Assembly: GCA_958295465.1 (NCBI GenBank)
Contig: OY282353.1
Span: 5,075,001 to 5,139,000 of the forward strand
Origin: an uncultured Gammaproteobacteria bacterium
GTDB lineage: Bacteria > Pseudomonadota > Gammaproteobacteria > HK1
DNA length: 64,000 nt
Direction of reading: 5' to 3'
Shown here: one piece after another, positions 1 to 64,000 of the stretch
How positions within the stretch are numbered: position 1 is the first letter of the stretch
How the letters are laid out: each line of letters begins with the position of its first letter
Notes under the pieces: model-generated
What the model saw: the letters and a program-made list of their open reading frames with translations, nothing else
Database searches by the model: none
What the model was told of the DNA's origin: nothing
Made by a program: the position numbers and the translations under genes

Positions 1-1
1 C

Positions 2-736
2 TACCGCAAGCTCGTTCGCGGCGATCCGAAAGGTCTGCCGGCGAGGTACAAGTATTTCTGGCAATCGGCCATCGGCCTCGGATGCGCCGTCTTTCTCTAC
101 CACACCGCGCGGCTTCCCGTCGAAACCCAGCTCATCGTCCCCTTCTTCAAGAACTTCATACTCGATCTCGGCTGGGGATACGTGGTGCTCACGTACTTCG
201 TCATCGTCGGGTCCAGCAACGCGGTGAACCTCACCGACGGCCTCGACGGCCTCGCGATCCTCCCCACCGTGATGGTCGCGGGGGCGCTCGGAATCTTCGC
301 CTACGTCACCGGACACAGCAACTTCTCGGGCTACCTCGGCTTTCCGTACATCGCCGGCGTCGGCGAGATCGTCGTCCTGTGCGGTTCGATCGTGGGAGCC
401 GGACTCGGGTTCCTCTGGTACAACACCTACCCCGCGCAGGTCTTCATGGGCGACGTCGGCGCCCTCGCGCTCGGCGCCGCGCTCGGACTCATTGCCGTTC
501 TCGCCCGTCAGGAGCTCGTGCTGCTGATCATGGGCGGGGTGTTCGTGATGGAGACGGCATCCGTCATCCTGCAGGTGGCGTCGTTCAAGCTGACCGGAAA
601 GAGGATGTTCCGCATGGCGCCGCTGCACCATCACTTCGAGCTCAAGGGCTGGCCGGAGCCACGGGTGATCGTCCGCTTCTGGGTCATCACCGTGGTACTG
701 GTCCTGGTCGGGCTGACGACGCTCAAGATCCGGTGA
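2..736 (+). CDS. mraY: Phospho-N-acetylmuramoyl-pentapeptide transferase MraY (5' end missing)
   Basis: The inner-membrane enzyme MraY transfers phospho-MurNAc-pentapeptide from UDP onto undecaprenyl phosphate to make lipid I. The frame is open from base 2 and the start lies outside the window, leaving about 244 residues of a protein that is usually about 360 long. Visible family signatures are [13 protein letters not shown] (Asp-rich, Mg-binding), [12 protein letters not shown], and the C-terminal [13 protein letters not shown] with its HHH motif. Several hydrophobic helices separate them. It is the first visible gene of the dcw cluster; murD begins 4 bases after the stop, so the two are surely co-transcribed. 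The identification is secure. Confidence 0.97.
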
Positions 737-740
737 TCGG

Positions 741-2132
741 GTGATGAACGCGCTCCGGATGGTCAACCCCGGCTCCATGAGCGGCGGGCGTACGCCCGCA
801 TCGTCCGGTCACGCCCTCGTCGTCGGCCTGGGAGAGACGGGACTCTCGTGCGTGCGCCACCTTGCCGGCCTGCACAGAAAGGTCGTCGCGGTGGATTCGC
901 GCCAGCGCCCTCCCCGCCTCGCGGCGGTCGAGTCGGAGTTCCCGGAGGTCGAGGTCCGTTGCGGTGGATTCGATGCGCCGGTGTTCGACACCGCCGCGGA
1001 GATCGTCGTGAGCCCGGGGGTATCGGTCCGGGAACCGGCGTTGCAGGCCGCGGCGGCGCGCGGCGTGCGGATCATCGGCGACATCGAGCTCTTCGCCCGA
1101 GCGGCCGATGCGCCGGTCGTCGCGATCACCGGATCGAACGGGAAGAGCACCGTCACGTCGCTCGTCTCGGCCATGGCGAAGCGCGGCGGGGTACGGGCCG
1201 GAAGCGGCGGAAACCTGGGACCGCCGGCGCTGTCGCTGCTCGGCCGGGGTTACGAGCTCTACGTGCTGGAGTTGTCCAGCTTCCAGCTCGAGACCACCAA
1301 CGCACTGCGTCCCGCCGCGGCCACCGTGTTGAACGTCAGCGCGGACCACCTGGATCGGTACGAGAGCTTCGACGAATACGTCGCGGCGAAACGTCGCGTG
1401 TTCAGCCGCGATACGGTGGTGGTCGCGAACCTCGACGATCCCCTGGCTTCACCGCTCGGCGCCGATCGAGGCTCGACCATCGGTTTCAGCACACGGGCGC
1501 GCCCGCAGGCACGGTGGTACGTCGAAGGGAGCGGGAGCGAGGCCCGGATCATGCGGCGCGGCGTACCGGTCATGCCGGTCGACTCGATCCCCATCGCGGG
1601 GATGCACAACGTCTCGAACGTGCTCGCCGCTTTCGCGCTCGGCGACGTGGTGGGGCTGGACGCCGGCGCCATGTCCGCGGCGGTCGAGGCCTGCGCCGGG
1701 CTGCCGCATCGTTGCGAGACGGTCGCCTCCCGTGGCGGCGTGTGCTGGATCAACGACTCCAAGGGTACGAACGTCGGTGCGACGGTGGCCGCCATCGACG
1801 GCGCCGGCGCGCAAGGACCGGTGGTCCTGATCGCCGGAGGGGTCGCCAAGGGAGCGGACTTTTCGCCGCTGCTTGCGACCGCGCGCCGCCACGTGAGGTG
1901 CGCGGTGCTCATCGGACGCGACGCCCCCCGTCTCGGTGCGACGCTGGGCCGGTGCACCGAGGTGCGGCACGCGCCGGACCTGGCCGCCGCCGTCGACGTC
2001 GCAGCGCAGATCGCCCGCACCGGCGACACCGTGCTGTTCTCTCCAGCCTGCGCGAGCTTCGACATGTTCGCGAACTTCGAGGCGCGGGGCGACGCCTTCC
2101 GGCAGATCGTGCGCGCGAGGGTCGGACGGTGA
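741..2132 (+). CDS. murD: UDP-N-acetylmuramoyl-L-alanine--D-glutamate ligase MurD
   Basis: This cytoplasmic Mur ligase adds D-glutamate to UDP-MurNAc-L-Ala. The 463-residue product is normal length for the family. The N-terminal nucleotide-binding fold holds VVGLGETGLSC near residue 30. The ATP-binding P-loop ITGSNGKSTVTSL lies near residue 130, followed by the substrate region LELSSFQLE and NVSADHLDRY. The C-terminal domain has NDSKGTNVGAT and FSPACASFDMF. Translation starts at GTG 741 or the adjacent in-frame ATG 744; the conserved domain begins well inside, so the choice does not matter for function. The 3' end overlaps ftsW in a GTGA junction. Confidence 0.96.
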   Translation: MMNALRMVNPGSMSGGRTPASSGHALVVGLGETGLSCVRHLAGLHRKVVAVDSRQRPPRLAAVESEFPEVEVRCGGFDAPVFDTAAEIVVSPGVSVREPALQAAAARGVRIIGDIELFARAADAPVVAITGSNGKSTVTSLVSAMAKRGGVRAGSGGNLGPPALSLLGRGYELYVLELSSFQLETTNALRPAAATVLNVSADHLDRYESFDEYVAAKRRVFSRDTVVVANLDDPLASPLGADRGSTIGFSTRARPQARWYVEGSGSEARIMRRGVPVMPVDSIPIAGMHNVSNVLAAFALGDVVGLDAGAMSAAVEACAGLPHRCETVASRGGVCWINDSKGTNVGATVAAIDGAGAQGPVVLIAGGVAKGADFSPLLATARRHVRCAVLIGRDAPRLGATLGRCTEVRHAPDLAAAVDVAAQIARTGDTVLFSPACASFDMFANFEARGDAFRQIVRARVGR

Positions 2133-3310
2133 TCGCGCCGGAGGGAGTCCGGACCCTGCCGCGGGCAGCGGCGATCGGCCCCGGGGCGTTCGGGCATCGC
2201 CACGACGTCCCGCTCATCCTCGCGGTGGCGGCGGTGCTCGCGCTCGGCCTGGTGATGGTCGCATCGGCATCGACGCCGATCGCGGCGCGGGTGTACGGCG
2301 ATCCCCTCGCCTACTTCTGGCGCCAGTCCGCGCACCTCGCCCTGGCGGCCGGAGCGATGGCGCTGGCCACGCGGACCCCGATACGGCTCTGGGAGCGCGC
2401 CGGTCCCGCCCTCATGCTCGCCGCAGTGACGCTGCTCGTGCTCGTGCTGATCCCCGGCATCGGACGCGAGGTCAACGGCAGCGTGCGGTGGATCGGCTTC
2501 GGCACCTTCAACGTGCAGCCCTCCGAGCTCGCGAAGCTGTTCGTCGTGATCTATCTCGCGGGCTATCTCGTGCGCCGGGCGGAAGAGGTCCGGGCCACGC
2601 GGTCCGGGCTCCTCAAGCCGCTCGCGGTGCTCGTCGTGGTCTCCCTGCTGTTGCTCCTCGAACCGGACCACGGCGCTACCGCCGTGCTGTGCGCCACCGC
2701 TCTGGGGATGCTCTTTCTCGCCGGCGTTCCCATCGTGAGGTTTACGCTGTGGGCCGGCGCCGCCGCCGCGCTGATGGCGGCGGTGGCGCTGGCCAAGCCG
2801 TACATCATCGAACGACTGATCTCGTTTCTCGACCCCTGGGCGGACCCCTACGACAGTGGCTACCAGCTCACCCAGGCGCTCATCGCGATCGGCCGGGGCG
2901 GCTGGCTCGGGGTGGGGCTGGGTGAAGGCGTACAGAAGCTGTTCTACCTGCCGGAGGCGCACACCGACTTCCTGTTCTCGGTGGTCGCGGAAGAGCTCGG
3001 CCTCGCCGGCACGTTGACCATCGTCGGTCTCTACACGTTCATCGTGCTTCGCGCGCTGTCGATCGGCCGGCACGCCGAGGCCGCGGAGTCGCGGTTCGCG
3101 GCGTACGTCGCATACGGCATCGGCTTGCTGCTCGGGCTGCATGCGTTCGTCAACATCGGAGTGAACATCGGATTGTTGCCGACCAAGGGGCTCACGTTGC
3201 CGCTGATGAGCTATGGCGGATCGAGTCTGATGGTGAGTGGCGCGTGCATCGGCGTTCTGCTTCGAATCGACCACGAGCGCAGGGCGATGCCACGGCGGGC
3301 GGCGTCGTGA
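2129..3310 (+). CDS. ftsW: Lipid II polymerase / cell division protein FtsW
   Basis: FtsW is a SEDS-family integral membrane glycosyltransferase that polymerises septal peptidoglycan with FtsI. The start is GTG 2129, which overlaps the murD stop (GTGA) and gives 393 residues. Earlier in-frame codons lie inside murD and encode antisense-like Arg-rich sequence, so they were rejected. The SEDS signatures visible are FNVQPSELAKL, LLEPDHGATAV, DPWADPYDSGYQLTQALIAIGRGGWLG, shown here by its pieces YDSGYQLTQ and AIGRGGWLGVGLG, then LPEAHTDFLFSVVAEELG and LPTKGLTLPLMSYGGSS. About ten hydrophobic segments are spread across the length. Confidence 0.96.
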   Translation: MIAPEGVRTLPRAAAIGPGAFGHRHDVPLILAVAAVLALGLVMVASASTPIAARVYGDPLAYFWRQSAHLALAAGAMALATRTPIRLWERAGPALMLAAVTLLVLVLIPGIGREVNGSVRWIGFGTFNVQPSELAKLFVVIYLAGYLVRRAEEVRATRSGLLKPLAVLVVVSLLLLLEPDHGATAVLCATALGMLFLAGVPIVRFTLWAGAAAALMAAVALAKPYIIERLISFLDPWADPYDSGYQLTQALIAIGRGGWLGVGLGEGVQKLFYLPEAHTDFLFSVVAEELGLAGTLTIVGLYTFIVLRALSIGRHAEAAESRFAAYVAYGIGLLLGLHAFVNIGVNIGLLPTKGLTLPLMSYGGSSLMVSGACIGVLLRIDHERRAMPRRAAS

Positions 3311-4383
3311 CGAGGTTGCTCGTGGTCGCGGCAGGCACCGGCGGGCACGTCTATCCGGCGCTGGCGGTTGCGGAGCAGCTTCGCTCGATGGGTGCCGACG
3401 TCTCCTGGCTCGGCACCGCGACGGGTATCGAATCCCGCCTCGTGCCCGCAGCGGGATTCCCGCTCCACGTCGCGAAGGTGGCCGGGCTGCGCGGAAAGGG
3501 GCTCGCCCGGTGGCTGGTCGCGCCGCTCCAGCTCCTGCGTTCAGGCCTGCGTTCGATGGCGGTGCTGGCGCGGGTGCGTCCCCACGTGGTGCTCGGCATG
3601 GGCGGCTACGGCGCCGGGCCCGGGGGGCTGGTGGCGCGGTCGCTCGGGATCCCGCTGGTCATCCACGAACAGAATGCGGTGCCGGGGTTGACCAATCGGA
3701 TCCTCGCCTGGTTTGCGACCCGGGTCCTGGAGGCGTTTCCCGCCAGCTTCGCGGCCCGGAGACATGCGATCCATACCGGCAATCCGGTGCGCGAGACGCT
3801 CGCCCGCAGTCCGGTGCCGGAGATGCGGCTCGCGCACCGCGGCGGCCGTCTCAGGGTGCTGGTGATCGGCGGCAGCCAGGGGGCACGCGCGCTCAATGAC
3901 GTGGTTCCCCGCGCGCTCGCGATCGATTCGCTCGGTGCCAGAGTCACGGTGCGGCACCAGTGCGGCCCGGCGCACGTCGAAGCGACTCGCGACGGCTATG
4001 CCTCGCTGGAGGTCGAGGCGGAGATCACCGGATACATCGAGGACATGGGCGCCGCGTACGCGTGGACCGACGTCGCGGTCTGCCGCGCCGGCGCGATGAC
4101 CGTGGCCGAGCTCGCGGCGGTGGGGGTCGCATCCATCCTCGTCCCGTTCCCGTACGCGACCGACGACCACCAGTACCGCAATGCACGCTTTCTCGCCGAC
4201 CGCGGCGCGGCGATGCTGATCACACAGGACCGCCTCGATGCCGGTGCGCTGGCCGCGGCCCTCGGCGCGCTGCACGAGGACCGGGGCCGTGTCGGGTCGA
4301 TGTCGCGGGCCGCATACGCCGCCGCGGTACGCGATGCGGCGCAGCGGGTGGCGGCCCAGTGCCTGGAGGTGGCCCGTGGCTGA
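3307..4383 (+). CDS. murG: Lipid II synthase MurG (UDP-GlcNAc transferase)
   Basis: MurG is a GT28 glycosyltransferase on the inner face of the membrane that adds GlcNAc to lipid I. The product is 358 residues from GTG 3307, which overlaps the ftsW stop. The N-terminal glycine-rich loop AAGTGGHVYPALAVA begins at about residue 9, exactly where it sits in the family, which supports this start over the upstream ATG at 3244 inside ftsW. Other family marks are GMGGYGAGPGG, HEQNAVPGLTNR, GGSQGARALND and CRAGAMTVAELAAVG with the UDP-GlcNAc-binding segment after it. Overlap with murC is again a few bases. Confidence 0.96.
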   Translation: MTRLLVVAAGTGGHVYPALAVAEQLRSMGADVSWLGTATGIESRLVPAAGFPLHVAKVAGLRGKGLARWLVAPLQLLRSGLRSMAVLARVRPHVVLGMGGYGAGPGGLVARSLGIPLVIHEQNAVPGLTNRILAWFATRVLEAFPASFAARRHAIHTGNPVRETLARSPVPEMRLAHRGGRLRVLVIGGSQGARALNDVVPRALAIDSLGARVTVRHQCGPAHVEATRDGYASLEVEAEITGYIEDMGAAYAWTDVAVCRAGAMTVAELAAVGVASILVPFPYATDDHQYRNARFLADRGAAMLITQDRLDAGALAAALGALHEDRGRVGSMSRAAYAAAVRDAAQRVAAQCLEVARG

Positions 4384-5836
4384 GCCGGCACCCCGCCGGG
4401 CGGACCTCGCCGATCCCTACTCCGGCATGCGTCGCGTGCGCCGTGTGCACTTCGTCGGCATCGGCGGAGCGGGAATGGGCGGCATCGCGGAGGTGCTCCA
4501 TACCCTCGGCTTCGAGGTCACCGGCTCCGACGTCGCCACCGGCCCGATGACCGCGCGGCTGCGTTCGTTCGGGGTGCGGGTGCACATCGGCCACGATCGG
4601 ACCCACGTCGCGCACGCCGAGGCGGTCGTGGTGTCGGCGGCGATCGGGGAGGACAACCCGGAGGTGCTGGAAGCGAGGCGCCGGCATCTCCCGGTGGTGC
4701 CTCGCGCGCAGATGCTCGCGGAGCTCATGCGGTTCCGCCACGGGATCGCGGTGGCGGGCGCCCACGGGAAGACCACCACCACGAGCCTCATCGCCAGCCT
4801 GCTCGCCGAAGGCGGGCTCGATCCGACGTTCGTCATCGGAGGTCGCCTCCTCGGGGCCGGCACGAACGCGAGGCTGGGAGCCGGCGAGTACCTGGTGGCG
4901 GAGGCCGACGAGAGCGACGCCTCGTTCCTTCTGCTTCATCCCGTCTTCGCGGTGGTCACCAACATCGACGCCGACCACATGTCGACCTACGGGGGAGATT
5001 TCGACCGGCTGCGCCACACGTACCTCGAATTCCTCCATCGGCTTCCGTTCTACGGACTGGCGGTGCTGTGCGCCGACGATCCGCATATCCGCGCGGTGCT
5101 GCCCGGGGTGACGACGCCGGTCCTCACCTACGGGATCGAGACCGGCGCGGACCTGGTGGCGACCGGTATCGTCGCGGACGGTCCCCGCACCCGGTTCTCG
5201 GTCATCCTGCCCGGCTCCGATGCGGCGACAGAGCTGACCCTGAACCTCCCCGGACGCCACAACGTGCTCAATGCGCTGGCCGCGATTGCCGTGGCGCGGG
5301 AGCTCGGCGTATCCGAAGCGGACATCGCCCGCACCTTCGAATCGTTCCAGGGGATCGGCCGGCGCATCCAGGTGATCGCGGCCCTCGAGGTCGCTGGGCG
5401 GCCGATCACCGTCATCGACGACTACGCCCATCACCCGCGCGAGATCGAGGCCACGCTCGAAGCGGTGCGGGCCGGTTGGCCGCGGCGCCGGCTGGTGGTG
5501 TTCTTCCAGCCTCACCGATACACGAGGACACGCGATCTCATCGACGACTTCGCGGCGGTGCTGTGCGGCCTGGAGGTGCTCGTGGTCCTGGAGGTGCATC
5601 CGGCCGGCGAGGCGCCGATCAGCTTCGCCGACGGCAGGGCGCTGTGCCGCACGATCCGGGCCCGAGGAAGGGTCGATCCCGTGTTCGCCAAGACGATCTC
5701 CGATCTCGAGACCCTTGCCCTCGATCTGGTGCGGCCCGGAGACGTGGTCCTCACCCTCGGCGCCGGCGACATCGGCGCCGCACCGGCGGCGATCGGCAGG
5801 GCGCTGGCGTCACGGCGGACGGAGGCCGCGCCGTGA
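4376..5836 (+). CDS. murC: UDP-N-acetylmuramate--L-alanine ligase MurC
   Basis: MurC adds L-alanine, the first residue of the stem peptide, to UDP-MurNAc in the cytoplasm. GTG 4376 gives 486 residues and overlaps murG by 8 bases; an in-frame ATG at 4427 is the alternative and lies just before the conserved HFVGIGGAGMGGIAEVL. The ATP loop is GAHGKTTTTSLIA, with EADESDASFL and TNIDADHMSTY following, and IDDYAHHPREIEATL in the C-terminal domain. Gene order murG-murC-murB-ddl matches the standard dcw cluster. Confidence 0.96.
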   Translation: MAEPAPRRADLADPYSGMRRVRRVHFVGIGGAGMGGIAEVLHTLGFEVTGSDVATGPMTARLRSFGVRVHIGHDRTHVAHAEAVVVSAAIGEDNPEVLEARRRHLPVVPRAQMLAELMRFRHGIAVAGAHGKTTTTSLIASLLAEGGLDPTFVIGGRLLGAGTNARLGAGEYLVAEADESDASFLLLHPVFAVVTNIDADHMSTYGGDFDRLRHTYLEFLHRLPFYGLAVLCADDPHIRAVLPGVTTPVLTYGIETGADLVATGIVADGPRTRFSVILPGSDAATELTLNLPGRHNVLNALAAIAVARELGVSEADIARTFESFQGIGRRIQVIAALEVAGRPITVIDDYAHHPREIEATLEAVRAGWPRRRLVVFFQPHRYTRTRDLIDDFAAVLCGLEVLVVLEVHPAGEAPISFADGRALCRTIRARGRVDPVFAKTISDLETLALDLVRPGDVVLTLGAGDIGAAPAAIGRALASRRTEAAP

Positions 5837-6819
5837 TGTCGCCGGCGAGCGCCAGCCATGCCGGCGGAGGCCGGCGAGGGGCCGATGTCGTTTCCGGTGG
5901 AGGCGGCGTGTCGATGCCGCGGGGGAAGGCGGGCGGCGGTGTGCTCCGCCGTCGCGAGCCTCTGGCCCGGCATACCGTATGGGGGATCGGAGGCGTCGCC
6001 GACCGGTACTTCGAACCGGCCGGCGTCAATGAGCTGGCGGCGTTTCTCGCGGACCTTTCCGAGGGCGAACCGCTGCTGTGGATCGGGCTCGGCAGCAACC
6101 TGCTGGTGCGGGACGGCGGGGTGCGCGGTACGGTCATCTCGACCGTCCGGCTACGTGCGGTGGAACGGCTCGGACCGGCGATCCTCCACGTCGAAGCCGG
6201 CGCCGCCTGCCCGCGCGTCGCCAGGCTCGCAGCGCGTTACCGGCTGACCGGATGCGAGTTCCTCGCCGGCATTCCCGGATCGATGGGCGGCGCGCTGGCG
6301 ATGAATGCCGGCGCCTTCGGGACCGAGACCTGGCCGGCGGTCCGCGAGGTCGAGACGATCGACGCCGCCGGCAAGCGGCGGTGGCGGCCCGCGTCCGACT
6401 ACCGGCATGGATACCGGACCCTGGACGGGCCGCGTGGAGAGTGGTTCGTGTCCTGCCGGATCGTCCTCGAACCGGATACGGAGGACCGGGCCGGCACCCG
6501 CATCCGCCAGCTTCTCGTCCAGCGCGCTGCGATGCAGCCGACCGGCGCGCGTAGCTGCGGCTCGGTGTTCCGCAACCCGCCCGGCGACTACGCCGGGCGC
6601 CTCATCGAGGCCAGCGGACTGAAGGGCCACCGCATCGGCGGTGCGGTGATCTCCGACAAGCACGCCAACTTCATCATCAACGACGCGGGCGCCCGGGCGG
6701 CCGACGTGGAGGCCCTGATCGGGAAGGTCGTCGCGGAGGTGGAGAAACGCCAGGGGGTTCGTCTCGAGCCGGAGGTGCGCATCATCGGAGAGGCGTCGTC
6801 CGAGGGAGCGGTGCGATGA
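5836..6819 (+). CDS. murB: UDP-N-acetylenolpyruvoylglucosamine reductase MurB
   Basis: MurB is a FAD enzyme that reduces UDP-GlcNAc-enolpyruvate to UDP-MurNAc using NADPH. From ATG 5836 (sharing its A with the murC stop) the product is 327 residues. Visible motifs are TVWGIGGVADRYF, GLGSNLLVRDGG, FLAGIPGSMGGALAMNAGAFG split as GIPGSMGGALAMNAGAFG, and CGSVFRNPPGDYAG with the catalytic serine. The absence of a long C-terminal insert fits the short (type II) MurB class. The first 26-35 residues are Gly/Ser/Ala rich and not part of the fold; an in-frame ATG at 5914 would remove them, so the start is uncertain. Confidence 0.95.
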   Translation: MSPASASHAGGGRRGADVVSGGGGVSMPRGKAGGGVLRRREPLARHTVWGIGGVADRYFEPAGVNELAAFLADLSEGEPLLWIGLGSNLLVRDGGVRGTVISTVRLRAVERLGPAILHVEAGAACPRVARLAARYRLTGCEFLAGIPGSMGGALAMNAGAFGTETWPAVREVETIDAAGKRRWRPASDYRHGYRTLDGPRGEWFVSCRIVLEPDTEDRAGTRIRQLLVQRAAMQPTGARSCGSVFRNPPGDYAGRLIEASGLKGHRIGGAVISDKHANFIINDAGARAADVEALIGKVVAEVEKRQGVRLEPEVRIIGEASSEGAVR

Positions 6820-7775
6820 GCATCGGACACCACCGGGACCTTCCACCGCCGCGCATCACGCGGTCGTCGGAGTTCGGGCGGGTGGCGGTGCTGTACGGCG
6901 GGACCTCGGCCGAGCGCGAGGTGTCGCTCGTCAGCGGTGCGGCGGTGCTTGCCGCGCTCGAACGCCGCGGTGTGGATGCGCGCGGGATCGATCGCGGCGA
7001 GGACGTGGCCGATCGGCTCATGCACGGCGGGTTCGACCGGGTGTTCATCATCCTGCACGGGCGCGGCGGCGAAGACGGCACGATCCAGGGTGCGCTGGAC
7101 ACACTGGGGTTCCCCTACACGGGAAGCGGCGTGCTCGGCTCCGCGCTGGCCATGGACAAGCATCGTTCGAAGCTCATGTGGCGCGCCTGCGGCGTCCCGA
7201 CCCCGGACTTCGTCATGCTCGAATCGGAACGCCGGCTCCCCGATGCCGGCGCCGCCCTCGGCTATCCGCTGGTGGTGAAGCCGGTGCACGAGGGATCGAC
7301 CATCGGGGTCTCGAAGGTGCGCGACGACGAATCGCTGCACCGCGCCTGGTTCGAGGCGTTGCGCTTCGACGACGAGATCATCGCCGAGCCGTTTCTGACC
7401 GGCCCCGAGTACACCGCGGCCATCCTGGGCGACGCCGAGCTCCCGCTGATCAGGCTCGAAACCCCGCACGAGCTTTACGACTACGAAGCGAAGTACGCCG
7501 ATGGGGCGGGCACCCGATACCACTGTCCGTGCGGCCTCGGCGAGCGCACCGAGACGACGTTCAAGCGACTGGCCAGGACCGCATTCGACGTGCTCGGGGC
7601 ATCGGGATGGGGACGGGTCGACTTCGTCTGCGACGGCGCCGGGAATCCGCACTTCATCGACGTGAACACCGCACCCGGGATGACCGGCCATTCCCTGGTG
7701 CCGATGGCGGCAGAGGCGATCGGGATCGACTTCGACGATCTCGTCTGGCGGATCCTGGAGACCAGCCTCCCATGA
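6816..7775 (+). CDS. ddl: D-alanine--D-alanine ligase
   Basis: This ATP-grasp enzyme joins two D-alanines to make the dipeptide that MurF adds to the stem peptide. The product is 319 residues, normal length, starting at an ATGA overlap with murB. Residues 21-34 carry RVAVLYGGTSAERE. They are followed by LHGRGGEDGTIQG, then VVKPVHEGSTIGVSKV in the ATP-grasp core, and the metal- and substrate-binding VNTAPGMTGHSLVP near the C-terminus. Its place between murB and ftsQ is the classical ddlB position of gammaproteobacterial dcw clusters. Confidence 0.96.
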   Translation: MSIGHHRDLPPPRITRSSEFGRVAVLYGGTSAEREVSLVSGAAVLAALERRGVDARGIDRGEDVADRLMHGGFDRVFIILHGRGGEDGTIQGALDTLGFPYTGSGVLGSALAMDKHRSKLMWRACGVPTPDFVMLESERRLPDAGAALGYPLVVKPVHEGSTIGVSKVRDDESLHRAWFEALRFDDEIIAEPFLTGPEYTAAILGDAELPLIRLETPHELYDYEAKYADGAGTRYHCPCGLGERTETTFKRLARTAFDVLGASGWGRVDFVCDGAGNPHFIDVNTAPGMTGHSLVPMAAEAIGIDFDDLVWRILETSLP

Positions 7776-8539
7776 GCACGCAGACGCTGGACTTCGATCT
7801 CGGCGAGGGCGGGCTGCCTCGTCCTGCCCGCCGCCCGCGCCAGGGGGTCCGCGCCCTGCTCGCCGCCATGATCGCGCTTGGCGTCGCGCTGCCGATTTTC
7901 GCCGCCGTCGTCACCCTGCCCGTGCAGTCGGTGCGCATCAGCGGCGAGTTCGTCCGGGTACCGAAGGCGGATATCGAGCGTGCGGTGGCGCCATTGCTCA
8001 CTTCGCGGCTGATCCGCATCGACGTGGACGCGCTCCGGCGCGCCGCGCTCGAGGTTCCCGGGGTGCGTGAAGCGACGGTCCGGCGAGTGTGGCCGGACCA
8101 CTTCGAGATCCTGGTGGTCGAGCATGTGGCGGTCGCACGCTGGGCGAGAGGCGGCTACCTCGGGAGCGACGGCACGCACTTTACACCGGGCGGTGGCGGG
8201 ATGGCCGATTCACTGCCGGTGCTCGCCGGCCCCGCAGGCTCGCAACGGCGTGTGCTCGATCTGCACGCCGCGCTCGAACGTGTGCTCGCGCCGCTTGGCG
8301 CGCCGGTCGCCGCCATCGAACTCACTCGACGGGGAGTGCTGCACGCGGCGCTTCATGACGGTCCGCGCCTGGTCATGCGGCCCGATGCGATGGGGCGCAA
8401 CGTCGAGATCCGTGCGAGAGCGCTCGCGAAAGTGCTGGCGGGCCGTCTCCATGAAGTCGAGCGCGTCGATCTCCGCTATCCGAACGGTTTCGCAGTCCGC
8501 ATGAAGACCGGTACTTCCGGTGGGAAGGAGCAGGGATGA
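7772..8539 (+). CDS. ftsQ: Cell division protein FtsQ
   Basis: FtsQ is a bitopic membrane protein that links early and late divisome proteins through the FtsQLB complex. ATG 7772 overlaps the ddl stop and gives 255 residues. A cytoplasmic tail of about 28 residues is followed by one membrane segment (ALLAAMIALGVALPIFAAVV). The POTRA domain begins VQSVRISGEFVRVPKADIE, and RRVWPDHFEILVVEHV is the typical strand region at its end. The FtsQ/DivIB domain fills the rest. The gene ends in an ATGA overlap with ftsA. Confidence 0.93.
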   Translation: MSTQTLDFDLGEGGLPRPARRPRQGVRALLAAMIALGVALPIFAAVVTLPVQSVRISGEFVRVPKADIERAVAPLLTSRLIRIDVDALRRAALEVPGVREATVRRVWPDHFEILVVEHVAVARWARGGYLGSDGTHFTPGGGGMADSLPVLAGPAGSQRRVLDLHAALERVLAPLGAPVAAIELTRRGVLHAALHDGPRLVMRPDAMGRNVEIRARALAKVLAGRLHEVERVDLRYPNGFAVRMKTGTSGGKEQG

Positions 8540-9768
8540 AGCGATCGGACAAGAACCTCATCGTGGGTCTCGATATCGGAACGTCGAAGGTGTCCGCCAT
8601 CGTCGGCGAGATCGTGGACGGCGACGGGATCGAGGTCATCGGGATGGGTATTCATCCATCGCGCGGATTGAAGAGGGGAGTGGTGGTGAACATCGAATCC
8701 ACCGTGCAGTCGATTCGGCGTGCGGTGGAAGAGGCGGAGCTGATGTCGGGGTGCCAGATCCATTCGGTGTTCACCGGAATCGCGGGCAGCCACATCCGCA
8801 GCCTCAACTCTCACGGTGTGGTGCCGATCCGTGACAAGGAAGTGACCCCGGGCGATGTGGACCGGGTCATCGATGCCGCAAGGGCCGTCGCGATCCCGTC
8901 CGATCAGCAGATCCTCCACACCATCCCGCAGGAATACATCATCGACGGCCAGGAAGGAATTCAGGAGCCGACCGGCATGTCGGGGGTGCGTCTGGAGTCG
9001 AAGGTCCACATGGTGACCGGCGCGGTCAGCGCGGCGCAGAACATCACCAAATGCGTGCGCCACTGCGGTCTCGAGGTCGACGACGTCATCCTCGAGCAAT
9101 TGGCATCGAGCGAGGCGGTGCTGCTCGACGACGAAAAGGAACTCGGCGTCTGTCTCGTCGACATCGGCGGCGGCACCACCGACATCGCGGTGTTCAGCGA
9201 CGGCGCCATCCGGCATACCGCGGTCATCCCCATCGCCGGGGATCACGTCACCAACGACATCGCGGTGGCATTGCGCACGCCGACCCAGTACGCCGAGGAG
9301 ATCAAGGTCAGACACGCGTGCGCGCTCGCGAAGCTCGCGGCGCCCGACGAGACCATCGAGGTGCCGAGCGTAGGCGATCGGCCTCCGCGCCGGCTCGCAC
9401 GCCAAATCCTGGGTGAGGTCGTCGAGCCGCGTTACGAAGAGCTGCTCGACCTCGTCCAGGCGGAGCTTCGCCGTAGCGGATTCGAGGATTTGGTCGCGGC
9501 CGGCATGGTACTGACCGGTGGCAGCTCGAAGATGGAGGGACTGATCGGGCTGGCCGAAGAAATCCTGCACATGCCGGTTCGGCTCGGCGTCCCGCATGCG
9601 GTTGCCGGCCTGACCGACACGGTTCGCAACCCAATCCACTCTACCGGTGTGGGTCTGCTTCAATTCGGCCACAAGCACGGGGCGCACCGCATACCGGCGG
9701 ATTCCGAAGGCGGGGGGTTCAAGGCGGTCATGAGACGGATGAAGAGCTGGTTCGAGGGCAATTTCTAG
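8536..9768 (+). CDS. ftsA: Cell division protein FtsA
   Basis: FtsA is an actin-fold ATPase that tethers FtsZ to the membrane and recruits the divisome. The product is 410 residues. The phosphate-1 loop is VGLDIGTSKVSAIVGE near residue 10, and VCLVDIGGGTTDIAVF is the phosphate-2 loop. The adenosine motif is GMVLTGGSSKMEGL. The C-terminal end, MRRMKSWFEGNF, has the form of the amphipathic membrane-targeting helix. It overlaps ftsQ by 4 bases and is separated from ftsZ by 72 bases, the widest gap in this operon so far, so ftsZ may have extra promoter input. Confidence 0.96.
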   Translation: MKRSDKNLIVGLDIGTSKVSAIVGEIVDGDGIEVIGMGIHPSRGLKRGVVVNIESTVQSIRRAVEEAELMSGCQIHSVFTGIAGSHIRSLNSHGVVPIRDKEVTPGDVDRVIDAARAVAIPSDQQILHTIPQEYIIDGQEGIQEPTGMSGVRLESKVHMVTGAVSAAQNITKCVRHCGLEVDDVILEQLASSEAVLLDDEKELGVCLVDIGGGTTDIAVFSDGAIRHTAVIPIAGDHVTNDIAVALRTPTQYAEEIKVRHACALAKLAAPDETIEVPSVGDRPPRRLARQILGEVVEPRYEELLDLVQAELRRSGFEDLVAAGMVLTGGSSKMEGLIGLAEEILHMPVRLGVPHAVAGLTDTVRNPIHSTGVGLLQFGHKHGAHRIPADSEGGGFKAVMRRMKSWFEGNF

Positions 9769-9840
9769 GCGGGAGGAGCGCCGGGGCCGGCGTCCTCTCC
9801 GTACATCGTCAACCGTGGTGTCTACCAAGGAGAGTCTGCA

Positions 9841-11046
9841 ATGTTCGAGTATGTCGAGACCACCAACAACGCGGTGATTCGCGTCATCGGGGTCGGCGGC
9901 GGCGGCGGCAACGCCGTCGAGCACATGTTGGCGAACAACGTCGAGGGCGTCGAGTTCTTCTGTGTCAACACCGATTACCAGGCACTGAAGAACAACTCCG
10001 TCTCCAGCGCCGAAGCCGTGCAGTTGGGCACCAACGTCACCAAGGGGCTCGGCGCCGGCGCCAATCCCGAGATCGGCCGCCAGGCGGCCCTGGAGGATCG
10101 CGAGCGTCTGGTCGATCTCCTCCAGGGAGCCGACATGGTGTTCATCACCGCAGGCATGGGCGGCGGCACCGGCACCGGCGCCTCTCCGATCATCGCGCAG
10201 ATTGCGCGGGAGATGGGGATCCTGACGGTCGCAGTGGTCACCAAGCCGTTCCCGTTCGAACTCAAGCGGCGGATGGCGATCGCGCAGGAGGGGATCGCCG
10301 AACTGAGCGAGCACGTGGATTCCCTCATCACCATCCCCAACGAGAAGCTGCTGAGCGTGCTCGAAGAGCGGATCACGCTGAAGGATGCGTTCGCGGCGGC
10401 GAACGACGTGCTGCTCGGTGCGGTGCAGGGGATCGCCGAGCTCATCACCCGCCCCGGCATGATCAACGTCGACTTCGCGGACGTGAAGACCGTGATGACG
10501 GAGAAAGGCCGGGCGATGATGGGATCGGGCAGGGGGACGGGCGAGGACCGCGCCAGAGCCGCGGCCGAGGCCGCCATGCGCTGCCCGCTCCTCGAAGACA
10601 TCAACCTGAAGGGCGCGCGCGGGATCCTCGTCAACATCACGGCCACGTCGGACCTGGGGATACACGAGGTTCGCGTGGCCGGGGATTCGATCGGCGAAGT
10701 CGCGTCGAAGGACGCCCTGGTGGTCATGGGGACCGCGCTCGACGAATCGGTGGGCGACGAGGTCCGGGTCACCGTCGTCGCGACGGGCCTCGACCACTCC
10801 GAGCAGCCGGCCGCCAAGCAGCCGGCCGCCAAGCAGCCGGTACGGCTGGTCAGCACGGAGCCGGCGCCGGGCAATGCGGCGTCCGGCGGCGCATCGGGAA
10901 ACTACTATCGCGACTTCGAGGTGCCGACCATCATTCGCAAGCAGCCGAACCGGGCGGAGCCTATCCCGATGAAGTTCGAGGACGACAGCGACAGCGACAG
11001 CGACCAACAGAGGATCCCGAGGTTCCTGCGCCTGCACAAGGACTGA
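9841..11046 (+). CDS. ftsZ: Cell division protein FtsZ
   Basis: FtsZ is the tubulin-like GTPase that forms the division ring. The product is 401 residues, preceded by the strong ribosome binding site AAGGAGAG ten or so bases before ATG 9841. The N-terminal [15 protein letters not shown] and the tubulin signature [13 protein letters not shown] (GTP-binding T4 loop) are intact, as is [11 protein letters not shown] in the T7 region. The variable linker holds a short duplicated AAKQP unit. The C-terminal [10 protein letters not shown] is the conserved tail peptide that binds FtsA and ZipA. Confidence 0.98.
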
Positions 11047-11269
11047 GGACCCGGCCTCGCGTGGTGCGCAAGCACTTCGAAAGGCCCCGTGCGAAGAAGG
11101 GCTCCGTGTCGTGCCGGCCGGAGTTTTATGTTAGCGTCCACATGTCGCAAACGAGGGATTTTCGTCTTGTGCTTCCCCCACCGTGCGTTCCCGCGGTTCC
11201 GGGACGTCATGGCGATGCATCGAGCGGGAACCTGTTGCAGATGAGTCGACGAGGGAAGCGGACAGCACG

Positions 11270-12181
11270 ATGATCAGGCAGTGTACGTTGAAGAACGTCA
11301 TCCGGGCGTCGGGCGTCGGGCTCCACAGCGGCCTGAAGGTCTACCTCTCGCTCAGGCCCGCTCCGCCGAATACCGGGATCGTTTTCCGGAGGGTCGATCT
11401 GGATGACGTGGTCGAGATCAAGGCATGTCCGGAGAACGTCGGAGACACCACGCTCTCCACCACGCTGGGCCGCGGTGACGCCTGCGTGTCCACGGTCGAG
11501 CACCTGCTCTCGGCGATGGCGGGACTCGGCATAGACAACGCGTACGTGGACGTGAGCGCGCCGGAAGTGCCGATCATGGACGGCAGCGCGGGTCCGTTCG
11601 TCTTCCTCATCCAGTCCGCCGGCGTCAGGCAGCAGAACGCTCCGAAGCAGTTCATCCGGATCAGGAAGCCGGTGGCGGTGAAGGAAGGAAGCAAGTGGGC
11701 GTGCTTCGAGCCCTTCGAAGGATTCAAGGTCTCGTTCTCGATCGAGTTCGACCATCCCGCGTTCCGCCGCAGCACGAGCAAGGCGACGGTGGATTTCTCG
11801 ACAACCTCTTTCGTGAAGGAAGTCAGCCGGGCGCGCACCTTCGGATTCATGCGTGATCTCGAACGGCTGCGCGAGAACAACCTCGCCCTCGGCGGCACCC
11901 TCGACAACGCCATCATCGTCGACGACTACCGTGTGCTCAACGAAGACGGACTGCGCTACGAGGACGAGTTCGTCAAGCACAAGGTGCTGGACGCCATCGG
12001 CGATCTGTACCTGCTGGGCCACAGCCTCATCGGGTTCTTCAACGGCCACAAGTCGGGCCACAAGCTCAACAACAAGCTCCTGAAGACCTTGGTTGCCGAC
12101 AAGAACGCATGGGAGATCGCCACCTTCGACGATCAGGTCGACGTACCCATCATCTACATGCAACCGGTCACCGCGACATAG
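11270..12181 (+). CDS. lpxC: UDP-3-O-acyl-N-acetylglucosamine deacetylase LpxC
   Basis: LpxC performs the committed zinc-dependent deacetylation of lipid A synthesis, so this bacterium makes lipopolysaccharide. The start ATG 11270 gives 303 residues, and [20 protein letters not shown] is the standard N-terminus. The zinc ligands are visible as H78 ([14 protein letters not shown]), H237 and D241 ([18 protein letters not shown]), with the substrate loop [10 protein letters not shown]. The gene lies 223 bases after ftsZ, as is usual at the end of gammaproteobacterial dcw clusters. That gap probably holds its own promoter, but I cannot point to convincing boxes. Confidence 0.97.
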
Positions 12182-12415
12182 CCCCGGCGGAAGACCCGCG
12201 ATACGACCACCACCGCGGCGGCTCTCCGGAAGAGGAGAACACCGGCCCATGCTCCGGGCCGGGACCGGACGGCCTCCCCGCCGGGCGTTGCGGATCGAGT
12301 GTCGGTCCATGCGCGACGGCGCCTCCCTCCATCCCGGGTCCCGGATCGGCGACATGGCGCAAGGACCCGGCCGCGACCGGCCGGCAGAGCGCTCCGGGAG
12401 GGGATACGCCGGCGC

Positions 12416-12739
12416 TCAGCACACCGGACGGACTCGAATCTCGATCCGGTCGAGATCCTTGCGGCCGAGCAGGCGAGCGACATGGGCGACGATCCGTGGC
12501 GCAAGAAAGCGCAGGCGCGCCCCCCGGGCCGCGGAGTCGACGACGACGACGATGGCGCCGCCTTCGATTGCGGCGACCCGGAGGCTTTCCGCCCCGGGCA
12601 GGTCAAGGTAGCCTTTGAGGGATTCTTCGCAACGCCTCAGTTCGTCCGCGTGCCTTGCCAGTGTTCCGAGGACGGACCTGTCGCCGGCCAGGACGGAGCG
12701 GATCGTCTTCCATGGACGGGAGCGTTCGGAACGAGGCAC
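12416..12739 (-). CDS. dciA: DciA-like DUF721 protein
   Basis: The product is a DUF721 protein of the DciA family, the ancestral loader of the DnaB replicative helicase. The conserved part runs from about WKTIRSVLAG to the C-terminal DRIEIRVRPVC, with a leucine-rich middle and the strand AIVVVVDSAARGARLRFLAP. GTG 12739 is preferred because GGAAAG lies five bases upstream, giving 107 residues; the frame is open further, to 12826, but would then run into the secA promoter area. Its divergent position next to secA, with lpxC on the other side, is the usual context in this group. Function in this organism is inferred from family and neighbours. Confidence 0.75.
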   Translation of the reverse strand: MPRSERSRPWKTIRSVLAGDRSVLGTLARHADELRRCEESLKGYLDLPGAESLRVAAIEGGAIVVVVDSAARGARLRFLAPRIVAHVARLLGRKDLDRIEIRVRPVC

Positions 12740-12828
12740 CGTACTTTCCGGTCGAACGGAAACTGCACACAGGCTAGATGGAAACACCACCCATCGCAAA
12801 GACATCGCACGGACATCCGCACGCAACC

Positions 12829-15693
<2,865 letters not shown>

Positions 15694-15709
15694 GGAGGAG
15701 CACCCTCCG

Positions 15710-16927
15710 ATGCCCGTTGGATTGAATGCCCCCGCGTCGCTCGCCGCCGTGCCCGGTGTCCGCATCGCCACCGCGGCGCTCGGTGGCCGAAGCAAGCCAC
15801 GCGACGATCTGACCCTGTTCGAGCTCGCGGCCGGCACGTCGTGCACGGCGACGTTCACCCGCAATGCGTTCTGCGCGGCCCCGGTCACCGTCGCCCGCGA
15901 GCACCTTGCCCGGACGACGCCCCGCTACCTGCTCGTCAACGCCGGGAACGCGAATGCCGGGACCGGCGAGCGCGGGGTCGAAGACGCGAAACGGTGCTGC
16001 GCCATCGTCGCCGATGCCACCGGCGCGCCGGTCGAGAGCGTGCTGCCGTTCTCCACCGGGGTCATCGGCGAGCCGCTGTCGATCGAGCGGTTCGAGCACG
16101 CGGTCCCGATTGCCACCCGGCGGTTGGGCGAAGACGACTGGCTGGATGCGGCGGCGGCCATCGTGACCACGGACCTCGTTCCCAAGGGCGTCTCCCGATC
16201 CGTCGACGTCGGCGGCCGTCGGGCGGTAGTCACCGGAATCGCCAAGGGCTCCGGCATGATTTGCCCGAACATGGCCACGATGCTGGCGTTCGTCGCCACC
16301 GATGCCGCCGTCGCGCCGGATGCGCTGCGCTCGATGACGCGCGACGCGGTGGAGGCGAGCTTCAACCGGATCACCGTCGACGGCGACACGTCGACGAACG
16401 ACGCCTGTGTGCTCGCCGCGACCGGGGCGCTGGGCAATTCGCCCGTCGTGGCAGGCACGCCGGAGTTCTCCACGCTGGCCGGGGCGGTCGGGGACGTGAT
16501 GCGCCGGTTGGCCCAGGCGATCGTGCGGGATGGGGAAGGCGCGACGAAATTCATCACCGTCGAGGTGGCCGAGGGTGGAGACCGGTCCGAATGCCTCGCC
16601 GTCGCCTATACCGTCGCCCATTCGCCGCTGGTGAAGACCGCGCTCCATGCGAGCGATGCGAACTGGGGGCGCATTCTCGCCGCGGTGGGTCGCGCCGGCG
16701 TTGCCGGGCTCGATCCGGCCCGGCTCCGGATCTGGCTCAACGGGACGTGTATCGTGAGTGGCGGCGGGCGCAACCCCGCCTACACCGAGGCGGCCGGCGC
16801 CGAGGCAGTCTCCCGCGACGAGATCGTCATTCGTATCACGCTCGGCCGAGGCCAGGCCGAGGACCGGGTGTGGACCTGCGACCTCTCGCACCAGTACGTC
16901 ACCATCAATGCCGAGTACCGGACCTGA
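15710..16927 (+). CDS. argJ: Bifunctional ornithine acetyltransferase / N-acetylglutamate synthase ArgJ
   Basis: ArgJ recycles the acetyl group between N-acetylornithine and glutamate in arginine synthesis. The product is 405 residues, normal length, 16 bases after secA. It is an Ntn-type self-cleaving protein: the KGSGMICPNMATML motif places the cleavage and nucleophile at Thr190, after which the beta chain begins. FSTGVIGEPL, GDTSTNDACVLAA and the C-terminal HQYVTINAEYRT are further family marks. The secA-argJ-mutT order is typical of gammaproteobacteria. Whether it also has acetyl-CoA-dependent synthase activity cannot be read from sequence. Confidence 0.95.
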   Translation: MPVGLNAPASLAAVPGVRIATAALGGRSKPRDDLTLFELAAGTSCTATFTRNAFCAAPVTVAREHLARTTPRYLLVNAGNANAGTGERGVEDAKRCCAIVADATGAPVESVLPFSTGVIGEPLSIERFEHAVPIATRRLGEDDWLDAAAAIVTTDLVPKGVSRSVDVGGRRAVVTGIAKGSGMICPNMATMLAFVATDAAVAPDALRSMTRDAVEASFNRITVDGDTSTNDACVLAATGALGNSPVVAGTPEFSTLAGAVGDVMRRLAQAIVRDGEGATKFITVEVAEGGDRSECLAVAYTVAHSPLVKTALHASDANWGRILAAVGRAGVAGLDPARLRIWLNGTCIVSGGGRNPAYTEAAGAEAVSRDEIVIRITLGRGQAEDRVWTCDLSHQYVTINAEYRT

Positions 16928-17192
16928 GGCGGGACACGTCCAGGAGCGGGCTCGACGTTCGGGACGGTTTCCGCGTCGACGCGCAGGACGGAGACGGTCG
17001 AGCCGAGCGGTCCGGTGTGCATGGGTGTGGGAACATTCATGGCGGACGCGTCCCCGGTCAGTGTGAAATGACGAGCCGTGCGCATCCGGGTTTGCGCCGT
17101 CGCCATCGGCGTATCCACGCAGTTCGGATCACTGGCTTCAATCCGTTCAGGCTCCGTTGAAAACCGGAGCCGGTCGCGGCGCCGGGCGAGTC

Positions 17193-18269
17193 ATGGCTGC
17201 TCCACGGATCCATGTCGTCGCCGGCGTACTGTTCGATACCTCGGGCCGCGTGCTGGTGGCGCGGCGTCCAGAGGGAACGCACCTCGCGGGTCGGTGGGAG
17301 TTTCCCGGCGGTAAGCTCATGCCGGGGGAATCACGCGAGGCCGGACTCGCGCGCGAGCTTGCCGAGGAGCTCGGGATCCGCGTGCTTGCCGCCTGTCCCC
17401 TCATCCGGGCCGAGCACCGCTATCCGGACCGCGACGTGGTGCTCGACGTGTGGAGCGTGGGGTCGTACTCCGGCGAGCCGCACGGCCGCGAAGGCCAGCG
17501 GGTCGAGTGGCGGGAGATCCGGAGGCTCGATCCGGCGGACTTCCCGCCCGCCGACGCCCCCGTGCTTGCCGCCTTGCGGCTGCCCCGGCGCTACCTCGTC
17601 ACTCCGGAGCCGGGCCGTGATTGGAGCGCATTCCTCGACCGGCTCGCGGCCAGGGTCGATCAGGGGTTCGATCTGGTCCAGCTCCGGGCGAAGTCGCTCG
17701 AAGAGTCGGCCCTGATGGAGCTCGGTCGCCAGGCGGCGGAGGTCTGCCGGTGCGGCGGGGCGACGCTGCTCGTGAACGCGGTCCCCGAAGTCGCGCGGCG
17801 CTGCGGCGCTGGTGGCGTCCATCTCACCAGCCGGCGACTGGCCCGGATGCTGCGCGAGCGGCCCGCCGTGGACGTTCGCGGGTCACCCTCCTCCGGTCCG
17901 CGGGCGCAGGTGCTTCGGGAGGCTGCTCCCCCCGCCGTAGCGGCGGGCCGGGGACCCGGGATGGACGGCGGATTTCGCGGCGCGCGGGATGGAAGGCGCT
18001 TCCTGGCCGGCGCCTCGTGTCACGACGCGGACGATCTCGAACGGGCACGGGCCGCGGGCTGCGACTTCGTGGTTCTGGGACCGGTACGGGCGACCCCGAC
18101 CCATCCGGGCGCCCCGGTGCTCCGATGGGACGGCTTCGAGCGGTTGGCGCGGGGGGCGGGACTGCCGGTGTTCGCGATCGGAGGCTTGGGAGACGGGGAC
18201 GGCGCTGCTGCCCGGAGAAGCGGCGGACAGGGCGTCGCCGCGATCCGGGCGTTCTGGGGAGAGGCCTGA
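17193..18269 (+). CDS. Nudix hydrolase (MutT-like) fused to a ThiE-like domain
   Basis: The product is 358 residues from ATG 17193. Residues 1-130 are a Nudix domain of MutT/8-oxo-dGTP type: WEFPGG precedes the Nudix box, which spans about 40-62 (key residues G40, E46, R55-E56, E59-E60, G61). From about residue 138 (RRYLVTPEPGRDWSAFLDRL) it has a thiamine-phosphate-synthase-like barrel, with LVQLRAKSL, GGVHLTSRRL and FVVLGPVRATPTHPGA. This fusion is common in gammaproteobacteria. An odd Gly/Pro/Arg-rich stretch of roughly 45 residues sits in the middle of the barrel after DVRGS. Nucleotide-pool sanitation is likely; the thiamine activity is doubtful. Confidence 0.85.
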   Translation: MAAPRIHVVAGVLFDTSGRVLVARRPEGTHLAGRWEFPGGKLMPGESREAGLARELAEELGIRVLAACPLIRAEHRYPDRDVVLDVWSVGSYSGEPHGREGQRVEWREIRRLDPADFPPADAPVLAALRLPRRYLVTPEPGRDWSAFLDRLAARVDQGFDLVQLRAKSLEESALMELGRQAAEVCRCGGATLLVNAVPEVARRCGAGGVHLTSRRLARMLRERPAVDVRGSPSSGPRAQVLREAAPPAVAAGRGPGMDGGFRGARDGRRFLAGASCHDADDLERARAAGCDFVVLGPVRATPTHPGAPVLRWDGFERLARGAGLPVFAIGGLGDGDGAAARRSGGQGVAAIRAFWGEA

Positions 18270-18436
18270 GCCGCGCCCGGCTGTTCCTTTGCGGAGCCTG
18301 GCCGCGCCCGCGTGCCCGGCGCATTCCGACAAGGAGCCGAACCGCACCGGCGCGTCCACGTGCCCCGGTGAGAGGTTCGAGCCGCGCCGGCTCACTCGGC
18401 GAGATCCGTTGGAAGTCCCGAGCCGCGCCTGCGTGT

Positions 18437-18760
18437 TCAGCGCTCCAGGTACTGGACCTTGCCCTCGACGTTCTCCCACTCCTCGGCGTCTTCGGGCGCG
18501 GCCTTCATTTCGGTGATCACCGGCCACTCCTGCGAGAGCTCCGCATTCAGCGGCAGCCACTCCTGCTGTTCGTCGGTGAGGTCGTCCTCGGAGAGGATCG
18601 CCTCGACCGGGCATTCGGGCTCGCACAGCGTGCAGTCGATGCACTCCTCCGGATCGATGACGAGCATGTTGGGGCCTTCATGGAAACAATCGACCGGGCA
18701 CACCTCGACACAGTCCGTGTACTTGCACTTGATGCACTTGTCGATGACGACGAAAGTCAT
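18437..18760 (-). CDS. fdxA: 7Fe ferredoxin FdxA
   Basis: This is a small (107 residues) soluble electron carrier with one [3Fe-4S] and one [4Fe-4S] cluster. Cysteines in [20 protein letters not shown] and [17 protein letters not shown] give the ferredoxin pattern, and the acidic C-terminal extension ending GKVQYLER is typical of the Azotobacter FdI type. The start ATG 18760 is chosen because the conserved MTFVVIDKC begins there and a GAGG sits just upstream. It stands alone on the minus strand, convergent with the Nudix-ThiE gene. The 167-base gap between them contains several imperfect GAGCCGCGCC copies. Confidence 0.95.
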
Positions 18761-19214
18761 GGCCTCGCTTTCCTTGTGACCGGGGAGTCGATGGGGGCGT
18801 AATGGTACGCTGCGGGTTCCGGCTTTTCGAGAGTCGGCCAACAGGGGTGTCAGCACCCCTCGTGCAACATCAACTGCCCGACCATGATGATCGGAGAAAA
18901 GGTGGCGGACCTCATCGCGGGACGCGCTCCCCCACCGCCTTCGAACCTTCCCTGCTACGTCGACCCCGAATGGCGGACCCGCCAGCGCCCCGCCGGAACA
19001 TCCCCTCGGCGAGCCCGAACCCCATGTAGTTCATGACGAATTCGGGTCGTGCTCGGGCAGCATGGGCAGCGGGATCGGGACCCGGGCCCCGAAGAAGAAG
19101 GCGCCGGACTCGACCCGCGCCTGCGAACCATGCTATGCAGCCCGCGATCGCGAATGTCGATACTTCCCGCCGCGAAGACGTGAACCGACGCCACCCTGCA
19201 CTTGGGGAGAGGAC
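18761..19214. other. Intergenic stretch between divergent fdxA and the dehydratase gene
   Basis: This stretch holds the promoters for the divergent genes fdxA and the enolase-superfamily gene. I see no convincing complete gene. On the minus strand about 40 codons ending near 18912 read [17 protein letters not shown], which looks protein-like and could be the tail of a lost gene, but I do not recognise it. A purine-rich GGGGAGAGG just before 19215 serves as the ribosome binding site of the next gene. Confidence 0.4.
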
Positions 19215-20453
19215 ATGAAGCTCCAGGACGTCAGCACCCGGGTGACCGTCCCGCCCAACGGCATCGGCGGGTCGTTCTGGGTCATCGTGAAGGTGGCCAC
19301 AGACGACGGCATCGAAGGGATCGGGGAGTGCTACGGCATCCCCTTCTCCGGCGACGTCGCGAGCCGGATGGTGGAGGACACCTTCGAGCGCTTCGTCGCA
19401 GGGGAAGACCCGCACGACGTCGAGACCCTGTTCCGGCGCGTGTACTCCGCGGGCTTCACCCAGCGGCCGGACGTCTCGACGATGGGCGTGTTCAGTGGAA
19501 TCGAGATCGCAATATGGGACATCCTCGGCAAGGCGGCGGGGCAGCCAATCTACAAGCTCGTCGGCGGGAAATTCCACGACCGGATCCGCACGTATACCTA
19601 CCTCTACCCCAAGTCCGTCTCTCCGGACGGCACCCCGGGGGAGGACTCCGGTGACGTCTACCACGACGGGGACGCGGCCGCCGAGCGCGCCCTCGACTAC
19701 GTCGAGATGGGCTTCACCGCGATCAAGCAGGACCCCGCCGGCCCCTACAGCTTCCAGGGCGGACGGGAGCTTTCGCTGCACGAGCTCGCGCGCAGCGAAT
19801 ACTCCGTCAGGCGTATCCGCGAAGCGGTGGGAGACCGGGCCGACATCCTGCTCGGCACCCACGGACAGATGACCACCTCGTCGGCCATCCGTCTCGCCCG
19901 GCGCCTGGAGCCCTACGACCCGCTGTGGTTCGAGGAGCCCTGCCCCCCGGACCAGATGGATGCGATCGGCAAGGTGGCGCGGGCCACCTCGATCCCGGTG
20001 GCCACCGGCGAGCGCCTCACCACGAAGGCGGAGTTCCACCAGGCGTTGAAGGCAGGGGTGTCGATCCTGCAACCGGACGTCGGAAGAAGCGGCGGCATCT
20101 GGGAGACCCGGAAGATCGCCACCATCGCCGAGCTCTACAACGCGCAGATCGCGCCGCACATCTACTGCGGGCCGATCGCCCACGCGGCGGCGGCGCACGT
20201 CTCCTTCAGCAGCCCGAACTTCCTGATCCTGGAGACTATCCGGAGCAGGTTCCACGATGCGATCCTGAAGAAGCCGTTGCGCTGGGAGCAGGGTTACCTG
20301 ATCGCTCCCACCGAGCCGGGCCTGGGCATCGAGCTCGACGAGCGGATCGTGCTCGATCACCCCTATACGACGGGCGGACGCCTGCATCTGGAGATGTGCC
20401 AGACGCCGCTCGGCTCGGACAACGCGAAGATCATCACCGAGCTCGACCGCTGA
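19215..20453 (+). CDS. Mandelate racemase/muconate lactonizing enzyme family, galactonate-dehydratase-like
   Basis: This enolase-superfamily enzyme of 412 residues probably dehydrates a sugar acid. The start ATG 19215 follows a good ribosome binding site and gives MKLQDVSTRVTVPPNG; the longer frame upstream is not conserved in character. Metal-binding and catalytic regions are visible: DPLWFEEPCPPDQ, then ATGERLTTKAEF, LQPDVGRSGGIWETRKIA and the base region APHIYCGPIAHAAAAH. The last two resemble D-galactonate and related dehydratases. The substrate is not determinable. It stands alone, but an IlvD/Edd-family dehydratase and an FAH-family enzyme 14 kb away would fit the same kind of catabolism. 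Confidence 0.85.
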   Translation: MKLQDVSTRVTVPPNGIGGSFWVIVKVATDDGIEGIGECYGIPFSGDVASRMVEDTFERFVAGEDPHDVETLFRRVYSAGFTQRPDVSTMGVFSGIEIAIWDILGKAAGQPIYKLVGGKFHDRIRTYTYLYPKSVSPDGTPGEDSGDVYHDGDAAAERALDYVEMGFTAIKQDPAGPYSFQGGRELSLHELARSEYSVRRIREAVGDRADILLGTHGQMTTSSAIRLARRLEPYDPLWFEEPCPPDQMDAIGKVARATSIPVATGERLTTKAEFHQALKAGVSILQPDVGRSGGIWETRKIATIAELYNAQIAPHIYCGPIAHAAAAHVSFSSPNFLILETIRSRFHDAILKKPLRWEQGYLIAPTEPGLGIELDERIVLDHPYTTGGRLHLEMCQTPLGSDNAKIITELDR

Positions 20454-20472
20454 AGGCGCACCGCGCTCCGTG

Positions 20473-20710
20473 TCAACGCCATGTGCTCGACGCAACGTGC
20501 TTGCGGAAGAACCCCTGAATGGCGGCGGTGAGCAGCTTGTCGACATCGAGGTTGCCCTCGGCATCCACGTACCCAGACTCCTGTAGCAAACTCGCCTGCG
20601 CCGCCCAGGTCAGCTCGCGCGGGACGACTTCGGCGCAGATCGGATTGGCGATGCGCGGCGGGCCGTCGCGGGCGATCAGGCCGAGGTCGCGGACGTATTC
20701 GAGGTCGGGG
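20473..20710 (-). pseudogene. C-terminal fragment of an AAA-ATPase-like protein
   Basis: On the minus strand the frame ending at 20473 reads about 79 residues, including YVRDLGLIARDGPPRIANPI and DVDKLLTAAIQGFFRKH. This resembles the C-terminal part of a family of about 500-residue AAA-ATPase proteins seen in accessory regions (family assignment from memory, not searched). There is no N-terminal ATPase domain: the sequence stops at about 20710, where it meets the NCS2 permease remnant. It is therefore a relic, not a gene. Confidence 0.55.
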
Positions 20711-20756
20711 GCGTGGTACCGCGTCTCGTCGCTTCCGCTCGGCAGCGGCTCGATTC

Positions 20757-21212
20757 GGCATCACGGTGACCGGCATGAGCATGATCACCGTGCCCGCCAC
20801 CGTGGGGGTCAGGACCCGGCGCAGCAGCGAGAGCCGCGCGGAGAGGACGATCAGCACGACGCCCGAGACGACGACCAGCGTGGCGAGCATCGCCGGGCCG
20901 CCCTCGGCAAGCGCCGTCACGCTGATCGCGATGGTGGTGCTGGAGGTGCCGGCGAAGATTACGTAGCCCGCTCCGACCCGGCCGAGGCGCAGAGCCTGAA
21001 GGATGGTGGATACGCCGCAGCACGGGACCGCGGCGAACACCCCCCACAACAGGGACTCTTCGGCCCCGCCGGCCCGGAACACGATCGCCGCCAACAGCCA
21101 CCACGGGACTGATGCTCACAACGACGAGCTGCAGGCCGAGGCCCAGGACGAGGGTGCCGGGAGGCGTCTCGTCGGCCTCGTAGCGAATGGCGGCCGAGGC
21201 GTTGGATTTCAT
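20757..21212 (-). pseudogene. Frameshifted, truncated NCS2 (xanthine/uracil) permease
   Basis: An ATG at 21212 opens MKSNASAAIRYEADETPPG and LVLGLGLQLVVVSISPVV, a typical start of a nucleobase:cation symporter-2 protein. Near 21105 the reading frame shifts, and the family continues as ESLLWGVFAAVPCCGVSTIL, FAGTSSTTIAISVTALAEGG and LTPTVAGTVIMLMPVTVMP. The sequence then breaks off near 20757, so only the first third of a roughly 450-residue transporter remains. Frameshift plus truncation make it non-functional. Confidence 0.75.
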
Positions 21213-21494
21213 TTCGCCAGCTTGGCGGGCGGAGGAATTCCGGGCCAACGTTCCACCGTTTTCCCGGCGATTCCCGCCTGACTCGGCAGGCATCCATGAA
21301 ATCGCCGCGATTCGACGCTCAAGTCTCCGGAGCATCCGCAAAATCGAGCCGAGGAACCGCATTTCGGAGAATCGGCGGGAATTGCCGACGTTTTCCGATC
21401 ATCCGAGGGTGCCGCGGCTGCGTTGCGCTCGCGGTCGGAGTAATCGATAGTCGCCTCCCGTGCACCCCGATCGCCGCCCGCGGAGGACTTCCCC
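21213..21494. other. Intergenic region upstream of the class III aminotransferase
   Basis: This stretch has no coding frame that I can support. It has two loosely similar segments rich in GGCGGGAATT and TTTTCCG words, but no clean repeat. It must contain the promoter for the aminotransferase at 21495; I see no confident boxes. The ribosome binding site GGAGGA lies just before the start. Confidence 0.4.
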
Positions 21495-22832
21495 ATGGCG
21501 TTGACCTGGCCTGACCCGTATTCCCGCTCTGCCGCCCTCTACCAGCGTGCGAGGGAAGTGCTCGCGGGCGGCAGCACCCGACTTACCACGTTCTTTGCGC
21601 CGTATCCGGTCTACGCGGTCTCGGGCCGCGGCAGCCGGGTCACCGACGCGGACGGGGTGGAGCGGGTCGATTGCCTCAACAACTACATGACCCTCATCCA
21701 CGGGCATGCCCATCCCGAGATCGTCGAGGCGACCATCGAGCAGATCCGACGCGGGAGCTGCTTCGCGATGCCGACGGAGCGCGAGATCGAACTTGCCGAG
21801 ATCATCGCCGAGCGGGTCGATTCGGTGGAGACGGTGCGCTTCTGCAACTCTGGAAGCGAAGCGGTGCTCCTCGCGATCAAGGCGGCGCGCGCCCATACCG
21901 GAAGGCCGATGATCGCGAAGTGCGAGGGCGCGTACCACGGCTGCTACGACCCGGTCGAGGTCAGCCTGAGCTCCTCGCCGGAGAGCTGGGGGGACCCGCG
22001 GGAGCCGGCGCGGGTGCCGTACACCGTCGGACTGCCTGACAAGGTCATGGAAGACGTGGTGGTGCTGCCCTACAACGAGGTCGAGGCGAGTCGGGCGCTC
22101 ATCGAGCGGCACGCGGATCGCCTCGCGGCCATCGTCGTCGATCCGGTTCCGACGAGGGTCGGATGCGTACCCATGCGCAGGGAGTACGCGCAGATGGTGC
22201 GCGAGGCCGCCACCCGGCACGGCATCGTGCTCGTCTTCGACGAGGTCGCGTCGTTCCGGGTGCGCTATCGCGGCGCGCAATCGATGGTCGGGGTGACCCC
22301 GGACCTCACCACCTTCGGCAAGATCATCGGCGGCGGCCTGCCGGTCGGCGCGGTGGGCGGCCGGCGCGAGGTGATGGCGGTGTTCGATGCGTCGAAGGGC
22401 AAGCCCCGCGCATCGCACGGGGGGACGTTCAACGCGAATCCGGCGACGATGGCAGCAGGAGCAGCGTCGATGCGGCTCCTCACCGAGGACTCCCTCGACA
22501 CTCTCAACGCGCGCGGGGACCGCGCCCGGGAACGTATCGACGCGGCCTTCGAGGCGGCCGGGGTCGCCGGGCAGGCGACCGGCGCGGGCTCGCTCGTGAT
22601 GATCCACTTCAACCGCTGCAAGCTCGTCAACCACCGCGACGTATATCGGGACGCGGGCGAATCCCGCCGCATCTCCGACCTGCACAAGGCACTGCTGAAT
22701 CGCGGCTTCATCGTCGGCACGGGCGGCCTCGCGGCGCTCTCCACCGTGAACACCGACCGGGAGATCGACGATCTCGCCGGCGCAATCGAGGACAGCCTGC
22801 GCGAGATGCGGCTGAACGATCCGGGGGCTTGA
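21495..22832 (+). CDS. Class III PLP aminotransferase, glutamate-1-semialdehyde-aminomutase-like
   Basis: The product is 445 residues, a fold-type I PLP enzyme. FCNSGSEAVLLAIKAARAHTG lies from residue 116 in shorter form FCNSGSEAVLLAI, the cofactor aspartate region is VLVFDEVASFRV (D249-E250), and the lysine forming the internal aldimine is K276 in FGKIIGGGLPVG. GGTFNANPATMAAG follows. Overall it is closer to HemL-type aminomutases than to ornithine or 4-aminobutyrate transaminases. As no haem genes are near, it is more likely a catabolic transaminase than true HemL. Start ATG 21495 has GGAGGA upstream. Confidence 0.85.
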   Translation: MALTWPDPYSRSAALYQRAREVLAGGSTRLTTFFAPYPVYAVSGRGSRVTDADGVERVDCLNNYMTLIHGHAHPEIVEATIEQIRRGSCFAMPTEREIELAEIIAERVDSVETVRFCNSGSEAVLLAIKAARAHTGRPMIAKCEGAYHGCYDPVEVSLSSSPESWGDPREPARVPYTVGLPDKVMEDVVVLPYNEVEASRALIERHADRLAAIVVDPVPTRVGCVPMRREYAQMVREAATRHGIVLVFDEVASFRVRYRGAQSMVGVTPDLTTFGKIIGGGLPVGAVGGRREVMAVFDASKGKPRASHGGTFNANPATMAAGAASMRLLTEDSLDTLNARGDRARERIDAAFEAAGVAGQATGAGSLVMIHFNRCKLVNHRDVYRDAGESRRISDLHKALLNRGFIVGTGGLAALSTVNTDREIDDLAGAIEDSLREMRLNDPGA

Positions 22833-22906
22833 TTCGTGCACGGGCCTGCCGGGAGGCTCGCCGGTCGTTCACGGGGTGCGGGTTCGCAAACGTATGTCCC
22901 CCACCG

Positions 22907-23977
22907 CTACACCGGCTCGGGCGGGGCCGGCCCCCCCGGCGGCCACGCCTTCAGTACCGCCTGCACCAGGGTCGCGAGGGGAATCGCGAAGAAGACGCCC
23001 CAGAATCCCCACAGCCCGCCGAACACGAGCACCGCGGTGATGATCGCGATCGGGTGCAGGTTCACGACTTCGGAGAACAGCAGCGGCACCAGCACGTTGC
23101 CGTCGAGCGCCTGGACGATTGCGTACGCGGCCATGATGTAGGCGAAGTCGCTCGTGAATCCCCATTGGAAGTAGGCGATGACGGCGACCGGAAACGTGAC
23201 CGTTACCGCCCCGACGTAGGGAATCACCACCGACAGCCCGACCAGCACGCTGAGCAGCATCGAGAACTGGAGGCCCATCAGCGCGAACGTCATGTAGGTG
23301 ACGATCCACACGATCACGATCTCGATGAACTTCCCGCGAACGTAGTTCCCGATCTGCACGTCGACGTCCGCCCAGACCTGGTCCGCCAGACGCCGATCAT
23401 CCGGCAGGAAATGCGTCACCCACCTGACGATGGTGGTCTTGTCCTTGAGAAAGAAGAACACCATCAGGGGCATGAGGATCAGGTAGACGAGCAGGGTGAG
23501 GATTCCGAGCACGGAGGACAGCGACGCCTGGACGACGTTCTGGCCGATGCCGACCGCCTCGGCGCGGATCTGGTTGATGAGGTCGACGACCTGTTGCTCG
23601 GAGAACAGGTCCGGGTACGTGTGCGGCAGCGCGAGCAGGAGCTCCTGCCCGCGGCCGAGCATCGTCGGAAGCTGCTGCAGGAGCTGCGTCGCCTGACGCG
23701 AGAGCAACGGCAGCAACCCGAACATCACGAAGAAGAGAGCCGTCATGAACGCGACGAAGACCACGAGCACCGCCGCCATCCGCGGAATGCGCTTGCGCTC
23801 CAGCAACCCGATCAGCCCTTCGAGCAGGTACGCGATGACGATGCTCGCGATCACCGGGGCCAGCATCTCCCCGGCCAGGTAGATGATCGCGAAACCGCCG
23901 ATGAGCACGGCGGCAAGCCCGATCACCTGGGGATCGGAGAGATGGCGCTCGAACCAGACGCTGATCGCGTTGGTCAT
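22907..23977 (-). CDS. AI-2E family transporter (PerM/YdiK-like membrane protein)
   Basis: The product is 356 residues with about seven or eight hydrophobic segments in the arrangement of the AI-2E family. There is an N-terminal pair of helices, a long soluble region (about residues 60-200 with RQATQLLQQLPTMLGRG), then helices with the family motif VVIPYVGAVTVTFPVAVIAY and PIAIITAVLVFGGLWGFWGV. Family members export autoinducer-2 in some species, or act as antiporters; the substrate here is unknown. It is the most downstream gene of the minus-strand run but separated from cpoB by about 90 bases, so it may be transcribed independently. Confidence 0.85.
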   Translation of the reverse strand: MTNAISVWFERHLSDPQVIGLAAVLIGGFAIIYLAGEMLAPVIASIVIAYLLEGLIGLLERKRIPRMAAVLVVFVAFMTALFFVMFGLLPLLSRQATQLLQQLPTMLGRGQELLLALPHTYPDLFSEQQVVDLINQIRAEAVGIGQNVVQASLSSVLGILTLLVYLILMPLMVFFFLKDKTTIVRWVTHFLPDDRRLADQVWADVDVQIGNYVRGKFIEIVIVWIVTYMTFALMGLQFSMLLSVLVGLSVVIPYVGAVTVTFPVAVIAYFQWGFTSDFAYIMAAYAIVQALDGNVLVPLLFSEVVNLHPIAIITAVLVFGGLWGFWGVFFAIPLATLVQAVLKAWPPGGPAPPEPV

Positions 23978-24067
23978 GGATCAATCGCGCGTGGCGAGCC
24001 GGTGCTGACGGCCTCGCGGCACCATCCGCACAGCCCCGGTCCGCCGCCTCCGCTCCGGGGGCATCGG

Positions 24068-24913
24068 CTACTCGCGGATGTTCACGAGCCGATTTCGCGC
24101 GAGGCCGGCCGCGGCCGATTGCGGATAGCGTGCAATGAGGTCACCCAGCACCTTCTCGGCTTCCGCCTTGTTGCCGAGCTCGTCATGAACGTATCCAATC
24201 TTCAACAGGGCATGCGTAAGCTTCCGGCTGTTCGGATACGCTGAAACGAGGCGCTGAAACTCCTGTAACGCCGGTTCGAACCGGCGCGTGATGTAATACG
24301 TCTCGCCGAGCCAGTACTGGGCGTTGTCCGCGTAGCTTCCCGCCGGGAACTCGGCAATGAATCGCGTGAATGCGGCCGCGGCGTCCTCGTAGCGACCGGA
24401 CTTCAGCAGGTCGAAGGCGCCCTGGTACGCCTGCTGCTCCGCGAACGGGTCGACTCCGGCGGTGGTGGAGGGCGCCGGGGCCGATGGAGTGGTTGTTGCC
24501 GGCGCAGGGGCGACGGTGGGCGGGCTCGCCTCGGTTTCCGTGGACGCGACCGGAGTCCCGGGCGTGGTGGCCGGTCGCGGTGACGGACTCGCGACCTCGG
24601 CCGGTGAGGCGGACTCGATGCGCTGGAGCCGCTGGTCGACGTCGAGATAGAGCTCCCGCTGGCGCTGCTTGAGCTGATTGATCGCATGCGACTGCTCTTC
24701 GAGCTGACCGCGCAGTTCCCGGACCTCGGTTCCCAGCGATTCCACTTCATCCAAAAGCTTGAGCAGGCTCTCCGTGCCGAGCAGCCGTTCGAGCCGCTTC
24801 AGGCGCTCGTCCAGGGCACGCGCATCGATGACCGGCGCCTGCGCGAATGCAATGCCGGCATGTACGAAACACACCGCAAACGCGAGAACCGCCGTTGTTC
24901 GCTGCAGATTCAT
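24068..24913 (-). CDS. cpoB: Cell division coordinator CpoB (YbgF)
   Basis: CpoB is a periplasmic protein that couples Tol-Pal driven outer-membrane constriction with septal peptidoglycan synthesis. The product is 281 residues: signal peptide MNLQRTTAVLAFAVCFVHAG, a coiled coil at about 35-100 (LDERLKRLERLLG, QLKQRQRELYLDVDQRLQRI), a Pro/Ala/Thr-rich linker to about 160, then TPR repeats beginning AYQGAFDLLKSGRYEDAAAAF with YWLGETYYITRRFEPAL. The gene overlaps pal (ATGA), confirming the tol-pal operon. Confidence 0.93.
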   Translation of the reverse strand: MNLQRTTAVLAFAVCFVHAGIAFAQAPVIDARALDERLKRLERLLGTESLLKLLDEVESLGTEVRELRGQLEEQSHAINQLKQRQRELYLDVDQRLQRIESASPAEVASPSPRPATTPGTPVASTETEASPPTVAPAPATTTPSAPAPSTTAGVDPFAEQQAYQGAFDLLKSGRYEDAAAAFTRFIAEFPAGSYADNAQYWLGETYYITRRFEPALQEFQRLVSAYPNSRKLTHALLKIGYVHDELGNKAEAEKVLGDLIARYPQSAAAGLARNRLVNIRE

Positions 24914-25515
24914 TCACGGACCCGGTAAATGACCTCGACCCGGCGATTGAGTCCCCAGGCCGATGCATCGTGTCCGACGGCCGCGGGACGCTCTTCGCCG
25001 TAGCTGACGGTGCGAATCTGTGGAGCGTTTGCGCCGAGCAAGGTCATGAGCTGGCGGACCGCCTCCGCGCGCCGTTCGCCCAGTGCGACGTTGTACTCGC
25101 GCGAACCGCGTTCGTCGGCATGCCCCTCCAGGGTGATCAATGCACCGGAATGCTCCGAAAGATAGCGCGCGTGCGCTTCGATGGTGCTCCGTTCCGATCC
25201 CGGCACTTCACTCGAATCGAACTCGAAATAGATGGTGCGGGCCGCCAGCGAGCCCGACGGATCGTCGAGCGGATGTCCCTGGAAGCTGCCGGACGCATCG
25301 GTCCCGGTGGTGCCGGTCCCGGTGGTGTCGGTGCTGGATACCGGATCGTCGCCGACGCCGCTCGCGGCTGCGTCGCCCGATGTCTGCGAGCCGGTCCCGG
25401 CATCCCCTTCCACCGTGCCCACCGTGGCGCCGCCGGTGCCCATGGTGCCTTCGCAGGCGGCGAGCACCGCGGCGCTTGCGAGGACGATCACAAGCCCGAA
25501 TGGACGAAATTGCAT
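24910..25515 (-). CDS. pal: Peptidoglycan-associated lipoprotein Pal
   Basis: Pal is an outer-membrane lipoprotein that binds peptidoglycan and the Tol complex. ATG 25515 gives 201 residues; the signal ends in the lipobox LAAC with acylated Cys21 (MQFRPFGLVIVLASAAVLAA then C). A Gly/Thr/Asp-rich, low-complexity linker of about 60 residues is longer than in most Pal proteins. The OmpA-like domain starts TIYFEFDSSEVP, with LEGHADERGSREYNVALGER and VSYGEERPAAVGHD as peptidoglycan-binding motifs. The longer frame to 25629 reaches back to the tolB stop and was rejected because the signal peptide fixes the start. Confidence 0.95.
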   Translation of the reverse strand: MQFRPFGLVIVLASAAVLAACEGTMGTGGATVGTVEGDAGTGSQTSGDAAASGVGDDPVSSTDTTGTGTTGTDASGSFQGHPLDDPSGSLAARTIYFEFDSSEVPGSERSTIEAHARYLSEHSGALITLEGHADERGSREYNVALGERRAEAVRQLMTLLGANAPQIRTVSYGEERPAAVGHDASAWGLNRRVEVIYRVRE

Positions 25516-25628
25516 GGGGCGGTCTCCTGAGAGTGTCCGGGCGGCGGTGACGAAGTCCGGCTTGCGGTATTTCGGCGGGCCGTGGATCGAAAGATGGAGA
25601 TATGCATCGGGTCCGCCGTGATCGGACA

Positions 25629-26927
25629 TCAGTTCCGAAACGGGGACCAGGCCGGCTCGCGGACTCCCCCCGTCTGAACCGCCAGCCGCTGGTGCATCCG
25701 CCCGTCCTGGGACACTGCGGCCAGCATCGAACCCGCGCCATCGCTCGTAGCATACAGGATCATGCGGCCGTTCGGCGCGAAGGTGGGCGACTCGTCGAGC
25801 TCCGAATCGGTCAGCACCCGCAACGCGCCGTTCTCCAGATCGAGGAGCCCGATACGGTATCGGCCGTCATCGCGGTGCACGAGCGCGAGCTTGGCGCCAT
25901 CGGGTGAATAGACGGGACGGGCGTTGTAGCTTCCCTCGAACGTGAGGCGCTCCGGGCGCCCTCCCTCCACCACGACACGATAGATTTGCGGCTTGCCGCC
26001 ACGATCCGACGTGAACGCCAGGGATCGCCCGTCCGGTGACCATGACGGCTCGGTGTCGATTGCGGCGTTCCGCGTGATCCTGCGAAGGCGCATGGTCCGG
26101 AGATCCATGGCGTAGATCTCGGGATTGCCGTCCTTGGAGAGGGTCATCGCGAGATGGCGCCCATCGGGGGAGAACGCCGGAGCGCCGTTGATGCCCGGGA
26201 AGGACGCGACGCTTTCGCGCTCGCCGCTCGTGATGTCCTGGATGAAGATGCGGGGCTGTCCGGATTCGAACGAGACGTATGCGAGCTTCTTTCCGTCCGG
26301 CGACCACGACGGCGACATGACGGGCTGCGCCGAATCGAGGATGACGTGTTCGTTGTGCCCGTCCACGTCCGCAACCGCCAGCGCATAACGCGCCTTGCCG
26401 TCCGCGCCGGCCACCTCGGTGACGTAGGCGACCCTCGTATCGAATGCGCCGCGGATCCCGGTGAGCTTCTCGTAGACCTGATCCGCGATCCGGTGCGCAA
26501 CCCTGCGCATCGCCTGCTTGCTCGCGGTCAACTGGAAGCCGACGATCCGCTTGCTCCGCAGCACGTCGTAGAGCTGGTACTCGACAACGTACCCTCCATC
26601 GACGGCGGGGGTGACGTTGCCGATGACCAGACTGCCGGTGCCGAGCAGCCGCCAGTCCTTGAAATCGATCTGGGCGTGTCGCAACGGCCTGCTCGGCAGG
26701 CTGTCGAACGGTATCGGCTCGAACAGGCCGGAGCGTGCGAGGTCGTCGGCGATGATCGTCGCGACGTCGACAGGCAAGGGCTCGCCGCCGTGCTGCCATC
26801 CGAACGGGACGATCGCGACCGGCAGCTTCGCCTCCGTGCTCCTGGTGATCCTGATCTTGATGACCGCCTGCGCGGCATTCGCGAGGAAGATCGCGACGAG
26901 CATCGCGATGATGATGCGTCCAGTCAA
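25629..26927 (-). CDS. tolB: Tol-Pal system beta-propeller protein TolB
   Basis: TolB is a periplasmic protein bridging TolA and Pal. The product is 432 residues. The signal peptide [21 protein letters not shown] is followed by the N-terminal D1 domain ([24 protein letters not shown]). A six-bladed propeller follows, with repeated [50 protein letters not shown] and [11 protein letters not shown] motifs. It starts 3 bases after the tolA stop, so it is translationally linked to it. Confidence 0.96.
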
Positions 26928-26930
26928 TTT

Positions 26931-28061
26931 CTATGCCTCGGGCTCGAAGGTGATCATGATCTGGCGATCGAACAGCGACGGGTCCTTGGGTACGGGAAGC
27001 GGAGAGGCCCGCAGCACCGCCTCCTCCACCGATCGGTCGAACGTGCCACTGCCGCTGCTGGTGCGGATCTCCACCTTCACGACCTCACCTCCCGGGATCT
27101 GCGAGACGCGTACCACGCATGCGAGTCCCGGCTCGGTGCCCGGAGGACGCAACCAGTTGCGCTCGATCCTGTCCTTGATCTGTGCAATATATTCCACACG
27201 TCCGGCGTCGAGCAACGCAAGGCGCTCCTTCTCGAGTTGCTCGTCTTCCCGGGCGATCGCTTCCTGAAGGGCACGACGCTCCTCCTCCTTCTTGCGACGG
27301 GCCTCCTCGGCCCGCTTGCGTTCCGCCTCGGCCTTCTTCCTCTCCGCCTCGATACGCCTGCGCTCCGCCTCGGCCTTCTCCTTCTCCGCCTCGATACGCC
27401 TGCGCTCCGCCTCGGCCTTCTCCTTCTCCGCCTCGATACGCCTGCGCTCCGCCTCGGCCTTTCGGCGAGCTTCCTCGGCGCGATCCCGCTCCGCCCTGGC
27501 GGCCTGCGCCTGCTCCTCGATCCGGCGTTTCTGCTCCGCTTCCTCACGGCGCTGCCGCTCGATCCGCGCGAGCTGTTCCTGCTCCTCGGCCCGCCGTACC
27601 GCCAGCGCCGCCTTCTCCTTCTCCATCGCCTCGAGCCGCTTCGCCTCCACTTCGCGTTTCCGTGTGAATTCCGCGAGGCGTTCCGTCTCCCGACGTTCAC
27701 GTTCGCGCTCGGCCGCAATGTACTCCTGCTGGCGCTCGCGCTGCATCCGTTCGAGCTCGATGAGCCGGTTCTCTTCGTCGTTCCGGCGGCGGCGCGCGGA
27801 TTCCGCTTCATGCTCGAGCTGCTCGATTCGCTCGCGTTCCTTCCTGCGCCGCTGTTCATCCTGCTCGCGCAGACGCTCGAGCTCCTCGGTGATCTGCTTC
27901 TCGTCGATGACCACGGCCTCGACCGGCTCGACCCGGGGGCTGGCCGCCACCGGCGCCGGCGCGTCTCCAAGCCTGAAGACGAGCACCGACGCAACCACCG
28001 CATGAAGCAGCACCGCGTACACGATCGGCAGCAGCCGATCGTGCAGTGGCTCCCTGCTCAT
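26931..28061 (-). CDS. tolA: Cell envelope protein TolA
   Basis: TolA spans the periplasm from the inner membrane and transmits proton-motive force energy to Pal and TolB. The product is 376 residues. The single membrane helix LLPIVYAVLLHAVVASVLVF lies at the N-terminus and contains the conserved His that pairs with TolQ and TolR. Residues about 55-275 are a long charged alpha-helical rod, with three copies of a 14-residue unit built on AEAERRRIEAEKEK. The C-terminal domain (YIAQIKDRIERNWLRPPG, CVVRVSQIPGGEVV) is TolA/TonB-like. The gene overlaps tolR by 4 bases. Confidence 0.94.
   Translation of the reverse strand: MSREPLHDRLLPIVYAVLLHAVVASVLVFRLGDAPAPVAASPRVEPVEAVVIDEKQITEELERLREQDEQRRRKERERIEQLEHEAESARRRRNDEENRLIELERMQRERQQEYIAAERERERRETERLAEFTRKREVEAKRLEAMEKEKAALAVRRAEEQEQLARIERQRREEAEQKRRIEEQAQAARAERDRAEEARRKAEAERRRIEAEKEKAEAERRRIEAEKEKAEAERRRIEAERKKAEAERKRAEEARRKKEEERRALQEAIAREDEQLEKERLALLDAGRVEYIAQIKDRIERNWLRPPGTEPGLACVVRVSQIPGGEVVKVEIRTSSGSGTFDRSVEEAVLRASPLPVPKDPSLFDRQIMITFEPEA
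27346..27470. repeat. Tandem 42-bp repeats inside tolA
   Basis: This stretch is nearly perfect 42-base tandem repeats (about three units), each encoding 14 residues of the TolA coiled-coil rod. The nucleotide identity between units is high, including synonymous positions, which points to recent expansion; copy number is likely to vary between strains. In-frame gain or loss would only alter rod length. Coordinates are approximate to a few bases. Confidence 0.8.
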
Positions 28062-28492
28062 TGCCGCATCTCCCGCGGCGCCTCGGTCATCAGCCCGACG
28101 CTGGGCGCTCCGGCCCGCTGCAGGATCGTCATCAGGAGGACGACGTCCCCGTACGGCACGTTCTCGTCGCCGCGCACCACGATCGCCAACCCCGGCCGAT
28201 GGCGCAGCAGCGCCCCGACCCTGGCGGCGAGAACCCGCGGCTCGATCGGCGCGCCCTGGTTCTCGCCATAGTTCAGGTAGTAGCTGCCGGTGGCGTCGAT
28301 GGTGACCACGAGCGGCTCTTGCGTCTCGACGTCGAGCGGCTCCGCACCGGCCTGGGGCAGGTCGACCTTGACGCCCTGGGTCAGCAACGGCGCGGTGATC
28401 ACGAAGATCACCAGGAGCACCAGCATCACGTCGATGTAGGGGACGACGTTGATCTCGGACATCGGACGCCTTCGCACCCTGTGCCTAGCCAT
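28058..28492 (-). CDS. tolR: Tol-Pal system proton channel subunit TolR
   Basis: TolR is an ExbD-family inner-membrane protein that forms the proton channel with TolQ. The product is 144 residues: a short basic cytoplasmic N-terminus, the membrane helix VPYIDVMLVLLVIFVITAPL with the proton-carrying Asp in YIDVMLVLL, then a periplasmic domain (VVTIDATGSYYLNYGE, LAIVVRGDENVPYGDVVLLM). The length is normal. There are about 80 bases between the tolQ stop and this start, an unusually long gap for this operon. Confidence 0.95.
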   Translation of the reverse strand: MARHRVRRRPMSEINVVPYIDVMLVLLVIFVITAPLLTQGVKVDLPQAGAEPLDVETQEPLVVTIDATGSYYLNYGENQGAPIEPRVLAARVGALLRHRPGLAIVVRGDENVPYGDVVLLMTILQRAGAPSVGLMTEAPREMRQ

Positions 28493-28573
28493 GACGCGAG
28501 CCCCCGTGGCGGCTCACGGGCATCCCGTGGTTCGACATTCCAGTGGGGCGGCAGGTTCGAAGGCAGGCTTCGC

Positions 28574-29248
28574 TCATTGATGGGCCTGGCGCTGGAGAAT
28601 GGTGGAGAACTCGTCGACGAATGCGTCGTACCGGTTGTGAAGCCGCTCGACGTCGTGTGCGAAACTGTTGTAGGCGATGACCGCGGGGATGGCCGCGAAC
28701 AGCCCCATCGCGGTCGCGATCAGGGCCTCGGCGATGCCCGGCGCCACCATTGCGATGGTGGCCTGCTGTACGTTCCCCAGCGCCCGGAACGAATTCATGA
28801 TCCCCCACACCGTCCCGAACAGCCCGATGTACGGACTCGTCGAGCCGACGGTGGCGAGAAACGAGAGGTTCAGCTCCAGGTGTTCGACCTCCCGGCCCAA
28901 TGCGATCCGCATCGCCCGCTCCGTTCCGGTCAATACGTCCCGGGCCTCGACCGCTTTCTGTCCGCGCAGCCGTGCGAATTCTTTGAATCCTGCATGGAAA
29001 ATGCATTCCATGCCGGCCGCTCCGGTCCTGCGTACGTCGATCCGGTTGAAGACCTCGACAAGATCGATTCCCGACCAGAACTGGTCCTCGAACGCATTGG
29101 CGGCGCGCGTGGCGCGTCCCAGCACGAAGTGCTTGCGGAAGATCATCGTCCACGCGACGAAGGAAGCCAGACCCAGGAGGGCCATGACGAGCTGAACCAC
29201 GAGGCTCGCGTTCAGCGCCAGGGCGAAAAGAGAGAGATCAGTGCTCAA
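28574..29248 (-). CDS. tolQ: Tol-Pal system proton channel subunit TolQ
   Basis: TolQ is a MotA/ExbB-family membrane protein that energises TolA with TolR. The likely start is TTG 29248, with AGGAG about seven bases upstream; it gives 224 residues and LSTDLSLFALALNASLVV as the N-terminus, matching family length. No ATG gives a sensible start, and the longer frame is antisense to ybgC. Three membrane segments are visible: VVQLVMALLGLASFVAWTMI, GLFGTVWGIMNSF, and PGIAEALIATAMGLFAAIPA. It overlaps ybgC by 11 bases. Confidence 0.93.
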   Translation of the reverse strand: MSTDLSLFALALNASLVVQLVMALLGLASFVAWTMIFRKHFVLGRATRAANAFEDQFWSGIDLVEVFNRIDVRRTGAAGMECIFHAGFKEFARLRGQKAVEARDVLTGTERAMRIALGREVEHLELNLSFLATVGSTSPYIGLFGTVWGIMNSFRALGNVQQATIAMVAPGIAEALIATAMGLFAAIPAVIAYNSFAHDVERLHNRYDAFVDEFSTILQRQAHQ

Positions 29249-29675
29249 GTTCCAACTCCTGCTGCAATGAGGTGGGGATGCCGCGAGGCCGGAACGTCTC
29301 GATGTCGACGCAGCCGACCCTGATCCTGGCATGGCAGAGTGGCTCGCAGCTCGCGCTTCGCACGTCCTGCGCCAGCTCGACCGAAGCGCGGCGCAATGCC
29401 AGCACCCGGACGTCGACGTCGAGCCGCTCGTCGAACCGGGCGGGGCGCCGGAACTCGACGCTCGCCCGGGCGACCACGAACTGGAGACGGTGGTGGTCCC
29501 GCATGCGGGCCTGGTCACAGCCAAGCGCGCGCAACCACTCGGTGCGCGCTCGTTCCATGAACTTCAGATAGTTCGCGTAGTACACGATACCGCCCGCGTC
29601 GGTGTCCTCCCAGTACACGCGCACCGGCCAGACGAACGCGCGACCCGTATGGCGAATGAGCGAGGCGGCCGTCAT
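29238..29675 (-). CDS. ybgC: Acyl-CoA thioesterase YbgC (Tol-Pal associated)
   Basis: YbgC is a hot-dog fold thioesterase acting on acyl-CoA or acyl-ACP, nearly always the first gene of the tol-pal operon. The product is 145 residues. The N-terminal VRVYWEDTDAGGIVYYANYL contains the catalytic Asp of the 4HBT family (DTDAGGIVY), and FMERARTEWLRALG follows. Length and position fit. The connection between its thioesterase activity and envelope constriction is not established. Confidence 0.94.
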   Translation of the reverse strand: MTAASLIRHTGRAFVWPVRVYWEDTDAGGIVYYANYLKFMERARTEWLRALGCDQARMRDHHRLQFVVARASVEFRRPARFDERLDVDVRVLALRRASVELAQDVRSASCEPLCHARIRVGCVDIETFRPRGIPTSLQQELELEH

Positions 29676-29695
29676 TGCGATTGCGAGGCCCCGGC

Positions 29696-30865
29696 TCAGG
29701 TGGATTCTTCGAACAGGTCAGGCTCGGCCGGCGCCGGGTGGCCCGACGGTGGCTTCAGACCGAAATGCGTCCAGGCGGTTCGGGTCGCCATCCGCCCCCT
29801 CGGCGTGCGCATGAGGAATCCCTGCTGGATGAGATAGGGCTCGATCACGTCCTCGATGGTGTCGCGCTCTTCCCCGATCGCGGCGGCGAGGTTGTCGATG
29901 CCGACCGGCCCGCCGTCGAACTTCTCGATGATCGCGAGCAGCAGCTTGCGATCCATCAGGTCGAACCCGTGCGCATCGACGTCGAGCAGGTCGAGGGCAC
30001 GGCTCGCGGTGGCCGCGGCAACCCGCCCGTCCGCCTTCACCTCCGCGTAGTCGCGGACCCTTCGCAACAGGCGGTTCGCGATGCGGGGCGTTCCGCGCGA
30101 GCGGGCCGCGATCTCGCCGGCGCCGTCCTCGGTGACCTCGACGCCGAGGATGGCGGCCGAGCGCGCGACGATGCGCGCGAGGTCGGCGACGCCGTAGAAC
30201 TCCAGCCGCTGGACGATGCCGAACCGGTCACGGAGCGGGGAGGTCAGCATCCCGGCGCGCGTCGTCGCGCCGACGAGGGTGAACGGCGGGAGATCGAGCT
30301 TGATCGACCGCGCGGCCGGACCTTCACCGATGACGATGTCGAGCTGGTAGTCCTCCATCGCCGGATAGAGGATCTCCTCCACCGCGGGATTCAGCCGATG
30401 CATCTCGTCGATGAAGAGCACGTCGCGCGGTTCCAGGTTGGTAAGCAGCGCCGCGAGATCGCCCGAGCGCTCGAGAACGGGGCCCGCGGTCTGGCGCAGG
30501 CCGGCCTGCATCTCGTTCGCGACGATGTGGGCCAGGGTGGTCTTGCCGAGGCCCGGTGGACCGAAGATGAGGAGATGGTCGAGGGCTTCGCCCCGCCGGC
30601 GGGCCGCCTCGATGAAGATCTCCATCTGCTTGAGCACGGCCGGTTGACCCACGAAATCCGTGAGCCGCTTCGGGCGAATGGCCCGATCGAGTGCCTGATC
30701 CTCGACTCTGGCCAGCCCGGTGACGAGACGTTCCATCTCCATCGGTCCTGCCGGTGCGGCGGCGTCCGGCGGTGCGTCCGGCTCCAAGGCCCCGGCGGCC
30801 GGAGCCGGCTCCCGGACCGACTGCATCACGGCCGTTCCCGGCCTCGGCTCTTCCGGTCGCGTCAT
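29696..30865 (-). CDS. ruvB: Holliday junction branch migration helicase RuvB
   Basis: RuvB is the AAA+ motor that, with RuvA, drives branch migration. The core contains [20 protein letters not shown] (Walker A), [17 protein letters not shown] (Walker B), [20 protein letters not shown] and [16 protein letters not shown], and ends with [18 protein letters not shown]. From ATG 30865 it has 389 residues, about 40 more than usual, because of a Pro/Ala-rich N-terminus. An internal ATG at 30742 preceded by AGGA would give 348 residues beginning MEMERLVTG, the standard family start, and is a serious alternative. Another ATG lies at 30874. Confidence 0.95.
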
Positions 30866-31325
30866 CGCTTCCATCCTACCGTTCCGAGTGTCGCGCCACC
30901 AGAACGTTGTCCGGCGAGCAGCAATTTCCGCCAAGCCCGAAAACGTCCCATGAACCACAACGATCAAATGCCCAGGCGGCCGGGATGGCCGCGAAATCCC
31001 TGTCATGCAATCGAGTTCGGGACGTTAGCGGAAATTGCTGTCCAGCGAGCCGGGAGTATCCATGTTTGCATGTGGTCATGTGCCGAGAGATGTGAGTTCG
31101 TCGTCGAGGCAGGCGTTCGGAATGCCCGGTCGGCTTCCGGTGGCGGGCATGGATCGTCCCGGTATGGAGCGTCTCTGCAGCGTGGGGCCCGGGGTCATCG
31201 GAGGATGATGGCGGCGTTCCGGATCAGGTGCGGGACTTCGCCGCGGGGAGCGCGACGGGGGGCAGGGCTCGCCGGCAGGTGCCGCGCGGGAAGCCGGCGG
31301 GCACGACGGACGACGGGCCGGGAAT
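30866..31325. other. 460-bp gene-free gap between ruvA and ruvB
   Basis: The genes ruvA and ruvB are normally adjacent or overlapping; here 460 bases separate them. The ruvB-proximal part is a 122-base element with inverted ends (30919-31040), listed separately. The rest (31041-31325) has open frames only of shadow character and no recognisable motif. ruvB therefore needs either its own promoter in this gap or read-through. Confidence 0.6.
30919..31040. repeat. Inverted-repeat (MITE-like) element between ruvA and ruvB
   Basis: The 13-base sequence CAGCAATTTCCGC at 30919-30931 is repeated in perfect inverted orientation at 31028-31040 (GCGGAAATTGCTG). A second pair of arms lies just inside: ACGTCCC near 30943 and GGGACGT at 31019-31025. 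The whole could fold into a long imperfect hairpin or represent a small non-autonomous mobile element. No coding capacity. Flanking target duplications are not obvious (both flanks contain GCGAG). Confidence 0.6.
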
Positions 31326-31934
31326 TCATCGCACCATCGACTGGAGCGCGCGCCGCACGATCTCTTCGCAGGCAAGGCCGTCGGCGCCGACCGCGTGCAC
31401 CCGCCGGCTCGCCTCCGGCGGCTTGAGGCCGAGTGCGACCAGGGCGCGTACCGCCTCCACGATCGGATCGTCCCCGCGCGGCGCCGGCCCGGCCCCGAGC
31501 CCGGGGTGCACGCCGGACACACCGGAGGTCCCGGCATCGACCTTGTCGCGCATCTCCATGACCAGCCGCTGCGCCGTCTTCTTGCCGATGCCGGGCAATC
31601 CGGACAGGCTCGTGGCGTCGCCGTCGAGCACGCAGCGCGTGAACCCGCCCGCGTCCATCCCGGAAAGGATCGCCAACCCGAGCTTCGCGCCGATGCCGCT
31701 CACGCGCAGCAACTGGCGGAACACGTCCCGCTCGGCGCGGCGCGCGAATGCGTAGAGGTGCTGTGCGTCCTCCCGCACGAGGTGGTGCACGTAGAGGGTC
31801 ACCGGCTCACCGGTGGCGGGAAGGTCGTAGAAGGTCGTCATCGGCGCTTCCATTTCGTAGCCGACGCCGCCGGTGTCGATGAGCAGTACGGGAGGGCGCT
31901 TCTCGCGCAGGATTCCGCGTATCCAGCCGATCAT
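31326..31934 (-). CDS. ruvA: Holliday junction branch migration complex subunit RuvA
   Basis: RuvA binds four-way junctions as a tetramer and recruits RuvB. The product is 202 residues, standard length. The N-terminal OB-fold begins [20 protein letters not shown] with GVGYEM. The two helix-hairpin-helix motifs are LLRVSGIGAKLGLAILSG and LSGLPGIGKKTAQRLVMEM. The C-terminal RuvB-binding domain (AVRALVALGLKPPEASRRV) follows a flexible Gly/Pro-rich linker. It overlaps ruvC by 4 bases (ATGA). Confidence 0.97.
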   Translation of the reverse strand: MIGWIRGILREKRPPVLLIDTGGVGYEMEAPMTTFYDLPATGEPVTLYVHHLVREDAQHLYAFARRAERDVFRQLLRVSGIGAKLGLAILSGMDAGGFTRCVLDGDATSLSGLPGIGKKTAQRLVMEMRDKVDAGTSGVSGVHPGLGAGPAPRGDDPIVEAVRALVALGLKPPEASRRVHAVGADGLACEEIVRRALQSMVR

Positions 31935-32527
31935 CGGAGACCGCCCGCGGCGTTCGCGAGCGCGCGTTCATGCCGCGCGACCGTCGCCCGCACATGCGCG
32001 TGGCAGATGGCGACGGCCAGGGCGTCCGCCTGGTCCGCCTGGGACGGCTCCCGCAGCGCGAGCAGCACCCTGGTCATGTGCTGGATCTGCTCCTTCGAGG
32101 CATGTCCCCGGCCGGTGACCGCCTGCTTCACCTCGTTCGGCGAATACTCGTAGACGGGCAGGGAGCGCGTGGCCCCGGCGAGGATCGCGGCGCCGCGCGC
32201 CTGCCCGAGCTTCAGGGCGGAGGAGACGTTGCGGTGCACGAACACCTTCTCGATCACGAACTCGCCGGGGGCGTGGGTGTCGATGATCGCACCGAGGTCC
32301 TCGAAGATCATGCGCAGCCGATCGGACCATTCCCCATCGCCGGTGCGCACGAACCCGCTCGCGACGTGGACGAGGCGGGTCCCGTCGGTATCGACGACGC
32401 CGTATCCGGTGGATCGGGAGCCCGGATCGACCCCGATGATGCGCGCAGTGTCCGACCGGGTCCGCGGGCCCGATCGAGCCCGCAGGCCCGGTTGAGCCCG
32501 CGGACTCATTCGAGCGGGCGGGCTCAT
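31931..32527 (-). CDS. ruvC: Holliday junction resolvase RuvC
   Basis: RuvC is the RNase H-fold endonuclease that cleaves Holliday junctions. ATG 32527 overlaps the yebC stop and gives 198 residues; ATG 32509 is also possible. The acidic active site is visible as Asp in [14 protein letters not shown], Glu in [11 protein letters not shown] and two Asp in [15 protein letters not shown]. The first 26 or so residues are Pro/Arg/Ser-rich, encoded by near-repeats of GAGCCCGCGG-like DNA, and lie outside the fold. Confidence 0.95.
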
Positions 32528-33270
32528 TCGAGCCCGGCCAGGACCTCGTCCGGGATGTCCGCGTTGGAGTACACCTGCTGCACGTCGTCGAGATCTTCGA
32601 GCGTGTCGAGAAGCTTGACGATCCGCCGCGCGTTCTCGGCGTCGAGGGAGGCGTTCGTGGACGGACGCATGGTCACCTCGGCCTGCTCCGGCTCCAGCCC
32701 GCCGGCCACGATGCCGTCGTGGATGCCGCCGAACCCTTCCGGACTGGTAATCACTTCGAACGAGCCGTCGTCGTTCGCGATCACGTCCTCGGCCCCGGTT
32801 TCGAGCGCCGCTTCCATCAGTCGATCTTCGTCGGTGCCGGGAGGGAAGGAGAGCTGGCCGACCCTGGAGAACAGGTACGCCACCGAACCGCCGGCGCCGA
32901 GGTTGCCCCCGCATTTCGTGAACGCGTAGCGGATCTCGGCCACGGTCCGGTTGCGGTTGTCCGTGACGCAGTCCACCATCACTGCAGCGCCGCCCGGGCC
33001 GTAGCCCTCGTAACGCACCTCTTCGATGCTGTCGGCGCCGGCTTCGCCCGTCGCGCGCCTGATCGCCCGGTCCACGGTGTCCCTGGGCACGTTGCCCGCG
33101 AACGCCTTGTCCATCGCGAGCCGGAGCCGGGCATTGGCGTCGGGGTCGCCGCCGCCATCGCGCGCGGCGATCGTGACTTCGCGTATGAGTTTGGTAAACA
33201 GCTTGCCCCGCCTGGCGTCCTGGGCCTTTTTGCGGTGCTGGATGTTCGCCCACTTGGAATGGCCGGCCAT
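32524..33270 (-). CDS. yebC: YebC/TACO1-family protein
   Basis: The product is 248 residues beginning with the invariant [19 protein letters not shown], which fixes the start at ATG 33270. Other marks are [40 protein letters not shown] and the acidic C-terminal part with [16 protein letters not shown]. The family was long annotated as transcriptional regulators; members are now linked to relief of ribosome stalling at poly-proline stretches. Position directly before ruvC is conserved in gammaproteobacteria. Confidence 0.95.
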
Positions 33271-33520
33271 GGGGTGGTGTGTGGAATCGAACCGGGGCCG
33301 GATACTACCATCAGTCCCTGTACGGATACTCGGGCCTGCCGGCCCGGGATACCCGGCGCGGGACCCCCGGGCCTGGCGCTGACCGCCTGTCACCTTCTGC
33401 ACAGTGGTCGGCCCGGGATATCCGGACCGCGAGGGTGGGCCCGGGCACCGGCTGCCGGTCGGCACGGCCGGCTCGAGTCCTCATCGAGTACCCGTGCATG
33501 ACCATCGGCATGGAGGCGCC

Positions 33521-34048
33521 ATGGCCGTTCGAACCGTCGTCAGAATGGGTCACCCGGTGCTGCGCCGCGTGGCCGGGCCCGTCACCCGATTCGACACCCC
33601 CGGGCTGCACGCGCTCGTCGAGGATCTCTGGGAGACGATGCACACGAGCGGAGGCATCGGTATCGCGGCGCCCCAGATCGCGGTGGCGAAGCGGGTCGTG
33701 GTGTTCGGTCTCGGCGAACGTGACGACAGGGCGCGATGCGGAGAGGTGGCGCGGATCGATCCGACGGTGCTCGTCAACCCGGTGATCGAGCCGCTCGCGG
33801 AGACGATGGCCGAGAGCTGGGAGGCCTGCCTCAGCGTTCCCGGCATGAGGGGCATGGTGCCGCGCCATACCCGGATCCGTTACACCGGTTTCGATGCGTT
33901 CGGGAATCGTATCGAGCGTGAGGTCGAGGGCTTCCACGCGCGGGTGGTGCAGCACGAATGCGACCACCTCGACGGCGTGCTCTATCCCTCCCGTATCCGG
34001 GACATGTCCACCTTCGGGTTCGACGAGGAGCTGGCCATCGAGGCCTGA
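33521..34048 (+). CDS. def: Peptide deformylase
   Basis: This metallo-enzyme removes the formyl group from nascent proteins. ATG 33521 gives 175 residues starting MAVRTVVRMGHPVLRRVAGP. All three motifs are present: GGIGIAAPQI (motif 1), EACLSVPGM (motif 2, with Ala in place of the usual Gly) and QHECDHLDGVLYP (HEXXH motif 3). It stands alone, not next to fmt, which suggests it could be a second, non-housekeeping copy. The 250 bases upstream contain two copies of GGCCCGGGATAYCCGG (33341 and 33410). Confidence 0.93.
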   Translation: MAVRTVVRMGHPVLRRVAGPVTRFDTPGLHALVEDLWETMHTSGGIGIAAPQIAVAKRVVVFGLGERDDRARCGEVARIDPTVLVNPVIEPLAETMAESWEACLSVPGMRGMVPRHTRIRYTGFDAFGNRIEREVEGFHARVVQHECDHLDGVLYPSRIRDMSTFGFDEELAIEA

Positions 34049-34421
34049 CCGGTGCGGCCGGAAAGCGGCCGGGGTGCCCCTTCCCGAATGAGTCCGGACA
34101 GAGCGCGTGCCGAACCGTCAATTCCTGGATATACCGTCCACGCCCGCGGGCCGGCAGGGTAAATTGGTTCTCGATCTTGCGGCGCGGTCGCGGGGCAGAA
34201 TGACTCGTTGATCCGGCAACCATCCCCATGTCGGCGTCCGGTCTTGAGACGTACAATTCGGGACCGTCGAGCGGATCGGCCGCGCCGAGCCGCCTGCGAT
34301 CACCCAGCCCGGCATCGCCGGAACCAAACGCCGGTTGGCGAAAATCTTCGGCGCCTTGTCGAAAAGACTTCACGGACAAGGGATCAGGAAAGACATCCGG
34401 AAACACCGGATCGAGGACTCC
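34049..34421. other. Intergenic region between def and the FAH-family gene
   Basis: No coding frame here has real protein character. The part 34330-34420 is A-rich compared with its surroundings and reads open in frame with the next gene (MAKIFGALSKRLHG), so a longer start for that gene cannot be excluded; the conserved family start is at 34422. The promoter of the FAH/IlvD gene pair should lie here. Confidence 0.4.
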
Positions 34422-35270
34422 ATGAAGCTAGTCAGATACGGCCAGCCGGGCGCCGAGAAGCCAGGCCTCGTCGATTCGAGCGGCGCGCTCCGCGATCTGT
34501 CCGGTCACGTCGCAGACATCGACGGCTCGACCCTCTCTCCCGAGAGCCTCGCCAGGCTCGCGGCCATCGATCCCGCATCGCTGCCCGCGATCGAGGCCGG
34601 GACCCGGCTCGGCTGCCCGATCGGCAACGTCGGCAAGCTGCTCTGCATCGGCCTCAACTACTCCGATCACGCGAAGGAGGCCGGCCAGCCCATCCCCCAC
34701 GAGCCGGTCCTGTTCATGAAGGCGACCACCGCGATCTGCGGGCCGAACGACCACGTGGTCCTCCCGAAGGGATCGGTGAAGAGCGACTGGGAGGTCGAGC
34801 TCGGGGTCGTCATCGGCACGCGCGCGAGCTACGTCGAGGAGGACGACGCGCTCGATCACGTCGCCGGATACTGCCTCGTCAACGACGTTTCCGAGCGGCA
34901 GTTCCAGCTCGAGGGCACCGGCCAGTGGGTGAAGGGCAAGAGCGCCGACACGTTCGCGCCCATCGGCCCCTGGGTCGCGACCAGGGACGAGATCCCGGAC
35001 CCCGGCGTCCTCGACATGTGGCTGGAGGTGGACGGGCATCGCTACCAGGACGGCAACACGCGCACGATGATCTTCGACGTGAAGACGATCGTGAGCTACG
35101 TGAGCCGACACATGACCCTGATGCCGGGCGACGTCATCCCCACCGGCACCCCGCCGGGAGTGGGCGCCGGCCGGAAGCCACAAGTGTTCCTCAAGCCGGG
35201 CAACGTCATGCGCCTCGGCATCACCGGCCTGGGCGAGCAGCGCCAGGAGGTCGTGGCGTACCCCGGCTGA
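34422..35270 (+). CDS. Fumarylacetoacetate hydrolase (FAH) family protein
   Basis: The product is 282 residues beginning MKLVRYGQPGAEKPGLVD. The catalytic FAH domain shows LLCIGLNYSDHAKEAGQPIP, PVLFMKATTAICGPND, DWEVELGVVIG (metal-binding Glu pair) and MTLMPGDVIPTGTPPGVG. The family hydrolyses, hydrates or decarboxylates acidic dicarbonyl compounds. Here, just upstream of an IlvD/Edd dehydratase on the same strand (160-base gap), a role such as 2-keto-3-deoxy-sugar-acid processing is a reasonable inference. The substrate cannot be read from the sequence. Confidence 0.88.
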   Translation: MKLVRYGQPGAEKPGLVDSSGALRDLSGHVADIDGSTLSPESLARLAAIDPASLPAIEAGTRLGCPIGNVGKLLCIGLNYSDHAKEAGQPIPHEPVLFMKATTAICGPNDHVVLPKGSVKSDWEVELGVVIGTRASYVEEDDALDHVAGYCLVNDVSERQFQLEGTGQWVKGKSADTFAPIGPWVATRDEIPDPGVLDMWLEVDGHRYQDGNTRTMIFDVKTIVSYVSRHMTLMPGDVIPTGTPPGVGAGRKPQVFLKPGNVMRLGITGLGEQRQEVVAYPG

Positions 35271-35430
35271 ATCCGGGGACGGGGGGCGATCAGGAGCGAT
35301 CCGGCGAGATCATGCCTCCGGCATCGCCGGCCCGGTCCGGAGGGGTCGAGCCGCGCCGGGAAATGGCGTGTACCCCGACTGAGTCCGTGCGGCTGGCCGG
35401 ACCGGCGACATTCGCAACGAGAGACGAGCG

Positions 35431-37161
35431 ATGAACAGAAAGAAGGCCGTTCGCCGTAGCGCCGAGTGGTTCGGCAAGGACGGCAAGGACGGGTTCCACC
35501 ACCGGAGCTGGATGAAGAACCAGGGCCTGCCGCACCACCTGTTCGACGGCCGTCCGGTCATCGGGATCTGCAACACCTGGTCCGAGCTCACCCCGTGCAA
35601 CGCGCACTTCCGGGTGCTGGCCGAGCGGGTCAAGCGCGGCGTGTACGAAATGGGGGGCTTCCCCCTCGAATTCCCGGTGATGTCGCTCGGCGAGACCCTG
35701 ATGCGGCCCTCGACCATGCTCTACCGCAACCTCGTGAGCATGGACGTCGAGGAGTCCATCCGCGCCAACCCCCTCGACGGCGTGGTGCTGCTCGTCGGCT
35801 GCGACAAGACCACTCCCGCCCTGCTCATGGGGGCGGCGAGCTGCGATCTGCCGGCCATCGTGGTCTCCGGCGGCCCGATGCTCAACGGGCGGTTCCGCGA
35901 CGGGCAGATCGGCTCCGGAACCCACGTGTGGAAGTTCGAGGACATGGTGCGGGCCGGCGACATGTCGATGCAGGAGTTCATGGACGCGGAGGCGTGCATG
36001 TCGCGCTCGGCCGGTCACTGCATGACGATGGGGACGGCTTCGACGATGGCGAGCATGTCCGAGTCGCTCGGCATCGCGCTGCCCACGAACGCCGCCATCC
36101 CCGCCGCGGACTCGCGCCGCAACGTGCTCGCCCACATGGCGGGCCGGCGGATCGTCGAGATGGTGGAAGAGGATCTCACCATGTCGAAGATCCTCACGCG
36201 CGAAGCGTTCGAGAACGCCATCCGCACCAACGGCGCCATCGGCGGCTCGACCAACGCGGTGGTGCACCTGCTGGCGGTGGCCGGGCGCATCGGGGTCGAC
36301 CTCTCCCTCGACGACTGGGACACGCTGGGCCGCGACGTCCCGTGCATCGTGAACCTCATGCCCTCCGGCGAGTACCTGATGGAGGATTTCTACTACGCGG
36401 GCGGACTGCCCGCGGTGCACCGGGAGCTGGCGGAAGCCGGGCTTCTCCACAAGGACGCGCCCACCGCGAACGGGCGCACCCTCTGGGAGAACGTGAAGGA
36501 CGCACAGTGCTGGAATCGGGACGTGATCTTCCCCCTCGCCGAACCCTTCAAGGCGCAGGGGGGCATCGCGGTGCTGCGCGGCAACCTCGCCCCGCAGGGC
36601 GCGATCCTGAAGCCCTCCGCCGCCACCGAGCCGCTCATGCGCCACCGCGGAAAGGCGGTGGTCTTCGAGGACATCGACGACTACAAGGCGCGCATCGACG
36701 ATCCGGAGCTCGCCGTGGACGCGACCTGTGTGCTGGTGCTCAAGGGCTGCGGGCCGAAGGGATACCCGGGCTTCCCGGAGACCGGCAACATGGGATTGCC
36801 CGCGAAGCTGCTCCGGCAGGGCGTGTCCGACATGGTGCGGATCTCGGATGCACGCATGTCCGGCACCGCGTTCGGTACCGTGGTGCTGCATACCGCGCCG
36901 GAGGCGGCGGCCGGCGGCCCCCTCGCCTTCGTCCGGGACGGCGACGAGATCGAGCTCGACGTTCCCGCCCGCAGGCTTGTCCTGCACGTCCCCGACGAGG
37001 AGCTGGAGAGGCGCCGCGCCGCGTGGCGGGCGCCGGAGCCGCATTCGGAGCGGGGATACCTGAAGCTCTACCTGGACCACGTCATGCAGGCGGACACCGG
37101 CGCCGACCTCGACGTCCTCACCGGTGGCAGCGGCGCGGGGGTGCCGCGCGAGAGTCACTGA
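35431..37161 (+). CDS. IlvD/Edd-family dehydratase, L-arabinonate-dehydratase-like
   Basis: The product is 576 residues, an iron-sulfur dehydratase. Cluster and metal ligands are visible in IGICNTWSELTPCN, VGCDKTTPALLMGA and RSAGHCMTMGTAS. IRTNGAIGGSTNAVVHLLA and the C-terminal SDARMSGTAFGTVVLH follow. It begins MNRKKAVRRSAEWFGKDGKDG and has FHHRSWMKNQG, features of the sugar-acid (arabinonate/xylonate) branch rather than biosynthetic IlvD. Together with the upstream FAH enzyme it probably forms a catabolic operon for a pentonate or related sugar acid. Exact substrate unknown. Confidence 0.88.
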   Translation: MNRKKAVRRSAEWFGKDGKDGFHHRSWMKNQGLPHHLFDGRPVIGICNTWSELTPCNAHFRVLAERVKRGVYEMGGFPLEFPVMSLGETLMRPSTMLYRNLVSMDVEESIRANPLDGVVLLVGCDKTTPALLMGAASCDLPAIVVSGGPMLNGRFRDGQIGSGTHVWKFEDMVRAGDMSMQEFMDAEACMSRSAGHCMTMGTASTMASMSESLGIALPTNAAIPAADSRRNVLAHMAGRRIVEMVEEDLTMSKILTREAFENAIRTNGAIGGSTNAVVHLLAVAGRIGVDLSLDDWDTLGRDVPCIVNLMPSGEYLMEDFYYAGGLPAVHRELAEAGLLHKDAPTANGRTLWENVKDAQCWNRDVIFPLAEPFKAQGGIAVLRGNLAPQGAILKPSAATEPLMRHRGKAVVFEDIDDYKARIDDPELAVDATCVLVLKGCGPKGYPGFPETGNMGLPAKLLRQGVSDMVRISDARMSGTAFGTVVLHTAPEAAAGGPLAFVRDGDEIELDVPARRLVLHVPDEELERRRAAWRAPEPHSERGYLKLYLDHVMQADTGADLDVLTGGSGAGVPRESH

Positions 37162-37250
37162 GTCCCCTCGATTGCTGCATGAGTCGATTTACAGGGATGC
37201 ACTGAAAAGCAGTGCGCTGACCACGACGCTCGTGTCGAAGACGCAGCGTG

Positions 37251-37475
37251 TCACTTTTCATCGAGAATGGATTGCAGGATTTTCGGAGTCAGACCCCGCC
37301 GCTGTGCGTTCTGGCCAGTATCGAGCATGATTTGCTTGAGTGATTCGCCAGACGTCGTGGCGTCACGCAGCCGCAAATTGACGAGCAAGTCCAGCTTGCG
37401 GCGGTCGTTGTCCGATGACGAGCGATAGGCGGCGGCTACGTCAGGATCGACGGACACGGTGATTTCTTCGATCAT
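37251..37475 (-). CDS. Small antitoxin-like protein, orphan
   Basis: The product is 74 residues from ATG 37475, beginning MIEEITVSVDPDVAAAYRSS and ending RGLTPKILQSILDEK, with KLDLLVNLRLRDA in the middle. This resembles small antitoxin-like proteins that in other bacteria precede a PIN or RelE toxin. No toxin gene follows: the minus strand downstream is the 3' end of the dehydratase gene. The longer frame reaching 37703 lacks protein character. It is probably a relic or an orphan antitoxin at the edge of the accessory region. Confidence 0.55.
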   Translation of the reverse strand: MIEEITVSVDPDVAAAYRSSSDNDRRKLDLLVNLRLRDATTSGESLKQIMLDTGQNAQRRGLTPKILQSILDEK

Positions 37476-37905
37476 CGGGACTGAATCGCCCCGGGTTTCC
37501 CGGAGGGTGATTTGCTTGTGAACCGCCCCGGGAATCCCGAGGCGGTTCAGCACGAGCGCTCCGGCATGCAGTCCTTGGTGCGGGACAGCGCCGGAGAAGG
37601 CGAGGCGAACTTGCCGGCCCAGGCCAAGGCGGCGCACGGCCTGGACGGCAACGTCTTGGTCATGGCCTACTTGGAGCGTCAGGAGCAGGGCGACCCGGTG
37701 CATGCCTGGCCTCTATGACGAGCCCACCGTGATGGAACTCGCCAAGACCGCCGGCGGCGCCTGAGGGCGCCTGAAAACCCCGAAGGAGGACTTCCAATGC
37801 AATGCGCCTGCCCTCGTTCGCTTGCCTCGGAGACGGATGGCCGCAAGCACCGGGTGCGGCAAGCCAACCGCGAGCTCGAATAGAGGCGTTCGTCAGCCAT
37901 CCCAC
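37476..37905. other. Gene-poor stretch with short coding fragments
   Basis: This stretch has several short plus-strand fragments but no full gene. One frame ends LDGNVLVMAYLERQEQGD and stops at 37718; another, MPGLYDEPTVMELAKTAGGA, lies at about 37704-37766. Both look like real but broken protein pieces, possibly phage-derived; I do not recognise them. A small open frame with a very strong Shine-Dalgarno (37797-37883) is listed separately. Confidence 0.4.
37797..37883 (+). CDS. Candidate small ORF (28 residues) with strong Shine-Dalgarno
   Basis: AAGGAGGA at 37783-37790 sits six bases before ATG 37797, an unusually perfect ribosome binding site. The frame encodes 28 residues starting MQCACPRSLASETDG and ending in a TAG at 37881. 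It lies just upstream of the GT8-like gene at 37906. It could be a short leader, a peptide substrate of the neighbouring modifying enzymes, or the surviving start of a lost gene. I have no homology evidence. Confidence 0.3.
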   Translation: MQCACPRSLASETDGRKHRVRQANRELE

Positions 37906-38823
37906 ATGGAGACCACCGCAACAACACCGTCCCGGCGAACGTCGACCCTGTGCCTGGCCACGGCGACAACCACGGATTTTCTGCCTGGAACCATCGTCAC
38001 CATAGGCTCCTTCCTGAAACATCACCCGGGCTTTGATGGCGAAGTCGTAATCATTGAAGACGGGCTGTGCGAGGAGTACCGGGAGTTGCTGCGCACTTTG
38101 CATGGTTGCGTGCGGTTGGTCCCCGTGTCATCCGAGCTCCAAGCTCGAATAGCGCAGCTCACGGCCGCGCGCCCGGACATTCAGGACCGCGCCGCCCGGT
38201 TCTTCGCCATTGAGGCGTTGCGCCTGGCTGGATACCGCAAGGTGCTGTTCTGCGACAGCGACTTGCTGTTCCGGGCGCCGGTGGAGGAACTGTTCGACAC
38301 CGACGAAGCGCTGCTGTGCTGCGGCGACAGGGCGGCTCTGGAGAACAAGCACCGGGATGCCGCCACCTTCCTGCGCATGCAGCCGGAAAGTGGGGAGGAC
38401 GCCGCCGCTGTCCTGGAGCGGACATTCAACAGCGGGTTCCTGGTCATGGACGCCGGCGTTGTCGGGGAACGCACTTATGGGAAGCTGCTGGCGATGTTGA
38501 CGCCGGAGATGTGGCGCGGCATCGGCACGCCCCACACCGCGCAAGTCCTGCTGAACAGATATTTCGCCGGGCGGCAGACGCTGATCAGCTCGACCTACAA
38601 CTATCTGCTGGCTTCGGCGCCGGCCATTCGGTCCCGGGAGGGTCTGGGGGTGGCGGACGCCAAGGTCCTGCATTTCAATGTTCCCGGCAAGCCCTGGATG
38701 CCCCTGCGGTTACTCCGTTGGACGTGCGACGTCAAGCCGGTCCCCGGCATGTTGTTGTGGTGGGAGGCATGGGCGGACTGCCTGTCCACCCTGCACCTTT
38801 CAACAGGTGATTTCTTCAGGTGA
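37906..38823 (+). CDS. GT8-like glycosyltransferase (nucleotide-diphospho-sugar transferase fold)
   Basis: The product is 305 residues from ATG 37906. The N-terminal strand-loop LCLATATTTDFLPGTIVTI and HHPGFDGEVVIIEDGL, then YRKVLFCDSDLLFRAPVEEL with the metal-binding DSD at 117-119, mark a GT-A fold glycosyltransferase of the GT8/glycogenin-like group. KVLHFNVPGKPWMP near residue 250 is the typical His-containing C-terminal motif of this family. It is a paralogue of the minus-strand gene at 39582 (both contain ELFDTDEALLCCGDR). It probably glycosylates a peptide, protein or small molecule made by the adjoining cluster. Confidence 0.8.
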   Translation: METTATTPSRRTSTLCLATATTTDFLPGTIVTIGSFLKHHPGFDGEVVIIEDGLCEEYRELLRTLHGCVRLVPVSSELQARIAQLTAARPDIQDRAARFFAIEALRLAGYRKVLFCDSDLLFRAPVEELFDTDEALLCCGDRAALENKHRDAATFLRMQPESGEDAAAVLERTFNSGFLVMDAGVVGERTYGKLLAMLTPEMWRGIGTPHTAQVLLNRYFAGRQTLISSTYNYLLASAPAIRSREGLGVADAKVLHFNVPGKPWMPLRLLRWTCDVKPVPGMLLWWEAWADCLSTLHLSTGDFFR

Positions 38824-38859
38824 ACGAATGACCGGAATTCAGCCAGTGAAGGCCGCCGC

Positions 38860-39570
38860 ATGATTCAACTGGCAGCCGGCGGCCCCAGCGTTGTCAAAGA
38901 CGACGAATGGATGGCGCAGCAGCATGAATTTGCGCACCGCCATTGCGTTGTGTTCAAGGGCTTTGTTGATGAATCCATGTTGAACCGCATCTCCCGGATG
39001 CTGGAAACGAGCCAGTACTATGGCCGCGAAGACGTTAGAGAGGGCGGGGTGTGGTCCAGGGAACTTACAATGCGGGACGATGAACCACTGGTGACGGCAT
39101 TTGTGCTTCTTCTCAATCAACCTCGGCTGTTCAAGGCAATTGCCGAGCTCACTGGTTCCAAAAGAGAAATTCGAATTTTCGAAGGCCGATGCTTTAAGCG
39201 TGTTCCGAACAGCAACCACTTTGATTCCTGGCACAACGATCGCCAACCGGGAAGGCTGTATGGACTAAGCATAAATTTGTCGCAAAAACCCGTGGAGGGT
39301 GGCGCTTTTCAAATTCGAAGCAAAAAAACCGGGGAGATTTTGCGAACGGTTCCGCCGAGTCGGTTTGGGGATGCGCACCTGTTTCGGGTGCATGGATCTC
39401 TTGAGCACAAAGTCTCCTCGGTGCAGGGAACCGAGCCGAGGTGTGTTTATGCGGGGTGGTTTTGCGGAGGGCCCGACTATCAGGACTATCGGGAGATGAT
39501 CCGAAAAGAGTTGTTTGCTCGTGCTGCCAGCATCCCGACGCCTCAAGCACGTTGGAATTGTATATTTTGA
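38860..39570 (+). CDS. 2-oxoglutarate/Fe(II)-dependent oxygenase
   Basis: The product is 236 residues. The facial triad of a prolyl-hydroxylase-like or clavaminate-like oxygenase is visible: H125-x-D127 in FDSWHNDRQPG, distal H183 in LEHKV, and the 2-oxoglutarate-binding R194 in EPRCVYAGWF. GLSINLSQKPVEGGAFQIR is the core strand region. It follows the GT8-like gene by 36 bases on the same strand, so the two probably form an operon converging on the minus-strand cluster. Codon use is less GC-rich than in the core genes. A hydroxylase of a peptide side chain is a plausible role. Confidence 0.78.
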   Translation: MIQLAAGGPSVVKDDEWMAQQHEFAHRHCVVFKGFVDESMLNRISRMLETSQYYGREDVREGGVWSRELTMRDDEPLVTAFVLLLNQPRLFKAIAELTGSKREIRIFEGRCFKRVPNSNHFDSWHNDRQPGRLYGLSINLSQKPVEGGAFQIRSKKTGEILRTVPPSRFGDAHLFRVHGSLEHKVSSVQGTEPRCVYAGWFCGGPDYQDYREMIRKELFARAASIPTPQARWNCIF

Positions 39571-39581
39571 AGAGAGAAGCG

Positions 39582-40484
39582 TTAAGGAACCAGCGCCGGA
39601 TACGCCGTCCGCAGATGCAGCTTCGCCAAGACTTCCAGGTAGGCATCGTACCAGAGCTTGAAGAGCGTGGCTGGGGTTCGATACGCGAGTTCGGCGCCAC
39701 CATGTGCCCAGCGCAGCATCGCGTCCGGCGTCCAAGGCTTCACCGGCCCCTTGAAATGCAGCACCTTCGCAAGCTCGGCGTTGAGGCCGGTGCGCTCCCG
39801 CACCTCCGCCGCCTCGGGCACGAAATAATTGTAAGTCCAGCTCGTCAGCGTCTGACGGCCCGCGAAGTAGCGGTTCACGACGGGTTGATCCGTAAGCCGG
39901 ATATTCAAGTTGCGCCACACCTCCGGCGCCATCAGCGCCAGCAAATCCGCATACACCCGCGGACCCGCGCAGGCGCCGTCGATGAGCATGAAGCCGCAGT
40001 TGAAGGGGCACTCCAAGACCGGTCGATCCGTGCGCCCTTGCAGCGCGAGACCGGTGTCGGGGTCGCGCTGCCGGTTCAGGACGAACTGTCGGTCGCCGCA
40101 GCACAGCAGCGCTTCGTCGGTGTCGAACAGTTCGTCAACCGGCGCGAGGAACAGCATGTCGCTGTCGTAGTACAGCACCTTGCGATAGCCGTCCAGGCGA
40201 AACGCGTCCAGCGCAAGGAACATGGGCGGGAGAATGGGTCGGCTTGGGTAAGCCGCCTTGAGATGCGCCACTCGGTCGAGCAGTTCCGGCGCGACCGGTT
40301 GGAACCGCACAAGCGGCGCCACCGCTTCGAGCACCGCGCACGACTCTTCGGTCAGGCCATCGTGAAGGACGATCACATCACCGTCGAATCCGGGATGATG
40401 ACGTCGAAACGAGCCCAGCATGGCGATGGCGCCGGGCAGGAAGTCATCCGTAACGGCGGTGACCAGGCAGACGTTCGCGGTCAC
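39582..40484 (-). CDS. GT8-like glycosyltransferase
   Basis: The product is 300 residues and closely similar to the plus-strand gene at 37906. MTANVCLVTAVTDDFLPGAI opens the GT-A fold, the DSD metal motif is at 107-109 in YRKVLYYDSDMLFLAP, and KVLHFKGPVKPWTPDAMLRW is the C-terminal His motif. It is the last gene of the minus-strand operon headed by the precursor-like peptide at 46208, overlapping the sulfotransferase-like gene before it by 4 bases. Only 11 bases separate its stop from that of the convergent oxygenase. Confidence 0.8.
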   Translation of the reverse strand: MTANVCLVTAVTDDFLPGAIAMLGSFRRHHPGFDGDVIVLHDGLTEESCAVLEAVAPLVRFQPVAPELLDRVAHLKAAYPSRPILPPMFLALDAFRLDGYRKVLYYDSDMLFLAPVDELFDTDEALLCCGDRQFVLNRQRDPDTGLALQGRTDRPVLECPFNCGFMLIDGACAGPRVYADLLALMAPEVWRNLNIRLTDQPVVNRYFAGRQTLTSWTYNYFVPEAAEVRERTGLNAELAKVLHFKGPVKPWTPDAMLRWAHGGAELAYRTPATLFKLWYDAYLEVLAKLHLRTAYPALVP

Positions 40485-41401
40485 AGGAGGTCGTATCCGA
40501 AGTGGTCGAGCACGTCTCGATGCCGTCGGAAGACATGCGAGAACGCCGCGACCCGCCGGGCGTCAAGGCGGGCGATCTGCCGAGCGTTCATGTCATTGAG
40601 CGTCTCGCAATAGCGACCCTTCACCGGCAACTGTTGTCGAAGGTTCAGATCGTCGATTTCCGGCACCAAGGTGCGCACAGCACACACCACCCGCTCCGGC
40701 TCGGCGCACATTGTCTCGTAGGTGAAGAACGTCCCGCGGTGGCCGTGCTTTTCGACATTGCGGCGTTGCCACGCCAAACAGGTGACGGCATGAGTGGCGG
40801 CAAGCTCATCCAGGGTTCGTTCCGGAAAGAGGGCCGCCAAAGCCGCAAGCTCGTGGGGTCGGTAGCGCCGGTAGCACCGTAGGAGGCCCTCGCAAACCGC
40901 GTAGGGGTTGCGCACCATGAACAGGAACTTCGCGTTGCGGAAGTGCCGCACGAGCTCATCCACGATCACCAGATGCGGTGGCGACTTGGTGTAGAAAACC
41001 GATGCCGCAGGGTCGCGGGCGTAGGCTTGGAAATACCACGCAACGCGGGAGCGCCTCCAATTGTACGCCGCAGGGTTTGCAAACCGCTCGAGCCAGCGGC
41101 GCTCGGCGGCCCAGAAAAGGCCCGGCGGCGGGTCGCCGGGGTCGAGCGGCTGAAAGTTGACCGGCCCAACGAAACCCGTCATGCGCTGACCCTCCACGGG
41201 GAGGTTCCAGGTGGCGCGGCAGGTCGCCAGCGCCTTTTGCAGGAAGGTGGAGCCGCTGTTGTTCGGACAGATTCCGAACAGATGGGTCGTCACGGCCTGC
41301 GCCACGCCGCAAGTGGCGCCATAGTGCAGGGGGTTGTCGCCGACGACGGTGAAGCTCCGACCGGCGAGATGCGATTGCACGGTGCGCATTGCGGCCACCA
41401 T
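40481..41401 (-). CDS. Sulfotransferase-like protein (third of three)
   Basis: The product is 306 residues from ATG 41401 (an in-frame ATG lies at codon 5). The PAPS 5'-phosphosulfate loop is LFGICPNNSGSTFLQKAL (residues 41-58), and AKFLFMVRNPYAVCEGLL is the 3'-phosphate-binding segment with Arg-Asn-Pro. The C-terminal end HFGYDLL is shared with the other two sulfotransferases in the operon, showing they arose by duplication. It starts 2 bases after the asparagine-synthetase-like gene. A role in sulfating the peptide product or a sugar attached to it is inferred. Confidence 0.75.
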   Translation of the reverse strand: MVAAMRTVQSHLAGRSFTVVGDNPLHYGATCGVAQAVTTHLFGICPNNSGSTFLQKALATCRATWNLPVEGQRMTGFVGPVNFQPLDPGDPPPGLFWAAERRWLERFANPAAYNWRRSRVAWYFQAYARDPAASVFYTKSPPHLVIVDELVRHFRNAKFLFMVRNPYAVCEGLLRCYRRYRPHELAALAALFPERTLDELAATHAVTCLAWQRRNVEKHGHRGTFFTYETMCAEPERVVCAVRTLVPEIDDLNLRQQLPVKGRYCETLNDMNARQIARLDARRVAAFSHVFRRHRDVLDHFGYDLL

Positions 41402-41403
41402 CT

Positions 41404-43308
41404 TTAGAAGTCGAGCAGCATCAGGGCATTGCTGATGGCGGCAAAGTGGCGCTTGGATCGGAAGCGGTCCGCGTCCAGGCGGGCGAGGAGGCGCGGCAGG
41501 TCAACGTACCGGGCGCGTGACGGCGTCCCGGCCAGCGCCTCAATCCGCCGTCGAACGATGGGCAGCGACTCGGCGAAGGCATCTATCGTCGATTCGTACC
41601 TGATCGGGTCGCTTTTGCTCGAATTCCAGCAGATCCCATCCGGCAGGACGGCGCCGCCGGGCAGGGACAACGCATAACGCATCAGCCAACGGCCCCAAGG
41701 TCCTCGCCGATACTGATCCGGCGGCAGGCCCAGCGCAAACTCCAGCACCCGGCGGTCCAGCAGCGGATAGCGGTATTCGACGCCGTGGCGCAAGCCGCTC
41801 GCCGCCCAGCCCTCGATGCGGTCGTCCAGCCTCCCATCCTGCATAATCCGTAGCTGTGTGCGCCTTAAGCTCACCTGGCGAAAAAATCGATGCGGCGGGG
41901 GCCTTACCTGCCGTGCGAATGCCGGGTTGATGAGCCAGCGCCGACGCTCAAGCGCCCGGTGCGAACGCGGCCCCCACAAAGGACGGCGACGCCGCAGATG
42001 GAATGGCAGGCGTGGATGCAGCAACGGGGCCAGCACATCCGCCAAAAACCTGAGCGGGCTTCCACCTTGCGCTCGGCAGATGGCGTGGAGCGTCCGCCAC
42101 CGCCCGCTCAAGAGCAAATATGCGTTGTATCCACGGCCGTTGAACGAAATGCCTTCATCCCCGCCCCAGCCCGACAGCAGCACCCGTACCCCTTGGGCCG
42201 CAGCGCAACGTTGCACGGCCTCCTCGTTGAGCTGGACCTGCACACCTGGATAGGCCCCGTCACGCTGATGGACAGCGGCAATGTCTTCCGGGCTGGGTGA
42301 CCTGTGGTGTACTTGCAGCCCTTCGCGGGCGCAGAGGTCGTGGATGAGGCCGTACTCTGACGCATGGCGCTCATCGGGGGGGCGGCTCGGCACTGGCAGC
42401 CAGCTGAAGGCAAGCGGCGGCGGGCGGCCCTCGCGCCGCAATGCACGGGCGGCGAGCGCCGCGATGCTCGACGAGTCCAAGCCTCCACTCAGATGCACAC
42501 CCATCGGATCCGGGCCGTGCAGGCGGTCCCGCACCGCTTGCTCGTAGAGCTCCAGAAACTGCTCTGCGTAGTCTTCATCCGAAGCGGGCCGCGCTCGGGG
42601 CGTGTGCTCCGGGCGCCAATGCCGCTCCAGCTTCGTTCGAATGCGCCCCGGCACAGCCGATGCGCGCTCGGCCCCCACCTTGACGGTGAGCGCATGGCCG
42701 GGCGGCAGCCTGCGCACCGCCTTGAACAACGTCCGGGTGCGGTTTATCCCCCTTGTCCCCAACATGGCGCTGCGCGTCAGAAAAGCCGCCACGCCTGCCT
42801 CATCAAGCGCATCGGGGACACCGGGGGCGGCGACTACCGCATCGACGGTGCCGCCGAAAACAAAGACCGCCGGCATCCGTGCGTAGTAGAACGGCCGGAC
42901 GCCGATGGGGTCACGGGCGCACAACAGCGTGCGCCGCCGACCGTCCCACACGGCGAAGGCGAAGTCGCCAAGCAGTCGTTCCGGACAGAGCCGGCCCCAG
43001 CGCATGTAGGCGCGGAGGACAAGATCGGCGTCGGCGAGGCCGAGCCGCTCGGCACGGCGGATGTTCAGCAGGTCACACAACCCCTCGCGGTCGTCAAGGC
43101 GAGCGGCCGCAGCGACGGCGACTCCGCTCTCCTGATGCGTACGCAACGACGAATCGGGCGCGGAGGTGCTGCGTACGCCAAGGGCGACCGCTCCGTCCGT
43201 CCAGTGCGCCTCGTCTGCTCGACCATCGCCGGCATGCGCCGCGAACATGGCCGCCACCGCTTCTCCGGCCGCCGCACCGCCGAGACAGCCGCAGATGATT
43301 GCCGTCAT
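41404..43308 (-). CDS. Asparagine-synthetase-like protein, lasso-cyclase-like
   Basis: The product is 634 residues. Residues 1-200 are a glutamine-amidotransferase-like domain (LGDFAFAVWDG, ARDPIGVRPFYY), but there is no Cys at position 2 (MTAIICG), so glutaminase activity is probably lost. The ATP-pyrophosphatase loop HLSGGLDSSSIAAL is at 272-285, with LLSGWGGDEGISFNG and VEYRYPLLDRRVLEFALGLP after it. This form (inactive amidotransferase, intact synthetase, YPLLDRR and CWNSSKSDP end) is the one seen in lasso-peptide macrolactam cyclases. It lies in an operon headed by a precursor-like peptide, so cyclase or amide-ligase function is likely; plain asparagine synthesis is the alternative. Confidence 0.8.
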   Translation of the reverse strand: MTAIICGCLGGAAAGEAVAAMFAAHAGDGRADEAHWTDGAVALGVRSTSAPDSSLRTHQESGVAVAAAARLDDREGLCDLLNIRRAERLGLADADLVLRAYMRWGRLCPERLLGDFAFAVWDGRRRTLLCARDPIGVRPFYYARMPAVFVFGGTVDAVVAAPGVPDALDEAGVAAFLTRSAMLGTRGINRTRTLFKAVRRLPPGHALTVKVGAERASAVPGRIRTKLERHWRPEHTPRARPASDEDYAEQFLELYEQAVRDRLHGPDPMGVHLSGGLDSSSIAALAARALRREGRPPPLAFSWLPVPSRPPDERHASEYGLIHDLCAREGLQVHHRSPSPEDIAAVHQRDGAYPGVQVQLNEEAVQRCAAAQGVRVLLSGWGGDEGISFNGRGYNAYLLLSGRWRTLHAICRAQGGSPLRFLADVLAPLLHPRLPFHLRRRRPLWGPRSHRALERRRWLINPAFARQVRPPPHRFFRQVSLRRTQLRIMQDGRLDDRIEGWAASGLRHGVEYRYPLLDRRVLEFALGLPPDQYRRGPWGRWLMRYALSLPGGAVLPDGICWNSSKSDPIRYESTIDAFAESLPIVRRRIEALAGTPSRARYVDLPRLLARLDADRFRSKRHFAAISNALMLLDF

Positions 43309-43361
43309 GTCGGCCTCTCCATCCTATGGACTTGCAGCAAACCTGCGGCCGGCGGGCGCCG

Positions 43362-44231
43362 CTAGGTTCCTGCGCCGTCATTCGGCCAGATTGTGCAGGT
43401 CATGGCGAACCTTGCGTCCGTGAAGCGGTCCGTCCCGCAGACCACGCGAGTGACCTCATGCACATAGGCGCCGGGATGGAAGACGACGCTGTTGGCGGCC
43501 GGCTCGACCCGCGAGAACGCGCAGGCATCGAAGTCCCCCGTCTCGACTTCCGTATCGTAGAGCAACAAGTCGCCACCGGAGAAGCGGCGCGGCTGCGCAT
43601 GAAAATAGCAGTTGCCGACAAGGGGTGGCGAATCGCGATGCGGGCGGCCGTAGCCCCCGTTGAGATACGCCACCGCCGCCGGGACGATCCGGCAGCTATC
43701 GAAACCCTGCAGCCGCAGCCGCGCCGAGACGGTTGGCAGCACGGCGCGCACCTTCGGGACGAGCCATGCGCCAATGTCTTTGCAGGCTTTGGGAGGCGCC
43801 GCCAGTCCGCGGCGTTCGGAGATGTCAACTCGGCGCTTTCCACTTGGCCCCACCTTCGCCGGCGCGAAGCGTCCGCGCGCGTTCTGCGCCCACGACAACA
43901 AGCGTTCTCCCTCTGCGGAGGTCAGGAAGTTCGGAATCTGCACGAACGGCGCCGCCCGAACGCCCGTTGGCGACGCCGGCAAACGGTGGCTGCCGGTGAT
44001 CGCGCACAGCCAAGAGGCGCAAGGGTCGCCGGGGCGGAGTGCGCACAAGCGCCGATAAGTCTGGTGTGCGGCCGTAAAGCGGCCGTTCCCCCGCTCGATG
44101 TCTCCGAGCTGCCGCAATGCGTCGGCGTCAAGCGTGCGTCGCTGCAAGGCCGCCGCGGCCTGAGCGTGGAGACCTCCTGTGCCCAGCAGCGCATGTCGCA
44201 CCTCAGGGCGCAGCCAAATCGAGCTTGTCAC
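43362..44231 (-). CDS. 2-oxoglutarate/Fe(II)-dependent oxygenase with N-terminal TPR-like helices
   Basis: The product is 289 residues. Residues 30-75 look like one TPR unit (DALRQLGDIERGNGRFTAAH, YRRLCALRPGDP). From about residue 95 it is a prolyl-4-hydroxylase-type domain: H198-x-D200 in GRPHRDSPPL, SGGDLLLYDTE, H258 in HPGAYVHEVTRV and R274 near the C-terminal FAMTCTIW. It overlaps the sulfotransferase upstream by 4 bases (ATGA) and precedes the asparagine-synthetase-like gene by 53 bases. It resembles oxygenases that hydroxylate peptides or protein side chains. Confidence 0.78.
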   Translation of the reverse strand: MTSSIWLRPEVRHALLGTGGLHAQAAAALQRRTLDADALRQLGDIERGNGRFTAAHQTYRRLCALRPGDPCASWLCAITGSHRLPASPTGVRAAPFVQIPNFLTSAEGERLLSWAQNARGRFAPAKVGPSGKRRVDISERRGLAAPPKACKDIGAWLVPKVRAVLPTVSARLRLQGFDSCRIVPAAVAYLNGGYGRPHRDSPPLVGNCYFHAQPRRFSGGDLLLYDTEVETGDFDACAFSRVEPAANSVVFHPGAYVHEVTRVVCGTDRFTDARFAMTCTIWPNDGAGT

Positions 44232-45109
44232 AGGAGGTCATAGCCGAAATGGTCGAATACGTTCCCATGCCGTCGGAACACCCGGTTGCACAGCGCAACC
44301 TGCCCGGCGTCAAGGCGGGATATTTGCCGAGCGTTCATGTCGGTGAGCACGCTGTTGTACCTGCCCTTGACCGACAAGCGTTGCCGCAGGTTGAGGTCGT
44401 CGATTTGCGGAACCAGATCCCGGATGGTTTGCGCCACCCGCTCCGGCTCGGCGCACAGCGTCTCGTAGGTGAAGCACAGGCCCTGTGCGCCGTAGCTCTC
44501 CATGTTGCACCGCTGCTGCTCCAGGCTTGCCGCCACATGCAGCGCCGCCGCGGTCTCCAGCCGCTCGCCGTCAACCGCCACAGGCTGGTTGCGCTGCATC
44601 CGGCGGCGCAGCGCCCTGCAAATCCCCTCGCATAGCGCGTAGGGGTTGCGGACCAGGAACAGGAATCTCGCGTTGCGGAAATACCGGGCCAGCTCGCCGA
44701 CAATGAACGGATGCAGGTTGGTGACGAACACCGACGCCCGAGGAGCGTGCGCCCACGCCTGGAAGTACCATGCCTTGCGGGTGCGCGGCCAGTCATAGGC
44801 TTCCGGGTCCGACAGGACGTCAAGCCATTGCGGCCGGGACGCCGGGATGCGGTTGGAGCCGGTCAGCCGGCGGTCGTTCGCAGGGTCCGGCCCTCCGTAG
44901 CCAAGCGCCGTGCGGCCTTCCCCGAGCAGGTTCCATGTTTGCCGACTGGTCGCCAGCGCGGTGCGCAGAAACGTGGTGCCGCTGTTGTTTGGCGCAATCA
45001 GGAACAGATGGGTCGTCACGATGCGGTCGAGGTCATGGCGGGCGCCGTAGGCGGTGCAGTCCCGAAGCTGGCTATGGGCCGAAACACCGGGTGGTTCCAG
45101 CGTGGTCAC
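44228..45109 (-). CDS. Sulfotransferase-like protein (second of three)
   Basis: The product is 293 residues from GTG 45109, which overlaps the previous stop (GTGA). The open frame extends upstream inside the neighbouring gene, but that part is shadow. Motifs are LFLIAPNNSGTTFLRTAL (PAPS loop, residues 36-53) and ARFLFLVRNPYALCEGI, and the C-terminal end is HFGYDLL. The P-x-x-S-G-T-T loop is the best preserved of the three copies. The family transfers sulfate from PAPS to hydroxyl groups on sugars, lipids or tyrosine. Confidence 0.76.
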   Translation of the reverse strand: MTTLEPPGVSAHSQLRDCTAYGARHDLDRIVTTHLFLIAPNNSGTTFLRTALATSRQTWNLLGEGRTALGYGGPDPANDRRLTGSNRIPASRPQWLDVLSDPEAYDWPRTRKAWYFQAWAHAPRASVFVTNLHPFIVGELARYFRNARFLFLVRNPYALCEGICRALRRRMQRNQPVAVDGERLETAAALHVAASLEQQRCNMESYGAQGLCFTYETLCAEPERVAQTIRDLVPQIDDLNLRQRLSVKGRYNSVLTDMNARQISRLDAGQVALCNRVFRRHGNVFDHFGYDLL

Positions 45110-45936
45110 AGCAGGTCGTAGCCGAAATGGTCGAGTATCTCCCGATGCCGGCGGAACACCCGGCCAAGTGTCGCCACCTGCCCGGGGTCCAGGCGGGAGA
45201 TTTGCCAGGCGTTGAAGTCGGTGGGCAAGCAGTTGTATTTGCCCTTTACCAACAGGCGTTGCCGCAGGTTGAGGTCGTCGATTTCCGGGATCAGGCCCTG
45301 GATGGCGTGCGCCACGCGCTCCGGCTCCGCGCACATGTCCTCGTAGGTAAAGAAAATCCCGCGGTCTCCATATGCGTCAAGGTTGAGACGCTGCCGGGAC
45401 AGGCAGGCCACGACATGGGCAGCGGCCGTCTCGGGTAGGCTTCGCCCCGGAAAACGGGCGGTGAACGCCGCCATTCCAAGGTCCCGGTAGTACCGGCACG
45501 GGCTTTCGCAGACGGCGTAGGGATTGCGCACCATGAACAGGAACTTGGCGTTGCGAAAGCGCCGCGCCAAATCGCCCGCAATCAGCAGATGCGGCGGTGA
45601 CTTGGTGTAAAAAACCGACGCTGCCGGGTCGCGGGCCTGAGCTTGGAAATACCACGCCTTGCGGATCAGCGCCCAGTCATACCGCGCCGAGTCCGCCAAC
45701 CGATCAGCTCGGCGGCGGCCTGCCGCCCAGAGCACGGTAGCGGCCACAGGGTCGGCGAACCCCAACGCCAGATGGCCCTCCGTGAGGAGGTTCCACGTTT
45801 TTTTGGAAGTGCCCAACGCCTCCTTCAAGAGCGTCCAGCCGCTGTGGTTCGGGCTGATGCCGAACAGATGGGTCGTTACCTCATGCGCCACATCGTGGGT
45901 GGCTCCATAACAGGTCATGGTCGCCGATGTCCGCAT
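45106..45936 (-). CDS. Sulfotransferase-like protein (first of three)
   Basis: The product is 276 residues from ATG 45936; an in-frame stop just upstream excludes a longer start. The PAPS loop is LFGISPNHSGWTLLKEAL (residues 24-41), with His and Trp where the other copies have Asn and Thr or Ser, so its activity is less certain. AKFLFMVRNPYAVCES and the shared C-terminal HFGYDLL are present. It is the first enzyme gene after the precursor-like peptide gene, 101 bases downstream of its stop. That gap contains a short hairpin (46006-46020). Confidence 0.75.
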   Translation of the reverse strand: MRTSATMTCYGATHDVAHEVTTHLFGISPNHSGWTLLKEALGTSKKTWNLLTEGHLALGFADPVAATVLWAAGRRRADRLADSARYDWALIRKAWYFQAQARDPAASVFYTKSPPHLLIAGDLARRFRNAKFLFMVRNPYAVCESPCRYYRDLGMAAFTARFPGRSLPETAAAHVVACLSRQRLNLDAYGDRGIFFTYEDMCAEPERVAHAIQGLIPEIDDLNLRQRLLVKGKYNCLPTDFNAWQISRLDPGQVATLGRVFRRHREILDHFGYDLL

Positions 45937-46005
45937 AGGCCGGCCCCGCCTGGTTCAAAATTCGACGAAGCTGCGGCGCAAGGCCAAGCACAAGCAACAT
46001 CCAGG

Positions 46006-46020
46006 CCGCCCATCTGGCGG
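46006..46020 (-). promoter_or_regulatory. Small hairpin between the precursor-like gene and the first sulfotransferase
   Basis: CCGCC at 46006-46010 and GGCGG at 46016-46020 pair around a five-base loop. It lies 18 bases after the precursor stop and before the sulfotransferase gene. Such hairpins often give partial termination or mRNA stabilisation so that the precursor is made in excess over the enzymes. There is no U-run, so it is not a full terminator. Confidence 0.35.
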
Positions 46021-46037
46021 ATCAAAGGGAAAGCAGC

Positions 46038-46208
46038 TCAGGATGGGCGATAGGACGCTTCCTCGACCTCATTCACCTGAACATGTTCGCCACTGTTAGT
46101 TCGCGCCATCCGGTGCAAGGGAAGAATCCTCGGCTTTGACCAAGGGCGCTTCTCTTTCGGTCCTTCAGCCGCGGACTCACCTGTTTCGGGGGGGATTCGA
46201 TCCTTCAT
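46038..46208 (-). CDS. Lasso-type RiPP precursor-like peptide (56 residues)
   Basis: ATG 46208 follows GGAGGT by five bases and the frame runs 56 codons to TGA at 46038. The peptide starts MKDRIPPETGESAAEG and continues KEKRPWSKPRILPLHRMA. A W-x-x-P-x-I motif (W23, P26, I28) resembles the Y-x-x-P-x-L motif by which lasso leaders are recognised. Counting from Gly40 as core residue 1, W is at -17, P at -14 and I at -12, the spacing of lasso leaders; the usual Gly at -8 and Thr at -2 are His and Asn. The proposed core GEHVQVNEVEEASYRPS has Glu at position 8, right for a Gly1-Glu8 macrolactam. It heads an operon with a cyclase-like protein. Its class is inferred, since B1 and B2 partners are missing nearby. 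Confidence 0.65.
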   Translation of the reverse strand: MKDRIPPETGESAAEGPKEKRPWSKPRILPLHRMARTNSGEHVQVNEVEEASYRPS

Positions 46209-46213
46209 CTCTT

Positions 46214-46219
46214 ACCTCC
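46214..46219 (-). promoter_or_regulatory. Consensus Shine-Dalgarno of the precursor-like gene
   Basis: On the minus strand GGAGGT sits five bases before ATG 46208. It is the strongest ribosome binding site in this region and the main reason to accept a gene this small. Immediately upstream the DNA (TTTGAATTT) is AT-rich and could be part of a promoter, but I cannot place boxes with confidence. Confidence 0.75.
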
Positions 46220-46289
46220 AAATTCAAAGGTGCGATTCAGCACCGAACGGCGGTACATCGCCGTTTCGGGTGGTTTGGGGAGTGCTCAA

Positions 46290-47195
<906 letters not shown>

Positions 47196-47463
47196 TCATA
47201 TTGGAAAAGACTCGGTGTTGACCACCACCGCGCCGTCGGGAAGGAGCGCGATGCGCTCGGCATCGAGGAAGTTGCGCGTTTCCGGAGTCGAAGGCGCGTT
47301 GATCGACAGGAAGTCGCTCACCGCGAGCAGCGAATCCGGGGTGTCGTGCCAGACCGCGCCGTCTTCGAGCCCCGGCGCGAGGCGGCCCCGGTTGCAGTAG
47401 GATCTCCATGTTGAATCCGCGTGCCCGCCGCGCCACCGCTACCCGGAGGCGTACTTCCGACAT
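47196..47463 (-). pseudogene. Broken D-2-hydroxyacid dehydrogenase
   Basis: The minus strand shows RVAVARRARGFNMEILL in one frame, then after a frameshift near 47395 AVWHDTPDSLLAVSDFLSIN, APSTPETRNFLDAERIALLP and DGAVVVNTE in another. These are the consecutive NAD-domain segments of D-isomer specific 2-hydroxyacid dehydrogenases (glyoxylate reductase-like). The gene is cut at 47196, next to the IS1634-like remnant, just before the catalytic Arg region, and its N-terminal part is absent. It is non-functional. Confidence 0.75.
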
Positions 47464-47588
47464 TGTGTCCCTCGGAACGGAATCGTCAGGGTATGCGGCT
47501 CGGAGCGCCGGGGTTGCTCCTCATTCCATCCGCGGATCCGAGTCGGGCCGTGGGTCCGGATCGACCCGGGGATCCGAACGTTCAACCG

Positions 47589-48623
47589 TCAAATGGTCGG
47601 ATCATCGGAGACCTTCACGATCAGCTTGCCGAAGTTCTCGCCCCTGAGCAGTCCGAGAAACGCCCCGACCGCGTTGTCGATCCCTTCGACGACGTCTTCC
47701 CGGTAGACGATCCTGCCCTCGCGCAGCCAGCCGGAGACGTCGCGGGTGAAGTCGGGGATTCGGTGGTGGTGGTCGAAGATGATGAACCCTCGCACCGTCA
47801 GACGGCGGGTGAGGATGATGCGCATCGCACCCGCGAGGCGGTCCGGCCCGGGCGGCGGTCCGGTGTCGTTGTAGTGGGCGATGCCGCCGCATACGGGGAT
47901 GCGGCCGTGCACGTTCATCAACCCGATTACCGCATCGAAGACCTTGCCGCCGACGTTCTCGAAGTAGACGTCGACACCGTCCGGACATTGGTCCTTCAGG
48001 GTGCCCGCGAGGTCGGCGTCGCGATGGCTCACGCAGGCGTCGAGTCCCAGGGCATCGACCGCGTAGCGGCACTTCTCCTCCGCGCCCGCCACCCCGACCA
48101 CCCGGCATCCCTTGAGCTTCGCGATCTGGCCGACGAGCGACCCGACCGCCCCGGTGGCGGCGGAGACCACCACGGTCTCGCCCTCCTTCGGCTGACCGAG
48201 ATCGAGGAGCCCCACGTAGCCCGTGAGGCCCGGCATGCCGAGGATGCCGAGAGCGGTCGAGATCGGAGCGAGCGACGAATCGACGGGACGGATCCCCTTG
48301 CCGTTGGAGATCGCGAATTGCTGCCAGCCGGTACGACCGAACACGACGGCGCCGGCGGAGAACTCCGGATGCCGTGACTCCTCGACCACGCTGACCGCGC
48401 CGCCCTCCATCGTCTGGCCGATCCGAACCGGGGGCACGTAGGACTTCACGTCGTTCATGCGCCCACGCATGTACGGGTCGAGCGAGAGGTAGAGGGTACG
48501 AAGAAGCATCTCCCCGTCGTCCGGCGCCGGCACCGGCTCATCGACGGTCGCGAAGTCGCTCACCTTCGGAGCGCCGGTCGGGCGCGCGGCCAGGGTGATC
48601 CTGCGGTTGATTCTCGTGCTCAT
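47589..48623 (-). CDS. NADP-dependent MDR oxidoreductase (CurA/YncB-like)
   Basis: The product is 344 residues from ATG 48623 (MSTRINRRITLAARPTGAPK). It is a medium-chain dehydrogenase/reductase of the zinc-independent leukotriene B4 dehydrogenase / curcumin reductase group. Visible are LSLDPYMRGRM, the nucleotide-binding VVSAATGAVGSLVGQIAKLKG, GVDVYFENVGGKVFDAVIGL and the C-terminal YREDVVEGIDNAVGAFLGLL. The frame is open a long way upstream, antisense to hsdM, but that extension is shadow. It reduces alpha,beta-unsaturated carbonyls in known members; substrate here unknown. It stands alone. Confidence 0.9.
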   Translation of the reverse strand: MSTRINRRITLAARPTGAPKVSDFATVDEPVPAPDDGEMLLRTLYLSLDPYMRGRMNDVKSYVPPVRIGQTMEGGAVSVVEESRHPEFSAGAVVFGRTGWQQFAISNGKGIRPVDSSLAPISTALGILGMPGLTGYVGLLDLGQPKEGETVVVSAATGAVGSLVGQIAKLKGCRVVGVAGAEEKCRYAVDALGLDACVSHRDADLAGTLKDQCPDGVDVYFENVGGKVFDAVIGLMNVHGRIPVCGGIAHYNDTGPPPGPDRLAGAMRIILTRRLTVRGFIIFDHHHRIPDFTRDVSGWLREGRIVYREDVVEGIDNAVGAFLGLLRGENFGKLIVKVSDDPTI

Positions 48624-49100
48624 GGGACGACGATCCTCGTGGCGTTCATGCTGTACCGATATCGGGTGCCGGCCGCGCCGGAGCCGGCATAGATCGCCAA
48701 CCGCGGGGGCAACGCAGGCGTCGCCTCCGCCGCAACACCCGGCGATCCTCCGAATTCTTCCCTGTCCACACCCGTGTGGGTCTTCAAGATGTCGAGGTCT
48801 GCCACAACACCCGGTCGGTCCTCCGAATCCTTCCCCTGGCCCGCTCGTCGGCCCGGACAGGGCCCCTGCCTCGATCTGCCACAACACCCGGCCGGTCCTC
48901 CGAATCCTTCCTCTGGCCCGCTCGTCGGCCCGGACAGAGCCCCTGCCTCGACACGAATCCACCGATGAGGGCATTACCCTCGCGCACCGGTTATGCTCGC
49001 TTCCGGGCCGGGACCCCGCGGCCGATGCGGGGTTCCGGAGGATACCGCGCCGGACCGGTCGATACCGCCATTCGATACCGCCGTCGACGAGAGGATGCGC
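48624..49100. other. Intergenic region with tandem repeats upstream of hsdM
   Basis: This divergent intergenic region holds two 77-base direct repeats (48798-48951), a degenerate partial third copy (about 48729-48765), and no supportable gene. It must contain the promoters for the MDR oxidoreductase and the hsdM gene. Frames read across the repeats are Arg/Ser/Pro-rich shadows. Confidence 0.5.
48798..48951. repeat. Two tandem copies of a 77-bp repeat
   Basis: The unit beginning TCTGCCACAACACCCGG and ending CCCCTGCCTCGA occurs at 48798-48874 and 48875-48951 with only a few mismatches. A shortened, diverged relative lies upstream near 48729. Each unit contains TCCGAATCCTTC and GGCCCGCTCGTCGGCCCGG, the latter a small palindrome (GGCCCG/CGGGCC type). 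The repeats precede a type I restriction-modification operon. No CRISPR spacing. Confidence 0.75.
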
Positions 49101-51260
49101 ATGCAGACGGGCCACGGCGACCTCGACTGGATCGCGAACTACATCTGGGGCATCGCCGACGACGTCCTCCGCGACCTCTACGTCCGGGGCAAGTACCGCG
49201 ACGTCATCCTCCCCATGACCGTGCTGCGCCGGCTCGATGCGGTCCTGGAAGGCAGCAAGCAGGCGGTCCTCGGCATGAAGGCTTCCCTCGACGCGGCGGG
49301 GGTGGTCGAGCAGGACCCGGCCCTGCGCCAAGCGGCGGGACAGGCTTTCTACAACACCTCGAAGTTCACCTTGCGCGACCTCCGGGCCCGCGCCAGCCGC
49401 CAGCGGCTCACCGCCGACTTCGAGGCCTGGCTCGACGGGTTCTCGCCGAACGTGCAGGACATCCTGGAGAGCTTCGAGTTCCGCAACCAGATCCCACGGC
49501 TCTCCCGAGCCGACGCCCTGGGCACCCTGATCGAGAAGCTCACCTCGCCCGAGGTCAACCTGAGCCCCGCGCCGGTGATGAACACCGACGGCTCGGTGCG
49601 CCATCCCGGCCTCGACAACCACGGCATGGGGTCGATCTTCGAAGAGCTGGTTCGGCGCTTCAACGAGGAGAACAACGAGGAGGCGGGCGAACACTGGACC
49701 CCGCGCGACGCGGTGGCGCTCATGGCGCGGCTCCTCTTCCTCCCCGTCGCCGGCGAGGTCAAGTCCGGCACCTACCTGCTCTACGACGGCGCCTGCGGCA
49801 CCGGTGGCATGCTGACGGTGGCCGAGGAGACGCTGCGGCAACTCGCCGCCGAGCACGGCAAGGAGGTCTCCACGCACCTCTATGGCCAGGAGATCAACGC
49901 CGAGACTTACGCCATCTGCAAGGCCGACCTGCTGCTCAAGGGCGGGGGCGAGGCCGCCGACAACATCGTGGGCGGTCCGGAACACTCCACCTTGGCCGCC
50001 GACGCCTTCCCGTCCCGCGAGTTCGACTTCATGCTCTCCAACCCGCCCTACGGCAAGAGCTGGAAGACCGACCTGGAGCGCATGGGCGGCAAGAAGGAGA
50101 TGCGCGATCCGCGCTTCGTGATCGAGCACGCCGGGGACCCCGAATACTCCCTGGTCACCCGATCGAGCGACGGCCAGATGCTCTTTCTCGCCAACAAGCT
50201 CGCCAAGATGAAGCGGCACACCCCGCTCGGCAGCCGCATCGCCGAGGTCCACAACGGCAGCTCGCTCTTCACCGGCGACGCCGGGCAGGGCGAGAGCAAC
50301 ATCCGCCGCTGGATCATCGAGAACGACTGGCTGGAGGCCATCGTCGCCCTGCCCCTCAACATGTTCTACAACACCGGTATCGCGACCTACGTGTGGGTGC
50401 TCACCAACCGCAAGCCCGAGCACCGCCGGGGCAAGGTGCAGCTCATCGACGCCACGAAGTGGTACCGGCCGCTCCGCAAGAACCTCGGCAAGAAGAACTG
50501 CGAGCTGGGCGAGGGCGACGTCGCCCGCATCTGCGACACCTTCCTCGCCTTCGAGGAGAGCGAGCAGAGCAGGATCTTCGACAACGCCGCCTTCGGCTAC
50601 TGGAAGGTGACGGTCGAGCGGCCCTTGCGGCTTGCCGTCGATCTCTCCGCCGGCAACCGGGATCGATTTCGGACCGCTTGCGAGGAGGCCGGCGAGGCAC
50701 CGCTCGCCAACCTCGTCGGCCGCGTGGCCGGCCGCATCGGCGCGGGGCCGCACCGCGACTTCAACCGCTTCCTGGGCGCGGCGGCGCAGGAGGCGGCGGA
50801 GCGAGGGGTCAAGCTGACGGCCAAGCGCATGAAGCTGCTCAAGACGGTGTTGGCGGAGCGGGACGAGCACGCCGCACCCGTCGTCGCGAAGACCCACAAG
50901 CGGGGCACGCGGGCCGCCCCGCTGCACGGCCTGTTCCGGACCACCGTCAACGGGCGACCCGCCGTGGTCGAGTACGAGCCGGACGTCGACCTGCGCGACA
51001 CCGAGCAGATCCCGCTACAGGAGGAGGGCGGCATCGAAGCGTTCCTGCGGCGCGAGGTCCTGCCGTACGCTGCTGACGCCTGGTACCGACCGGACAGCGT
51101 GAAGGTCGGCTACGAGATCAGCTTCACGCGCTACTTCTACAAGCCGAAGCCGATGCGGACGCTGGCGGAAATCCGGGCGGACATTCTCGCGCTGGAGCAG
51201 GAGACGGAAGGGCTGATCGAGGAAATCATCGGACTCCGACCGGGCGTGCCCGCCCCGTGA
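49101..51260 (+). CDS. hsdM: Type I restriction-modification methyltransferase HsdM
   Basis: HsdM is the N6-adenine methylase subunit of a type I system. ATG 49101 (MQTGHGDLDW, with GAGAGG six bases upstream; ATG 49095 also possible) gives 719 residues. The N-terminal helical HsdM_N domain (WGIADDVLRDLYVRGKYRDV) is followed by the SAM loop DGACGTGGM at 229-237 and the catalytic NPPY at 314-317 (SNPPYGKSW). The C-terminal 180 residues beyond the methylase core are longer than in EcoKI-type HsdM and end in a coiled-coil LEQETEGLIEEI. Target specificity comes from HsdS at 52609. Confidence 0.95.
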   Translation: MQTGHGDLDWIANYIWGIADDVLRDLYVRGKYRDVILPMTVLRRLDAVLEGSKQAVLGMKASLDAAGVVEQDPALRQAAGQAFYNTSKFTLRDLRARASRQRLTADFEAWLDGFSPNVQDILESFEFRNQIPRLSRADALGTLIEKLTSPEVNLSPAPVMNTDGSVRHPGLDNHGMGSIFEELVRRFNEENNEEAGEHWTPRDAVALMARLLFLPVAGEVKSGTYLLYDGACGTGGMLTVAEETLRQLAAEHGKEVSTHLYGQEINAETYAICKADLLLKGGGEAADNIVGGPEHSTLAADAFPSREFDFMLSNPPYGKSWKTDLERMGGKKEMRDPRFVIEHAGDPEYSLVTRSSDGQMLFLANKLAKMKRHTPLGSRIAEVHNGSSLFTGDAGQGESNIRRWIIENDWLEAIVALPLNMFYNTGIATYVWVLTNRKPEHRRGKVQLIDATKWYRPLRKNLGKKNCELGEGDVARICDTFLAFEESEQSRIFDNAAFGYWKVTVERPLRLAVDLSAGNRDRFRTACEEAGEAPLANLVGRVAGRIGAGPHRDFNRFLGAAAQEAAERGVKLTAKRMKLLKTVLAERDEHAAPVVAKTHKRGTRAAPLHGLFRTTVNGRPAVVEYEPDVDLRDTEQIPLQEEGGIEAFLRREVLPYAADAWYRPDSVKVGYEISFTRYFYKPKPMRTLAEIRADILALEQETEGLIEEIIGLRPGVPAP

Positions 51261-51398
51261 TAGTCGGAGCCCGAGGGAGTGTGCGATGAGGAGTGAGGCC
51301 GGAAGAAGCCGGGAGAAGGGGCGTCGCACCCGCGAGACACGGTTGATCGAGCGGGCCGGACCTTGTGTGCAGGCCCGCGCTGCGGCTACCTTGGCACA

Positions 51399-51692
51399 AT
51401 GAAGACGGTCGGAATCCGCACGCTGAGGGATCGACTCAGCGAGTACGTGCGTGCCGCCCGGTCCGGGGAGCGGATCACCGTCACCAGTCGGGGCGCGCCG
51501 GTAGCCGACCTGGTTCCGCACGCACCGCATGGCCTCGACCCGGACGACGAGCTGCTGCGACTCGCGCGGTCTGGAGAAGTTCGACTCGGCAGACCGGACG
51601 CCGGCGCCGGGTACACACGCCCGCCGAAGGAGAGCCGGTTGCCGCACGATGCGGTCATGGCGCTCCTGGGCGCGGTTCGCGGCGACCGATGA
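51399..51692 (+). CDS. Phd/YefM-family antitoxin
   Basis: The product is 97 residues from ATG 51399. MKTVGIRTLRDRLSEYVRAA and GERITVTSRGAPVADLVPH are the classic Phd/YefM DNA-binding fold, with a C-terminal toxin-neutralising tail (RLARSGEVRLGRP). It overlaps the PIN-domain toxin gene by 4 bases, so the two form a VapBC-type module, probably auto-repressed by the antitoxin. A 138-base gap separates it from hsdM. Confidence 0.9.
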   Translation: MKTVGIRTLRDRLSEYVRAARSGERITVTSRGAPVADLVPHAPHGLDPDDELLRLARSGEVRLGRPDAGAGYTRPPKESRLPHDAVMALLGAVRGDR

Positions 51693-52135
51693 CGCTCTAT
51701 GCCGAAAGCAGCGCGGTCGTTTCGTGGCTACTTGGGGAATCGCCGGGAGAAGTCGCGCGCCGGCTGCTGTCGTCCGCGTCCGACGTGTTCACCTCCGATC
51801 TGACATTGCTCGAATGTGACCGCACCATCCACTGGGCCGAGACAGTCGGGCGTCTGCACCCGCTGTACGCCGAGGAGGCACGGCGGCGTCTGGAATCGGG
51901 AGCCGCGCCGTGGCACGTGTTTCGGATCGGCATCGACATCATGGAGCGGGCTCGGCGCCGGTTTCCCCGCGAGCCGGTACGGGCTCTCGACGCGCTGCAT
52001 CTTGCGACAGCGCTCCGGATCGGCGAGTTGCGGCCGGATCTTCGCGTGCTCTCCTTCGATCGCCGCATTCGGGCGAATGCGGCGGCACTGGGACTGGGGA
52101 TAATGCCCGCCGATCTGCCGGAAGCAGTCGAGTAG
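51689..52135 (+). CDS. PIN-domain toxin (VapC-like)
   Basis: The product is 148 residues. PIN-domain RNases cut tRNA or other RNA when free of antitoxin. The N-terminal MTLYAESSAVVSWLLGE has Glu where most PIN proteins have the first catalytic Asp. TSDLTLLECDRTIHW supplies the conserved Glu, and RALDALHLATAL and LSFDRRIRANAAALGL the later acidic residues. The substitution may or may not preserve activity. It is translationally coupled to the Phd-like antitoxin. Confidence 0.88.
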   Translation: MTLYAESSAVVSWLLGESPGEVARRLLSSASDVFTSDLTLLECDRTIHWAETVGRLHPLYAEEARRRLESGAAPWHVFRIGIDIMERARRRFPREPVRALDALHLATALRIGELRPDLRVLSFDRRIRANAAALGLGIMPADLPEAVE

Positions 52136-52176
52136 CGCGGAGAAGGGACGACAACGGAATTCGCGAGCGGCGCACG

Positions 52177-52395
52177 ATGTCCGGCACGGAGATCATCTTC
52201 GAGGTCACCGAGGACGAGGTGGACGGCGGATACTCCGCAAGCGCGCTCGGGCACGGCATCCACACCCAGGGCGACTCGATCGAAGAGATCCGCAGCAACG
52301 TCAAGGAGGCCGTCGACTCCTACTTCGACGACACCATGGAACGGCCGAAGTTGATCCGTTTGTACTTCGTGCGGGACGAGGTTCTCGTGGCATGA
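52177..52395 (+). CDS. HicB-family antitoxin-like protein
   Basis: The product is 72 residues from ATG 52177. IIFEVTEDEVDGGYSASALG and GDSIEEIRSNVKEAVDSYFD are typical of the HicB partial RNase H fold. No C-terminal DNA-binding helix is present, as in other short HicB forms. It overlaps by 4 bases a degraded hicA, so this antitoxin no longer has a working toxin next to it. Confidence 0.8.
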   Translation: MSGTEIIFEVTEDEVDGGYSASALGHGIHTQGDSIEEIRSNVKEAVDSYFDDTMERPKLIRLYFVRDEVLVA

Positions 52396-52625
52396 CATTG
52401 CCCACGCAGCGTCTGCGGAGCGGCGCTGCAATCGTCCCGTCTACGACACCGTGCGGCCACGAGGCTCCCACGTGCGGCTCACCACACGGGTCAACGATGA
52501 ACATCACGAGGTGATCCCGCTGCACGGTTCCGATCAGGGCAAAGACGCTGGCGAGCATCCTGAAGAGCGTTGCCCAACACCACGAAATGACCGTCGAGGA
52601 ACTGCTCCGTGAACTCGATTTGTGA
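52392..52625 (+). pseudogene. HicA toxin, disrupted by frameshifts
   Basis: The start MTLPTQRLRSG overlaps the hicB-like stop. Further on, VRPRGSHVRLTTRVNDEHHE and VIPLHGS appear in a second frame, containing the HicA motif G-S-H with the catalytic His. Then KTLASILKSVAQHHEMTVEE and LLRELDL* appear in a third frame. Together these cover a complete 70-residue HicA, but at least two frame changes break it. The HsdS start lies within its last codons. Confidence 0.75.
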
Positions 52626-54138
52626 ACTCGCGCGCCACGGGGCATCCGCACTCAAGCCGTATCCGGCTTACAGGGACTCCGGTGTCGAGTGGCTGGGGGA
52701 GGTCCCAGCGCATTGGGAAGTCAGGCAGCTTGGGCGCCTCGGTCGGCTCTTCAAGGGAGGCGGCGGCACAAAGGAGGACGAGAGAGAAGACGGCATTCCG
52801 TGTGTCCGCTACGGAGACCTGTACACGCACCACCGGTTTTTCATTACCGAAAGCCGGGCATGCGTCACCCCCGAGCTTGCGGCAACGACGTACACTCCGA
52901 TCCGGTACGGAGACGTTCTGTTCGCCGGATCCGGCGAGACCATCGACGAAATCGGCAAATCAGCGGCCAATCTGATTCGCGGCACCGCATGTTGCGGCGG
53001 AGACGTAATCATCTTCCGGCCCTCCATCGACGCGGACGCTCGGTTCCTCGGTTATGCAACAGACTGTCCGCCGTCTGCCCGCCAAAAGGCGTGCATCGGA
53101 CGAGGGTTCACGGTCATGCACATCTATTCGCGCGACCTCAAGTACATGACCGTTGCAATACCCCCACTTCCCGAACAAGCTGCCATCGTCTGCTTTCTCG
53201 ACCACGCCGACCGGCGTATCCGGCGCTACATCCGCGCCAAGCAGAAGCTGATCGCGCTCCTGGAGGAGCAGAAGCAGGCCATCATCCACCAGGTCGTCAC
53301 GGGCCAGATCGACGTCCGAACCGGCGGCGAGCCCTATGGAGAATACAAAGCCTCCGGTGTCGAGTGGCTGGATAAGGTGCCGGCGCAATGGGAGGTAAAG
53401 AAACTGCATCAATGTGGGACGATTATTGGGGGCATGACGCCGAGCATGGAAAATCGGCGATTTTGGGATGGTTCGATCCCTTGGGTTACGCCGAAGGACA
53501 TGAAGCGAGATGCCATCGACGATTCGGGTGTGAAGGTCACGGAAGGCGCGCTTCACGAAACATCGCTACGCTTGATCGATCCGCCGGCGGTACTGATGGT
53601 CGTTCGCGGGATGATCCTGGCTCGCAGGGTTCCCATCGCCTGGATCAAGAGCCCAGTCACGATCAATCAGGACATGAAAGCCTTGCTCCCGGGCGCAGTG
53701 ATCAACGCAGAGTTTCTTGCGCGTATGTTGGATTCGGCGCAAGAAACGTTCGTGCCACTGATAGATCAAGCCGGTCACGGTACTTGCCGCCTTCCAACCG
53801 AACGCTGGCGATCTCTTGCCGTGGCCATCCCTCCAGCGGACGAGCAGCGGCTGATAGTCGACTCCCTTGAAGCGTCCGCGCGCACCATCGTGGCGGCAAT
53901 AGAAAATGCTCACCGCCAAACCACACTCCTCGACGAGTACCGAACGCGCTTGATCGCCGATGTCGTCACCGGCAAGCTCGACGTCCGCGAGGCGGCGGCA
54001 GGGCTTCCCGAGGTGGATCCGCTTGCCGTCGAAGGTGATGCGGTTGACGGCGTTGATCACGAAGCCGGGTCGGAGCGCACGGGCTGGCGACACGCCGTGG
54101 AGGAAGGCGGTCCGTTGGCGGATGTCGCGGACCCGTAG
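52609..54138 (+). CDS. hsdS: Type I restriction-modification specificity subunit HsdS
   Basis: HsdS recognises the bipartite DNA target. GTG 52609 gives 509 residues. It has two target recognition domains in the usual repeat plan: YPAYRDSGVEWLGEVPAHWE opens TRD1, and PLPEQAAIVCFLDHADRRI with the helix to QAIIHQVVTGQID is the first conserved region. YKASGVEWLDKVPAQWEV opens TRD2, and PPADEQRLIVDSLEAS and LIADVVTGKLDVREAA are the second region. After that a non-conserved acidic tail of about 45 residues follows. It is separated from hsdM by two toxin-antitoxin modules. Confidence 0.93.
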   Translation: MNSICELARHGASALKPYPAYRDSGVEWLGEVPAHWEVRQLGRLGRLFKGGGGTKEDEREDGIPCVRYGDLYTHHRFFITESRACVTPELAATTYTPIRYGDVLFAGSGETIDEIGKSAANLIRGTACCGGDVIIFRPSIDADARFLGYATDCPPSARQKACIGRGFTVMHIYSRDLKYMTVAIPPLPEQAAIVCFLDHADRRIRRYIRAKQKLIALLEEQKQAIIHQVVTGQIDVRTGGEPYGEYKASGVEWLDKVPAQWEVKKLHQCGTIIGGMTPSMENRRFWDGSIPWVTPKDMKRDAIDDSGVKVTEGALHETSLRLIDPPAVLMVVRGMILARRVPIAWIKSPVTINQDMKALLPGAVINAEFLARMLDSAQETFVPLIDQAGHGTCRLPTERWRSLAVAIPPADEQRLIVDSLEASARTIVAAIENAHRQTTLLDEYRTRLIADVVTGKLDVREAAAGLPEVDPLAVEGDAVDGVDHEAGSERTGWRHAVEEGGPLADVADP

Positions 54139-54187
54139 CGGTCTGAGGCAGTCGCAGCGGGTTCGATGACTGAGAGGAGGTGAACGG

Positions 54188-54415
54188 ATGCCGAACTGGA
54201 ATGCCTGTTCAGCGGTGGAGCGGCGTCCTGGCAAGGTGAGCGGGGCCTGGGTATTCGCTGGCACCCGCGTGCCGCTGGCCAGCCTCTACGAGAACCTTGC
54301 CCGCGGGGCAACGGTCGAGCAGTTTCTGGAGTGGTTTCCAGGAGTGGAAGAGCACCAGGTCAGGGAGGTTCTCGACTACGAGGCGAAGACGTTGAAGGCG
54401 TCGGTGCTGCGGTGA
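54188..54415 (+). CDS. DUF433 antitoxin-like protein
   Basis: The product is 75 residues from ATG 54188, with AGGAGGTG just upstream. DUF433 proteins are small winged-helix antitoxins; GAWVFAGTRVPLASLYENLA and GATVEQFLEWFPGVEEHQVR are the family core. It overlaps by 4 bases a DUF5615-type gene, the standard partner. Intact by length. Confidence 0.88.
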   Translation: MPNWNACSAVERRPGKVSGAWVFAGTRVPLASLYENLARGATVEQFLEWFPGVEEHQVREVLDYEAKTLKASVLR

Positions 54416-54627
54416 GGCTGCTTTTCGATCAGGGGACGCCCGTCCCGCTGCGGCGATATCTCGTCGGGCATTCGGTGGATACCGCAGCCGACCGGGGCTG
54501 GTCCGATCTGGACAACGGGGACCTGATCGAGAGGGCGGAGGAGGACGGCTACGAAGTGCTGATCACCACGGACCAGAACCTGCGGCACCAACAGAACCTC
54601 AGTGGCAGTGATCGGATGGAAGTGTAG
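54412..54627 (+). CDS. DUF5615 PIN-like toxin, C-terminally shortened
   Basis: GTG 54412 overlaps the DUF433 stop. The 71-residue product starts VRLLFDQGTPVPLRRYLVGH, with the first PIN Asp in LLFDQGTP, and has ADRGWSDLDNGDLIERAEED and LITTDQNLRHQQNLSG. Family members are usually about 110-120 residues and continue after the DQNLRHQQNL motif with two more strands; here a stop follows soon. It may be inactive or minimal. The SIR2-APAZ gene starts 4 bases after the stop. Confidence 0.75.
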   Translation: MRLLFDQGTPVPLRRYLVGHSVDTAADRGWSDLDNGDLIERAEEDGYEVLITTDQNLRHQQNLSGSDRMEV

Positions 54628-54630
54628 CTA

Positions 54631-56370
54631 ATGTCGATTGAGAACGATCTGCCATCGATCCCGTCCGATGATTTTGCCCGTCGTTTTTCGTTGCGTGCGG
54701 AGCGACTGATGTGGTTTCTTGGCGCCGGTGCATCGGCATCAGCCGGTCTCCCTACTGCGATGGACATGATTTGGGAGTTCAAGCAGAAATTGTTTGTCAG
54801 TCAAAGCCGTGGCCCTACCGATGCCGTAGCGAATCTGTCCCAACTAAATGTACGTGCACGGCTTCAGGCTCATATCGATTCCCTGGAGCATCTACCTCCA
54901 TCGGAGGCTCCCGATGAGTACGCCGCGCTGTTTGAATCAGTATATCCGGCAGAGTCCGATAGACGCGCATTTCTGGATGCGAAGCTGGCTGGCGCCAAGC
55001 CGTCCTATGGACACATGGCGCTTGCGACCTTAATGCGTGGACGACGGACTCGGCTCGTGTGGACGACCAACTTCGATACCTTGATTGCTGATGCCTGTGC
55101 CAAGATATTCGACACCACGAGTGCGTTGACTACAGTGGCCCTGGATGCACCTGATTTAGCTGAACGCGCAATCGCGGATAAACGATGGCCAGTGGAAATC
55201 AAGCTTCATGGCGATTTTCGTTCTCGACGGTTGAAGAACACCGACGACGAACTGCGACATCAGGATGCACAATTAAGGCAAGCATTAGTCAATTCATGCG
55301 AGCGCTATGGACTTGTGGTTATTGGCTATAGTGGACGGGATAATTCGATCATGGATGCTTTGGAAGAGGCAGTGGAACGTCCGAGTGCGTTCCCTGCTGG
55401 ACTGTTCTGGTTGCACCGAGAAGGAGGTGCGCCTTTGCAGCGTGTCGGTCGACTATTAGCTCACGCAGTCGAAAAAGGAGTAGAAGCGTTCTTCGTATCC
55501 TTTGACAATTTCGACGAAATTCTCCGTGACTTGATCCGTCTCATCGATGGTCTCGAAACAAAAACACTTGGCGATTTCGCAATGGAACGTCGGCGGTGGA
55601 GCAGAGTACCGAATCGGCAAGGCCGCCGCGGTTGGCCTATCGTACGTCTCAATGCTATTCCTGTCATTGGTGTACCAAACACCTGTCGTCGTGTAGTGTG
55701 TCAGATTGGAGGCACTTCCGAAGTGCGCGAGATGGTCGAAAAAGCTGGTGTAGAGGTGTTGGCGGTTCGTTCCCAATTCGGTGTACTGGCATTCGGTGCT
55801 GACTCAGACGTGCGTACCGCTTTCGAAGCATGTGACATAACCGAATTTGATCTCCATGCCTTGGAGGCCAGGAGGTTATGGCGTGACTCCACCGAACGCG
55901 GCCTGTTGTGTGATGCGCTTATCAAGGCGTTCGAGCGGAATCGCAGCCTGCGCCTGGTAGGTGGTCATCGGCGGCACTTGGCGCCAGCTAATCCGCGAGA
56001 TGCAGTCTGGAAACCTTTAAAGAAGTTGGTTCATACGTTGGATGGTACCATTGGAGGTCATCCCGATTTGCGGTGGCATGAAGGCATTGTCGCTCGTCTC
56101 GATTGGGCTCATGACCAGCTTTGGTTGTTGATTGAACCCCGCACTGTGTTCGAGGGAGTCACCGACGAGAACAAGGCAGTGGCAGCGAATTTTTCTCGTG
56201 AACGAACGGTCAGGCGGTATAACCGCGAACTTAATCAGATAATTGAATTCTGGACACGACATTTAGCAGGAGATGAAAATGAGATTCGGGCGCTGAATGT
56301 AGGGGATGGAGTTGATGCTGTTTTTCGGCTCTCCTCTCTCACTGGATACTCTTGGAGGATTTTGTCGTGA
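54631..56370 (+). CDS. SIR2-APAZ protein of a short Argonaute (SPARSA-type) defence system
   Basis: The product is 579 residues. The N-terminal SIR2 NADase domain has MWFLGAGASASAGLPTAMDM (NAD loop, 28-40), VWTTNFDTLIADA (145-149), IKLHGDFRS with catalytic His193, and VVIGYSGRDNSIMDAL (232-237). From about residue 300 to the end is a region of the size and place of an APAZ domain, which stands in for the Argonaute N-terminal part. The downstream gene, overlapping by 4 bases, is a short Argonaute. In known SPARSA systems the complex uses guides to sense invading DNA and then depletes NAD. GC is visibly lower than in neighbours, so it was probably acquired. Confidence 0.9.
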   Translation: MSIENDLPSIPSDDFARRFSLRAERLMWFLGAGASASAGLPTAMDMIWEFKQKLFVSQSRGPTDAVANLSQLNVRARLQAHIDSLEHLPPSEAPDEYAALFESVYPAESDRRAFLDAKLAGAKPSYGHMALATLMRGRRTRLVWTTNFDTLIADACAKIFDTTSALTTVALDAPDLAERAIADKRWPVEIKLHGDFRSRRLKNTDDELRHQDAQLRQALVNSCERYGLVVIGYSGRDNSIMDALEEAVERPSAFPAGLFWLHREGGAPLQRVGRLLAHAVEKGVEAFFVSFDNFDEILRDLIRLIDGLETKTLGDFAMERRRWSRVPNRQGRRGWPIVRLNAIPVIGVPNTCRRVVCQIGGTSEVREMVEKAGVEVLAVRSQFGVLAFGADSDVRTAFEACDITEFDLHALEARRLWRDSTERGLLCDALIKAFERNRSLRLVGGHRRHLAPANPRDAVWKPLKKLVHTLDGTIGGHPDLRWHEGIVARLDWAHDQLWLLIEPRTVFEGVTDENKAVAANFSRERTVRRYNRELNQIIEFWTRHLAGDENEIRALNVGDGVDAVFRLSSLTGYSWRILS

Positions 56371-57791
56371 ACAGTCAAATCGCGCCGCACATCTGGCTTC
56401 CGGAACCCGAATTGAGTTTTCATCCTACTCGAAGTGCAGATCGGTCACTTCATCCTTTGCGTGGATTGCGAAAATTCGGTCCACACTCCGCCGGCTGGAT
56501 ACCGGATCCGATCCGAGTTGCCACGTTGGCGCCATTCGATAAGCGTCAACATCTTTATAATTTCATAAAAGGCTTGAAATTGAGGCATGAACCAAAAGAG
56601 CGAAAGGACTACTTACCGGAGTGGCCAGGGTTTCACGGCGTGTTCGGCGTCCACGTACAAGCAGCTTCCCGGAACTGTCATATTGAATTGCCTAAACAAA
56701 TTGATGCTGATCTTTATAATTCACAAATTCCGCACGTTGTACTTGCTGACAACTTGGTGAGAACTATACACAATCTTGAAGCGCACCGAGCCGATTTTGA
56801 TGTTTTGTTTATCTATCTCCCTCAGCGTTGGGAATCTGGTTTTTCTGGAGGATCAGAGGACGATTTTGATCTACACGATCACATTAAGGCCACTACCGCT
56901 CTCCGCGGAATGCCCGTTCAATTGGTACGCGAGGACAGTGCACTTGCTTACCCCTGCCGCTCAAGTGTCATGTGGCGTATCGGGTTAGCTCTTTACACCA
57001 AAGCCGGGGGCATTCCCTGGAAGCTAGCCGAGGCGGATCCAGAGACGGCCTACATCGGTATCTCATACGCACTACGCCCTATTGAGTCAGATCGACCACG
57101 ATTCGTCACCTGCTGCAGTCAGGTCTTCGACGCAGAAGGCTCGGGCCTGGAATTTGTCGCCTACGATGCCAGAGAGGTCGAAGTCCAGCGTGATAATCCC
57201 TTTCTTTCGAGAACAGAGATGTTTCGAGTCATGACGCGCTCAATGGATCTGTATCGTCGCCGTCATGCCGGAAGATCACCTCGCCGTGTGATGGTACATA
57301 AATCAACGGAGTTTAAATCAGACGAAATCGACGGCTGCATGGAAGCTCTGCATCTGTGCGAGACCGTCGATCTTGTGCAAGTTGTCGAAAATGTTAGCTG
57401 GCGAGGAATTCGTATCGAACGAAATCCTGGGCAAACTAAAGGAAAAGCGACCGCGTTTCCGGTATCTCGCGGAACCGTTATCGGGATCGGGCCGCGTGAA
57501 GCGTTGTTATGGGTCCACGGGGACGTGCGAGACGTCACTCAGCACAGGCGCTCCTACTTCCAAGGTGCACGGAGTACCCCTCGACCTGTACGCTTGGTAC
57601 GCTATGCTGGCCACGGATCGTGGGATGAGACTGCTCGCGCCATACTCGGACTCTCCAAGATGAACTGGAACAATGACTCGCTGTACAACCCTCTCCCTGT
57701 CACGATGACTTACGCGAAGGTGCTATCGAGAGTTGTCAAACGGATGCCGAATCTGGGAAGCACGCCCTATCAATTTCGGTTCTTTATGTAG
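56367..57791 (+). CDS. Short prokaryotic Argonaute (MID-PIWI)
   Basis: GTG 56367 overlaps the SIR2-APAZ stop and has GGAGG eight bases upstream; 474 residues. Only MID and PIWI halves exist (no N or PAZ domain). MID-like VVLADNLVRTIHNLEAHRAD and FDVLFIYLPQRWESGF lead to PIWI segments PETAYIGISYALRP, SPRRVMVHKSTEFKSDEIDG, and the C-terminal PVRLVRYAGHG, LGLSKMNWNNDSLYNPLPVT, MTYAKVLSRVV. I do not see an intact DEDX nuclease tetrad, as expected for short Argonautes, which do not cut. It supplies guide-directed target recognition for the SIR2 effector. Confidence 0.9.
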   Translation: MNSQIAPHIWLPEPELSFHPTRSADRSLHPLRGLRKFGPHSAGWIPDPIRVATLAPFDKRQHLYNFIKGLKLRHEPKERKDYLPEWPGFHGVFGVHVQAASRNCHIELPKQIDADLYNSQIPHVVLADNLVRTIHNLEAHRADFDVLFIYLPQRWESGFSGGSEDDFDLHDHIKATTALRGMPVQLVREDSALAYPCRSSVMWRIGLALYTKAGGIPWKLAEADPETAYIGISYALRPIESDRPRFVTCCSQVFDAEGSGLEFVAYDAREVEVQRDNPFLSRTEMFRVMTRSMDLYRRRHAGRSPRRVMVHKSTEFKSDEIDGCMEALHLCETVDLVQVVENVSWRGIRIERNPGQTKGKATAFPVSRGTVIGIGPREALLWVHGDVRDVTQHRRSYFQGARSTPRPVRLVRYAGHGSWDETARAILGLSKMNWNNDSLYNPLPVTMTYAKVLSRVVKRMPNLGSTPYQFRFFM

Positions 57792-57864
57792 ATGAACGAG
57801 ATTTATTGAATTAGAATCCACCTCAAAATTGAGAAGCGAGTCAAATGTATGAGCGGTCCTGGTC

Positions 57865-58320
57865 ATGATTCGCTTGACTGACGAACAGTGGGAACTGATT
57901 CGGGAACACTTTCCCGAAGAATATATTCCCCATGGTCGATCTGGGCGCAAGCCCATCTCCACCCGCACCATCCTCGAAGTCGTTCTCTGGATCCTGAACA
58001 CCGGCGCTCAGCGGCACATGCTCCCGCAATGTTATCCGAACTACAAAACCCTCCGTCATCGATTTCAACACTGTTGTCGTCACGAAGTCCTGCGCAACAT
58101 ACTAACCGATTTGCCAATATTCTTCGTGAACAAGGAGATATTGATGAATCGGAGTATTTCATCGATACCATGTTTGCATCGGCGAAGGGTGGTGGCGAGG
58201 AGATTGGCCCGACAAGACGTGGAAAAGGCGTGAAAATCATGGGCATTATGGACCGTCACGGCTTACCGTTGTCGGTCAGTACACATGCAGCGAATCATCA
58301 TGAAGTGCCCTTGTACAGTT
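57865..58320 (+). pseudogene. IS5-family transposase remnant
   Basis: The N-terminal half of an IS5 (IS427-like) transposase is visible: MIRLTDEQWELIREHFPEEY, GRSGRKPISTRTILEVVLWI and TLRHRFQHCC. Near 58105 the frame shifts, and DIDESEYFIDTMFASAKGGG with GPTRRGKGVKIMGIMDRHGL appears in another frame, holding the first catalytic Asp. The sequence stops at about 58310, fused to the start of the DUF1828 gene, so the second half is missing. It marks an insertion event beside the SPARSA genes. Confidence 0.8.
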
Positions 58321-58336
58321 GAGTTTTGATTTCTAC

Positions 58337-59077
58337 ATGATTGAAGCCAAGCCCGAGAATCTGATCGGTGACTATCAGAGAATCCGCACGCCGTATCTCT
58401 ATCCGGACGGCGACAACATCGATCTCTTCTGCAAGGTCGAGGGCGACGTGGTGACGGTCAGCGATCTCGCGGAGACCACGGGCTGGCTTCGTATGCAGTC
58501 GGCGACGCTGCGCCGGTCGCCGAAGCAGGCGCGGCTCATCGAGGACGCTTGCGTGACCCATGGAATCGAGTTCCACCGAGGGATGCTCCAGGCACGGTGT
58601 CGGCCCGGCGAAGAGTTGGCGCAGGTGGTCACGCGGGTCGGGCAGGCGGCGCTTCGGGTGTCCGACCTGTGGTTCACCTTCCGCGCGCAGGCGGTCGAGT
58701 CCATTACGGACGAGGTGGCCAAATTCCTGACCGAGCGGGAGTTCGGATTCGAGCGCGCCGAGAAGCGGGCCGGGCGGTCGGGACGTGGCTGGACGGCCGA
58801 CTTTCACGTGTGGACGGAATGGCGCAGCTCACTGGTCCAGGTGCTGAGCACCGGGAATCGTGCGGCGGCGCACCGGGTCTCCGAGCACGTGCTGGCCGCA
58901 TGGCACGATCTGAATCACCTCGCGGGGGGACCGGAAGCCCTGACCTTCGTCTCGCTGTTCGACGATGCGGCCGACATCTGGGCGGACGAAGATTTCAGGC
59001 TGGTCGAGTCGTTGTCCACGGTGTCGCGCTGGTCCCGGCCGGACGAATTCGCCGCCGTCCTGAGCGAAGCGGCATGA
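58337..59077 (+). CDS. DUF1828/DUF1829 domain protein
   Basis: The product is 246 residues from ATG 58337 (TTG 58319 would add six). Residues 10-110 are DUF1828 (LIGDYQRIRTPYLYPDGDNI, DLAETTGWLRMQS, GMLQARCRPGEELAQ), followed by DUF1829 (WTADFHVWTEWRSSLVQVLS, LTFVSLFDDAADIWADEDF). The family is found in toxin-antitoxin and defence contexts, but its function is not known. It overlaps by 4 bases a truncated DarT-like gene, hinting at a lost two-gene module. Confidence 0.8.
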   Translation: MIEAKPENLIGDYQRIRTPYLYPDGDNIDLFCKVEGDVVTVSDLAETTGWLRMQSATLRRSPKQARLIEDACVTHGIEFHRGMLQARCRPGEELAQVVTRVGQAALRVSDLWFTFRAQAVESITDEVAKFLTEREFGFERAEKRAGRSGRGWTADFHVWTEWRSSLVQVLSTGNRAAAHRVSEHVLAAWHDLNHLAGGPEALTFVSLFDDAADIWADEDFRLVESLSTVSRWSRPDEFAAVLSEAA

Positions 59078-59142
59078 CGACAACCGCTACCTCCCCACCG
59101 GTACCCCGAGCGGCGGTGGGCCGCAGCCGCTCGCTGGCGCCG
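59065..59142 (+). repeat. Direct repeat, copy 1 (DarT-like start)
   Basis: This stretch beginning CGAAGCGGCATGACGAC is repeated, with a few changes and a small insertion, at 60137-60220. The two copies flank the HicBA module and the junction sequences around it. The arrangement suggests duplication or insertion followed by decay of one DarT-like gene. Confidence 0.75.
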
Positions 59143-59307
59143 AAGATCTACCACATCGCCCATGTGGATCGACTGGCATCGATCGTTGCGGACGGCTTCC
59201 TCTGGTGCGACGCGGAGCTACAGCAGCGCGTGCGTCCGGTGCATGGGGAGGATTGTCTCGAATCCTCCCCATATGCCAAGCATTTGGGTCAGATTGAATT
59301 ATGTTGA
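59074..59307 (+). pseudogene. N-terminal fragment of a DarT-like (DUF4433) gene
   Basis: ATG 59074 overlaps the DUF1828 stop. After a basic N-terminus, KIYHIAHVDRLASIVADGFL and WCDAELQQRVRP match the beginning of DUF4433/DarT, a DNA ADP-ribosyltransferase toxin. The product ends after 77 residues where the sequence changes, whereas DarT has about 200, so most of the catalytic domain is missing. Its first 78 bases recur at 60137-60220. Confidence 0.65.
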
Positions 59308-59406
59308 TCAGGTATTGTCCGAGCACTAGCATGAGGTTGGAGGGCGGCGCAGGGACTGGTTCCGCGACTCCGAGACCGTCCCCCCACACGTCAGAGGAGC
59401 ATCAGA

Positions 59407-59721
59407 ATGAGCCAGAATGAGTACACTGTGAATCTGTTCTTCTACGAGGACGGCACGTTGGCAGCACACAGTGGCGATATTCGTGGTCTGGTCATCGAGA
59501 CCGATGATTTTGCGGGCATGCGTGAGGAATTGCTTCGCGTAGCTCCGCGACTCCTCCGGTCCAATCATGGATTGACCGACGCCGAAATAGAACAAACCTC
59601 GATTCGCCTCGTGTTCCGTGATATCGAAGATCAGGCTGTTCAACCAGAACCGAAACCGCGCACGCCTTGTTCTCCGCGACTGCTTTGGGAGGACGATCCA
59701 CGCCTCACCGCGTGCGCCTGA
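59407..59721 (+). CDS. DUF1902/HicB-like antitoxin
   Basis: The product is 104 residues from ATG 59407. YTVNLFFYEDGTLAAHSGDI and RGLVIETDDFAGMREELLRV, APRLLRSNHGL match the DUF1902/HicB-like antitoxin fold. The gene is followed after 3 bases by an intact hicA, so this is a complete module, in contrast to the broken one at 52177. Codon use is less GC-rich than in the flanking hsd genes. Confidence 0.85.
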   Translation: MSQNEYTVNLFFYEDGTLAAHSGDIRGLVIETDDFAGMREELLRVAPRLLRSNHGLTDAEIEQTSIRLVFRDIEDQAVQPEPKPRTPCSPRLLWEDDPRLTACA

Positions 59722-59724
59722 TCA

Positions 59725-59913
59725 ATGGCCGGATATGAGAGAACAGTCAATAAGCTCCTGAAACAACATGGCTACTCCATGGATCGTCGCCCACGGGGAA
59801 GTCACGATATCTGGAGTAAAGACGGACACGAAATCTCCGTTCCATCGAAGATCAAGAAAAGATACACCGCCAACGCGATCCTCAAAGAAGCTGGAATTCC
59901 CGACAAACTGTAA
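59725..59913 (+). CDS. HicA-family toxin
   Basis: The product is 62 residues, MAGYERTVNKLLKQHGYSMD then RRPRGSHDIWSKDGHEISVP, a double-stranded-RNA-binding-like mRNA interferase fold. The catalytic His lies in GSHDIW. The C-terminal KKRYTANAILKEAGI is the usual last helix. Full length for the family. Pairs with the antitoxin at 59407. Confidence 0.87.
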   Translation: MAGYERTVNKLLKQHGYSMDRRPRGSHDIWSKDGHEISVPSKIKKRYTANAILKEAGIPDKL

Positions 59914-60004
59914 CGATTTCATCGTAGACCAGCGTCCGTCCGAGCGCTGGTTTCCATGTGGCCACGGAAGCGCGAATGCTGAAAGTCGGACTCCCGGAAT
60001 CGGA

Positions 60005-60127
60005 TCAACCCGTATTCCACCGCTTTCCCGCGGCTCTCTGCGCGATCTCGCTTCGCCGCTCGGTGCTCAGGGCATTGGCTCGGGCCGTGCCGCCCTTGCG
60101 TCCGCCAGCGCTCTTGCGGGAGTTGAC
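60005..60127 (-). pseudogene. C-terminal remnant of an unidentified basic protein
   Basis: On the minus strand about 40 codons read VNSRKSAGGRKGGTARANAL then STERRSEIAQRAAGKRW before a stop. This Gly/Lys/Arg-rich tail resembles the C-terminus of small conserved proteins often seen on mobile elements, but I cannot name the family. No upstream coding sequence in the same frame has protein character, so only the tail survives. Confidence 0.4.
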
Positions 60128-60136
60128 ATACGCCTC

Positions 60137-60220
60137 CGAAGCGGCATGACGACCACCGCTACCTCCCGACCGGCGCCGGCGCCCCGAGCGGCGGTGGGCC
60201 GCAGTCGCCCGCTGGCGCCG
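60137..60220 (+). repeat. Direct repeat, copy 2 (DarT-like start)
   Basis: This is the second copy of 59065-59142. The ATG at 60146 and MTTTATSRPAPAPRAAVGRS are preserved, but a TGA follows after LAP, so nothing is encoded beyond 25 residues. Confidence 0.75.
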
Positions 60221-60279
60221 TGATACGCTGAAATCAGCGTCCGGCAATCTGGTTCGGGAGCTCTGCACGGGGAGCAGAC

Positions 60280-63200
60280 ATGACCACCGACACCAGCGAA
60301 CGCGGCCTCGAACGGCTCATCTGCACCGCGCTGACCGGCCGTCCCTGCGACCCGCCCGCGGCCGGTACGGTGGCGGAAGCGTCCGCCGGCTACGGCGGCG
60401 TCGGCTGGTGCTGCGGGGATCCCCACGACTACGATCGCGAGTACTGCGTCGACCTCGCCCAGCTCGCGGCCTTCCTGCGCGCGACCCGGCCCGAGGCCGC
60501 CGAATCGCTGGCGCTCTCCGAGGACGGCCCCACCCGGCGCAAGTTCCTCACCCGGTTGCAGGGAGAGATCGCCAGGCGCGGCACCATCGACGTGCTGCGC
60601 CACGGCATCCGGCACGGGGCGCATAACCTGGATCTCTTCTACGGCGCGCCCTCGGCCGGCAACGAGGCGGCGCGGGAACGCTTCGAGCAGAACCGCTTCA
60701 GCGTCACCCGCCAGCTTCGCTACAGCCGCGACGAGGCCCAGCGCGCGCTCGACATCGGGCTCTTCATCAACGGCCTGCCGGTCTTCACCTTCGAGCTGAA
60801 GAACCGCCTCACCAAGCAGACGGTGAGCGATGCGGTCTGGCAGTACCGGCGGGACCGCAACCCCCGCGAAAAGCTCTTCGCGTTCGGCCGCTGCGTGGCC
60901 CACTTTGCGGTGGACGAGCACGAGGTGCGCTTCTGCACGCATCTCCAGGGCAAGGCGTCGGGGTTCCTGCCCTTCAACCGGGGCTGGAACGACGGGGCCG
61001 GCAACCCGCCCAACCCGAACGGGCTCAAGACCGACTACCTGTGGCGCGAGGTGCTGACCCGCACGAGCTTGACCGACATCCTGGAGAACTACGCTCAGGT
61101 GGTGGAGACGACGCCCGGGAAGACGGGCCGGAGGAAGAAGACCCAGATCTGGCCGCGCTACCACCAGATCGATGCGGTGCGGCGGCTGCTCGCCGACGCC
61201 GGCGCCCACGGGACGGGCCGGCGCTACCTCATCCAGCATTCGGCGGGCAGCGGCAAGAGCAACACCATCGCCTGGCTGGCCCATCAGCTCATCGGGCTCT
61301 CGAAGGAGGGCGCTCCGGTCTTCGACTCGATCATCGTGGTCACCGACCGGCGCATCCTCGACCGGCAGATCCGCGACACCATCCGGCGCTACGCCCAGGT
61401 CCGCGCGACGGTGGGCCATGCGGAGCACTCGGGCGATCTGCGCCGCTTCATCGAGGCCGGCACGAAGATCATCATCTCGACGGTGCAGAAGTTTCCGTTC
61501 ATCCTCGACGAGATCGGCAACGCACAGCGCGGGCGGCGCTTCGCCATCATCATCGACGAGGCCCACTCCAGCCAGGGCGGCCGAACCAGCGCGGCCATGG
61601 CGCAGGCGCTCTCCGAGGCCGGCGAAGGGGGCGAGGAGGAGACCTTCGAGGATCGGATCAACCGCCTGATGGAGTCCCGCAGGCTGCTCCCCAACGCGAG
61701 CTACTTCGCGTTCACGGCCACCCCGAAGAACAAGACGCTGGAGATCTTCGGCGACCCGGACCCGCAGCCCGACGGCGCCGTGAAGCATCGCGCATTCCAC
61801 GGCTACACCATGAAGCAGGCGATCCAGGAGGGCTTCATCCTGGACGTACTGGAGCACTACACGCCGGTCGAGAGCTACTACAAGCTCGCCAAGACGGTGG
61901 AGGACGACCCGGAGTTCGACGCGAAGAAGGCCCGGAAGAAACTCCGGCGCTTCGTCGAGGGCCACGACCACGCGATCCGCCTCAAGGCGGAGATCATGGT
62001 GGACCACTTCCACGACCAGGTCCTGGCCCAGGGCCGGATCGGCGGCGAGGCGCGGGCGATGGTGGTCACGGGCGGCGTCGAGCGCGCCATCGGGTACTTC
62101 CACGCCATCCGCGACTACCTGCTGGCGCGCAAGAGCCGCTGGCGGGCGATCGTCGCCTTCTCCGGCGAGCACGAGTTCGGCGGCGCGAAGGTCAGCGAGG
62201 CGTCCCTGAACGGCTTTCCGTCCAGCCGGATCACCGAGAGGATTCGCGCCGACCCGTACCGCTTCCTCGTCTGCGCGGACAAGTTCCAGACCGGCTACGA
62301 CGAGCCCCTGCTGCATACGATGTACGTGGACAAGACCCTCTCCGGCGTCAAGGCGGTGCAGACCCTGTCGCGTCTCAACCGGGCGCATCCGAAGAAGCAC
62401 GACGTCTTCGTGCTCGACTTCCTGAACGACGCCGACACCATCCGCGACGCCTTCGCCGACTTCTATCGTGCGACGATCCTCGCCGACGAGACCGACCCCG
62501 ACCGGCTCCACGACCTGCAAGCGGACCTCGACGCCGCCGAGGTCTACACGCTCGCGCAGATCGACGATTTCGTGGAACGCTATCTCGGCGACGCCGAGCG
62601 CGACCGGCTCGATCCCCTCCTCGATACTTGCGTCGCGGTCTATAGCCGGGACCTGGACGAGGACGGGCAGGTGGCGTTCAAGGGCAAGGCCAAGGCATTC
62701 GTGCGCACGTACGCGTTCCTGTCCTCCGTCCTCCCCTACACCAACCCCGCCTGGGAGAAGCGTTCGATCTTCTTGAACTTCCTGATCCCGAAGCTGCCGG
62801 CCCCCCGCGAGGAGGACCTGTCCCGGGGCCTCCTCGACGCCATCGACATGGACAGCTACCGGGTCGAGAAGCGCGCGATGCAGCAGATCGTGCTGCCCGA
62901 TGCGGACGCCGAGATCGATCCGGCGCCGACCTCCGAGGGAGGCCATCGCCCCGAGCCCGAGCTGGACCGGCTCTCGAACATCATCCGGGCCTTCAACGAC
63001 CTCTTCGGCGACGTCACCTGGGACGATGCCGACCGCGTCCGGCAGCTCATCACCGAGACCATTCCCTCCCGGGTGGCGGTGGACGCCGCCTTCCGGAACG
63101 CCCGGCAGAACTCGGACGAGGAGAACGCCCGCATCGAGCACGACCGGGCGCTGCAACGGGTCATGAGCTCCGTGATGAAGGACGATACGGAGCTGTTCAA

Positions 63201-63285
63201 GCAGTTCATGGACAACGAGAGCTTCAAGCGGTGGATGACCGATACGGTGTTCGCGCTTGCCTGCGAACGGGCGGGGGCGCCGTGA
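60280..63285 (+). CDS. hsdR: Type I restriction endonuclease subunit HsdR
   Basis: HsdR is the DNA-translocating nuclease subunit. The product is 1001 residues. The PD-(D/E)XK nuclease motif is D158 with E172-x-K174 (GLPVFTFELKNR). The motor has Walker A SAGSGKSN at 321-328, DEAH at 426-429 (IIIDEAHSSQGG), YFAFTATPKNKTLE (motif III), and CADKFQTGYDEP and LSRLNRAHPKKHDVFVLDF (motifs V-VI). The C-terminal helical region that binds HsdM is present. It lies about 6 kb from hsdS, on the far side of SPARSA and toxin-antitoxin genes. All three hsd genes look intact. Confidence 0.96.
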   Translation: MTTDTSERGLERLICTALTGRPCDPPAAGTVAEASAGYGGVGWCCGDPHDYDREYCVDLAQLAAFLRATRPEAAESLALSEDGPTRRKFLTRLQGEIARRGTIDVLRHGIRHGAHNLDLFYGAPSAGNEAARERFEQNRFSVTRQLRYSRDEAQRALDIGLFINGLPVFTFELKNRLTKQTVSDAVWQYRRDRNPREKLFAFGRCVAHFAVDEHEVRFCTHLQGKASGFLPFNRGWNDGAGNPPNPNGLKTDYLWREVLTRTSLTDILENYAQVVETTPGKTGRRKKTQIWPRYHQIDAVRRLLADAGAHGTGRRYLIQHSAGSGKSNTIAWLAHQLIGLSKEGAPVFDSIIVVTDRRILDRQIRDTIRRYAQVRATVGHAEHSGDLRRFIEAGTKIIISTVQKFPFILDEIGNAQRGRRFAIIIDEAHSSQGGRTSAAMAQALSEAGEGGEEETFEDRINRLMESRRLLPNASYFAFTATPKNKTLEIFGDPDPQPDGAVKHRAFHGYTMKQAIQEGFILDVLEHYTPVESYYKLAKTVEDDPEFDAKKARKKLRRFVEGHDHAIRLKAEIMVDHFHDQVLAQGRIGGEARAMVVTGGVERAIGYFHAIRDYLLARKSRWRAIVAFSGEHEFGGAKVSEASLNGFPSSRITERIRADPYRFLVCADKFQTGYDEPLLHTMYVDKTLSGVKAVQTLSRLNRAHPKKHDVFVLDFLNDADTIRDAFADFYRATILADETDPDRLHDLQADLDAAEVYTLAQIDDFVERYLGDAERDRLDPLLDTCVAVYSRDLDEDGQVAFKGKAKAFVRTYAFLSSVLPYTNPAWEKRSIFLNFLIPKLPAPREEDLSRGLLDAIDMDSYRVEKRAMQQIVLPDADAEIDPAPTSEGGHRPEPELDRLSNIIRAFNDLFGDVTWDDADRVRQLITETIPSRVAVDAAFRNARQNSDEENARIEHDRALQRVMSSVMKDDTELFKQFMDNESFKRWMTDTVFALACERAGAP

Positions 63286-64000
63286 GACGCGCCCGGTCGC
63301 TCGCGCCTCATGCGTACACGCTGGCGGCGGCCGGCGCGTTCCTGACCGCCGCCTGGCTGTGCCTCGTCAACCTCGACTACGCCGCGCTGTGGCACGACGA
63401 AGCGCCTGCCGCCGTCTTCGGAAAAGCCCTGCTGCAGCAAGGGGACATCGTCGGCTGGGACGGGCGCAACCTGGTGGGCGGCACCAACGGGCGGACGCTC
63501 AATGCGCAGTTGCGCGACGTGCTGCCGCCGCTCATGTACGTGCTCAACGCGGCCGGGTTCGCGGTCTTCGGCGTCAGCGAGGTCGGCGCGCGCATCGTCC
63601 ACGCGCTCGTTGGCATCGCCGCCCTCGGCGCCTTCTACCTGCTGCTCCGCCAGCACCTGCCGAGCCACCCGCGGCTGGTGTTCTTCATCTTCGCGCTCGC
63701 CGCCGGATCGGCGCAGTTGCTGCTGTACTTCCGCCAGTCCCGTTACTTCTCGGTGATGGTGCTCACGCTGATCCTCGCCTTCTACCTGTACGAACGCTAC
63801 TGGCGGAGCAGACACCGGGGGTATCTGGTGGCCTTCACCCTGGTGGCGGCGGCGGCGTTCTTCAACCACTACGCGGGCGGCGCGGCGACGATGCTCTCAC
63901 TGGCGGCGTGGCATCTCCTCTTTCGCGCCCGGGAGACGACCTGGCGGGAGTGGAGGCGGTTCGCTGCCGGCGGCGCGTTCGTCACCGCCGCGGGAGCGGG
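63282..64000 (+). CDS. GT39-like membrane glycosyltransferase (3' end missing)
   Basis: GTG 63282 overlaps the hsdR stop, and the frame runs open to the window end (about 239 residues). It begins with a basic tail and a helix (TLAAAGAFLTAAWLCLVNL). The catalytic acidic pair of GT-C transferases lies in the first periplasmic loop, YAALWHDEAPAAV. VSEVGARIVHALVGIAALGA, FRQSRYFSVMVLTLILAFYL and FNHYAGGAATMLSLAAW are further membrane segments. It belongs to the PMT/ArnT-like family that transfers sugars from polyprenyl phosphates. Function unknown; the overlap with hsdR may be incidental. Confidence 0.8.
   Translation, partial: MRRARSLAPHAYTLAAAGAFLTAAWLCLVNLDYAALWHDEAPAAVFGKALLQQGDIVGWDGRNLVGGTNGRTLNAQLRDVLPPLMYVLNAAGFAVFGVSEVGARIVHALVGIAALGAFYLLLRQHLPSHPRLVFFIFALAAGSAQLLLYFRQSRYFSVMVLTLILAFYLYERYWRSRHRGYLVAFTLVAAAAFFNHYAGGAATMLSLAAWHLLFRARETTWREWRRFAAGGAFVTAAGA

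Follow-up and report, generated by a model that had tools for sequence, protein, structure and literature searches.

A sulfotransferase-rich operon, probably for a lasso peptide and dependent on a remote hub for the recognition and cleavage of its leader

The operon presented here is probably a satellite lasso peptide locus, the product of which would be matured by the leader-recognition protein B1 and the leader protease B2 of a distant hub acting in trans, and tailored by enzymes encoded next to the precursor. It belongs to a stretch of 64,000 nucleotides (64 kb), henceforth the window, of the 5.68-Mb single-contig genome of an uncultured gammaproteobacterium. The original prediction placed at 46038-46208 of the minus strand a 56-codon gene with a GGAGGT site, heading a series of sulfotransferases, a 2-oxoglutarate (2OG) oxygenase, an asparagine-synthetase-like protein and a family 8 glycosyltransferase (GT8). 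Both the gene and its ribosome-binding site are where they were proposed to be, and Pfam recovers the whole set, with three Sulfotransfer_3 proteins (PF13469), a TPR/2OG oxygenase, an Asn_synthase + GATase_7 protein and a GT8 enzyme (Table 1). The junctions of 101, -4, -4, 53, 2 and -4 bases likewise hold, provided that ST2 is read from the GTG at 45109. Two convergent genes of the same system, GT8b and OG2, fall outside the span considered at first.

Table 1. Features of the satellite operon and of its convergent neighbours (window positions)
Feature	Position	Strand	Remarks
Lasso-type precursor gene, 56 aa	46038..46208	-	Leader 46092-46208; leader motif, orthologs
Ribosome-binding site GGAGGT	46214..46219	-	5 nt from ATG; GGAGG invariant in four orthologs
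ST1, sulfotransferase	45106..45936	-	PF13469
ST2, sulfotransferase	44228..45109	-	PF13469; GTG start, 4-base overlap with ST1
OG1, TPR + 2OG/Fe(II) oxygenase	43362..44231	-	PF13640 sub-threshold; predicted prolyl-hydroxylase-like fold
Putative lasso macrolactam synthetase (C protein)	41404..43308	-	Asn-synthetase-like, without Cys2; Asn_synthase + GATase_7
ST3, sulfotransferase	40481..41401	-	PF13469; model nearest tyrosylprotein sulfotransferases
GT8a, glycosyltransferase family 8	39582..40484	-	Pfam GT8
OG2, second 2OG-Fe(II) oxygenase	38860..39570	+	PF13640; convergent; homologs in other lasso loci
GT8b, second GT8	37906..38823	+	Convergent; longest ORF starts 37822; homologs in other lasso loci

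The best NCBIfam match of the asparagine-synthetase-like protein is the lasso cyclase model NF033535, at 305 bits for a cut-off of 525, asparagine synthase scoring 155 bits; with 374 bits, the Priestia cyclase, which adjoins annotated B1 and B2, is also under that cut-off. The window cyclase has no counterpart of Cys2, the catalytic residue of glutaminases, and in a phylogenetic tree it groups with cyclases encoded beside B1 and B2, non-lasso amidotransferases making up a separate group (100/100). There is one exception in this tree, the Priestia reference itself, linked to B1 and B2 and carried by a long branch, which falls beside the non-lasso group. The eventuality raised in the original prediction, that the cyclase would cluster with asparagine synthetases, has thus not materialized: it stands apart from the AsnB, XrtA and NAGGN amidotransferases, and its position together with the missing Cys2 leads us to reject a true asparagine synthetase. 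GT8 and sulfotransferase genes are found in polysaccharide loci as well, so that one might see here a surface-polysaccharide operon, with a synthetase that merely makes asparagine or amidates a sugar and a short gene that is incidental; given the same tree and the same missing residue, and given that in many genomes the set comes together with this short gene, this explanation is scarcely credible. From its sequence, the protein would be the ATP-dependent macrolactam synthetase, or C protein, of a lasso peptide. On plasmids, searches with the cyclase gave matches at 25-40% identity only, with no copy of the window cluster among the matches listed, and the sulfotransferase family gave one weak Rhodoferax match.

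The leader spacing of the precursor agrees with what had been proposed, W23, P26 and I28 lying at -17, -14 and -12 from Gly40, and so does the acid at core position 8, Glu47 being the eighth residue from Gly40. The predicted core is GEHVQVNEVEEASYRPS (46041-46091), possibly extended by Ser39 (46092-46094). Its N-terminus could be Ser39, with Thr37 at -2 and a ring of 9 residues, or Gly40, with W-x-x-P at -17/-14, Thr37 at -3 and a ring of 8; either way Glu47, which is kept in four orthologs, falls within core positions 7-9. The leader motif, KRPWSKPxI, is common to 71 other sequences, which brings the precursor set to 72, with 69 alignable cores. A profile search places at least 22 related genes in the source genome, where the consensus across the lasso loci reads K-[RK]-[PA]-W-x-[KE]-P-x-[IVL]-R. 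The original prediction depended on homologous operons having a conserved short gene at this position, and they do: syntenic orthologs in three other genomes (L062-L064) and the many paralogs in the source genome take the gene beyond chance. These orthologs keep the leader motif, Glu47 and the YRPS end, the residues in between being variable. No precursors were recovered from fragmented drafts of congeneric genomes, an uninformative absence since repeat-rich loci may be lost there.

Across the 72 precursors, the leader gives way to a conserved [S/T/G]-G, the C-terminal residue is Ser in 66, as in paeninodin-type peptides, and all but one (71/72) have a Tyr within their last 11 residues, mostly fourth or fifth from the end; in 45 of these 71, a Glu precedes that Tyr by four positions. 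Residue 8 or 9 from Gly is acidic in 46 of the 69 cores, whereas shuffling gave 19.6 ± 3.7 and, over 2000 shuffles, at most 34, a comparison that overstates independence because most of these precursors are related. About a quarter of the precursors have their conserved Glu at 10 or later, beyond the usual ring of 7-9 residues. This spread, 8-12 residues from the conserved Gly, and the failure of the NCBIfam precursor models to match any of the four peptides scanned would suit a distinct lasso-like class, made of non-threaded side-chain macrocycles of variable size. We hold that alternative to be quite unlikely: a ring of 8 or 9 residues fits most precursors, and the context of B2, B1, kinase and nucleotidyltransferase (NTase) genes is that of known lasso clusters (PMC8498205).

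Two orphan precursor-like sequences (L139 at C1:413614 and L143 at C1:809797) have no cyclase or sulfotransferase gene within several kilobases. Locus L024 contains a divergent subfamily: its two near-identical cyclases (6688-8658 and 10830-12797) share 29% identity with the other ones, its three precursors (4529-4681, 6402-6605 and 10620-10769) lack the Tyr of the tail, and it has a PF00685 sulfotransferase instead of any nearby PF13469 gene. Beside the lasso locus L021, a 92-residue nitrile-hydratase-alpha-like leader peptide (11654-11932, NHLP type) hints at another class of ribosomally synthesized and modified peptides (RiPPs).

The original prediction noted that B1 and B2 were lacking and concluded that they act in trans or that the locus belongs to a different RiPP class. 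The 64-kb window indeed encodes no PqqD or B2 homolog, and the search of the genome for PqqD-like and transglutaminase-like proteins that had been recommended located three B1 proteins and one B2, all outside the window. The single B2, at C1:3260908, is the only Transglut_core3 protein above cut-off; it passes the cut-off of the NCBIfam lasso B2 model (NF033537), retains the Cys and the His characteristic of B2, is fused to a nucleotidyltransferase domain (NTP_transf_5) and adjoins an ABC transporter gene. One of the three PqqD-like proteins, all of them over the PF05402 cut-off, is encoded about 17 kb away from it, at C1:3278248. This hub (C1:3.259-3.278 Mb) is some 1.9 Mb from the window operon. 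Opposite this single leader protease, the NCBIfam lasso cyclase search identifies 13 lasso-cyclase-like genes in the genome, 11 of which match the window cyclase at E <= 1e-60, and the lasso loci share sulfotransferase, GT8 and 2OG oxygenase genes at about 40-60% identity. The window operon has many counterparts in this respect: roughly a dozen such satellites are dispersed over the genome, each apparently making a lasso peptide decorated by sulfotransferases, an oxygenase and glycosyltransferases.

Counts of cyclases, B2, B1 and precursors, in this order, were made in the source genome (11/1/3/22, the last being a minimum) and in eight further genomes: G002 (6/1/3/8, one cyclase being a partial match), G005 (4/1/3/5), G055 (9/1/5/23), G056 (6/1/2/18), G057 (3/1/2/7), G058 (1/2/2/2), G059 (4/1/5/5, again with one partial cyclase) and G060 (1/1/1/5). 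A surplus of cyclases over B2 is common in this group and is found in most of the complete related genomes, G058 and G060 being the exceptions; G058, with two B2 for one cyclase, counts against action in trans. As one B2 and three B1 lie elsewhere in the genome, and as compact relatives have all parts together, we infer that both proteins are supplied in trans; a different RiPP class is weakened by the same facts.

Nothing ties the tailoring enzymes to lasso biosynthesis more strongly than these compact relatives. In L081, from a Gemmatimonadota record, and in the Pontixanthobacter loci L098, L099 and L101, a single locus carries NTase, B2, PqqD, HPr-kinase-like, cyclase and GT8 genes together with two sulfotransferase types; an ABC transporter is present in all but L099, and a precursor was recognised in all but L101. 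More generally, the scan for the sulfotransferase family reached chromosomes of uncultured Pseudomonadales and Gammaproteobacteria, as well as records labelled Gemmatimonadetes, Verrucomicrobia, Pyrinomonadaceae, Alteromonas, Methylophaga, Pontixanthobacter and Citromicrobium. The same cluster type appears in metagenome-assembled genomes labelled Gemmatimonadetes, Verrucomicrobia and Pyrinomonadaceae (L081, L082, L090, L093 and L094). Since L081 and L082 are very alike, while labelled Gemmatimonadetes and Gammaproteobacteria, one label may be wrong or a transfer recent.

It could be argued that the lasso class is right and yet that the locus is silent or decaying, satellite operons without in-line B1 and B2 being leftovers of duplication. 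Fragments of cyclase, sulfotransferase or GT8 genes in some paralogous loci, and out-of-frame starts in several precursors, speak for such decay. The genes of the window operon, by contrast, are all intact, and mostly syntenic at 92-96% identity in the three other genomes; between the window precursor and that of L063, dN/dS is about 0.54 overall and the leader is more constrained than the core (0.083/0.204 against 0.237/0.315), values that rest on few substitutions. Decay thus seems an unlikely fate for this operon. The tandem of ST1 and ST2 (44228-45936) varies among these relatives, a single gene occupying the same place in each of them, ST1-like in L063 and ST2-like in L062 and L064.

The starts of the precursors have a further peculiarity. 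Poly-C tracts of 9-33 bases lie between the start codon and the leader motif of 32 of the 72 precursors, for example in L021, L019 and L015; the start is in frame in 17 of these and out of frame in the other 15. The source genome has 12 C-tracts of at least 16 bases, seven of them in precursor leaders and one in another lasso locus; yet another is a run of 45 G on the plus strand (46793-46837), which precedes the window precursor by some 600 bases on its upstream side. The window precursor and its orthologs differ in their tract (C7, C7, C14 and C15), all being in frame. Such variation may reflect phase variation, or else homopolymer or assembly error. A broader scheme can be imagined, in which one hub of B1, B2 and transporter would serve a dozen dispersed cyclase and tailoring loci and more than 20 precursors, phase-variable through their leader poly-C, in a genome-wide combinatorial production of sulfated and glycosylated lasso peptides; we put it forward as a tentative and rather doubtful extension of the satellite reading.

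Which chemistry the local enzymes perform can be approached from predicted folds. The best matches of the sulfotransferase model are CurM and mostly the tyrosylprotein sulfotransferases TPST1/2 (13 matches reach E <= 0.001, and 10 of them are TPST1/2 or chains thereof), while the oxygenase model resembles PiuC and prolyl-4-hydroxylases. As pLDDT values are moderate (71 and 70, respectively) and TM-scores low (about 0.5 for the sulfotransferase), these models fix the fold, not the substrate; their matches make tyrosine sulfation and proline hydroxylation the leading guesses, and local tailoring probably involves sulfation of tyrosine.

The satellite operon would then supply the precursor, the macrolactam synthetase and a tailoring set of three PAPS-dependent sulfotransferases, two 2OG oxygenases and two GT8 glycosyltransferases, the hub contributing leader recognition (the PqqD-like B1) and cleavage (the NTase-B2 fusion). 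B1 would first bind the W-x-x-P-x-I motif of the leader. Tailoring enzymes would act next on the tail, most likely by sulfating the conserved Tyr53; they might also hydroxylate Pro55 and add a hexose to one of the tail hydroxyls. B2 would then cut just before Ser39 or Gly40, and finally the synthetase would join the freed amine to Glu47, closing a ring of 9 or 8 residues in what is presumably a threaded macrolactam.

Lasso clusters are normally self-contained. If one leader protease does serve many cyclases, then genome mining based on clusters misses such loci, and the window locus would look incomplete to it. On the same reading, lasso engineering would gain a set of over 70 leaders naturally matched to their cores and synthetases, and peptide sulfation by bacteria could be put to the test in a lineage not yet cultured.

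That lasso clusters can carry genes for an HPr kinase and a sulfotransferase is already published: both occur in some clusters of anaerobes (PMC4289311), and a sulfotransferase is noted in some clusters of Firmicutes, according to the work of Zhu (2016c) as cited in PMC8498205. Our literature search for sulfated lasso peptides returned such gene-level mentions and no sulfated product, and the text of a review of lasso peptide modifications (PMC9266682) has no word starting with 'sulf'. Human TPST1/2 are among the nearest solved folds of the sulfotransferase model, and the presumed substrates keep a Tyr with nearby acids; identity is about 14%. Canucin offers a parallel for the oxygenases, CanE being a 2OG enzyme that hydroxylates the linear lasso precursor with help from B1 (PMC9266682); OG1 differs from it by its TPR domain and its predicted prolyl-hydroxylase-like fold. 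The closest known systems remain paeninodin, the C-terminal Ser of which is phosphorylated by HPr-kinase homologs, and pseudomycoidin, to which an NTase adds hexose, the nucleotidyltransferase being sometimes fused to B2 in clusters of these types (PMC8498205, PMC9266682). Unlike these, the window operon lacks B1, B2 and a kinase, and an HPr-kinase homolog is missing from the remainder of the window as well; it has several PF13469 sulfotransferases, GT8 enzymes and oxygenases resembling prolyl-4-hydroxylases, and it is one of many loci in a genome with one B2. The conserved C-terminal Ser, the NTase-B2 fusion and the PqqD-type B1 of the source genome, and the HPr-kinase-like genes at its other loci and in most relatives, are what the present system shares with them.

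Follow-up and report, generated by a model that had tools for sequence, protein, structure and literature searches.

The asparagine-synthetase-like protein encoded in the DNA analysed here (the window, 64,000 nucleotides at 5.08-5.14 Mb of the single-contig, 5.68-Mb genome G000) is very probably a lasso-type macrolactam cyclase, and the locus around it is, in a reading of the gene content that we hold with moderate confidence, a horizontally moving lasso satellite that would use a protease and an exporter encoded elsewhere. The missing Cys2 of this protein is normal for lasso cyclases, and the unusual part is its genomic surroundings; the wider finding, beyond the identity of the cyclase, is a lasso system that is mobile and scattered over the genome and has few protease hubs.

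In the proposed model, the lasso-peptide macrolactam cyclase would have lost its glutaminase chemistry and would use ATP to adenylate the side chain of Glu9 (or Glu8) in the core of the neighbouring 56-residue precursor, after which the N-terminal amine of the core would attack and close the ring; adenylation and peptide-amine attack are the steps suggested by the family. The satellite locus would supply the precursor, the cyclase and tailoring enzymes, with no recognisable leader protease, RRE or exporter of its own. Leader removal and export would then take place in trans, carried out by a single hub 1.86 Mb away that comprises an NTP_transf_5-B2 fusion and an ABC exporter, with a PqqD/RRE another 17 kb away, and that may recognise its substrates through a common W-x-[K/R]-P leader. 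Tailoring would probably place sulfate and sugar on the tail, with the conserved Tyr and the C-terminal Ser as candidate sites. We infer the processing in trans, the chemistry and the modified residues from sequence.

The cyclase ORF is intact and encodes 634 residues beginning with MTAIICG. The sequence-only reading had claimed that Cys2 is absent while the ATP-pyrophosphatase half is intact, and both points hold: Ala3 occupies the nucleophile position, SGGLDSS is present, and PF00733 matches with 110.6 bits. That reading would have fallen had another start exposed an N-terminal Cys, and no plausible start does so. The ATG is preceded by five codons (GAT GGA GAG GCC GAC) and then a stop; since these five codons alone separate the stop from the ATG, an earlier start is ruled out, and a GGAGAGG stretch lies directly 5' of the ATG. 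Within codons 1-250, the only start-like codons followed by Cys are ATC at codon 5 and TTG at codons 77 and 129, and starts at either TTG would cut away much of the amidotransferase half. A true asparagine synthetase with a misplaced start was rejected on this survey together with the residue alignment.

The alignment contained four amidotransferase references (E. coli AsnB, Mesorhizobium AsnB, an XrtA amidotransferase and an N-acetylglutaminylglutamine amidotransferase), McjC, two plasmid cyclases adjoining annotated lasso B2 genes, ten paralogs and 36 relatives. Cys stands in the nucleophile column in all four references and in none of the 50 other rows (7 of which are gapped there); because its absence is common to the aligned relatives, it is not a sequence error. 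AsnB residues C2, R50, N75 and G76 correspond to A, S, A and A in the window cyclase, with loss of Gln-pocket and ammonia-site residues, and AsnB Glu349 corresponds to Trp (GWGGDE) both here and in the majority of the 50 rows. The N-terminal Cys and the Gln-binding Arg, Asn and Gly that characterise asparagine synthetase B are thus lacking. Cys6, invariant as CG in 11 of 11 aligned cyclases of the same genome, was considered as a shifted nucleophile and rejected, as it occupies a separate alignment column and Ala3 pairs with AsnB residue 1 in the structure. The N-terminus of a Shinella amidotransferase (MCGICG) carries the nucleophile Cys and the CG Cys together in one alignment, so Cys6 does not belong to the nucleophile column; in the structural alignment, residue 1 of AsnB chain 1ct9_B lies opposite model residue 2, which is Ala3 of the ORF because the Met was left out of the modelled sequence.

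Both halves of the protein are recognised by Pfam (PF13537, glutamine-amidotransferase-type, and PF00733, Asn_synthase). Among the NCBIfam models, NF033535 for lasso isopeptide cyclases scores highest (305 bits against a model cut-off of 525), and the asparagine synthase model gives 155 bits. None of ten further scanned proteins, at least seven of them adjoining a B2 match, reaches the NF033535 cut-off, and because B2-adjacent cyclases (354, 389 and 419 bits for those of loci L060, L066 and L074) miss 525 too, this threshold does not separate these proteins. A structure prediction and a phylogeny had been proposed as checks, and both were carried out. An AlphaFold2 model (mean pLDDT 88.2, 29 sequences) has fold matches along its length to TsnB9 (Z 30.7), AsnB (29.2), beta-lactam synthetase (27.6) and carbapenam synthetase (23.0), and therefore the amidotransferase half keeps its fold. 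These enzymes share the two-domain fold of the window cyclase (Z 23-31) and, unlike it, act on other substrates without a precursor peptide; beta-lactam and carbapenam synthetases also function without the nucleophile Cys. In a quick tree with AsnB-type references and lasso cyclases, the 11 cyclases of the same genome and ten relatives form one set (21 rows, SH-aLRT 99), which is nested among cyclases of which several adjoin B2 (25-row set, SH-aLRT 96), so that the window cyclase falls with B2-adjacent cyclases. The split from the four amidotransferase references has an SH-aLRT of 86, below the 95 mark, and McjC forms a very long branch; the likeness to beta-lactam and carbapenam synthetases is judged from the fold matches. 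The earlier suggestion of a lasso-type cyclase is thus supported by the best NCBIfam match, the residue losses, the quick tree and the presence of a precursor in the gene set.

The precursor ORF lies 2.7 kb upstream of the cyclase, at the head of the gene set, and has a good ribosome-binding site. Its leader motif fits the RRE-binding consensus of lasso leaders, [Y/W]xxPx[L/V/I/A/F/Y], given in the accessible text of PMC13381572, the core has Glu at position 9 or 8, depending on the register and within the 7-9 expected for Asp/Glu, and the peptide ends in Ser. No Pfam family matches the window precursor, and an NCBIfam search of 10 precursors was likewise without a match. Similar precursors occur at nine of the ten other cyclase loci of the genome (17 precursors in total, including that of the window), and orthologues 88, 83 and 74% identical are found in L028, L057 and L029, respectively. 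Among 60 precursors of this and related genomes, picked by eye from ~96 candidate strings, the C-terminal residue is Ser in 52 and a Tyr lies within the last 12 residues in all 60; 31 strings were set aside as chance-looking GC-rich frames, and five precursor-like strings stand outside the 60 (L044 KKPWARP..., the second one of L051, and those of L056, L065 and L072), of which those of L056 and L065 have the tail Tyr and C-terminal Ser. In a comparison of four genomes, Gly, Val-Gln, Glu and EE-x-SYRPS are the constant parts of the core, and its other positions vary. The precursors at L018:10486-10824 and L051:11873-12433 have two Cys in the core (CVTRG.FCHEDE) and may yield a disulfide-bearing lasso.

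Two registers of the core can be drawn, one with Ser as residue 1 (a Ser1-Glu9 ring) and one that begins 3 bases later with Gly (a Gly1-Glu8 ring). Leader position -2 is Thr and rarely Ile or Val, according to the part of PMC10368454 available. With the Ser1 register, this position is Thr, Val or Ile in 37 of 51 precursors, and with the Gly1 register in 5 of 51, the count covering those of the 60 with a recognisable Gly, with Ser1 taken as the residue before it, and with an automatic register that is visibly wrong in ~8 of the 51 (L013, L020, L030a, L038, L039b, L045, L046 and L047). Because the rule holds far oftener in the Ser1 register, a Ser1-Glu9 ring is favoured for the predicted window peptide, with Gly1-Glu8 as the alternative.

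Besides the precursor and the cyclase, the cassette encodes three sulfotransferases, two GT8 glycosyltransferases and two 2OG-oxygenase-like proteins (Table 1).

Table 1. Coordinates (window positions) of the cassette genes, the precursor elements and the cassette edge
Feature	Position	Strand	Remarks
GT8-family glycosyltransferase	37822..38823	+	PF01501 E 1.3e-16
2OG-Fe(II) oxygenase	38860..39570	+	PF13640 E 4.3e-8
GT8-family glycosyltransferase	39582..40484	-	PF01501 E 8.8e-16
Sulfotransferase ST1	40481..41401	-	PF13469 E 1.4e-10
Lasso-type macrolactam cyclase (very probable)	41404..43308	-	GATase-like half without nucleophile Cys; ATP-pyrophosphatase half (SGGLDSS, GWGGDE)
TPR-like and 2OG-Fe(II) oxygenase-like protein	43362..44231	-	PF13640 E 1.6e-4, below cut-off
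Sulfotransferase ST2	44228..45334	-	PF13469 E 2.5e-10; 95% to L029 and L057 copies from residue 94
Sulfotransferase ST3	45106..45936	-	PF13469 E 9.1e-12; 93% to L028 copy
Precursor peptide, 56 aa	46038..46208	-	...RPWSKPRILPLHRMARTN / SGEHVQVNEVEEASYRPS (predicted)
Predicted core if Ser is residue 1	46041..46094	-	Ser1-Glu9 ring
WSKPRI leader motif	46125..46142	-	fits RRE-binding consensus
IS1634-type transposase remnant, cassette edge	46344..47162	-	NF033559 E 7.7e-9, below cut-off

ST2 and ST3 are adjacent genes (44228-45936) and 56% identical. Homology of ST2 starts near 45055, so that translation probably does not begin at the longer ORF start; the first GT8 gene in Table 1 probably also has its true start downstream of 37822, because identity with other chromosomes begins at 37884-37896. 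Both sulfotransferase types lie upstream of the window cyclase; at the same place, a relative of one type occurs in G001 and a relative of the other in G002 and G003. Of the 10 other cyclase loci in this genome, 8 have sulfotransferase matches, some of them fragments. The TPR-oxygenase has relatives in L015 and L016 that match PF13640 more strongly (E 1.1e-14 and 2.1e-15). Searches of solved structures were little informative, returning the CurM sulfotransferase for ST1 (E 0.025) and, by name, only designed repeat proteins for the TPR-oxygenase. Acidic residues directly precede the conserved Tyr of the precursor tail, and acidic residues just before a Tyr resemble tyrosine-sulfation sites; our guess is that the modified residue is this Tyr or the C-terminal Ser. 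The C-terminal Ser is the kinase target in paeninodin-type clusters (accessible text of PMC8498205 and PMC9266682), and in the window gene set no kinase match was found. The transposase remnant contains a long proline-coding repeat tract. Beyond it, 48993-51260 and 52609-54138 resemble, by eye, the HsdM and HsdS subunits of type I restriction-modification systems.

Profile searches recognise no leader protease B2 or RRE (PqqD) in the window, and no exporter in the gene set, so the canonical arrangement of a lasso cluster, with B2 and RRE alongside A and C, is not found at this locus. The genome has a single recognised B2, detected by two models (PF13471 and NF033537, 85 and 67 bits) at 3.26 Mb, 1.86 Mb from the window cassette. 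It forms part of a 595-residue NTP_transf_5-B2 fusion adjoining an ABC exporter, and the 20 kb of this hub also contain an HPr-kinase-like gene (PF07475, below cut-off), together with a cyclase and a precursor. Three PqqD/RRE genes were found, at 2.21, 3.28 and 4.47 Mb, one of them 17 kb beyond the hub and two of the three not at the hub. The cyclase profile has 13 matches in the genome, 11 of them close (including that of the window), and the ratio of full-length close cyclases to B2 is 11:1 in G000, 5:1 in G001, 6:1 in G002, 9:1 in G003, 3:1 in G004, 3:1 in G005, 4:1 in G006 and 1:2 in G007. One B2 with 3-9 full-length cyclases is thus found in six of the seven related chromosomes, G007 lacking the pattern, and in G004 all three full-length cyclases lie within ~26 kb of B2. 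NTP_transf_5 or B2 matches are present in the fetched stretch at 4 of 28 OY282 loci (L033, L035, L045 and L049), and, of 50 loci from records other than OY282, at least 20 have a B2 match in the stretch around the cyclase, a lower bound because the query was one distant protein. From the counts of cyclases and B2 we infer that the satellites may depend on the hub. Tandem divergent Asn-synthase/GATase proteins of 736-737 residues (L021:6689-13041, at ~2.20-2.21 Mb of the same genome) are 29% identical to the window cyclase over part of their length and lie near 2OG oxygenases, HPrK-like matches and PqqD; they possibly mark a second, different RiPP locus.

The account that survives best against a hub working in trans, though unlikely, is that of an ordinary, self-sufficient lasso cluster with an unrecognised local protease, for example within an oxygenase-like or sulfotransferase ORF. 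The leader must be removed, HMM searches can miss divergent proteases, and one satellite (L016) has a PqqD gene ~5 kb from its cyclase; yet the eight cassette enzyme genes match non-protease families (one below cut-off), relatives of the same genes flank the cyclase in three other chromosomes, and the hub B2 is recognised by both models.

Movement of the satellite is suggested by comparison with related chromosomes. The cassette is 96.5% identical over 6593 bp in G001, 95.8% over 5433 bp in G002 and 96.7% over 5432 bp in G003. For window positions 100-4200 (cell-wall genes by eye), identity is 84% with G001 and 65% over 4 kb with G006, and in the other five chromosomes the best 0.6-kb pieces reach 72-75% (74% in G002, 72% in G003). 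For the gene at 35431-37161, which by eye is ilvD, the G001 copy is 98% identical and stands ~400 kb away from the cassette there; G006 gives 67% over 1.4 kb, with only pieces shorter than 160 bases elsewhere. The 16S rRNAs of G002 and G003 are 91.3% identical; a search with RF00177 gave no match in G000, G001 or G006 and one in each of five sister records. Since the cassette is 96-97% identical while even the best-matching pieces of housekeeping DNA reach 72-84%, recent horizontal transfer of the cassette would be the simplest reading, with assembly chimerism as an alternative source of the near-identity. The transposase remnant stands at the cassette edge in both G000 and G001 and is 71.5% identical to a 576-residue ORF in the hub stretch (L013, 18015-19745). 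The hub stretch is itself 84-95% identical over ~2-3 kb in the six chromosomes compared (G003 left out), so the hub may have moved too, and "resident" is a relative term. Within the family of the window genome, cyclases (E 1e-80) occur in 3 of 17 genomes, all three single-contig; none was found at this threshold in three other drafts of the genus, which may miss genes. B2 occurs in those three cyclase genomes and in three further ones of the 17.

Alternatively, and rather improbably, a once complete lasso system was copied around the genome and its B2-less satellites are non-functional, decaying relics. Such decay would suit the transposase remnant and the incomplete cyclases of related genomes (one split in G001, fragments in G004, one broken in G007), but no internal stop interrupts the window cyclase or any of its 10 close paralogs, dN/dS of six enzymes is 0.14-0.73 and below 1 in 27 of 27 pairs, and in four genomes the core Gly, Val, Gln and Glu and the SYRPS tail stay constant amid varying neighbours. 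The precursor itself has a dN/dS of 0.54-1.27 (6 pairs), calculated from 56-60 codons.

It is quite improbable that the lasso-type cyclase makes an unthreaded or larger macrolactam in place of a true lasso. Known lasso peptide rings have 7-9 residues (accessible text of PMC9266682), and both options for the window peptide fall within this range, whereas some related precursors would need 10-11 residues from Ser1; the relatives, however, adjoin lasso B2. In the precursors of L012, L033, L036, L039, L040 and L058 (leader type DGEV.SG), the nearest acidic residue is 9, 10 or 11 from Ser1 (8-10 from Gly). A further reading, in which the protein is an asparagine-synthetase-like amidotransferase whose substrate is a polysaccharide or a small molecule (compare the XrtA/PEP-CTERM and NAGGN systems), would suit the GT8 and sulfotransferase neighbours and the weaker matches to TIGR03108 and TIGR03104 (138.6 and 124.2 bits, against cut-offs of 816.9 and 570.1), but is highly improbable given the absence of the nucleophile Cys (present in the references of those systems), Asn75 and Gly76, the Trp at AsnB Glu349, the adjacent precursor family that tracks the cyclases, and the roughly twofold higher score of the lasso model.

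The satellite and hub arrangement preferred here shares parts with known clusters. The paeninodin, pseudomycoidin and Sphingobium SyanA clusters, which encode phosphorylated or glycosylated lasso peptides, likewise combine a lasso cyclase, the leader motif and a C-terminal Ser, and the HPr-kinase-like and NTP_transf_5 genes of paeninodin-type clusters are also found at the hub (accessible text of PMC8498205 and PMC9266682). In these clusters the B proteins and the cyclase are described together, whereas in the present genome many cyclase loci appear to be served by a single hub, and the window locus, where no kinase was matched, encodes sulfotransferases and GT8 enzymes. The Bradymonas Bsf cluster resembles the present system in its cyclase, kinase and nucleotidyltransferase genes and in a non-Thr residue (Ile) at leader position -2, as in some precursors here, but has B1, B2 and cyclase in one cluster, and its kinase acts on Ser3 rather than the C-terminal Ser (accessible text of PMC10368454). 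Firmicute lasso clusters (Zhu et al. 2016, as cited in the accessible part of PMC8498205) are noted with one flanking sulfotransferase gene, compared with three at the window locus. In the sphingomonads Pontixanthobacter, Sphingorhabdus and Citromicrobium (L056, L061, L063 and L065), cyclases 34-38% identical to that of the window are accompanied by HPrK-like, GT8 and B2 matches, and by sulfotransferase matches in three of the four clusters; unlike at the window locus, B2 lies in the same stretch as the cyclase. In prochlorosin biosynthesis one LanM acts on many scattered precursors. The present system similarly pairs a common enzyme with dispersed precursors, but the common component would be the protease/exporter, and each satellite brings its own cyclase.

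A narrow look at open-access literature, including the accessible text of PMC8498205, PMC13381572 and PMC9266682, found no report of a sulfated lasso peptide (the available text of the review PMC9266682 has no word beginning with "sulf"), and no paper joining a lasso B2 protease with action in trans was found among the open-access papers searched. Genome-mining rules that demand adjacent B and C genes would miss such loci, and the near-identity of the cassette across divergent chromosomes provides a naturally occurring example of RiPP exchange. Should the hub act in trans, a single promiscuous protease/RRE combined with many cyclases would be a natural toolkit for lasso libraries, and the sulfotransferases might yield sulfated lasso peptides. 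A more tentative view, to which we give somewhat less than an even chance, is that distantly related bacteria each keep a protease/exporter hub into which mobile, protease-less cassettes, made up of precursor, cyclase and enzymes for sulfation and glycosylation, dock through a common leader; were this plug-in economy true, one genome could make at least a dozen differently decorated lasso peptides.
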